Positions 1 through 44,260 of a DNA stretch of 44,260 bases are shown here, piece by piece. The notes under the pieces were generated by a model. The model was not told where the DNA came from. It did no database searches and saw only the letters and a program-made list of their open reading frames with translations. Position numbers and translations under genes: made by a program. Origin of the DNA: Ectocarpus siliculosus (lineage: Eukaryota; Sar; Phaeophyceae; Ectocarpales; Ectocarpaceae); contig FN648619.1 in NCBI GenBank assembly GCA_000310025.1, positions 636,676 through 680,935 on the forward strand, read 5' to 3'. Each line of letters begins with the position of its first letter. Within the stretch, counting starts at the first letter, position 1.

Positions 1-49
1 TCCCCCCCCCCCCCCCCCCCCCCCAAACGTAACTAACTACTACGTTTTG

Positions 50-275
50 CTGCACCTATAGTAGAATTTAGGCTATAGATTATTTTCTCCATGAGTGGAA
101 CTAACCTCTCAAGAATCAAGCCTTAACCCTTTTTTCCCTGTGGAAAGAGACGACCTGAATCCGTTGCGTTTTCGTAAAATAACAAAAAAATCTACTGCCG
201 CAACGCTGAGCGTCGTACGCACTGCTAACCGACCGCCTGGACTCTCACAAAGTCTTCTCCCTGTTTGCCCAACGT
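50..275 (+). repeat. Direct repeat, copy 1 (about 220 bp)
   Basis: This copy matches 605-815. Shared blocks include cccttttttccctgtggaaa, cgcaacgctgagcgtcgtac and gctaaccgaccgcctggact, in the same order and with near-identical spacing. The copies differ by scattered substitutions and small indels. Divergence looks like an old local duplication rather than an assembly artefact. Confidence 0.9.
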
Positions 276-604
276 TGTGTATTTAGCAGTATTCCCCCCC
301 ACTTCATTCCCCCGACCGGCCGTATCCGAACACATTCATTCCATTACAGTGCCAACTATATTCTTAAACTATCCTACGACCAGTACTACTGCTGCAGAAA
401 AACGCCGAGCTATGACAACGCACCCTTTTGTGTAGTATCGCGTCATCACCAACTATCCAACAAACGTGGTGTTGAGCGATGATGGTCGTTGCTACGTTGG
501 AATAGTGGTATTGACCTGTTGTTTTGATGCTCGATCTCACGTACATACGACTCCCGTAACTGGTAATAACAAATGAATGCAAACGCAACTGCGTACTGCT
601 GCTT

Positions 605-815
605 TCAACAGTAGAATTCAGGCTAGATTAGTTGTTCCCTGAGTGACCTCACTGCTAGAATACAGCCTAAACCCTTTTTTCCCTGTGGAAAAGAGACGAA
701 TTGAATCCGTTGCGTTGTTTTGTAACAATGAAATATAATCTATGTCGCAACGCTGAGCGTCGTACGCATTGCTAACCGACCGCCTGGACTCTCACAACGT
801 CTTCTCCCTGCTCGC
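605..815 (+). repeat. Direct repeat, copy 2 (about 220 bp)
   Basis: Second copy of the segment at 50-275. It starts near the shared tagaattcaggct-like block and ends near tcttctccctg. It lies immediately downstream of the stop codon at 893 (minus strand), so it may be in the transcribed 3' region of that gene. Confidence 0.9.
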
Positions 816-892
816 GTGGTTTAGACCATGGCCACTTCAACCAACAACCAAGAGTCGACCACCAAGAGCCGACCACCACGCCGCCCAACCAA

Positions 893-3800
893 TCAACCGA
901 CCACGTTGAAAACGTTTGCGGTGGGGACCCTCACAACCTTACGCTTCCTCTGGAGCACGACGATCCCCGCTCCGCCCCTGGGGCAGGGCTCAAAGCCGAT
1001 CACCGTCATGAGCTTTCCGTCGGTCCGCGGATCGTCCACGCCAAGCACCCTCACCACCGAATCAAAGGCGAAGGGGGGGACTTCCTCGTCGGAGGCATCA
1101 TCATCATCATCATCATCGTCATCATCATCATCATCATCATCATCATCAGTTGGCGCGTTAGGGCCGCCGTTTCCTCCCGGTCCCCTCACAAAAAGGTCGC
1201 CGTATGAGGGGGGTGAACGGGCTTGACTCGACGTCGTCAATTCTCCATACTTGGGCGGCCCTGCAACCGCCGCCACAACGCCGGCCGGCATCCCGTGATA
1301 CGGTGGCATCGCAACAGCGGCAGCTTGGCCATCGTTGCGTGGTGAAGGTGCACCGATGGTGTCGTAGCTCGGCGGCGGCGGCGGCGGCGGCAGCGGCACC
1401 GCCGGCGATGGGCTTGGTTCAGGGGTCGCCGCGGCGGGGGTGGTGTTTACCCGTCCAAGCTTCTCGGCCTGCTGCGGCCGGCGGCGGTGGTCTCTCCAGA
1501 TGCAGGAGACGCAAGCATCCATGTTGCATAGCCTACACAGTCGAAGCGGGGCAAGAGCAAGTGTTGTGGATTCATCGCACAGTTCGCGTGCCGAATTTAC
1601 CAATCGTGGTGATGCCATCACTACAAACTGGCTGGCCTGCAATACGGAGTCACACAGAGAAAAAGCTCTTTCTGTGTATGCGTGCGTGTTCGCGTCTTCC
1701 CGTTGCAAGATTGGTATTATTCTTCTTTGGGAGGAAGGCAAGGCTGGGTTCTGTTCAGGCACAGCATTCATTTTTGGCACCGAGCGCGTGAAAATGGAGG
1801 AGGTACGGATAACTAGCCCACCAAATACGCCAAGCATTATTCTCAACGCAACCTACAGAATAAGGCTTGCTAACATGGGATTCAGGCCAAGCTAGGGAAA
1901 ACCGCCAAGAGGCCGAAGGGTCTGCACAGATAGACAGGTGAACAGGCAACGACTGAAAACTGGTACGTACATTTCTCGAAAGTCTGAAGCAACGCAAAAA
2001 AATCAAATCTCTTGGACCGAAAATATCGCCGCAGATCGGACGTCGACAACACGCTCTAAGCAGGGCAGCAGCAGAACAGGTACAGACAGACGATATCCCC
2101 GAACAATAACCCACGCCCCGCTCATTACCTGCAGCTGAAAACCTTCGACCCGGCGCCGACGCCGCAGCCGCACAGATCGCACGCGCAGCCGGGAACCGCC
2201 GCCGCCATCGTCAGCCCATGCCCACCGGGGCACGTCAGCGCAAGCGCGCTGCCGCTGCCGCTCCCGTCTCCTGCCGACGGCGTCAGGCTCCTCGCCGCGC
2301 AATCCAAGCACCCGTCGACGTCGCACGCCCGGCACCCTACGGCCGGGTAGCCGGGGGGAACGGACGCGCCGCACCAGTCGCAGGCAACTGGGAGACCGAA
2401 AGGCACGGTGTAGAGGGTCAGGCCGTGCCGCAGGCGGCAATCGAAGGAGTCGGACGACGTCTGCACGGCGGCCGCTTCCACCCACGCGAAAGCCCGCGGC
2501 AACGGGGCTTCTCCTACGTGCACGAGAGGGGGCGGTATGCTTTGGAACGGCGGCTGCTGCTGCGGCGGTGCCTCCGCCGGAGGCCGGGCCGCTGGGGTCG
2601 CCTTTTTCTTAGCTTTTGTCCCCTTCGTCTTCCCTGCTTCTCCTGCTGGTGCCGCCACTTTTTTCTTCACCTTCGCCTTCCCTTCTTCTCCTGCTGGTGC
2701 CGCCACTTTTTTCTTCACCTTCGCCTTCCCTCCTTCTCCTGCTGGTGCCGCCACTTTTTTCTTCACCTTCGTCTTCCCTGCTTCTCCTCCTGATGCCGCC
2801 ACCTTTTTCTTCACTTTTTTCGTCCCCCCCGTCTCCTTTGTCCCCCCCTTAACCTTTTTCTTGACCTTTTTCTTGGGTTGTCCTGGCGCAGAGGCAGATC
2901 CGGATTCGAGGCCACCCCGGGGGGGGAGCTGCGGGGGGGGCGCTGGCGTTGTCGGTAGCCCGGAGCAAGTAGCGCAAGCGTCGCAATCGCATCGCCTGGA
3001 TGATTTCAGGCGAAAACAATTGGGGGGCACAAAAAAAGGGGGGGGACAACATACGGCGGGATGGGTTGCGGCCATCGGAGATGTTACCAGGTGGCCGGCT
3101 GGCCGGCTGCCCGCAAGAACGAAACAAGGCGGAGGGGGGGGGGGGGGCGTACTCATTTGTTGCTTGCCGTAGTCATTTGACCATTGACGACGCGTCCCTT
3201 TCGAGACGGAGCACCGTTCCTACCCCTACTAGAGACACCACCAACATTTGGGAGCTCTTTACGTTTCTGCCACAAACTCCATAAAAATTCCTTGCACATC
3301 TTATCCCCCGTCCTCTAGGGCCTCTTGTGCCCACCATCTATCCCCAATTATCGCGATCGTTTTTTCGCTGTTGTCTAATTTACCAAACTTGTCCATGTCA
3401 CACCCTCTCTGTCTCATTTCCTCCTCGAGATCCTCTCTTTCCTTCCTGTACAACTCACACTCCCCAACTATGTGGGGTCTACTCTCCTCCGATTTGCCAC
3501 ATGGACATGTGTGTCTATCCTCCTCTTCCTCTCTCCTACGGCTGGTATACCTCTTCCTCCGTTCTGGCAAGTCCAGATCGCCTACTCGAAATTGCAATTT
3601 CAGCTTTTTCGTGTAGTTCAGGGGGCCGTCCAAGTACGTCATCATCCCTATCCCTTTTTTCAATTTCCGGTATATCTCCAAGTGGTTTTCGGGGGGGGGG
3701 GGGAGGTGACGCACAATGATAATGAAGAGGTTGAGTTTGATTACTGAAGCCTGCCCGGATCTAACGGCGGCAAACCAGGAAAACAAACCCAGGTCGACAC

Positions 3801-6800
3801 CCGACGTTGTTAACCATTATTCTCCCTCCGGTTATTTGTCCTTCCGCTGTGTGTGCTTTGTGTGTGTGTGTGTGGTAACTTTCATGTGAGCTGACCTGCA
3901 GCCCTTGGCAAAGAAGCCCGCCTGGATTGGAGTCCCGCAGAAGTCGCAGGCCATTCCGTTGTAGACGGCCACGTATTGGACCAGGCCGTGGTTGCCGCCG
4001 CAGTTGAAGCTGTCCTTGTCTCGACCCACCCTCCCCATCATCATCGCCGTCCATTCCTCGAACGATATTTGCCCTACGAAGGAAAAAAATGGCAAGTACA
4101 ACCCAAGGTTTCCCAAATTATGGACGGGGAGATAAATAGATCAGCTCGCGAGAAATTTCTTGAACGAGGTTGCTTGCGCTAAATTTATCAACGAAACACA
4201 AAACGAAAAAATGACAAGTACAACCCAAGGTTTCCCAAAGCAGAGACACGGAGATAAATCAGCGTCGAGTAGAAGAGTTGTACTACAAAAAAGGTGACAA
4301 GCACAACCAGAGGTTTCCCAAAGCATGCACGGGGAGATAGATCAGCGCAGAGCAACAGCAGCAGCAGAAGCGGCAGGTTTCACGTTCTCATGGCCCTTGA
4401 GTTTTCGAAATAAATCATATTGTTGATCCGCCCACCGCAGCACCGACGTCTCCTCCTCGAACAAAATTCTGCCCTGACCGAAGGTAACTACGTACACGAC
4501 TTTACGCGGGCGGAGCATACACAGAAGCGAGAACTTCAGGCCCTACTGTAGGGGCCGTTTTTTTGCACGCCGTAGCTGGTAGACTGTTGACCACGTGTCC
4601 TCTCGACAGGACGGAACATTGTTCCCACAGGACCGATCACCGATGGTCAGTCGTTCCGTCCTGCCTTGCCAAACGTGGCTCAAAAACGTTTTCGCTATCC
4701 GATCTATCCTGAGGGTTGAGGGGGGGGTACGGTCTCTTCCGTACCGTTTCCGTCTATGTCCGCCTGGAAGAAGGTGGTCTCGGCCACGCTCCTGGGAACC
4801 CCCTCCCGGCTGCAGAAGTACACGTATTCTTCGATCGAAATGCCTCCTGAACCATCGCTGTCGCACTGCAAAGTAAAGCCACGCACACGCATACAGCGAA
4901 AAGAGGCAAGGGCGCCACGAAGCTTGATCAGACGGGGAAAAAAACACACACACCAAAAACGCTTTGTACCTACAACACCCGCGGGTACGCCACGGGCTTA
5001 AGAAAAATACGACGCGCGAAAACGCTGCCGCGCTGAAAAACGAGTAGTACCATGTACGGAGAAACCGAGGTGAGAAGTGAAAAGCACATTCGGCGAGCAA
5101 CTCTTCGCGGCGACAGCTCAAGATGCGTCGGGAGCAAGCACTGGAAGAAATGATGAGCGCCAACTTGGAAGGACCTTGGAATAAATCTGGACTCCCATGC
5201 CAGGACATCGTGAAACTGTTACTTCCGGTTTGTGGTCTCTTCGTACGATGCCTACTGGTATACGTACGTGTTGTCCTCGCCACAAGAACTCTCCCACCTT
5301 TCTCAACGTTCGAGGGAGGGGAGGTCCAACTCAATGTCTAATACCATCATCTGTAACCGGTTTCATAGCGAAGAAGTGGCATATTCGGTTACAACTCAAC
5401 GACCCGCTTCACGTGACAAACGAAATAAAAAAAAAATCGCGGGTTTTCCACGTTCTCCCGAGAAGGATGCTCGGAAACTTCCGGCTCCAAGTGGACGACG
5501 ACGCGCAACAATAAGAAAACACGTGTGTGGCACGTGTATGTAACGACTACTTGCTAAGAATACATGCCTCCGTGAACATGGTGTAGAGATGTTCCGCCGA
5601 GTCCATGGTCCTCCCATTCGTCTGGGTCTTTCCGTCACCGTTGAGCTGTTTCGAGAGCGCCGCCTGTACAACGTCAGAGGAGGCCGGTATTTGCATACAC
5701 AGCGGTGGCAACAGAAACGCACGCCGCACGTGAAAATCAAAACCTGCGGCTTCAATAGCACTGAGGTCAAGCATATACATCTGGCCTTGATGGACGTAAA
5801 TAGAAGAAAAAACACAGCCATCGTTCGTGGTTGCGTTAGGTTTCGACGAGAACATCCAGGTGGACGGACCCTGGGTGGCCTAGAGAGAAACAAGCGTGAT
5901 CTGAGTTAAGCAAGAGCGTACGGGGTAGGACGCAACCAAGCCTAGGACGCGACCAAGCCGCACATGCGAAAAAAAACGGACGTCGTATGGTATGCATATC
6001 TACGCGCAATCTACTTGTATACAACTCTCACCGAGAATTGCGCGAAGTTCTTGACGTTCTTCCTGAAGGACTGGATGCCCCCGTACGCACTCACGACGGC
6101 CTCCACGGCTTCCAAGATCATTCCGGGGTTAGCGACCAGCCCCGCGCAGAGTCCTTGATCGAGGAGCTCCGCGGCGATCTCGGCCAAGGCGGTGACGTCA
6201 CCGGAACACAGCTGTGCACAAGAAGCGCGGCCGTTCGCATGTATGTTTCGTTAGGGGATTGAATCGGATGGAGAGACTTGCCATGTCAATTCACGAAATC
6301 CCCCCCCTGGGCGCTGAATGCGGCAGCAACAACAACCGCAGCATGCTGCAACCGTGGATGGATGTGTGCCTTGCGTTTGATGATGGCGGTGTGTCACCCC
6401 GTGTGTCTATGCCACGGCCATGCTGGACTGAATGGAGCGGTTCTGAACAAGCGAGCTGTACCTGAGGTCCAACTCCTGTACGTATGGAACTTCTCCTTGT
6501 GCCCGGGTTGTCTCATTCCTGGGAGGAAAGTATCGGTGGCCTGATACCTCGGCCGCAGGGGTGTGTGCTCTGCCGTCGCAGCAGCACAAATACGTTCGTT
6601 CGTGATGAACGGAGCGGTTGCAGAGCCAAAGCCACCGGGACAACAATAACAACTGTTGCTACCCTGAGCGCCTGAAAGGTAAAAAAACCATCAACGGTTG
6701 CAAAGCTACCACTAACACCTCAACAACAATATTGTTAGCGCCTGAAAGGCCTCAGCGCTTTCAACGGTGGCAAAGCTATCGTACAACCACTGCAACAACA

Positions 6801-6982
6801 ACAACAACAACAACAATGTTTGGTGTTACCCTGAGGGCCTGGAAGGCTTTGTAGCCCCAGTACGCGGCCGATCCACCATTCCTAAACTTGGAGAGCTGGC
6901 TGAGGTCCTTGGTCGGCCTCGCCAGCTTGTTGATGTTGGTGAACTTGTTCGTGGTCTTGGAAAGCTGCTTGGCGGCATTCAT
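893..6982 (-). CDS. EF-hand / triple C1-like zinc-module protein with poly-Asp and PPxY motifs (7 exons, 744 aa)
   Basis: Predicted exons (minus strand, 5' to 3'): 6982-6830, 6211-6032, 5663-5568, 4865-4745, 4073-3896, 2995-2129, 1532-893. They sum to 2235 nt, an intact frame of 744 codons plus stop. Residues 1-143 are helical and unrecognised. Canonical EF-hand loops lie at D145-E156 (DSDGSGGISIEE) and D179-E190; the second is rebuilt exactly across an intron. Three modules of the form H-x12-14-C-x2-C-x12-C-x2-C-x4-C-x2-C lie at about 212-253, 433-475 and 502-542, two of them interrupted by introns. The spacing resembles C1/DC1 zinc fingers with Cys replacing the second His. Between modules 1 and 2 is a Lys-rich tract with 16-residue repeats (about 284-375). 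The tail has Pro-rich PPSY, PPKY and PPSY motifs, about 17 consecutive Asp, and a basic beta-rich end. A role as a calcium-responsive scaffold is inference. The start ATG at 6982 follows a strong acceptor-like tract, so an upstream exon is possible. Confidence 0.85.
1092..1148 (-). repeat. TCA/TGA trinucleotide tract encoding poly-Asp
   Basis: A nearly pure (tca)n run on the plus strand lies inside the terminal exon of the EF-hand/C1-like gene. Read on the minus strand it encodes about 17 Asp followed by Ala-Ser-Asp-Glu-Glu. The tract is in frame, so length changes would alter the acidic stretch without breaking the protein. Confidence 0.95.
2600..2860 (-). repeat. 48-bp coding minisatellite (Lys-rich 16-residue repeat)
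   Basis: About four near-identical 48-nt units on the minus strand encode repeats of the type VKKKVAAPAGEGGKAK, bounded by shorter KKVKKKV blocks. All units stay in frame within exon 6 of the EF-hand/C1-like gene. Variation between units (GE, GEE, GEA) is mostly single-codon. The product is a flexible, strongly basic linker between the first and second C1-like modules. Confidence 0.9.
3154..3235 (+). repeat. Interspersed repeat family IR-A, intronic copy
   Basis: Degenerate copy of a repeat of about 100 bp found elsewhere at 4565-4690, 21435-21535, 21585-21690, 21715-21775 and 30115-30215, and inverted near 19965-20045. The shared core is of the type ttgaccacgcgtcctcgaga followed by ggacggagc and a gatcaccgatggcc block. 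This copy keeps gttgcttgccgtag and the tttgaccattgacgacgcgt core. Confidence 0.6.
3301..3786 (-). mobile_element. Non-LTR retrotransposon reverse-transcriptase C-terminal fragment
   Basis: An uninterrupted minus-strand frame of about 160 codons lies inside the last-but-one intron (2996-3895) of the EF-hand/C1-like gene, in the same orientation. It contains CPCGKSEESRPHIVGECELY, which matches the C-x-C-x8-H-x4-C knuckle seen near the C-terminus of many LINE and other non-LTR reverse transcriptases. An acidic/basic helix and a WW dipeptide follow. The catalytic YxDD region is absent, as expected for a 5'-truncated insertion. The open frame suggests a fairly recent insertion. The family assignment is by motif only. 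Confidence 0.55.
4085..4345 (+). repeat. Tandem array, three units of about 85-115 bp, in an intron
   Basis: Three diverged units share caagtacaacccaaggtttc and a following cacggggagataaat block (near 4093, 4212 and 4297). The array begins about 15 bp upstream of the splice acceptor at 4074 of the EF-hand/C1-like gene, in the intron between the two EF-hand exons. It therefore sits directly against an exon boundary, as other arrays in this window do. Confidence 0.8.
4565..4690 (+). repeat. Interspersed repeat family IR-A, intronic copy
   Basis: Well-preserved copy: gccgtagctggtagactgtt, then gaccacgtgtcctctcgaca, then a ggacggaac segment and accgatcaccgatggtcagt. It lies in the intron between exons 4745-4865 and 3896-4073 of the EF-hand/C1-like gene. 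The core contains an imperfect palindrome (cgtcctcgagaggacg in better copies). Confidence 0.75.
4866..5567 (-). other. GC-AG intron
   Basis: The intron joining exon 5663-5568 to 4865-4745 has donor gag|gcatgt and acceptor ttgcag|tgc. The GC donor is needed to rebuild the first EF-hand: the upstream exon ends LYTMFTE and the next begins CDSDGSGG, giving a normal EF-hand helix and loop in phase 0. No GT donor nearby keeps both the frame and the motif. Confidence 0.75.
6646..6850 (-). repeat. Degenerate copies of an exon end and donor in the first intron
   Basis: The end of exon 1 of the EF-hand/C1-like gene (minus strand ccttccaggccctcagg, then the gtaac donor) is echoed near 6660-6680 (cctttcaggcgctcagggta) and near 6735-6752. 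Flanking caacggt(t/g)gcaaagcta blocks recur at the same spacing. The units are about 80-95 bp apart and the array includes the real donor at 6829. A short (caa)n run is embedded. Confidence 0.7.
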
Positions 6983-7600
6983 CGTCTCTGCTTGCTTCTC
7001 CCGCTGGCGAAGAAGGCGGAGAAGGACAAAAAGAACAGCCGCTGTACGGCAACGAGAAGAAAGAAGCACCGAAGGAAAAGTTCGGCAGGTTCCCGTGAGA
7101 TCCCGGGGCCATAACGGCTCAAGGAATAAATTTGCGCAGCATATCAAACACGGTCCTGTTATTGGGCTATGTACCAAAGTCGCTAAGACAAGTTTCACGT
7201 GTCCCAAATACACAAATCTGGCGTTGACTATCCACACCGAGAGGGCTGCCAAGTGATTTACTGTGTACGCGTGTGCATGCTTACCTGCTTTTTTCTTTTT
7301 GCATCTTCAATTTCCATGGACGACCGCGCTAACCGGCTGGCCAATGAAAGACGTTAGCACCCGCACTTTTAAGAACGTGGTAGCAAAGGAATTGAGCCCC
7401 GAAAAACTCAGTATCTGCTCGTTGAGTCCTCTCAGTCAGGTCCACACAAACCACAAGTACAATCAGTTGTAGCGATGTTGGTTCCGACGCGGTTCGAGGT
7501 GTTGAAGTCCACACGCATCCACAGCAGAAATAATGGTAGTGGGACCTCAAAACCTTTCTGATGCTGGCTCTAAAATCATACCTCCATCCAATGTTGAACA
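6983..7600. other. Upstream region of the EF-hand/C1-like gene
   Basis: Immediately upstream of the chosen ATG the minus strand reads through a long pyrimidine-rich tract ending in cag at 7003. The ATG may therefore lie in a second exon, with a non-coding or short coding exon further up. No convincing exon or promoter element was identified between 7004 and 7600. Confidence 0.35.
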
Positions 7601-7614
7601 AAAAAAACTTCCTC

Positions 7615-8105
7615 CCGTTTCTAACTGTACCGAAGTACTGCTGTTATCAGTAGAGGACACCATGAATAGGTGTCGTATGTGCTGGCACGTTCAGGTTTGC
7701 TTCTTGAGTAGTAGTGATACCGAGGACCGTAACGTACATATGCAGTAATGGCCTATGCATACAATCTCTGCAAAATTGACCGACACCCAGTGTCTTGTAC
7801 TGCTTGTGCTCACCGCCGCACACCGTAAACCCCTTATCGGCGGGTCGTTCGCAGCATTAGCCATTTGGTGACATCAGCAACTGCTTTCAACCCGCAGTTG
7901 AGGATATTGGGATTCGTGGTGGCGAGCACAAGCAGCACAAGACAACACTGGGTGTCGGTCAAACTTGCGGAGATTGTAGGCCATTTCTACGATCAATCCT
8001 TGACATTATCACCCAAGAAGCAAACTTGATCGTGCCAGCACCCACGACACCTCTTTCGTAGTGTCCTCTACCGATAACAGTACTTAGGTGCAGTAAGAAT
8101 GCTAA
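7615..8105. repeat. Long imperfect inverted repeat (hairpin), arms about 200 bp
   Basis: The left arm (about 7615-7815) and the reverse complement of the right arm (about 7905-8105) share ordered blocks: aagtactg, tagaggacac, aggtgtcgt, gtgctggcacg, tttgcttcttg, aatggcct, caatctc, ttgaccgacacccagtg and gctgcttgtgctc. Identity by eye is roughly 75-80%. The spacer is about 90 bp. No transposase frame lies inside. It is either a non-autonomous foldback element or a local inverted duplication. Confidence 0.8.
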
Positions 8106-10230
8106 ACTTCTTTGAGCGCCTGCGTTTGGGCTCTCTCGACTTGAATTTAGAGTTGTGTCATTTATCTTGATTTCAAAGGAGGGCGTGTGGAGGTAGGCTC
8201 ATGAGATGTATGTACTGCTGTATTGAGCAGCCTCTACTGCCGCGCAGTGCGAGAACCAACGATTTCTGGTTGTCCTGATGCCTTCCGACTTGCCTGTCTG
8301 TATGTCTCGTGCATTTTCTGGTGCTCTTGCGGCTTCTTTCAAAACACCTCCTACATACCGCGCCGAGAAATACACCGCCGCCGTGTATGGCGTCACTGCT
8401 GAAAATAAATGTGTTGGTCAACCAACATCAAGTTAGGTTGGGTTCCCCCCCAGCACCCCCGCCTGTTTGCATCCGCTTTGCACGTCACGCCCGGTTGTGT
8501 TGAACAAAACCTACGCTGGAGTCACATATGGTACCATCACTCTGTGTGGTTTTTGGGCTCGAGAGAGGAGGTCAGTGAGCCGCGTGTTCATGCACGAACG
8601 AATGCAGCGGTACTGCTGTAGTACATGGTACGCTATAGATAGCATCCTTAAGTTTGGCACATTCTGCAGGCAACGGGAGCTCGGCGTTACGATGTGCATC
8701 AAGGATTATTGCCCCCACAGCAGTGTGCCGATCGGGTCCTCGTGAGCATCTAGACTACATGGAAACTATGTATGTGACATCCGTGGGAAGGGGCGCGCGA
8801 GAGAGAGGGGACCGACTCCTTTGTGTACGGTTATGTAGGAAGCGAGCAGCAACCAACATCCACGCCTTGTATGCTATGGCAGGACAAGCCGGAAGTGGGA
8901 CACGGTGACACGGCCATCGCCGTTCGGAAATAAAGCTTTGCGCGTGCACCATACCGCACACGACTGCCCGTTTGTTTGGAGCTGAACGCTCTACACTGCA
9001 TACAGATGCCATGCGTAGAAAAGGCGGACAGAAGAGAGGGAGAGAAAGCGGAGATGGACATCACAGACGGAGGGAGAGAAGAGAGAGCGGGCACCACGAG
9101 AGAGGGCTATCGTGTAGCGAATTCGCAAGCTACGCTACACAGCAGTAGTCTGCCCCGCCCATTCCATAGAAGCGAGAGAGCGGGCGCGGGGGAACGGGAG
9201 AAGGAGTTGCGGGTGTCGTCAGGAACCCGGACCACGGACAACGTCTGTCTGTCGGATGCATACTGCTGTGGTGGAGGCCAAAAGAGAACACGATGTTATA
9301 TGCGTGGGTACTCACGTTGGATGAGGTCGGCGAGAGGAAGACTTCCCAACCCAGAGGGCTCTTCTTCTGCGCAATGAATCGCTGGATACGGAAGTATCAA
9401 GTGCACCTATACAAGCGGGCGTAGGTCCACTCTCTCATTCAAGCTGCCGCTTGCTGCCGTTACCGCATGCGTGGTGGTGCCCTGTGGACTGCAGCAGTTT
9501 CTGTGTTAGGTGCTTACAACTGCCACAAGAAGTGGTTTCCAAACGAAATAAATTTCAAAGAATGTTCCACGCGGCCATATGTGAGCATGTGAGAGTTGAA
9601 AATGTGGATGTGGAACCGAGTTAGTTGCACGTCGGGGGGAAGATATGTACGTTTAGATACGCATTCATGTGCTCATGTGCTTGACTGCCTGCCCTCTTGC
9701 GGCGACCGTAACCGTATCATATGGTATGGAGCAAGCGAACTTCATTCCGTGCTGGTTGTGCTGGTGGTGTGGGATCTTGTGCATCTGCGTGCCCCCTAGC
9801 CTGTGCGCTCTGCACTCTGCGCTGTGCGCCCTCGCACCTGTGGGTACTACTGCTGTCGCCTTTGTACGCTGTGCTGTGTTGCGTACCAGGGAAAGCACGA
9901 TGAACTCGCCCTCAGGGGAGGCCGTAGACCTAGACCATGCGTCTTTCCGGCAGCAGGGTTCGCTGTAGCGACCATGTAGAAAGAGAAGCGACAGCGAAGG
10001 TGGTGTGGAGTGGATTTGCTCCTGCTGTGGGCAAGAACTCGGCGATGGTTCTGGGGTTGACGCGGCGACGTCTGTACAACACGAGCTCTCGGACAAGCGC
10101 AAAGAGTGAGTAGTGCGGAGGAGTGACGGCTTTGGGGGTGTTGTTTTACGGTGAACGCTGCCTCTTGCAATATTCTCTGGACGCCTCTAGCATGAGAACC
10201 GATTTTGTAGTATACCACACCAAACCGCCG
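8106..10230. other. Non-coding stretch without recognised genes
   Basis: Open frames here are short and match no motif I recognise on either strand. Composition is more even than in the gene regions, with fewer homopolymers. Purine-rich gagaga segments occur at 8795-8815 and 9030-9100. Nothing further can be supported. Confidence 0.4.
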
Positions 10231-10231
10231 C

Positions 10232-10486
10232 GTGATTACCGTTGGTGACACAAGATACCATACCCCCCTCGAACGATTTTCAAAGCTCGACTACTGGTAC
10301 TATACTCCGCAGTAGAAAGAGTGGCGGTGCCGGTGAAACCGTCTCGTCGAGGTCTTTCCGAAAAAAAAGTCATGTGATTTTGACATTCTCTTCGTCGTGG
10401 GTGTAACATGTACAATCTATGTACACAGTCCAGCGGCGACCACGCTCGGGGGGGGTGGTATCTTGTGTCACCAACGGTACCGCTAC
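10232..10486. mobile_element. MITE-like element with terminal inverted repeats of about 40 bp
   Basis: The left end reads accgttggtgacacaagata then ccatacccccctcg. The right end (10443-10484) is its reverse complement, ggggtggtatcttgtgtcac then caacggtacc, with a few mismatches. The internal part is about 170 bp and non-coding. A third, single copy of the terminal motif (gacacaagataccacacccc) lies at about 34088 inside a USP intron, so the sequence is dispersed. Target-site duplication was not resolved. Confidence 0.55.
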
Positions 10487-10644
10487 GGTGGTCGCGTACA
10501 GCAGCAGTAGCTTTGGTCTAGGGCCATGAGGCTGATGAGCGCTGGCTACCCCTAACCCTAAGCTTGAACAGACCGTTGCATCGACGCAGTCTATTCCGGC
10601 AGCAGCAGCGGCAGCAACAGCGGCAACAGCGGCAGCTGGTGTAC

Positions 10645-10979
10645 AGTATTTATTTGTTTATTTATTTTTCTTCACTTCAAATCAGCGCTCACAGCACTAG
10701 TTAGTGCCGTTTACTCCAACCCGTCGTCACACAGAAGAGCACCTCTCTACCCTCCCCTCCTGCGGTACTTTGCCTTCGATTTTTATTGCGAGGAGAGTTC
10801 AGCACTCTCTTCCCTCCGTGTACACACGAACTAGCGCTATCCACTAGGCCAGAAGCGGAAGCGAGAGAAAAGAGAAATACTCAATTTGTAAGAAAAGCTC
10901 GCTTACGCCGGGATTCGAACCCCTGACCTGACCTCTAGAAGGTTTCGAGGATACCAACAAGACCACCGGGGCGACCGGC
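10645..10979 (-). mobile_element. tRNA-derived SINE, copy A
   Basis: On the minus strand it begins ccggtcgccccggtggtctt, an A-box-like tRNA head. It continues through a B-box-like gggttcgaatcccggcgtaa, then a second tRNA-like A-box segment (gcctagtggatagcgcta), and ends in an A-rich tail (aaaaataaataaacaaataa). It is colinear with copy B at 25459-25767 over its whole length, with substitutions and a small insertion (about 10880-10905). The 3' A-rich tail and internal Pol III-type boxes are standard SINE features. Confidence 0.8.
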
Positions 10980-11186
10980 TATTGCACGGACGGGAAGAAA
11001 GTGCGCGCAAACAAACAATACGGAACATTCCACGGGTAACGCTCCAACTACAGATGCAACTGTTTGTTGTTCGTACGTCTACACTACAGCAGCAGTAGAT
11101 CTATAGCTTGAATGCCAAGAGGTTGGGCCTTGTTGACACTGGCCGTACCTTCCCTCTTCGACAACCCTACTGCATGACGTGAGCAG

Positions 11187-12187
11187 CCACATCGAGGCGG
11201 AGAAGGAACCAGCTCCTCCTGTTCCACGCGTCGCCGCGAAGAACAAGAGTGGCAAACGGACTTGCGAGTGCGGGAAAGATCTCGGGTCCGGTCCCACCCG
11301 GCGGGCCGCAGCACACGTGCAGCAGCACCACGAGGGCTCACAGGATCACCAGTGAGTACACGTGTAAAAGTTTCCGTGAATGAAACAGTAGTGCTTGCTG
11401 ATGCACGACTCGACCCCACCGAAAAAATTCAAGTGCATAGCTACATACACGAGATTTGCAGACAGACGTGCTTACAGCAGTCGAAAAAACGGCGTTGTTT
11501 GCATGATCAGGTGAGCCTTGAAAGCGACGGCGAGAAGCAGGACAGATACGATAACTGCAAGACAGCCCGTTCGAGGAAAGAATACCACAGCATTCAAAGA
11601 AATGTGTTGTCAGAAGTGAGTAGGAAAAGGCCTTCTTTAGCCTTCTTCGGTAACTTATTTCCCCCCGAGACCTTGAAAAGGCTCGCCTGGTCTGTCTCAA
11701 CAGCGTCCGTCGTAGGTCCTGCCGTCTACGTAGAACCATCAACGATCACGTCGCCACGTTTTGTCCTTAGCGTGTTGTTTTGCCCCGAGATCTTGAGAAG
11801 GCTGTCCTTTCTCAACTACGTCTCCGCTGCCGTTTTTGTAGAGCCATGACCGATCACCTCGCGACAACGGAGACGCTAGAATAGCGCGTATGCAAACATG
11901 AACTTGTTTTGCTTTTTGGAAAGGAACAGTGTGAAAGAAAAGGCACGCACTGCAGTGTAGCGGTTCTGCTCGTTCGTCTAGACACCAGGAACAAAAATTG
12001 GACTATATATATATGTATCGCGCTCGCAACCCTGTACGCTTGATGCGCCTCCCTCCCTCCCTCTCAGGAATGAGAACCACGAGGTCAACCGTTTGCTAGC
12101 CAAGCCCTCCAACTTTAAGGCCTGGACCAGAGTATCAGACCACCCGGATACCCTGGCGCTAGCCAAGAGCATCGGCGACTACCTCGG
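11187..12187 (+). CDS. Two orphan coding exons of an unrecognised protein (partial)
   Basis: Exon A (11187-11351) encodes HIEAEKEPAPPVPRVAAKNK and continues with TCECGKDLGSGPTRRAAAHV and QQHHEGSQDH. This has a possible C-x-C...H-x4-H metal-binding pattern and ends at a strong ca|gtgagt donor. Exon B (12068-12187) follows a strong ctccctctcag acceptor and encodes NENHEVNRLLAKPSNFKAWT then RVSDHPDTLALAKSIGDYLG. The phases match (ca|g gives Gln), and codon use is GC-rich at third positions like the real exons nearby. No start codon or terminal exon could be placed, so this may be the remnant of a gene or transposase. I do not recognise the family. The ends and the splice to unknown neighbours are uncertain. 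Confidence 0.4.
11645..11875 (+). repeat. Two-unit tandem duplication of about 125 bp
   Basis: Unit 1 (from about 11660, ccccgagaccttgaaaaggc) and unit 2 (from about 11783, ccccgagatcttgagaaggc) share internal blocks tctcaac, tgccgt, gtagaaccat/gtagagccat and cgatcac(g/c)tcgc. It lies between the two orphan exons. An open frame crosses it but looks like a by-product of the duplication. Confidence 0.7.
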
Positions 12188-13790
12188 GTCATTGTTGCTC
12201 TGGTGGCGAGAGAGGGGCCCCGCGTTTCGCTTTTTTTTTTGCACGGTGGGGCAGTGTGCTCGGCTGGGGGTACAGCGGAGGCAGGCACGCGCGCGCGTGC
12301 GGAGGAGGGGATTCGCGGATGTATTCGAGGATGGGGGGGGGGGGTCTGGATGATGATGAGGCGTGTTGCGCGGTGGGTGTTTCTGGCGAGGGGTGTTGGT
12401 CGTTCGAGATAATAGTGCGTGGGGGAGGAAGGGAGGGGGCCCCGCGCAGGAAAAATGAAACCGCGGTGCACATTGTTTACCCCTTTCTCGCACAAGCTGA
12501 TGCTGGAATGGATGGAAAGTGTCTCATCTTGCCGCCGCTTCCGCTGCTGCTGCAGACACAGCTTTGGCCTTCGGTTCGGACGAGCAGCGGTCGCCGTGGG
12601 GTTGTCATTAGTCGTTGCATGGATGTTTTTTCTTTAGGGGAAGGGAGAGGAGGGGGAGCAGCGACAATAGGTTGCGATGTTGTGATGAAAAGTCGTGCTG
12701 CTGGTCTAAAGTTAGTTGCGGGTATGTAGGTAATGAACACCGGGGATTTTGTAGATACATGTAGATAATTCATTGTGTTTTTTCAGAGGGTGTACCACTG
12801 CTGATGTGACTTGTTGAAGGGAGGAGCGAGAAGCAAGAGATGAAGAGAAAAGGGTGCCGCTTCAAATGCTTTTTTCTTGGCCGACACACGTACGTCTGGC
12901 ACACGCGGCAGCCCGCGAAACACACCCGACAGCAGAGTGTGTCGTTTTCGTAACTAAAGAGTAGAGGTATAGAGTGAGACTTGCATTCTGATAAGGCAAG
13001 CAAGTAGCAGAGCTGAGTTAGGTTCGGTTCGCCTCCGTTTACGGCCGCGAGTCGACGTAGTACTCGGCATGGCAGAGGCTATGTAGAGGTGCCCAATATG
13101 TGATTTTCCATGTGCAGAATTTTCAGCTCCCGTCAGAATTGCGGCGCGATTGACTGCGCACCCGCTTTTGCCGCGGCCGTTACTACCAGTGAGGTAGAGG
13201 ATAGAAAGGTTGGGCCGTCGATCGAAACTCGGGATGAGCGTAACGACGAGCCTTTCCGGCGCGCGTTGAACGGCCGGCGGCTGGCTGGCTCCACATCCGT
13301 GTGGGTTCCTAAAATTGAGAGCTTGTAAGCAATCAACGATGAACGAGCGAACGCTGTGCGTGCGTGGCTTTCCGTTCCCTGGCCCAATTGTTTTTTTTAA
13401 GAGTTGAGTAAATAAATGAAAATAAATGCTCAAAATTAACAATCGGTGCAGATTGATGCGAAGAGAGCGGTGGATGCGTTCATGTGCACTTGGTTGCTGC
13501 TTTTCCGATGAACGCATCCACTGGGCTCGTGGCCGGCGTTTGTGATGCCGCCTTTTTGATCGCTGGATATGTAAAGAAGAAGTCCCTTGTGGTCATCATG
13601 CCTGCTGTCCTCACGGGGCAGAGGTGTGTGCTCTGCTGCTTCTCTGGGCTCGTCGGTTGTTCTGAGAATTTATTCGAGGATGTGGTATGGTTTCTCCACC
13701 ATCATGTTCTAACTCGAGTGACAGCAGTGAAGTGTAGCGCCAGGTCAGACAGGTTTTATGTGCACCACACACGATGCATACGTCACTGAA
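12188..13790. other. Non-coding stretch with poly-G and a small hairpin
   Basis: No gene is recognised. It contains a poly-G run at about 12335-12345. A short inverted pair (ggatgcgttcat at about 13471 and atgaacgcatcc at about 13508) could form a hairpin with a loop of about 25 nt. Downstream exons of the orphan plus-strand model were sought here but none could be fixed in phase. Confidence 0.35.
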
Positions 13791-13839
13791 TCAAGAGCGA
13801 AAAAAATGCCGGAAAAAAAAAAGCTTATTTTGGGCTCTC

Positions 13840-13998
13840 CCGGGGGGGGGTACGTAGGTGTGCGGAGTAACTTTTTCCGGGCACCCTTGGGTAACCCTTT
13901 GACCCTCTGGTCGAAACTGATGGTTTCATATCCGGCAGCCACGAGTACTTGAATACAAGCTGGTTCACGCAAGAAACCCCAAATTTGTTCCCCCAAAG
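13840..13998 (-). repeat. Relic arm of the foldback element
   Basis: The segment gagtacttgaatacaagctg, then gttcacgcaagaaacc and caaatttgttcccc, matches the reverse complement of about 15065-15115 (gcggggaacaaattttg, cttgcgtgaacaagcttgta, cttccaagtactt). It is therefore an inverted, diverged copy of sequence flanking the foldback hairpin. Confidence 0.65.
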
Positions 13999-14772
13999 AT
14001 ACAAATACTCACCAATCAACACATATTTTTTACCACAGTGACCCCCACGCTTAGCCTAAGACCGTGACATAGCTGGAATTTCCGAGAACACTTTTCTACG
14101 GTGGTTAGGCGCACCAATGTGTCTTGGCCAATCAGCGGCCTTCACGCTGTTTGAGAACAACTGTAAATACCAATGCAACACGAACCTTCTTCGGCCGGAG
14201 TTCAACCTCAAATGACCTTCGAGCTCTAGGGAATCAAAAAAAAAAAAATAGAAGTGAAAACGGCCACCGTTGGAGCCAGTTACGCCCCACAAGGTGGGAT
14301 TCCGGTGTTGTGGACCTTCGGCGTCGTCAGATGGCCACCGTTTGTACGGAGCAACCGCCCAGGAAGCATCGAAACGGTTTCCGTCGTATATATCTGAGGA
14401 AAGCTTGGATCGTCCCCAAGTTTGGCAGCTTGACAGGTATTGACGCTACCCATCCGAAAAAATATGCTTGAACACTATTCACAAAGTTTTCCCGCTCCTA
14501 CAAGTAAACCGGCTTATCGGGGTCTAACGGATAGGACCCCCGGAAGCCGGTATATATATATATATGTCTTAAATAAAAAAAACAATTCGGTCGGCTCCGT
14601 CCGGTGTAGGGTGTTGAAGGATTGTACAAAGTTTCGTTGCCCAAGGGGCGAAACTGAGATAGAGCGGTCGATTCGAACTTAAAGTTGTGCCCCAAAAGCT
14701 CCATTATTACGGTATTAGTCTAAATCGAAGTAAATAACGGGTTCGCAGAGGAAATTTCAGGTTCTTGATAAA

Positions 14773-15072
14773 AAGCAAATCCTTCGTTCGGGTTTCTGGA
14801 GATGAGTCACCAAATTTTGCACACTTGTCCGCAAGATCGATATCAAACTTTTTTACGAATGGGGTTTTCGTATTGTTTTTTTATTCGCCGAATATTCAGG
14901 GTCCAGCGCAGCCTTTCTGTTTTAGGAACGTGCGGGACCCCGATTATTCGGCAAATAAAAAAAATCGAAAAAAAACACTCGTGAAAAGTTTGGTATCGAC
15001 CTTGCGGACAAGTGTGCAAAATTTGGTGACCTGTTGTATCTCCAAAAAACCGAACGAAGGATTTGCGGGGAA
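14773..15072. mobile_element. Foldback/hairpin element, arms about 125 bp
   Basis: The left arm contains caaatccttcgttcgggttt, ctggaga, caccaaattttgcacacttg and tccgcaagatcgatatcaaa, running into attcgccgaatattcagggt. The right arm is the reverse complement of these blocks in reverse order (attattcggcaaataaa, ggtatcgaccttgcggacaa, gtgtgcaaaatttggtgacc, cgaacgaaggatttgc). The loop is about 30-40 bp and GC-rich. Arm identity is about 85% by eye. No coding sequence lies inside. This is typical of a non-autonomous foldback element or MITE able to give a long double-stranded hairpin if transcribed. Confidence 0.85.
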
Positions 15073-15129
15073 CAAATTTTGTTTATCTTGCGTGAACAAG
15101 CTTGTACTTCCAAGTACTTCGATACCGTA

Positions 15130-17876
15130 AGGGACTTCGATCTTTGCGAGCTTCTACGCAACAGGCGCGCCACACACAGTGTTAAAGCGTGTGTGATATT
15201 CTTGGAGAGTCTTTGTCTTTGTCTTCTTCACATACAAAACCGTTCCGTTCTCTCTGCCCAGTACCTTCTTCTGTCCGTACTAGTCTAACACTTGACGGGG
15301 TCGATTCCCGTGGTCACAGGCTAACTTACCCAAAAAAGGTATACGAAAATAAAATGGACCCGACTGAGAGTATAGCATGTTAATTCTGCATAGGCCAGGT
15401 GGAAAAATCCTACATGGAGCTGTAGTTCATAAGAACATTTCGCTCTCTACTGCGGGCGTTCCTACCACTGTTGCTCAGCGGACATGCTACATAGGGGCTG
15501 GCCTCTGGGACCAAAGCCTACAAGCTCACAGGACGATACAGCATAAAACAACCCCCTAGAGCACTTTCCAGCTCCACGTGCCACAAAAGTCAACCCTACC
15601 TCGACCAATCCGCCCTCGAACCTGACAGGCCGGGCGATTGTTGGCCTCAGATGTAGTTGTGTATTTCGGGTGGCTATGGGCGCGAAGGGCCTTCAGAACC
15701 ACGACAGAGCTTTACCGGGCAAAAAATGCTGAGCGGCGTTTTCACAGGCCAATGCCGTGTTCTAGTAAAAGTGCATCGATGTCACACTCGCCCTATCCGT
15801 GTTGGAAATCCAAAACACACCCATGGTAACACCCAACAATAAAACTCGAAATCAATGCTCCTCTCTAACGTTACATGAAACATGAAAATGTATATTTTCC
15901 AAAAAAGAAAATACAACACCCGGTCGATCTTCTGCCTCGTACCACCCTTTGTATCACCGGTTGGGAATGGTGCTTCCCGTAGAGAGACCCCCCCCCCCCC
16001 CCCCCCCCTCGGCAAGCGAAAAACGACCATGAAAAAGGGATTCGAGATAAGAATGACATGGAGATATCACTACGACACTAAATATTGGATGCAAGCACGC
16101 CAGGAGAACCGGTATTAACTGGTGCAGTGGCCGTGCTGCTTGGGTCTTTTTGCATGCATCCACTCTTTCTTCCCGAGAACAAGAACAACAGAAATACGTG
16201 ACAAAATGGACCAGGCAACTTCACCACTGCTATGTACTTAATTAACCAAGCCCGCACGAAAAAACGATCAAAACAAATACGAGAAAGGAAACAGCGTTTT
16301 CTAGATGAAATCTAGATAAACACGTCACGCAGAGAAAAAGCAACCAAACGCGACGCCTCCCCCCTTCCGGCCGTCGCAGGAACACCCAGCCCACGAAAAT
16401 CGCAACAACGATGGCCCTCACTGTCGAAAAGACCAACGAGATCGCACAAATACGAGACACGTCTACCGAGTTATCGTAACGCATGTGCCAGAGGAAACCA
16501 TCTGGTCCAAACAAGCAACCGCCACACGTCTACCTCACACGGGCGGCGACTGGGCGATGGCCCCGCGCCGCCGTGTGATACGCCATCTAAACAGTGCATC
16601 CCTACGAAAACGTAGCACGATCCCGTTCGGGAATGTAGGGACCATTTGTGGTATTCGCGCTTGTATCCGTGCGGTATTCTTGTATACGAATGGCCCGTGT
16701 ATCAGTCTAGTCAGTGGCCACCCGCCCTCTGCGGCCTCGCGCGTCCCCTGCTTCCCTCACACGTCCCGCACCAGCAAGCAGCACGGTTCCTCCTCCCTCC
16801 GCTCCGGGTGCACATCTCTAAGACAACGGCTTCCGACCTGTGACCTCGTCCCTCGGAACGCCCATCTCCACAAAAAAATCTTGTCAGACAGCATCAATCA
16901 AGACGTCTCCCCCCGCCCTCGACTTCCTGCACTCCGTGGCAAAGCACCGTTTTTTTTTGTATTTACGCCGCTACATATGTATCTCATCACGCGGCGTGAT
17001 CTCTCCCCAGCCCCGCCCACCGCAGAACCCCGCTTCTTCTCCGGTAGAACAGCACGTATGGCTCGCTGCTGGGGCCCTTGTCGGGCGCTGATCAAACCAC
17101 GGCGCCCCCGGCGGAAAGAACAGAGCCAGTTCGGGAGAGCGAGCGAGCAAGCGAGCCGCCAAAAAAAGGCCGAAAACGTGGCGGCGATAAAGTGACACCG
17201 ATCGCAACAAAAAGGGGGTCGGTCAGTCAGTGCGTACATACATACTATTACATACGGCGGGACACGTTGCATACTGACGCTGTAGCGTCACCACGGGCGA
17301 TGACAGTTGCGGTCCGCTAAAGATGTGAGAGAAAAAAGAAAGGAGCTTCGCGGACAAATATGCAGGCGGACTTGTGTTTTTTTTGTTTTTTGTATGTATT
17401 CGTCCCATTCTTACTAAGGCGCCGGTTTGCAGGCCTTTCGGCGCATGTATCTGACGTATCAGCCGGGGTCGCACAAGAGGAAGGTCACACACAGCAGCTT
17501 TTTTCACAACTTAATTTTTTTTGCAGGAAATATACATCCAGTCACAGAAAGACTATCCGTTCGACATAACACCACAGCATAATCGTCGAACAGGATGTCT
17601 TCAAGTTACTACAGTGGGCCTTTTTTCGTCACCAACACAGATTGAGCCGGGACTCCCGTGCGGCGGGCGGAGGCTGTTGCGAACTTTCTCTCTCTCTGCG
17701 AACACCAAACAAACTTTCTTCGAAGAACGGCGGGATATTCGTTTCTGGGGCGTTGTGCCGAAGTGGGCTTGAAACAACAATTCATCTATCCGGGGCAGTC
17801 CCCGCCGCAACCCGTCGCCTTTAAGGCATCTGCGTCTATGAACGAAACAAGGAAAAGTTGTACTGATGGGCATCGA
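15130..17876. other. Intergenic stretch downstream of the USP gene
   Basis: No gene is supported. It includes a 21-base poly-C run (15988-16008) and scattered A-runs. Long overlapping open frames occur on both strands at 16240-17270. They are biased toward Arg, Pro and Ser, match no family and lack splice or start context, so I treat them as chance. The part next to 17877 should contain the 3' untranslated region of the USP gene. Confidence 0.4.
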
Positions 17877-20800
17877 TCACATCCTCTTGTAGCAGAGTAA
17901 GTCTACCAGAAACTCCACTGTTTTCAGTGAGTGATCGTATGTAAATATTGTCCACAACAAGAAACTGACCGCAACACATCCATGTTGTACGTAGCACACT
18001 CGTTCTACCCGAAACAAAAATGTATTCAATGATTTGCATGGCATTTCTTGTAAAAAAAAAAAAAAACGGAACATATGTTGGCGTGGTAGGCCAACATCCA
18101 TCTTGTAGCATACACCATTTCTATGCGGCAGAAAAAAAAAAAACTGCCAGCGCATCATGTCATGGCACGAGTTCTCACTTGTGGGGCTGACGTGCGAGTC
18201 GTTGAAGCTGTACCACTTCTTGTCCTCGGAGTTCTGCGCGATGGCGGTGTAGTGCCCGGCGCGAAGGCTGCCAGAGTGCTCCTGCGGTTGTAAGACGGAC
18301 GGACGGGGTGGCAACGTGGCCAACAGCCGGAAGCATCCGGTCAGCTATACAAAAGGGAACAGTGAGGAACGCTACTTTGTTGTAGTTGTTGTTGATGATG
18401 ATGATGTTTCTTGAGTGGCGAGTTCTGCATGCAGCAAAGCTGCCGCATAAGCAAACCTCATCAAACCTCCGGAGACGTCAAACCCAGTCAAACAAAAAGC
18501 ATCACCGCCAAGGTAGCCGCCAACTCTCCCTTTGCCTGGTGCCGGTGCAGAGGGAGATAGATTACTACGGCCTGGAGGCTACGGGAACTCGAAACAACGG
18601 TACCCCCCCCGGCCCGCCCCCCCCCAAAGGCTACCGCTTGACTGGTGCACATCGTACCGACACGGCGAAAAGGTCGTAGACGGGAGGGGCTTCCTTGAAG
18701 ATTGGCCCGCCCGCGCGCTGTATGTTCCTGCAGACCACCAAGTTTGCAGACAGAACAACCAAAAGGGGAAAAGATGACAAAAAAAGCCCCGGCGGGAAGA
18801 GGAGAGAGAACTCGTGAGTGAGTGAGTGAGTGAGTGAGTGAGTGAGTGACACAGGCTTTGACCGTCTCTACCAAAAATTAGCAGATTGGTTAGGGCGATC
18901 AACTCTCGTAAATAGCGAGGTCAAGCCCCTTTTGGGGGTAGGCCAACTCATGCACGCGACGAGCTGGAACACACCACCATTGACGCATAAACACCAAACA
19001 CATTCGAGCCTCTCGCTCCGTGGCGAGGGGGGGGGGGGGGGGGTCAGACGGTTGAGGACGAATTGGTAACACATCTCATGAGGTCAAGAGGCCCCTCCAG
19101 TGGGTACAAACCGAAGGTCGAGCCAGTCTCTGTGGCTGAAAAAACAAACCACACTTCCTATAAACGCCGCTTTCTCTTTCGAGTTCAAGCGCGTCAACAC
19201 AAGGAACGCTCGGAACAAGCGCACATGCACGCCACAACGCATTAAGCACCCACGCCGCACCTGGTGAGGTCGAGCCCCTCTATGGGGAAGCTAACGTGCG
19301 TGTCGAGTTTCTGGCGGTAGACAGTCAGAGCGCCCGGCGTGAATAGGAACCTCTTGAGGACCACGATCAGCACGTCCGGGGCGGAGTAGACGTCAAGTTT
19401 CTTGGAAGCCTGTTGGGAGAGAGAGGAGATAGCGAGAGACAGAGGATGATAAACGGGGGGCAGGGGGGGAGGCATGTGAAATCATGAAACACACATGGAC
19501 GTCCGCCCCGTTTCTTCGCAGGCGAGGCGGAGGAGATGGAACAACAAAGGCATTTCGGCGAAAGCAATACCTTAAAAATAGGGTTGGGTGTATTGTTGGG
19601 TTGATGTGTTGGGTATGATTAAATGCTCAGCGTTGGGGACGCAATATCCAAGAGCGCTCGGACTTCCAACGCAAGAAGCAAAAAGCAACCAAAACACAAA
19701 ACAGCCAGCAGAGCACGGACGAGTCCCCCGTCACGTGAAACGCCGCATCGCGCACAAACAAGAACCATCATCGCGGGGAAAAATGAAACGCCACAACGAC
19801 GCTCCCGTTTTTCGCAGCACCACCGACTGTCTGCCTATCTCTCTATCTAGCCCCCCTTGCCCCCCCCCCCGCTCTCTAGCAGGATGCAGCCCACCCTTCA
19901 TGCGACACGCCCAATCCCTCTTCGCGCTTGGTGATGTGATGTGATGTGAGAGCCTGGTGCGGTGAGGACCCGGCGTGCTCCGTCTCGACTTCGTAGGGAT
20001 GCGAGGTCAATGGCGTAACAACTACGGCATGCACGACCATGAGTAACCCCCCCCCCCCACCCCACCTACATCTTNNNNNNNNNNNNNNNNNNNNNNNNNN
20101 NNNNNNNNNNNNNNNNNNNNNNNNNNNNNNNNNNNNNNNNNNNNNNNNNNNNNNNNNNNNNNNNNNNNNNNNNNNNNNNNNNNNNNNNNNNNNNNNNNNN
20201 NNNNNNNNNNNNNNNNNNNNNNNNNNNNNNNNNNNNNNNNNNNNNNNNNNNNNNNNNNNNNNNNNNNNNNNNNNNNNNNNNNNNNNNNNNNNNNNNNNNN
20301 NNNNNNNNNNNNNNNNNNNNNNNNNNNNNNNNNNNNNNNNNNNNNNNNNNNNNNNNNNNNNNNNNNNNNNNNNNNNNNNNNNNNNNNNNNNNNNNNNNNN
20401 NNNNNNNNNNNNNNNNNNNNNNNNNNNNNNNNNNNNNNNNNNNNNNNNNNNNNNNNNNNNNNNNNNNNNNNNNNNNNNNNNNNNNNNNNNNNNNNNNNNN
20501 NNNNNNNNNNNNNNNNNNNNNNNNNNNNNNNNNNNNNNNNNNNNNNNAACCCCCCCCCCCCCCCGCTCTCTCCCTCCCTCCCCGCCCCCCCTTGCCTGGC
20601 GGTGCGTCTTGCATCTCGAGCAGTACCACAGCTCGCTCTGCCCCAGCTCCTCGCACTCGGTGAACTTCTCGAAGCAGCTGTCGATCGGCACGCTCTGGCG
20701 CTCGTTCTGCGCCTCCTCTGCCTTCCTCACCGAAGGGTGGGTGTCCGTCGCCTCGAGCTCGTCCTTGTCGACCAGGCTGTGGGGCTCGTAAGTGGGTCTG

Positions 20801-23800
20801 CCGCGAGGGGGAGGGGGGGGGAGGGAGTTCGGGAGCCAAGGGCGGGTTGTGATAAAGGACAGCGTGCGACGGGGGGTGGCGCACGAAAACGGAGACACTA
20901 ATGACGCATGCTTTCCAACGGCAACAACAGCATTGCCGTCATCCTCAACCAACAACAACGCCTGTCATCACAATCCCTAACAACAAACAAAACAGTACCC
21001 GGGGGCGTCGAGTCCGAAAAGGATGGCAGGACTGATACATAGATCAGGAGCGCGGAAAAGCGGCGGCCCCTGCAGGACCTGGACCTTCACCGGCCGGCGC
21101 GACATCGATCTCAAGGCCCTGCAATTCCTATGTCACCTCCATGCGCAGCTACACAATAGCCTATACTGCCACTGGATGGTGCGGCATCGACCTATTCGAC
21201 CTGCTTTTCATTCCCACGCCAAACGGGTCTTACTCCATGAACAGCTACACACCAACCTACCACTGCCTTTTCCATGAGCAGTCAACGTCACTCAAACTTG
21301 CGAGCGTTATTCTACCACGGTCTGGTATGCACGTTCCGTCATGTATATTTTACCGTACCGTACGGCGAGCGCGCGTTACATGGCAACCGTCTTTGTCCGC
21401 AAAAAAAATAAAAGGGGGCTAGCGGGCGTCCTGTTTTGCAAGTTTTAGTTGCTTGACCATTGACCCCGCGTCCTGGAAAGCACGGAGCATCGTTACCGCA
21501 GGATCGATCACCGATGGCCAACTGTTCCTTCTTACTTTCCCAAAGGGGGACAGGGTGGGGGGGGGGGGGGTATTCACGTTTTGCATGCCTTAGCTCTTAG
21601 TCCATTGACCACGCGTCCTCGAGAGGACGGAGCGTATTTATCACAGGATCGATCACCGATACCCTCCTACTTTGCCACATGGCGGGGAATACTCAAAAGC
21701 AGAGCATGCCGAAGTCGTTAGACCTTTGACCCCGCACCCTTACAAGGTCGGGACGGAGCATGCCGGTGGGCGGCTACTAGTTCCGAACACTGTCGGTGCT
21801 AAGGCTAAGGTTAACGTTGTCAGCAGTCATCGAATGCGGTGTCACCTGTCGCCATCTTGAGGGAACTGGACCTTGAGGGCGGTGCTCTCGTCGCCGCTTC
21901 CTCTTGTGCTGTAGCCCCTGTACGCCGACACCGCCTCGAAAGGCTCGTCGTTCATGGGCACCTACGAGAGGATAGGTAACGGTAACGGCAACGAAAACAT
22001 GCACCACACACCACCAACAGAGAGAGTGAGTGAAAGAGTCGTTCATGGCCAACTGCTCCAGAAGGGGAGAGAATAACGGCGACGAAAACATGCACCCCAA
22101 ATGGAGGGGGGGCGCGCGGGGGGGGGGCAACGTGCTACGCGTCAGCTCGTGAAAGCAGGAGGAAGGGGAGTGATAAAACAACGCCCAAAGGACAAGGGGG
22201 GGGATGACAGAGTCAGGTCACTCCGAGAGGGGAGGACAACAACAAAGATACCGCAACTACACACAAAACCACCACAGGGGGCAGGGGACACGTGCAAGAG
22301 TCATCAAGTCGCTCTTCAAGGGGAGAAATAGACTAACTCGGGCCTAGGACTATTGACCATTGATACAGGGCCACCAAGGGAGCTTGATCGCTGGCGCACA
22401 CGTGTCCCGGAGGATCGGCAACGGGCCTAACGCCGTCTGTTGCTCGTCGGCGATAGCATCGAGACCCTTCGGCAAGACTATTGAACCACGTGCCCTCGCG
22501 AGATATTAAAGTAGAAAAAAGACGACGACGACGACGACGAGAGGAAAGGTGGGGTTCTAAACAACGAAAACGAAACAAGGCACGGGGTGCAGGACGAAAA
22601 ATCCTGTCTGCGTGGCCCCGAAGCCCCGAGGTGTGTAGGTGTTACAGACTCGGGAGTTCAGGCTGCACGAACAAAAAAATGAAGGGAGGGAGGAAAAATT
22701 ATACTCCCATATAACGAGACGTCGCCTGACCGTAAAAGGTGGTCTAGAGTGCCCCGGTCCTTCGCTAAAAACGTCGCCTCCAAAACAATCGTCACCTCAG
22801 CACCGATGCCCTTGGTTGCGCTGGTAGTGCTGCCGCTGTAGTCCGTCACGAACACCTTGTACGGCAGCGCATCTACCACCTCGCCCTCCTCCTCCTCCTC
22901 CTTGCCCTTCCCCTTCGCCGCCGCCGCCGCCCCCCCCTCCGGCTCGACGACGCTACTACCGCCCCCCGCGTTCGCGTCGCCGGGGGGCGACGCAGATGCG
23001 GAGGAAGACACCAGCGTGGCCCCGCCGCTGCTTGCGGTCGTGGCGGAGTCTCCGCCCCAGACGTCGTCGACGTCCATCTCCGCCTTCGCCGCCCCCGCCG
23101 ACGTGGGGGATGGCAGGTCTCCGTCCCCGTCCGAGACCACCGCGGGGCTCTTCTTGACGTGCACGAAGGGGGATGAGTCGCCGCTGTTGCTGCTGCTCCT
23201 GCTGCTGCTGGTGGTGACGGTGGGGGCGTCGAGCGCCATGGTGTCGGTGATGTGGACGTAGTCTCCGTCGATGTCGCTGAACGGAGGGAGAGCAAGTAAA
23301 CAAGCAGGGAGACCTGAACAAATCGGCTACTTCTTCGCCAAAAAAAATGTTCTTGTAGGGTTGTTATTACCGTCGCTCTTGCAAGTGTCATGAGGGGATC
23401 AAACAAATGTTCTGGTTGACGAATACAAGCGCTTGGTGAACGAACGCTCTGCGCTTTCTTCTCCGCATCTCGACATCGCAGCAGCTTTACACAAACGTAT
23501 ATACCGTACATGAACAGTAGCAGTCTTGGCGCGACGCCCACTCAAAGGCAAGGAGACAGGTGGGGGGGTGGGTGAGAACAGGCGGGCAGTGTTGGCAATT
23601 CAACACGTGGACGGAGGTTCGCAAGGGTTTTCATCAGCAACCTTTCTCGGTTCGATGCCGGGCGGATGTTTCGCCTCTTGCGGGACCACTGGCGGCAACC
23701 ACGTCGCTCTGAGGCATGCGGCAGGCTGAGCTCTATGTCGTATTCGTAACACTACCAGAGCGTTGATTCGTAGAGACAAACCTACATCTCCTCAAAAAAA

Positions 23801-26103
23801 CAAAAAAAAGGTCAACAGCATAGATGGGCGGCACGAAAACACACCCCTTCGGCAGGCCGCACTTGCCGTTGTAACACGCAAGACTTGATTCGTGTGCTGA
23901 GACAACAGTCGCGCTTGCAATCCAACGCCCTAATCGAAAAAAACTTGCTTGGCTCCATACTAGCACGGGCTCTAGCTGCAGTATTACGGTACCTCGTGGT
24001 ACTAATGCCGGCCTCCTGCGCCGCCTGGTCCCCCCCCGCCGCCGCCGCCGCACCACCCACGGCGGTGCCGCTCTCTCTCTCCTTCGGGGTGGGGTTGAGC
24101 GACGGCACGAGGCGAGCCATGTGCCTCCGGATGATGCCGTGGATCTCGTTGTTGGTAACCCCGTTCCTGACAAAAAAAAACGGCAGATGGTCCGTGAGCG
24201 ACGAGGTGGGGTACGGGGTATAGTATAGGACGTAAGGGATGATGCATCCCCTTTGTCGTTATGCGATTTGACTCTTACAAGCAGCTGTTTGTCCTTGTTA
24301 ACAATCGCTGGAGCCCCAGAAAAAAAACGCATACAAGTACACAAATGGCTGGCTGAGATGGACGCAAGGAAAAATCACACACAACAAAAAAAAAAACGGC
24401 GCAGCAGACAGCAACCACAACAACAAATAAAAAAACAACATCAGCCAACAACAATCTCCCAAACGTGGGCCGGCGCGTCAGCTACCCCCATCGCACTACA
24501 CACCTGCACGTGATGCGCCGCGGCTTCCCCTTGAGGGTCGAGTGCGGGTACGTCGACAGCAGCAGGTCGATCAACACGCTCGGGCCGTCTCCCTCCCCAC
24601 CGCCACCTTCACCCCCCGCCCCAGCGTCTACGCCGCCGCTGGTAACCGGCTTCCCGTCCGCCTCCCCGGTACTCTGCGAGGACGTCTGCCCCGAAGAAGA
24701 ACCTCCCCCCCCCCCGGGGAGGGGGGGTACAGCGGTAGCCACGGACCCCCCCCCCTTTTCCGACGAGCATGACGACGGCAGCGGGAACTCGAGCTGGCAC
24801 ACCGCGAAGTCGTCCGTGGGCTTCATGTCCGACAGGGGACACGAGTCCTCCATCCCCTTGAAGACCCTCGAGGACCACACCTCCATTACCGCCAGGAGGT
24901 CCTCCGTCAGCAAGCCACCTCCACCCTGCTGCTGCTGCTGCTGCTGCCTACGGACGCCCGAGCAAATTGTTAACGAGAGGTGCCAGGGACGACAGGAGTA
25001 GGGTGAAAAGGACGGCGTCAACGACACAAGCCTTGTTGCGCGGTATACGCTATGATAGGCCCGCATATCTTCATGTCGGCATAATGTACGCCTGTGCGTG
25101 TCTTTGTGGTTAGCATTGGATGCGTCAATATTGTTGGCATCGACAGCGCTGACCTGCTCACCAATGAAACGACGCCTGTGGATGTGTGAAAGTCAAGCTC
25201 AACATATTCGGAAGCCCCTCCCGATCTATCACTTGCGGCAACGGCAAAAATCACCCGGCGATGCGATCCCCCCTGGCTATCCCTCGGCCCCCCGCGGTCT
25301 CGTCTAGAAACAGGGCAGGGGGGGGCTACTTAAGAGGGGACAGAGAGAGGAGTGCGAAACACTGAATAGTCTTTGGGGGTCTCCACACAAAGGACGCGTC
25401 GTCGCAAAGGAACACATCGTTACGGCCAAAAATTGGTGCCATCTTCAATGGCACTCACACCGGTTGCCCCGGTGGTCTGGTTGGTATCCTCGAAACCTTC
25501 TAGAGGTCAGGTCAGGGATTCGAATCCCGGCGTAAGCGAGCTTTTCTTGCAAAGTGAGGTTTTCTCTCGCTTACGCTCCTGGCCCAGTGGATAGCGCTAC
25601 GTAGTTCGTGTGTACACAGAGGGAAGAGAGTGCTGAACTCTTCTCGCATTAAAAATCGAAGACAAAAGTACCGCAGGAGGGGAGGCTCTTCTGTGTGACC
25701 ACGGGTTGGAGTTAACGGCACTAGTGCTGTGAGCGCTGATTTGAAGTGAAGACAAAAAAAAAAAAAACACTAGGATCAGCGGCTCCCCTGCAGTACGGCA
25801 ACCCGCCTACGCCGCACCGCCCGCGGGCAACACAAGCGAAACAACCACCCAAACGAAATTCATCAAATACACCACAGAGACACGAAATACAGATACGCCA
25901 TGGTTGAATTCGAGGGACAACAAGCCGTGCGTGCATTTTCTCACTTGGACTGAGGCCTCTCCTGGTTGTACCGCTGGCAGATGGCCGTCTTGAGGTCTCG
26001 GACGGTGTTGTCCTTCTGGAGAGTGACGGCCACCTCCATGGGCCTCGAGCCGTACGGGAGGGGGTGAAACAGCACCTTCACCTGTAGGGATGATATTAGG
26101 CAT

Positions 26104-26143
<40 letters not shown>

Positions 26144-28834
26144 AGACGGGCCACAGTATCGTGAGAGGCGCAACAGGCACGAGCCACAGCAGCAGAACAG
26201 GCGAAAACAAAAAATTGAGGCTTCAACTGCTGTCGCAATAGGGGCAGCAGGGAGACAGGGCATCAAACGATACGCACCGTGAGACGCGCAAAAGGTACGT
26301 GGCAGACAGAGCAGAATCGGCGGAAAAAAAAGTAAACAATGAATCTGTCGGTAGGGGAAACGGGGATGAATCTACACATATAGATCGTGTCAAGAAAAAA
26401 ACACAAAACGCGAGGGTAGCTTTCAAACTTTCAAGCCGCTGTTCGGGGGGCGGAGGGTTCCGCGAGCTACCCAAGACTCGAAACAACAACACCGTGCGCA
26501 AACACAAGCAGCAATCCGAGCTTGAACGCCAAAAAAGTGACATCAACAATAGCTTGGCCGGAGCGACATGGCAAACGAAAGGAGAGAGAAAAGCGGGTTT
26601 CCACCTGCAACCCACCGCCTCGACCAATCATCAGATACCACCCAACAGACCGAGCTAAACCTTAGCCAAGAGCTAAACCTTAGCCAATCGAATCGTCCCC
26701 GTTCCTCACCATGACGGCCGTGTCGAACGGCAACGGGAGCGAGAGGGACGTGTAGGGGTCGAAGGTGACGCTGGACAGGTTGCACTCCGGGCACGTGACG
26801 TGAGACCGCAGCAGCCCCTGCACGCGGGAAAAAAAAAAAAAAAACGCGCATGGAGCTGACTGTTGTATGAGGTCGCAGGCAAACCTCTGCACGAAGCGCA
26901 GCCAGCCGTTAGCGGCAGCAGCAGCCAGTAGTAGTAACAGCGTGGGGGTCACAGTGGGTCACGAACTTGATATGAAGGCCCCGTGTTTCAGGCCTCGTTC
27001 GAACCTCCCTTCCTACGCTTCGATGGCTCTAGCCGATGTGCACCACCTTTATTTGGGGGTTGTTTTTCATCGGAGCTCTGATTCCGGGAACACACACTTT
27101 GCTTAAGGTCACGGCAATACTACATCCACACCGCGGCAAGCTTGTTGTTATAGACAAGAGACAGCCCGAGAGAAAGCGATAGATAGGTCTCGCACTAGGT
27201 AGACAAGAGAAAGCCCAGAAGAAAGCGATAGGTATGCCGTCCACAAAACCACAAACATAAACAAAAAATCACCCAACAACACGTTGGCAAGGGGTGATTA
27301 AGTTGGTTTTGTGTTGAGTGCCTTTGCTCTACTTAGCTCACCGTGCACGTGTCGACCATGACGGAATCGTTTCGCATGAGGTAACGCCTCCAGCTCTCTT
27401 CGGCCACCACGCGATCGGCTCTCCCCGCGGAGTCCACCGTCTCCATGTACGGCTGCACCCCCCCCAAAAGCAAACCCCGACGACAAAACGGCAACAAGCA
27501 CAATTAAGGCGGCAGAAGAAAAAAGGCAGGAACATTGTATCAGTAAACTTCGCGAGGAAACTAAGCTCGGCTGCTCCCCCCCAAAAGCTAAAGCCGCTGA
27601 CTATAAAACGGTATTAGGCAAAAAAAAGAAAAAAAAAGCGGCCGAATAATGGCAAGTCAACTAGTATCAGTGGCCTTCGTGGGGAAAAAATAAAGCTTGG
27701 TTTGAGTAGGGGGTACGCGGTTGGGGGTTAGGGATAGGGATACGAACCCAGACCCCCCTATTTCATACATCAAAATGAAGTCTTCGCGAAGGCGATCCCG
27801 TAGTATGCATTACGCGAAACGTATCCCAACAGGCTCTGGGGCACTCGAACCATGGCCACAGCACGGCGCAAGCGACTGCTGTATGAATCTCTAACGCGCG
27901 CGACGCGTGCGTGGAAGTACCACCGCATTCGTGGAACTTCCGGCGAATCGAGATCTACGAATGAGCACATCTACGGACGAGCGCAGACAATTCTACGTAG
28001 AAGCCTAAATGACTGAATGATAGCAGGTATTGTGAACCTGGTTGGGGTCCTCACATCAGTAGAAACGCTACTGCATGGCAGAGGCTACAACCAAAAGGTC
28101 GTAGCATACAACAGGACAGCATACCTTGTGGAATCCGGTTGAGGCCCTCTCATCTACGTAGAAACCTATCACATGATTCTGGCTGGTCCTCAAATCTATG
28201 TTACTCACGAATCAAAAAAGCCTTGGCCTAGAAACGTCACTGCATGGTAGATGGAATAACTAGGGGAGATATCGCCGTGTGATGCTCGGGGAATCGTGGA
28301 AATACAGGTAGCCTTCGCTGACGCTATTTATGGATGCATTGCTAATCTATCTTAGACTCATTTCTTGGATAGAGATGGATTCGTCGGGTCATATTTCAAA
28401 AATATATAATAAAAACCAAATGGCTGTCAAGAAAAAAAAAAAAAAAAAACGGCCGTCAGCGGTCGGACAGTATATGTACCTTCTTGTGGACCCGGTTGAG
28501 GTCCTCGTGGATGCCGTCCAGCAGGAAGCTCATGAGCTCGCTGGCGTCGTGCTGCTGGTACCCCGCGAACATGGGCGCGTACTGGGACACCACCTTCTTG
28601 ACCGTGTTGGGCACCACGACGGAGTACTCCCCCGACCACGCCTGCGAGACGACACAGTCCCACGAGCGTAATGCAAGAGGTTTATTGTGTTGTTGAGAAA
28701 CTACGCGTACGATGAAAGAAAAGACTACCCGTTCGAGGTGAAACCACGGTAGAATGACGGTGTGGTTTATATAAATAAAGTCTTTTGTATTGCTTCTCCC
28801 TCCCTATATCTCTCGTAATGTCACTTCTATCACA

Positions 28835-28920
<86 letters not shown>

Positions 28921-30066
28921 ACTGCTATTGCTCCTTGTCCCCTCTCACAAACGTCATCTTCAAGTCACTCAAAAAAAATACTAGCACCTCCCTCCCTCTC
29001 TCTCACATCGCCATGTCACCTCAAAACATAGCATTTCCCTCCCTCTCACATCATGAAGCCACTTCTACAGCATCTCCCCCCGTCTCTCTCAAACATCGGC
29101 GTGAAGCCACGCCAAACATATCATCTCCCTCTCTCGCTCTCTCGCTCTCTCGCTCTCTCTCTCTCTCTCGTCACTATGCCACACACGGCCATCACATATA
29201 TAGCATCTTCCTCTCTTACACACATCGTTAAGCCACTTCAAATACAGCATCCCCCTTCCTCTCACATCATCGTTGAGGCCCGCGTACGCCGCCGCCATCT
29301 TGCCGCCCATGCCCAGGGGGTTGTCCTCGTTAACCTCCCGCTTCCAGTGCTGGCTGCGGAAGTACGTCGACAGCGACTCCGTGGCGAGGAGACACTGCAG
29401 CATGCTGGGAGGGGGGCGGGGGCGGCGGGACAACGAGCAGTCGAGGGGGGCGCGCCACAAGAGGTAAAAACGAAATAATGACTTTTATCCTCCAAAAAAA
29501 CACAACAACTAACTATCCGAGATTTATGTTGATAAAATGCTACCACCTACACGATAAACATTTTTTCCCTGGACTAGTTATGTGTGGACAGAGACGAACA
29601 TGCGTTGGTTTTTCTGGGAAAAATTGCACACAAATAAAAAATACTAAATACACGACGAACGAATAGCTGCACGTGCATCATATATTGTTCGTGGACTCTG
29701 CATCTGCGGAACAGGAGACGAATATTGCATGTGATGGCTTGTCAAAGAAAAGGTAGTTCACAAAAAACGAGAAGGCACTACATGGAGGAAGGGTTGACAA
29801 AAAGAGTGTGTCGATGTCCTCCCCCGCCGTACAGCAGTACCCCCCAAAACAAAAGGGGATAAAAAACGAGTCTCACCTGTTCATGAAGCACGTGTTGCCC
29901 AAGTTGCTGAGTCCGACAGCTCCGCGAGTGATAGGCTTCGCCTTGGTGTTGGTGCGGTAGAACCCGTACGATCCTCCCGTGCCGGAACCACTGCCCGACC
30001 GCGAACGACTGATTTCGGTGCGGAAGGGGAGGGGGGGGGGGGGTCCACGCGGAGGTGTATGTGTGC

Positions 30067-30105
<39 letters not shown>

Positions 30106-33100
30106 GACTCCTGTTTTGCATGACCCTTGACCACGCGTCCTCGAGAGGACGGAGTAATTGTTCCCAAGAGACCTAACACCGTCGGCCAATCGTTAATTCT
30201 TACTTCGCAAAGAACGGAGGTTCAAAAAGCATTTTCCTAACTTTCCTAACTATCTATCCTATCGACATCCACTCGCGGTGCGGAGGGGAGGGGGGCTCCA
30301 AGCGGAAGGGGGAGCAGTCATCGGCAATGAGACAATTCACACACGGCGGCCGGCTCAAACCAACCCCAATCTTATCCCTCACACACGGCCAACGGATGGC
30401 CTGGCGGCAGAGAATTAGGCGAGAACGCGGCTGCTCCGCGTCCCTGGAATTTCGAGACAGAGAGAGAGAGGGCGCTGGAGAGGAATCGACCGCCCGAACC
30501 AACGCTCGACCAATCAGAGGGCGTAAGAGCCATAGATAGCAAGAGTCACTATCAGACCGCAAGAACTACTGGAGATTGTAGCCTTGTACTGAGCCAGGAC
30601 AAGGAGCGAGAATCGTGCCAACAGCTAATTACTCGGTACGTAGATCGGGAGAGCATTAATGATGAAAAAAAAAAAAAAAAACTTCCAAACCTTGTCTCCA
30701 GTCTCCCGGGGGGCAAAACAACTCACCCTGAAACAGCCGGATGAGGATATTGGGGGGGGCCATGGCACACGTGAGGATTGGTGACCCTACACCATTTCAA
30801 CGGACAAAATATGATTCTAGAGGGGGTTAGGGTGGCGTACTTGTGAGTTCGGGCTGGGAGGGCCTTGTTGATGTGCGTGTGAGCCTTGCATATATCTTCG
30901 CTGTCTTCCGGCATCCATTGGCTCCCGACGTCGTTATCTGAGACCTGAACAGCAAAAAAAACGCGCGACAAAAATACACAGCGACGATTGTTACAAGGAA
31001 ATGGGACGGCATGTCGTATGCACACAAGGGTTGGAGATCGACCAAACCCAGCGACGAACAGGGAAATGGGACAGCGTGTTGCATGCGCACAGGGGCTAAA
31101 AAAAAAAAACGATCAACCCCGGCGACGAATGCAGGGAAATGGAACGGCGTGTTGCATGATATGCATTCAAGGGTTCTCATTGTCGTTGTTGGAGACCTGA
31201 ACAAAACAAAACGGCCACAACCAGCCTCGAGTACTAGGGAAATGGGACGGCGTATTGTATGACCTTGTACAAGGGCCAGGGATTCTGAGGGACCCCCCAT
31301 GTCTCGTCACAGCAGTCCGCGGCACTCACCGACAAGAAATGGTAAACGTCGGCGACCCATTGGAAACAAATTACTGATGAAACCTTTCAAAAAAGGGCCC
31401 AACAGTCGCGTTTAACTTCGCAAACGGCGTTGTTCTACTCGTCAATATCAACGGCATACGCACGACGCGAGATTATATGAACAACGTGGTTGAACATGAA
31501 CCACCACCAGAATACAAACAAAACGTGCCGCATCCGATTGCTGTCCTCTTTTCACCTCACCGTAAGCCAGTAACAAGCACCCCACCGCGATGCGCAGCTA
31601 CAGCAGTGCTTTCTAAAAAAAGCCAAAATCGCCAGGCCTCAATGTCAAACTTCACCAAAAAAAAAAACACTTCAACGGAGGAATGGGGTCTGGCGCCTTG
31701 ACACACCTCAGCAACAACAAAAACCTATCCAAGAGGTGGGGTGGGGGCGCCGTGACACACCTCCACAACAACAGAAACATCCAAGGGGGGGGGGGGGCGC
31801 CGTGACGCACCTCGATGTACAGCAAGCGTTTTCCATGCTCGTGCTTGACCTCCCCCACCGTGGCCTCGTACCACTTCTTCACCTCGTTCCTGCAGGAGGA
31901 CACCTCGCACTTGGAGTTCACTTGAAGGTCCTGATCACACAAGGTGTTTGTTTTTCGCACGTGAGACCAACAGCGACACTCCCTAAGCGAATGAACAATT
32001 CATTCAGAGAACTTGGAGTTCACTTCAAGGTCCTGGTCATCATTTGGAATTTTTTTTTGTTCGCACACATGCGAGACGAGCAGCGAACGCCTCCCAACAA
32101 GTGGATGAACTCTTCAACGAAACCTCGTACATTTGTCGTTCACTTGAAGGTCCTGGTCATCATTTGCAAAAAAAACACTCGCACGCACGCGAGACCAAGA
32201 GCAAAGACCTCCTCCAACAAGGCGAACAAACAATTCAACATCTTGAAAAATGTTCGTCGCGATTGTCCCAATCATCGGAAATGACCAGAGCCTTCATCGA
32301 GAATAGACGGCGCTCTACGGACTGTAGTTTGTCCGGCAGGGGTGGTCAGTAGGCACTTTTGTTTTCTTCTTCTTGCATCACCTGCCGCCACGGCGTGGTG
32401 AAGGTGTGAAGCTTCTGCAGCGCTTCCGAGCTCCGCTTGAGAACCTCGTCCCACTTCTCCGACCACCCCAGGAAGTGAACCTGCCCGAGTCAAGCCCCAG
32501 GCGTCAAAGGTTGCGCAACAAAACAGACACGCACGGATGCCGTCAATGCTAACGGTAGGGTTTCGTTTTCTCCACTTCCTTTATTCTCCTCCACAAAAAA
32601 ACACAAACAGATGTATGTGACGGGTGCAATCAGTCACATGGGAGGGGTGTGGTTTTCTCCACCGCCGTCATTCTCCTTAACAAAAAAAAAAAAAGTCATG
32701 ACTCCACCCCCGTCATTCTCCTCCACCAAAAAAAAAAAAAAGGTATGACTCCACCCCCGTCATTCTCCTCCACAAAAAAAAAAAAAACATGACCGAGAGG
32801 GTGTTGACGCGGGTTCTGCTTCGCAACCCTGCGTCGCCTCCGGGAAAAAAACAAAACAATTCCATGGCCTACAAAAACAGAGGCAAAACAAGAGCTGCAA
32901 GAGCCGATGCACCCCTGGAACCAAGGTGTGGACCAGACTTGCCGGAAACAAAGAAGTATGATATGGTTATTCGGTCGTGGTCCCTGTTTAGCGGGATGCC
33001 GTCAATAGCGGTTCCAAAGTCTCGTGGCACCGCTCCGCCTCGGTAGCCAAACTACAATATAACTGCCAACAATCCGTTTTTTAGCGGCGATGCCCTCAAT

Positions 33101-36100
33101 AGCGGTTATTTAACATTTTGTGACACTGGGTCAAGAATGGTTTGAGATTGGGTGCGCTTTTTTTTCGGACGTGTTCGCTAAACCGGGACCATGACTACAT
33201 TTCGAATGGGAAGTCCTTCCTTGATTGTATGTATACAAACAATTTCGAAAAGAATGCATGCAAGGGTCTTCATGTCCCGACCTTAGGAATTCAAGAGCCC
33301 CAGAGGGCATGTTGACGTCATGCATGGCGTAGGTGAATAACGCGCAACCCACGTCCCTCGAATTTCCTCCAACGCCTGCACCGAAATGCACTTCTTAGTC
33401 CCCACTACTCGGCAAGACCTGGACCAACGCAAGGCCGGGGCGCCGTGAGGTTGTGCGGCGCTCGGTACCCCCCCCCCCCCTTTGGGATGCTGCGTCCTCC
33501 CTTGGGGGTGTTGCGTGTCCTCTCTCGCGGACACGTGGCCAATGGTCTAACAAAACGAAGGCATGGTACAACACACACGAGTACAAAGCTCCCCCCGGGA
33601 TGCGAGGACTATGGTCTACTGACCACGGCATGCGGATACATGAGTACACCCACCCCCACCCCGCTCGTACCTTCACTTGCTCCGGGTCCCCGTCCACATC
33701 TACCTCCGTCACCCTCGATTCGAACCAGTTCTTGTCCGAGTCTCTGCAATAAAAATGACCAATAAGAACCAAGACGTCAACACCATCGGGCATAAACAGA
33801 GACGAACCAACACACAGTAGTGCGGTTTTTGCCTAGAGCAACTACGTAATGTATTTTGTAAACTATGGGACACGGACACATCGGAGCTTGCTTTTCCGGA
33901 CAGCGAATAGACGGTTCGTTTTTCATTTGCCGGGAACAAGAAAGAAACAAAAAAACAGTTGATTCCCTCACAGCTTCCGAAGCATGTAAATCAAGAATTC
34001 GAGGAGTAGGAAACTCCGAAAAACAAAACAGTAAAACTGCCGACCATGAGACAAAATAGTCAAGATTCATTCGCCCATACGGGACGCGACACAAGATACC
34101 ACACCCCCAGGACCGATTTTCAGAGCTCAAATACTCCACGGCGCAGACGATCCAAAAATAAAACAAAATACTCCGTATACATTTCCAGGAACCTCTCCAC
34201 GAGACCACTCCTACCCCGCCATTTTCGGCAGCGCCATTCTTCCTGCTTCGGAGAAATCGATCTTTGAAAAGTCCGTCAAGGGGGTCTGATATCTTACGCC
34301 ATGTCACCTACGGTAGCCGCGCGCACCTGGCGTCGATGAGGTCTCCGGCCTTAAGGTTGAGCCTCCATCTCAGTAGGATGTGATCCCTGGGGAAGCTGGT
34401 GGAGGCGGCCGGGTCCGACGTGTCCTTAGTCTCCACCAGCAGCGCCACCGACTGAAACAAGAACCCCATCGCAGCATCGAAATCAAAGCAGCGAGGGCGA
34501 GCGACGAGATTACAGAACTCGTTTCGAGAGGATGGGCATACCTCACCATGTCGGCGACACAAAAAACAAGCGGCGAGGACAACGAGGAGGTGACGAAATT
34601 CGGCCACAGGGACATGGGGGCGCAAATCAATCAGCCCTAGGAGGACCAACGATGATGATGATAAGACGACAAGCTCGGTCCGAACGGAGGGACATGGGGG
34701 CGTGAGTCAACCAATCGGCTCTGCCAAGACAACGTTGCGAGGTCACCGATGACAATCATGAGATGTCAAAACTCGGCCCGAAAAGAGAGACACGGGGGGA
34801 CTGAGTCAACCAATCAGCTGTCGGGGGACCCACCCCCTCCCGTCGTTGGCCCCTTCGAGGGGAACACGGACAGCCGATAAGCCCACGAGGCGTGCCTGCC
34901 TGCGCTGTCTCTCCCGCAAGCAGGGCAGTTCGACCTTCGGTACTCGAGCATGCTCACCAACGACTGCCTCATCATCATCATCATCATCATCAACAACGAA
35001 CAACGACACTACTTGCAGTACCACCAAGAACAACAGTAAAAACAACAACAACAACACGCCACCACCATCACCACCACCACCATCATCAACAACAGCAAAT
35101 TAAGCCACCTGCGTGTCCCCCATGACCTCGTGCAGCGATTGGCTGACCTCTTCCAGGTGTATCGCCTTCTCACCCCCAGCCCCCAGCACACGTTTCCCCG
35201 GCATCGAGGAGACCACGCGCGAACAAAACAAAAGACAAAACAGTAGAAAACAGCGGTTAACATCTCAGAAACATACATGCGTCGTTGCTTGTCTTGGCAC
35301 CAGATCTTACGTTCACATGAGCTGTATCTTCCAACTAAAGAGAGAGTAATCGCGTGGCAAACGTACCCTTTTGGCACACATCACCGACGTTAGTTGAATA
35401 TGCCCGTGGTAGCAAATTTGTGTTGTACCGTGTGGGTGGGTGCGCCGCGACGACAAGGGTACAAATATCCCATGCCCCCTACCAATTCCCCGTGTCCCGT
35501 ACGTAGCTCGCCCCCGACTGTCAGGCGGCAAACCGCAAAATTGTGAGCACGCAGCCAACGGCGCTTTCCCACTGAAACAAAAAAAATAACAAGTTTGTGG
35601 GGCAGTGGCATTCAAACGACGAGGTAGCTGGCCGAATGGATACAGTACACCGCTACCACAGACGAGACTCTGGAGGCCACGTCGGCGCCGAGAGGTACGA
35701 AAGGAGTGACCGAGCTCTCGGGATCGTTCCGAGGAACGGCGCCAAACGGCTCTCACCTGCCAACCATCGTCTTCCGCGCCTTCCGTGCTCCCCGCACCAG
35801 ACCCGGTCGCTGCCGCCGCCGCACCGCCCGCCGTCCCTGCTAGCGTGCCACACGACAACAGTTCTTGTTCGTGAATTTGGACATCGGTTTCTCGCGTTCT
35901 TCGCCAAGGATCGGCACTGTCACCATCCCTCCTAAACTGTTGCTGCTGCTGCTGCTGTTGCTGGTATGATCTGCATATTTTCTCATCATTTGTTCAATCA
36001 GCGTTCATAGCTTTTTTGCCTGGTAGAAGCTGGCTCCCGTCCGTGGCCACACAGAAGCTGCCTGTGATGCCACATGCGACTGCTCTTCAAACCATATAAC

Positions 36101-39100
36101 ACGAGGGACTAACAAACAGAAAAAGAGGCTTTTGGCGTGAGTGTGGACCGCTACGGTAAAGTAGCACGTCCCTCACCTGCCCTCGATAAAGAGTTGACGC
36201 ACCATAGCGGCGAAATCACGCCGACTTCGGCCTCCTTCTAGGACAACCATTTCTAACCGCTGACATAGGCGTACTTTCATCGGTCAGCCGGTGAGCGCAT
36301 GCGAACTAACAAAAACACACACGCCGTCACACACCCCAACAACCAACACAGCCGCCAGGACGCGCACAGACCTTGCTCCGCCTCCTCCAGCTTCTTGAGG
36401 CTCAGACGCGTGTCCACCCGGGGGGTGAGGTTGAGGCTGCTCTTCACGTCCGCGCAGATCTGTCGCATGGTCTTCGCCCGGCTGTAGAGCTGTACGCTGA
36501 CGCTGTCCTCGTCGGCCCTGCCGTCAGGCAGGCACGTGTACACCATGAACCTGGCCACCGCCGCCGCAGCGCCGCCGATAAAAAAGCATCAGCCGCGGGA
36601 GGACGAGAAGGAGGAGGAGGAGGTGGGAGGGGCGGGTCGTTGGGTGGATTGCCGGACGGGATAGTACAGCCCCACAAAGGCATATGCTTGATTGTGCTTC
36701 GATCCAAAGCGATGGTTGTAACTGCCACCTGACCGTAACCGTAGCCATACATGTACAACCTGTTTGTGCCCCCCGCCCCCGCCCTCCCATGCGCCGCTTC
36801 ACCTTTTAATATTGTGCTCCTCAACGAGACAGAGCAATAACAACAACGATCACAGCGACGACAACAACAAACAACAATGACCAAAACAAATGTGTCCCCT
36901 CCGTACCCTTCATCCCCCCTCGTTCTGAACGCCGCTACAACACAAACGGGAGACCCCTACCCCCCCCGTTGTCCTCACCTGACGGGGAAGAGCTCGACCG
37001 TCAGCTGCGTGCGCGCATCGTCGCCCAAGGACACCACCCAGCGCTTGAAGCGAGGCCCTCCACCGTACCACGCCTCCAGCAACTCGTACGCACGGTTGTG
37101 CAGCAGCACGTAGTCCTCTCCCTCCATCTGGCCAAGAAAAAAAGAAGGGCATCACGCGCGGTTGGTCAACAGCAAGTAGTCCTCTCTCTCTTTTTATCTG
37201 ACAAGAGCATCACCCGCGGTTGTTCAACAGCACGTCGTCCTCTCTCTCTTCTATCTGACAAGAGCATCACCCGCGGTGGTTCAACAGCACGTAGTCCTCT
37301 CTCCCTTTTATCTGACAAGAGCATCACCCGTGGTTGCTGAACAACACGTAGTCCTCTCTCCCTTCTATCTGACAAGAGCATCACCCGCGGTGGTTCAACA
37401 GGACGTAGTCCTCTCTCCCGTCATCTGACAAGAGCATCACCGCTTCACCACACTGCCGCTGCCTTTGTTGTTTCGATTCCACGTGCAGGCATTCCCCCCC
37501 CAAAAGCTTGAACCCAGCAGCACGACCGGGCCACAACGACACCATCATCCACCACCACCATGAGGGAAGGGATGCGTTGGATGCTCTACGGGCGTCGGAG
37601 GGGCGAGCAGCTCGAAACCAAAGCTGACAAGTGTCCTCTCCGTACACGACAGCAAACGGCTTCTACCATGGATTTACCGTGGTTCATCAAACCACAACCA
37701 TGGCGGTGCTGCTCTCGCCACCCTCCGTCGAACACGGCTCGACATCCCAGCATCGGTTTCACACAGCACGGTGCAGAGTGACCGCACCCCCCCCCTCCCC
37801 CCCTAGCCCGGCTTCCAAAGCTGGACTGCTGCTGCACTACACCAAAGAGGGCTAGTGCGAATGAAAAGACCGATGCGTGCAAGGAAAATTCTCTATGATA
37901 TATTTCCAAAGACGACCCTTTTCGGCGCTCAACCTGTTGGTTGCCGTGCAACTGAGCTGAGGGATAATCGCTCGAGGGCGTGTGTGAGATTCCTCGCACT
38001 TTTGAGGCTGCACCATGGTGCTACGCCATCCTTGTATGCATATATATTGTTGTGGTATCCCCTACTAGGGATTCAAGGTCAGACAGAAACAAGTCCCCTC
38101 AGGTGTACGCATTATATTCAGGCCTTTTGCGGGAACGTTTCAGCAGCCCTCTTTCCTCCGTCGACCGTCAACGTCGGCCAATTTTGTACGCAACACAAGA
38201 CAAAGTGCTTCCCGAAGACCACCACCACCACCACCGCCGCCGCAGTCATGCCGGGAGCTGGCTGGACTTACGCAGTCGACCATCTAACGCTTGCAGGAAA
38301 CACCTAGCGCGTCGACCACCCGACGGGGTTGTTCCGAAACAACAAGTGGAACGAGGCAACACCGCCGTGGTAGTTCACGGCCCCCCCGCGGACCGCCTTC
38401 GCGGGAAACTACGTCTTGCGACGAACAGCAGAACAGGGAGGGGGTACGCAGAACCTATATCCCTAACCCTAAACCCTCACCCAACTTGCCCGATTGCATG
38501 CGTTGTCTTGACATGTTGATAGATAAAAGCCTGCGAAAGCTACCGCTCCCCCCATTTAGGACCTAAACGTAAACCACACGACGTTTACAAACGTGGTGCC
38601 CGTACGCGCCGCGACTCACCAGGGTCTCGCGAAGCTCGCGGCCCTCCCCCAACGTTCGGTTGTCGATCGGACCAGGGCCCGCCCGCTCCGTGAACGACGA
38701 TGCCCTCTCCCCGCCGCCGCCGCTGCTGTTACCCCCCTCCTCCAGAGAAAGCTCCGCCACGCGGTGTTCGTTGGTGTCGGCCTTCACCGCGACGCCGGCG
38801 ACGTCCTCGGCTTTCACCAGCACGCCGTCTTCGTCCATGCTGCTTGGCGTGGCGGACTCCGTCGCCGCTGCCGAAGGTGGTGGCTCCTTGGTGTCGTCGA
38901 AGCGCACGAAGGCTCGCCAAAGTTGCCACCACTTACTCCCCAGGACGTACCAGACCTTTTGCACCAGCGAAAAGCAGTGGGATGAAATTGCGACAGACAC
39001 ACACATCAGCAGCAGCAGCAGCAGCATGTGGATGCGGCAGGAAAAGCAGGAAGATAAAAAATGAGACAAATGCACACAGCAGGAGCAACAGCAGCAGCAG

Positions 39101-41147
39101 CAGCAGCGTGCAGATGCAAAAGCAGAAACTCGGAATAGAGGCTTCAGGTGGCGGCAGAACTCGAAGGTCGTGCCCTACAAGGCCGGCGTTGCTGCCTTCG
39201 GGGAGCACCCAGGCGTTGAAGTGCAGGACGATTGCGACATGTTGGGGCTTTCATACAACGTGGCCAAAAGGACGCAACCACCGTCCACAGTCATTTACAG
39301 CACGAACGCCTGACCGTGTACGGTGCACTCCAATGGCAGTTCCTTGCCCGCATGACACTCAGACGAAGCGACGGCAGTGGGGACGACGCACGATGCAAGC
39401 GAGCGTGAGAGAGGCCATGACACGAAATTGCCACTGGCTCTACCACTCCAAAACTCGGGTACGGGATTTTGCTTCTTCCACGAGCAGGACATAAAGGGGG
39501 ATGATACATAAAAGAGTCGCCACAAAGGCATCCCGCAGCCATACGGGTGGACTAAATAAAATAGGTTGCGCTCACACCGGCAGCAGTAATTGTCTCTACC
39601 AAAACATACACCGCAGACTCTTCTCTATCTGCTGCCGTAAAAAACGGCCAGGGCAGGAGGGGGGGGGGGTAACACTAAGCTACATAGGAATCGACAAGGC
39701 AGCGCTTGCCATCGAGCCGGGTTACTGGGAGGTTTCAATCTCGTGTTCCATCCACCAAAAACACGGGTTTGTGCGTACGATGGATTCACGGATTTTAGAA
39801 AGCACACATAATCTCACTGAAAGGCTACCCGTTCGAGATATGTCTAACCACAGCCAGTCGAACGGGATGTGTTGGAGTTTTTTGTTTTTTCCTATTACAT
39901 ATGGTCCAACGAATCCATCTCTTCCTTAGAAAAGAGTCTTACGGCCCAACGACACCATCTCTATCTGTAGAAAAGAGTCTAAGATAGATTAACAATGAAT
40001 CCATAGCGTCAGCGAAGGCTACCTGTATTTCCACGATTTCCCGAGCAGCACACAGCGATATCTCCCCTGTGGTTGACACAGGCTCAACAAGACCGTTTGG
40101 TAGCTATCTTTTCAGTGAGTGGAGGGAAAACCGGCTGGAAACGGGGCGTATTTTGAGTAATATTATTATAATAATTATCTATTAAGGAATAATATTTACA
40201 CACACAGAAAGTACACATTCGAGATATAACCACAGTCAAACGGGATGTGGTGGAGTCTTTTCAGTTAGTGGAGGAATTATAATATGTGTCGTCTAGGGTC
40301 TAAAGGGGTGCGGCCCGCTGCGTGAAGCGGCACTTTCGGGCTTCGGCGTACGTCTTCAGGTATGTGCAAAGGTATTGTCACTTAAGTCTATTTACGTAGT
40401 GTCAATACTTATGTCACTGACAGCTTAACGCCACTTGAGGAATATATATCGTGCGTCCCAGGGACAACACACTTTCGGCAGCAGCATTCCTTGCACCGCC
40501 GACCGACCAATTGAAAGGGGGGGAGATGTGGTGCGGCTCGTTTGCAAAGAGTGCATGCGCCATCTTCCGATGTCGAGGAAAGCACACGTATTTATCGATT
40601 GTTTTTCTCCGCCCCTCCCCCCCCCCCCTCTAGAACCAGCAGCAGCCAACTGCGCCTAGAGGCCAAAGGTAACGTAGACACGAACCGTAGCAGCAGAAAC
40701 GGCTCGACCAGCTTGGCAAGGGCTGTGTCTGTACAGCGGCGGCGAGACGCGAGTCTGGTGTTGTGTACCACTAGAAAGTGCAGTACCAGATGTACAAGCA
40801 CTCAATATATACTGGTCTGAAGCGCCCCTTAATGTACAGCAGGGGAGAATTTCGGCAATTGCACACTCGATCCGCACGAGGGAACTCTTCATCATGTTGA
40901 AGCTTGCCTTGCTACCAAGCTCCCTGCAGTAACAGCGGTGGTGAGATTCGCGCCCACCTGCTGCTTGCAAGGGAGAAAATTCAATCGCTGGGAGCTCGGA
41001 CGAAAAAACAAATCGACGAATGCGTACCTGTCCTTGCTTCATCTCAAGCTTCATCGCCTCCGCTATCATTTCTCTCTGGACCTCCGGGGCCGGGGGTGCT
41101 GCTGGCACCCCTTCTTCTGACATCGTCGTGCTCACTGATGGAGTCAT
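17877..41147 (-). CDS. Ubiquitin-specific protease: DUSP, UBL, two Tudor-like modules and split USP core (26 exons, about 1337 aa)
   Basis: Cysteine deubiquitinase (peptidase family C19). Exons 5' to 3': 41147-41028, 38955-38620, 37127-36979, 36550-36372, 35836-35757, 35165-35109, 34451-34327, 33743-33671, 32480-32382, 31930-31811, 30944-30841, 30008-29877, 29404-29266, 28641-28480, 27452-27342, 26817-26710, 26084-25945, 24947-24504, 24166-23993, 23276-22796, 21961-21846, 20797-20596, 19409-19261, 18727-18658, 18281-18179, 17917-17877. The sum is 4014 nt and all phases agree. DUSP spans about 41-205 ([13 protein letters not shown] ... [16 protein letters not shown]). A UBL-like part follows to about 330. 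Two Tudor/chromo-like modules lie at about 334-405 and 407-471 ([36 protein letters not shown]). The Cys box is [18 protein letters not shown] (C521), then [16 protein letters not shown]. Zinc-ribbon pairs are CPEC (about 671-674) and CSRC (1209-1212). The His box is AGHYTAIAQ (H1300) with [12 protein letters not shown] long insert (about 700-1150) holds a second UBL-like stretch and Ala/Ser/Gly/Glu-rich sequence. Weak points: the start of exon 6, the last exon, and the choice between ATG 41147 and 41123. Confidence 0.93.
18815..18850 (+). repeat. (GTGA)n microsatellite
   Basis: About nine gtga units lie in the USP intron between exons 23 and 24. Each unit resembles a plus-strand donor core, but the gene is on the other strand. 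Confidence 0.95.
18915..19112 (-). repeat. Decayed copies of the end of USP exon 23 within the following intron
   Basis: On the plus strand the real exon-intron junction reads gtgaggtcgagcccctctat, then ggggaagctaacgtgc (19263-19298). Intron copies read gcgaggtcaagccccttttg, then ggggtaggccaactcatgca (about 18917) and atgaggtcaagaggcccctc (about 19078). The first copy can still be aligned to the exon codons for [13 protein letters not shown] (it reads [14 protein letters not shown]). These are duplicated exon fragments, not functional exons. Confidence 0.75.
19965..20045 (-). repeat. Interspersed repeat family IR-A, inverted copy
   Basis: The minus strand reads tgcatgccgtagttgtt, ccattgacctcgcatcccta, cgaagtcgagacggagcacg. 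This corresponds to about 21705-21770 on the plus strand (gaccccgcacccttacaagg, tcgggacggagcatgcc). It abuts the poly-C tract preceding the assembly gap. Confidence 0.6.
20075..20547. other. Assembly gap (473 N)
   Basis: Unknown bases lie inside the USP intron between exons 22 and 23. Both edges are poly-C rich, which suggests that a homopolymer or G-quadruplex-prone tract, or a collapsed repeat, stopped the assembly. No coding sequence is expected to be lost, because the flanking exons join in phase. Confidence 0.98.
21435..21775 (+). repeat. Interspersed repeat family IR-A, three consecutive copies
   Basis: Copies start near 21450 (cttgaccattgaccccgcgt), 21598 (gtccattgaccacgcgtcct) and 21722 (acctttgaccccgcaccctt). 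The first two continue with cacaggatcgatcaccgata-type sequence. The clustering in the USP intron between exons 21 and 22 suggests local amplification of a dispersed element. Confidence 0.8.
22020..22110 (-). repeat. Copy of the USP exon 21 start in the adjacent intron
   Basis: The real exon edge reads on plus ctcgtcgttcatgggcacct, then acgagaggataggtaacggt, then aacggcaacgaaaacatgca. About 85 bp further into the intron gagtcgttcatggccaactg recurs, followed by gagaggagagaataacggcg-like sequence and acgaaaacatgcacccc. The acceptor-side exon edge and about 70 bp of intron have therefore been duplicated in tandem. Confidence 0.75.
25459..25767 (+). mobile_element. tRNA-derived SINE, copy B
   Basis: Starts cggttgccccggtggtctgg, with tRNA A-box-like ggtctggttggtatcc and B-box-like agggattcgaatcccggcgt. 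A second tRNA-like segment follows (ctggcccagtggatagcgct). It ends at gatttgaagtgaagac with a 14-base A tail. It is colinear with copy A on the opposite strand (10645-10979). It sits in the USP intron between exons 17 and 18, antisense to the gene, so the tail is a poly-T tract in the pre-mRNA. Confidence 0.85.
26104..26142 (+). repeat. (CAG)n microsatellite
   Basis: About 12 cag units lie just upstream of USP exon 17 (acceptor at 26084). On the transcribed strand they read (CTG)n next to the splice acceptor and may serve as part of the pyrimidine-rich tract. Confidence 0.95.
28020..28250 (+). repeat. Degenerate tandem units in a USP intron
   Basis: Diverged blocks recur: gaacctggttggggtcctca followed by cagtagaaacgctactgcat (about 28036), gaatccggttgaggccctct followed by acgtagaaacctatcacatg (about 28133), and cctagaaacgtcactgcatg (about 28227). 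Unit spacing is about 95 bp. Confidence 0.6.
28256..28390 (+). repeat. Dispersed repeat IR-B, copy 1
   Basis: The reverse complement of 39935-40075 matches in order: aggggagatatcgc(c/t)gtgtg, ggaaatacaggtagccttcg, ctgacgctat, gctaatctatcttagactc and agatagagatgg. The two copies lie in different USP introns and in opposite orientation. No coding content. Probably a short non-autonomous element. Confidence 0.8.
28700..29265 (-). repeat. Array of donor-side copies next to USP exon 13, with a long CT microsatellite
   Basis: The exon 13 end and donor read on plus cctctcacatcatcgttgag. Similar units recur upstream: ccctctcacatcatgaagcc (about 29040), tctctcaaacatcggcgtga (about 29084), cttacacacatcgttaagcc (about 29215), with linking acttctacagcatc or acttcaaatacagcatc. 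Spacing is about 50-60 bp, disrupted by CT expansion. A CT run of nearly 80 bp (28840-28917) may have grown from the ctctc part of the unit. Several units keep a gtgagag-like donor on the minus strand. Confidence 0.7.
30058..30105 (+). repeat. (GT)n microsatellite
   Basis: A tgtgtgcgtgcgtgtgtgtg run lies upstream of USP exon 12, adjoining a poly-G tract at 30032-30043. Confidence 0.95.
30115..30215 (+). repeat. Interspersed repeat family IR-A, intronic copy
   Basis: Reads cccttgaccacgcgtcctcg, agaggacggagtaattgttc, ccaagagacctaacaccgtc, ggccaatcgttaattcttac. This is one of the best-preserved copies and includes the complete cgtcctcgagaggacg palindrome. It lies in the USP intron between exons 11 and 12. 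Confidence 0.8.
30925..31262 (-). repeat. Tandem array seeded at the acceptor of USP exon 11
   Basis: Four diverged units of about 70-85 bp share gggaaatgggacggcgtgtt and gcatgcacacaaggg. The exon 11 edge (gtcgttatctgagacctgaa, then cagcaaaa, plus strand) has a clear intronic copy near 31180 (gtcgttgttggagacctgaa, then caaaacaaaa). That copy carries the acceptor and the first 18 nt or so of the exon. Confidence 0.8.
31655..31815 (-). repeat. Tandem array seeded at the donor of USP exon 10
   Basis: Three units of about 55-60 bp. The real donor junction on the minus strand is atcgag|gtgcgtcacggcgcc. Two further units read gag|gtgtgtcacggcgcc and gag|gtgtgtcaaggcgcc, each followed by a poly-C and ttggat(g/a) segment and ending in gttgttg. 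All keep a usable-looking GAG|GTGYGT donor. Confidence 0.85.
31905..32275 (-). repeat. Tandem array seeded at the acceptor of USP exon 10
   Basis: Three units of about 100-120 bp. The real edge reads on plus acttggagttcacttgaagg, then tcctgatcac. Copies at about 32008 (acttggagttcacttcaagg, tcctggtcatc) and about 32128 (gtcgttcacttgaaggtcct, ggtcatc) keep the cag|gaccttgaagtgaac acceptor and about 20 nt of exon. Internal blocks (cgcacatgcgagac, caacaa, aacaattcat) recur between them. Confidence 0.85.
32555..32795 (+). repeat. Tandem array of about 55 bp units with A-runs
   Basis: Four units share ctccacccccgtcattctcc, then tccaccaaaaaaaaaaa(g), in the USP intron between exons 8 and 9. The last three are nearly identical, suggesting recent expansion. 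Confidence 0.85.
34610..34820 (+). repeat. Tandem array of about 100 bp units
   Basis: Three units share ctcggcccgaa(a/c), gacatgggggcg(t/c)gagtca, accaatc(g/a)gct and a following acgatga-like block, in the USP intron between exons 6 and 7. No copy of an exon edge was recognised. Confidence 0.75.
37090..37440 (-). repeat. 57-bp tandem array carrying copies of the USP exon 3 acceptor and first codons
   Basis: Five intronic units of 57 bp start near 37148, 37206, 37263, 37320 and 37377 and share gcatcacccgcggttgttca, acagcacgtagtcctctctc, ccttctatctgacaaga. A sixth, diverged unit is the real exon edge itself: cacggttgtgcagcagcacg, tagtcctctccctccatctg, gccaaga. In every unit the minus strand offers cttgtcag followed by sequence related to the codons for [11 protein letters not shown]. 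The first codons of the DUSP exon and its acceptor have therefore been multiplied into the intron. Confidence 0.9.
38455..38485 (+). repeat. Telomere-like motif
   Basis: Reads tatccctaaccctaaaccct, close to the plant/stramenopile CCCTAAA unit but only two to three units long. A shorter ccctaaccctaa occurs at 10551. Both are interstitial and too short to mark a telomere. Confidence 0.5.
39000..39110 (+). repeat. (CAG)n microsatellites near USP exon 2
   Basis: Two runs (about 39007-39026 and 39080-39108) are separated by a partly repeated segment (gatgcggcaggaaaagcagg and gtgcagatgcaaaagcagaa). They lie upstream of the acceptor at 38956. Confidence 0.85.
39935..40075 (-). repeat. Dispersed repeat IR-B, copy 2
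   Basis: Inverted relative to copy 1 (28256-28390). It also contains a short tandem of agaaaagagtctaag-type units (about 39928 and 39968). It lies in USP intron 1. Beside it (39825-39870 and 40205-40265) two copies of a cgttcgagatat...ccacag...acgggatgtg(t/g)tggag motif occur, related to short segments at 17545 and 28720. Confidence 0.75.
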
Positions 41148-41510
41148 GGGCTTGGCAAAGGGGCTGGATGGACTATGGGTGGCAAGAAGATTGCTGCTGT
41201 GTTGCGTGGTGGGCTTGCTTTTTCGAGAGGAGGGGCACGGTAAAAGAGATTTATGGGTACGTGGATATGGGTATAGCAATAGCGAACCCCTTCGAGCCCT
41301 ATTGGTGGCATGTGTGCTTTCTGCTTTTTCGAAAAAGAGGCACACAGGCAACAGCAGGATCTTCTCTCTCTGCCCTTCTCTGGTGTAGGTGATCGCAGAT
41401 CCTCTTCGCGCCAAGCTTGCGTCCGTGACGAGCAGCGTTTCGATCACCCCGTGGTGCGATAAAACCCCACCCCATTCCCAACAGGACAGCGCATCCAGCA
41501 GGCCGAGAAC
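41148..41510. promoter_or_regulatory. Divergent intergenic region, putative bidirectional promoter
   Basis: 363 bp separate the USP start codon (minus strand, 41147) from the UPF0301 start codon (plus strand, 41511). No TATA-like element was recognised. Close head-to-head spacing suggests a shared promoter, which is inference from layout only. The minus-strand frame stays open through the region, so a longer USP N-terminus cannot be excluded. Confidence 0.5.
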
Positions 41511-43744
41511 ATGCAAAGAGCACCAGCTGCAGCTTCCGCTGCTGCTGCCGGGATATCGCGCCGACGGACCCCGCCGGGGAGCTGTTGGATGCTGCTGTCC
41601 CTCGTGATCACGGCAGGGGCGGCGCTAGGCGTGGTGGAATCCTTCCTCCCTCCCGCAGCTCTCCAGTGTCACCCGTCGGTTCCCTTCGGTACGGCCGCCG
41701 CGGCAAGGCTGGGTAGGAACAAAGGGCTGCCGGTGCCAGCGGCATCATCTCGGGACGGGGGCAGCGGCGGCGGCGTTGAGGACCAGGGCCGGCGGTGGGA
41801 GGAGATGGATCGCGGGGGCGGGGGCGGTGATGCTGACGATGACCTGGTGAGCAGTACGTTTTACAATCCCTCAGCCTCAGGCGCATGCCACCACTCTGTC
41901 TGCTGCTGCCTTGAGAAAAAAGTGTGAAGGGTACAGCGTTTGCCGAGAGGTTGAAGTGCTATTCCGGGATTCGATTTTGCCTGCTGTGCATGCGAGAGAC
42001 CCGTCGGGACACGACATGCTGTAACCATGTTAGACCTTAGACTGCCCCCCTTTCTTGGGAGCGTGAGCGTTCCCTGCCGAGCGGTCAATATAGAGCGGGC
42101 TGAAGCTTGTCGTTTCACGACCCGTTTCACTGGAGATTTCACCCAGGACGTTTCCCAAACTGCTACCACATCTTAGATCCGGTCGGCAAATCATTTGTGT
42201 TGTAGAGGGCTTTTTTCGGCGACGGCGGCATGTGTCTCGTCTATTTTACCTATATGTAGAGCTCGCTCTATTTGTTCTAGCGTTGTGTGGGCGGCGAGTT
42301 GCGACTGGGAGCTCCACGGAACGCCCTCCCTCTCTCTATATCTCTCAAATATATTTTTATTTCGGTTCGTATCATTTATGCGCGATTTTTTGCTCCAGTT
42401 TCAGCCGACCTCAATATGTACGGAACGGAAGATGGTGCTGTGTGCATGTACTAATTACCCATTTAGCTCTGGCAGGGGAAACACAGCTACATGTTCAAAA
42501 ACCATTCGGTACAAATAGCAACAGAGAGGTCCCCCGCCCGCAGACCGGTCTGCTGTATAGCACGCGGCGCGGCTCGGTTCCTGTAAGGGTCTGCACGGCG
42601 CCACCACGATGTACTGCTGCTGTAATATATACCCTGAGAGCCAACAAGTTCTGCTCAATACAACATCGAAACTACCGCCGTTTATACTGCTGTGGAAGTT
42701 GGCCGTAGCGACAGGTGCACATGTTCGTATGTACATTTAAGATTTGGTAACTTTTCATTCTTCGGCGTTTCTTTCTCTCGCGGCAGCGAGTCTTTTTTCG
42801 CGGTTCCTTCTCAGGGGCACGCAGGAGGCTCGTCGGTACATTAACGCCCGCGCCCGGAGCTCGGTAGGCCTCCGTGGCGCGTGTGGTTGGCGGCCAAAGT
42901 TGCGAAAACTGGCTCAAAACCCCGGGGACGCGTTCCGCGATTACAAAGCCTGGCGAACCAATTCTGAAACCTAACAAACCCATCAAGTAGGACGGTTTGA
43001 AATATTTGCCTCTTGCCTCTCCACTTTCATTCATTCATTCATTCATTCATTCGATGATTCATGGCTGTGACTCTTGGTGTCATCGCATTGTCCAACAGCA
43101 GTACCTACGTTTACTACACTTCGCAACGGGCCAAGTGTAGACAAGTCTGCGAGCATGCATCCAGCCGCAGTGTTGAACATGTCCAATTTGTAGTGTTGTT
43201 TCGGCTTCAAGTTCGGTTCTCATCGGAAACCTGCCATCTTCAATCAAAGACATCATGGAAGTCTGAGTTTTCGCTGCCAAAATATTGTCCGCTCGAGCTG
43301 ACTCCAATGTAGAATAACAACGTGCGCGCTGTTTTGTGCGGAAATACAAGCGTTGTAAGACACACAGTCCCTCTTCGGGCAACGCGCATGCGGTCTTGCG
43401 TCACCTGAGGGAGGGTAGACACCCACGTCCCGAAGCCCGAAGGGAGACCTGGTATTCCCGTATACTATTAAAACCTATTCGAAGTACAGAGTTGCTGTTG
43501 GGTGAACCCCCACAGAGGAAGGAGCCTTAGCCAAAATGAGAGGCTCTAATGTGGCACCGGTACAGGATGTCAAGCAGGCGTGTCTTGAACCCTTCCCAGC
43601 GAAGAAGACAAATTGACGCCTAGACTAACGTGTGGGGGGGTTACGCATGAAGCGCCTGAGCCCGGAGAGGCAAGTCACGAGGGAGGACTGCAGCTTTAAC
43701 CCTTCGGACACTTGGGCAGTGTTCCAGAGCCCGCCCGATGTACA

Positions 43745-43793
<49 letters not shown>

Positions 43794-44115
43794 ATCTCTC
43801 TCTCCCTCCCCCCCTCTCTGTCGACGAGCCCTAAGAGAGAGCGAGAGGGAGAAACAAAAAATGTTGTTCGTTTTGCATTCCACGTCGATTTCGGTTTTCT
43901 CAAACGCCTCTCCCCGTGTTCCTAGACCCACCTACCCTCCTCTGCCGTCGATGACGCTTGCGGACGAAACGTTACCGTTTCGCCAGCTGTCCGAAGTCAA
44001 GGGCCGGGACTGGCGATTGTTCCGCAAGAACCTCATCACCCGGTACGGAGAAGACATCGGCAAGGACCCGTGGAGCGACGGGTGCTGGGCGCATGACATC
44101 GGGACGGTGGAGGCG
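41511..44115 (+). CDS. UPF0301/YqgE (AlgH family) protein, probably plastid-targeted, 5' part
   Basis: Exon 1 (41511-41846, 112 codons, donor ctg|gtgagc) encodes an Ala/Arg-rich start, a hydrophobic core (about residues 25-42) and GVVESFLPP. The Phe after the likely cleavage site resembles the heterokont ASAF-type plastid presequence. Acidic, Gly-rich low-complexity sequence follows. A downstream exon ending at 44115 (gcg|gtgagt) encodes LSEVKGRDWRLFRKNLI and CWAHDIGTVEA. This matches the DWR-x-FR-x-x-L and WAHP(I/L)xTPE segments found ahead of the conserved UPF0301 fold in plant and algal members. Its start is taken as 43987 (cag|ctg, phase 0). An alternative acceptor at 43928/43929 would need an extra exon in between. 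The gene continues beyond the window. The biochemical role of the family is not established. Confidence 0.7.
41847..43986 (+). other. First intron of the UPF0301 gene
   Basis: About 2.1 kb without a convincing extra exon. It contains (cattcatt)n at about 43028-43052 and a CT-rich microsatellite at 43747-43800 that supplies much of the pyrimidine tract upstream of the second exon. Open frames at 42670-43035 on both strands match no family. Confidence 0.5.
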
Positions 44116-44260
44116 GTGAGTGGGGGTTAGCTACATACGTACCTCGTGAAGAAGTTGTTCTGATGCTACGTCAACCCCCCCCCCCCCCCCCCCCTATTGG
44201 GGTCGATTTCCCGGGGGGGGTTCCGCATGTTTTTTTACGTGCGGTAAAAAGGTTCGTAAA
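44116..44260 (+). other. Start of the next UPF0301 intron
   Basis: Follows the gtgagt donor at 44116. Contains a poly-C run of about 18 bases (44176-44193) and a poly-G run (44213-44220). No exon is visible before the window ends. Confidence 0.5.

What the first reader, a model, noticed from the sequence alone, without database searches (positions are those of the whole stretch)
18915..31262. Exon-boundary duplication is a recurrent process across this gene
Beyond exons 3 and 10, the same pattern is visible at exon 11 (acceptor copy near 31180), exon 13 (donor copies 28700-29265), exon 21 (acceptor copy near 22045) and exon 23 (two decayed copies of the 3' coding end at 18915-19112). It is also visible at exon 1 of the neighbouring EF-hand gene (6646-6850). 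Seven independent cases in one window suggest a genome-wide tendency for tandem duplications to start at exon edges, or selection retaining duplications that carry splice signals. I know of no standard annotation class for this.
Basis: partly seen in the sequence, partly recalled or inferred. Interest (0 to 1): 0.8.

Follow-up and report, generated by a model that had tools for sequence, protein, structure and literature searches.

The report
Decayed exon-edge copies inside introns
Short tandem duplications are scattered through the introns of this genome and some happen to cover an exon edge, leaving decaying copies of splice sites in the intron; the copies are real, but exon edges are not shown to be special targets, and the same structure is already known in amphioxus as 'mirages'.

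Summary
The copies are real. Of 68 exon edges in the two window genes, 9 have a significant copy in the adjacent intron (about 0.7 expected at the threshold). One of the two exon-23 copies is borderline.

The reading 'duplications start at exon edges' fails its own test. Pooled over six genes, edges carry a copy about as often as intron DNA beside them and inside introns: 10/111, 19/216, 188/2502. Exon interiors give 0/302, sampled non-adjacent introns 0/394. Outside the window edges are not higher (1/57 against 91/1486; interval of the difference includes zero). Local copies in introns are direct, not inverted (100 against 7 of 1265 tiles). Crossing clusters number 8 of 22, with 6.9 expected from random placement.

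So intron-wide small tandem duplication sometimes covers a boundary; the coding copy is kept and the intronic copy decays. The structure is in print as 'mirages' in amphioxus. One residue stays open: exon overhangs are short (at most 35 nt). The genome looks like a brown alga near Ectocarpus (inferred, not tested).

The parts
36979..37441 (-). USP exon 4 (36979-37127) and the 57-nt minisatellite upstream of it (37145-37441, 5.2 copies); about 35 nt of the unit is exon start; five copied AG sites at 37424, 37368, 37311, 37254, 37197
   Evidence: TRF; p 0.0025; HSPs (79-84% identity) reach 35 nt into the exon; splice scores (true 7.6, copies 2.6-4.3)
31811..32169 (-). USP exon 11 (31811-31930) and two decayed acceptor copies in its upstream intron (near 32152 and 32032)
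   Evidence: 27 of 29 nt, p 0.0025; HSP 159 columns, 72%; both copies keep AG but score lower (1.9 and -0.6 against 4.2); stretch single copy in the genome
30841..31261 (-). USP exon 12 (30841-30944) and acceptor copy 31182-31261
   Evidence: p 0.0025; 91-column HSP, 71%; copied acceptor scores 9.7 against 9.2 for the true one
28938..29404 (-). USP exon 14 (29266-29404) and tandem copies of its donor region downstream (29195-29232, 29028-29098, 28938-29009)
   Evidence: first unit 31 identical of 41 columns, p 0.002; at the position scored in that unit GT is not kept
28030..28641 (-).
   Evidence: p 0.0025; second copy 20 of 23 nt, p 0.001; copy at 28125 keeps a donor scoring 5.7 against 4.5; stretch single copy in the genome
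21846..22099 (-). USP exon 23 (21846-21961) and acceptor copy 22038-22099
   Evidence: p 0.0075; longer alignment 49 identical of 65 columns, p 0.001; a 401-base stretch holding the copy is single copy
18917..19409 (-). USP exon 25 (19261-19409) and copies of its 3' coding end at 18917-18937 (good) and 19115-19135 (borderline)
6656..6982 (-). EF-hand gene exon 1 (6830-6982) and donor copy near 6657-6679 in intron 1; weaker piece 6737-6750
   Evidence: 20 of 23 nt, p 0.0025; weak piece p 0.013
3896..4484 (-). Two further intron copies 4206-4259 and 4287-4346 match intron DNA that ends 11 nt before the exon
   Evidence: 26 of 31 columns, p 0.0025
16987..38838 (-). USP gene (ubiquitin C-terminal hydrolase, DUSP-like N-terminal part), 28 exons
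   Evidence: own gene finder; Pfam (DUSP below its cut-off)
893..6982 (-). EF-hand gene, 8 predicted exons
   Evidence: Pfam EF-hand_1 1.9e-6

Best explanation
Introns of this genome accumulate small local tandem duplications. Shown here: they are direct; for pairs lying wholly in introns the distance between copies is mostly 73-306 nt (10th-90th percentile) and the median identity 82%; the three stretches searched are single copy in the genome. Their placement shows no clear preference for exon edges. When a unit happens to cover an acceptor or donor, splicing can keep using one copy (the downstream acceptor or the upstream donor), so the coding sequence is unchanged and the other copy becomes intron and decays (inferred; no RNA data). 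The exon copy is frozen by selection on the protein, so such pairs should stay recognisable longer than two intronic copies and catch the eye (inferred, not tested). Units that would cover much of an exon are missing, probably because they are selected against (inferred). Replication slippage or gap-filling repair followed by unequal exchange, as for other minisatellites, is the likely source (general knowledge, not tested).
For: Edge rate about equals intron rate: 10/111, 19/216, 188/2502, with 0/302 exon interior and 0/394 sampled non-adjacent introns. Sliding profile without a peak at the edge, zero for tiles centred 40 nt or more inside the exon. Base coverage by duplication arms is lower at the edge (4.9% at 0-20 nt) than deep in introns (10.5-11% at 160-400 nt). 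Crossing clusters 8 of 22 against 6.9 expected from random placement with overhang up to unit or exon length (P 0.38). Direct exceeds inverted in introns: 100 against 7 of 1265 tiles; 53 against 1 HSPs in 67 introns. Introns with a direct HSP 17/67, shuffled introns 0/67. Three stretches, holding copies of 3 of the 9 window edges, are single copy genome-wide.
Against: Exon overhangs are too short for uniform breakpoints: P 2e-4 that all 8 are at most 35 nt, mean relative overhang 0.19, P 8e-4. Window edges alone are somewhat above their introns (9/54 against 140/1489; interval of the difference just includes zero). Introns carry more duplications than intergenic segments (17/67 against 13/107, Fisher 0.038, post hoc), but this rests on the window's introns (12/33; other genes 5/34). 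In intergenic DNA the direct excess is weaker (127 against 58 of 3314 tiles) and absent in the window's own intergenic DNA (9 against 10 of 435).
Confidence: 0.8

Rival explanations
1. Exon edges are preferred start points of tandem duplication, for example because of polypyrimidine tracts, R-loops or nucleosome edges.
For: Short exon overhangs; 8 of 22 clusters cross an edge, P 0.018 at the 35-nt cap; window edges 9/54 against 140/1489 intron tiles.
Against: Pooled rates equal; coverage is lower at edges than deep in introns; 6.9 crossing clusters expected from random placement, 8 seen; outside the window edges are not higher (1/57 against 91/1486); the window was picked by a reader who had seen the pattern.
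Confidence: 0.12
2. Selection keeps duplications that carry splice signals: copies act as decoy or alternative splice sites, for example to lower expression through premature stops.
For: Some copies keep sites scoring as high as the true site: 9.7 against 9.2, 5.7 against 4.5, 6.6 against 6.6. Read by eye, use of the exon 12 and exon 15 copies would run into early stops.
Against: No excess of edge-bearing duplications over other intron duplications; other copies score lower or have lost the signal; identities of about 71-96% alone predict many intact dinucleotides.
Confidence: 0.06
3. Remnants of intron gain by tandem duplication of AGGT-bearing exon segments (Rogers model; compare the potato RdRp case).
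For: Exon-derived sequence lies inside introns; tandem duplication is a listed mechanism of intron gain.
Against: The signature of that model is absent: intron start against downstream exon start 0 of 49, intron end against upstream exon end 0 of 46 testable introns. Old gains could have lost it.
Confidence: 0.03
4. Chance similarity or low-complexity sequence.
For: A few single pieces are weak (19115-19135, 6737-6750; exon 14 array in purine-rich DNA).
Against: 9 of 68 at p <= 0.0075; 0 of 394 against non-adjacent introns; 0 of 67 shuffled introns with a direct HSP.
Confidence: 0.01

Closest known systems
Amphioxus 'mirages' (globins BflGb6 and BflGb9, Adh3, troponin C, PGBD5)
   Same: Minisatellite-like tandem duplications of exon-intron boundaries, both 5' and 3' boundaries, units about 10-160 bp, many but not all copies with AG/GT signals (passages of PMC3087553; one passage of PMC3902484).
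   Different: Another lineage (probably a brown alga). Several copies here are more decayed (71-87% identity in most crossing HSPs; BflGb6 units 81-100%). Here the boundary cases are compared with the intron-wide duplication background. No RNA or polymorphism data here.
[quoted passage not shown]
   Same: A tandem duplication crosses an intron-exon boundary (abstract and Results section of PMC4974935).
   Different: There a new intron and inserted exon sequence arose; here the predicted exons are unchanged and the copy lies inside an intron.
Internal tandem repeats at exon-intron boundaries of human segmental-duplication genes
   Same: Minisatellite units at boundaries (passages of PMC2812944).
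   Different: There they change transcripts in young paralogs; nothing of that kind is shown here.

Membership tests
Mirage (minisatellite-like tandem duplication of an exon-intron boundary) | Tandem copies that contain both exon end and intron end | tested here: met
   9 of 68 window edges; of 53 direct HSPs in 67 introns, 11 cross an edge and one more lies in an exon end only. For exons 15 and 25 the aligned part is exonic only
Mirage (minisatellite-like tandem duplication of an exon-intron boundary) | Occurs at both 5' and 3' boundaries | tested here: met
   window: 5 acceptors, 4 donors
Mirage (minisatellite-like tandem duplication of an exon-intron boundary) | Many but not all copies keep AG or GT | tested here: met
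   AG in all 10 acceptor copies scored; GT in 3 of 4 donor copies scored (exon 15, EF-hand exon 1, CCTq intron 4; not the exon 14 unit). The second exon 15 copy and the exon 25 copies were not scored; by eye their GT is gone
Mirage (minisatellite-like tandem duplication of an exon-intron boundary) | Does not disturb normal splicing | not testable with these tools
   no transcript data; only the conserved protein reading supports it
Mirage (minisatellite-like tandem duplication of an exon-intron boundary) | Length instability between alleles | not testable with these tools
   one assembly only
Intron gained by tandem duplication (Rogers model) | Intron start resembles downstream exon start, intron end resembles upstream exon end | tested here: not met
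   0 of 49 and 0 of 46 testable of 67 introns
Introner or other dispersed element | Unit present at many places in the genome | tested here: not met
   one place each for three stretches searched; the search skips very common words and the other six edges were not searched

The most novel reading that the evidence does not exclude
Duplications that reach an exon are cut off within about 35 nt of its edge, with perhaps a twofold excess of such short-overhang crossings. This could reflect a real edge-linked breakpoint process, or a sharp limit set by exon recognition on how much exon can be copied into an intron. Either would make introns of this genome a standing store of ready-made decoy splice sites.
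Probability: 0.15. Interest if true: 0.55.

Novelty: new member of a known kind. Interest (0 to 1): 0.32.

Why it matters
It shows that a structure described gene by gene in amphioxus also occurs in another, probably very distant, lineage, and that it can be explained as the visible edge of an intron-wide duplication process without edge-specific targeting. It gives a position-matched test that others can run genome-wide. It also warns annotators: some copied splice sites score as well as the true ones and could mislead gene prediction.

Tried and rejected
Tried: a first self-training of the gene finder diverged and was discarded; stricter intron costs worked and transferred to two chaperonin genes not used in training. 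A first alignment listing wasted its top rows on self-matches; only the off-diagonal rows were used. Intron tiles with two-sided targets (edges 9/62, tiles 106/812) were replaced by one-sided, position-matched ones, because an edge can only find a partner on one side. Dropped before counts: the doubtful 19-nt exon, edges with short or masked queries or short targets (54 of 68 window and 57 of 68 other edges kept); introns with over 100 N (67 of 68 kept and the catalogue behind 69). In one search non-adjacent introns were sampled at random. tRNA and Rfam scans of the window were empty. Rejected: dispersed element for three stretches, intron-gain signature, chance.

Literature: a search that joined brown algae with boundary-repeat terms found 0 papers with at least 5 of its 6 terms. 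The other listings (lists of at most 15, some cut) showed no brown-algal report of this by title or abstract start; most subscription papers are not held, so absence from print is not shown. The primary mirage paper (Adh, 2002) and the 2009 internal-duplication paper are not held; I know the former only through PMC3087553.

Limits: one genome, six genes, gene models without RNA; much of the C10, C1 and C5 blocks reads N. The organism is inferred: 189 Mb, GC about 53-54% in the unmasked blocks, median intron 612 nt, against 524 bp on Ectocarpus autosomes (a passage of PMC12477816); it was not tested.
Full report
What was claimed. Copies of exon edges are said to lie in neighbouring introns at seven places in one window, and this is read as a tendency of tandem duplications to start at exon edges or as selection for copied splice signals.

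Gene models. The window lies on contig C138 of a 189-Mb genome in 492 contigs. No annotation was available, so I built an exon-chaining gene finder and trained it from hand-read exons. It returns a 28-exon ubiquitin-specific protease gene (one doubtful small exon dropped) and an 8-exon EF-hand gene, both on the minus strand and both supported by Pfam. For comparison outside the window I used four genes in fetched stretches: two chaperonin genes found through PF00118, and two that I name by eye as a ribosomal protein L17 gene and a RAD51C-like gene (recalled names, no family search). The two chaperonin genes were not used in training; the other two lie in training blocks.

Is it there? Yes. Of 68 window edges, 9 have a significant copy in the adjacent intron. 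The finest case is exon 4: a 57-nt minisatellite with 5.2 copies whose unit is about 35 nt of exon start plus the end of the intron, so five copied AG sites stand upstream of the true acceptor. Pieces that do not hold up well are the exon-23 copy at 19115-19135 and the second EF-hand piece. Outside the window, 2 of 68 edges in four genes have copies, both in one chaperonin gene; one of these is 22 of 23 nt with the donor intact.

Is it special to exon edges? With position-matched, one-sided targets, edges show copies in 10 of 111 cases, intron tiles beside edges in 19 of 216, intron interior tiles in 188 of 2502, exon interiors in 0 of 302, and edges against sampled non-adjacent introns in 0 of 394. 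The difference between edges and intron tiles, resampled by intron, is +0.012 with a 95% interval of -0.039 to +0.065; it is +0.073 (-0.007 to 0.152) in the window and -0.044 (-0.105 to 0.015) in the other genes. A 40-nt tile slid across the edge has a rate of 5-10% when centred anywhere from 100 nt inside the intron to 10 nt inside the exon, 5/111 at 20 nt inside, 3/111 at 30 nt inside, and 0 from 40 nt on. Coverage by duplication arms is 4.9% in the first 20 nt of intron and 10.5-11% at 160-400 nt. This is the pattern of an intron-wide process that spills over the edge and is absent from exon interiors, not of one that begins at the edge.

What kind of process? Local copies in introns are direct: 100 of 1265 tiles against 7 inverted, and 53 HSPs against 1 in 67 introns. 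For pairs lying wholly in introns the median distance is 132 nt and the median identity 82%. 17 of 67 introns have at least one direct HSP (window 12 of 33, other genes 5 of 34), against 0 of 67 shuffled introns and 13 of 107 intergenic segments (Fisher 0.038, post hoc and resting on the window). In intergenic DNA the direct excess is weaker: 127 against 58 of 3314 tiles, and 9 against 10 of 435 in the window's own intergenic DNA; some of the intergenic DNA looks like transposons. Three stretches searched against the genome were single copy, so these at least are local duplications and not insertions of a dispersed repeat. The signature of intron gain by AGGT duplication is absent (0 of 49, 0 of 46 testable introns).

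What does not fit neatly. Of 22 duplication clusters 8 cross an edge. If overhang is capped at the observed 35 nt, 3.8 are expected (P 0.018); at 50 nt 4.9 (P 0.075) and at 80 nt 6.6 (P 0.31); with overhang up to the unit or exon length 6.9 (P 0.38). So the number of crossings is ordinary, but their exon parts, 5-35 nt over the 12 HSPs that touch an exon, are shorter than expected: under uniform breakpoints the chance that all 8 clusters stay at or below 35 nt is 2e-4, and the mean relative overhang of 0.19 has P 8e-4. I favour selection against units that copy more exon, since these would be more easily taken up by the splicing machinery, but a breakpoint preference is not excluded. More genes are needed.

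Consequences for splicing. Some copied sites score as high as the true one: exon 12 acceptor copy 9.7 against 9.2, exon 15 donor copy 5.7 against 4.5, chaperonin donor copy 6.6 against 6.6; most others score lower. Read by eye, use of the exon 12 and exon 15 copies would meet early stop codons. Whether any is used cannot be told without RNA.

What is known. Tandem repeats spanning exon-intron boundaries are in print as 'mirages' in amphioxus (globins, Adh3, troponin C, PGBD5), with both boundary types, variable unit length, partial loss of splice signals and, as far as reported, no disturbance of splicing (passages of PMC3087553; one passage of PMC3902484). Boundary-spanning tandem duplication is also described in potato intron gain (abstract and Results of PMC4974935) and in human segmental-duplication genes (passages of PMC2812944), and tandem duplication is a listed mechanism of intron gain (passages of PMC3443670). 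The present case is therefore a new member of a known kind, with the added result that the boundary cases can be explained by the background of intron duplications.

Noticed in passing
window 7665-8055 and 13954-15106: Imperfect inverted repeats (arms 32-64 nt, 70-96% complementary) in the stretch between the two genes, perhaps remains of hairpin or terminal-inverted-repeat elements.
   Followed up: no
window, within about 20070-20550: About 470 N inside intron 24 of the USP gene; a gap or withheld stretch.
   Followed up: no
C40 and C5 blocks (L007-L011, L019-L022): Related retroelement-like coding stretches, by eye of the LTR type, in two contigs.
   Followed up: no
introns against intergenic DNA, all blocks: Short-range direct duplications were about twice as frequent in introns as in intergenic segments (17/67 against 13/107), and inverted ones rarer (7/1265 against 58/3314 tiles). 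Post hoc, resting on the window's introns, and partly confounded by transposons.
   Followed up: partly
USP gene, about 32382-33743: Between the N-terminal part and the protease core the predicted protein has a weak chromo-like match (MORC2 chromo model, 19.7 bits, below its cut-off of 27), an unusual insert for a USP (recalled).
   Followed up: no
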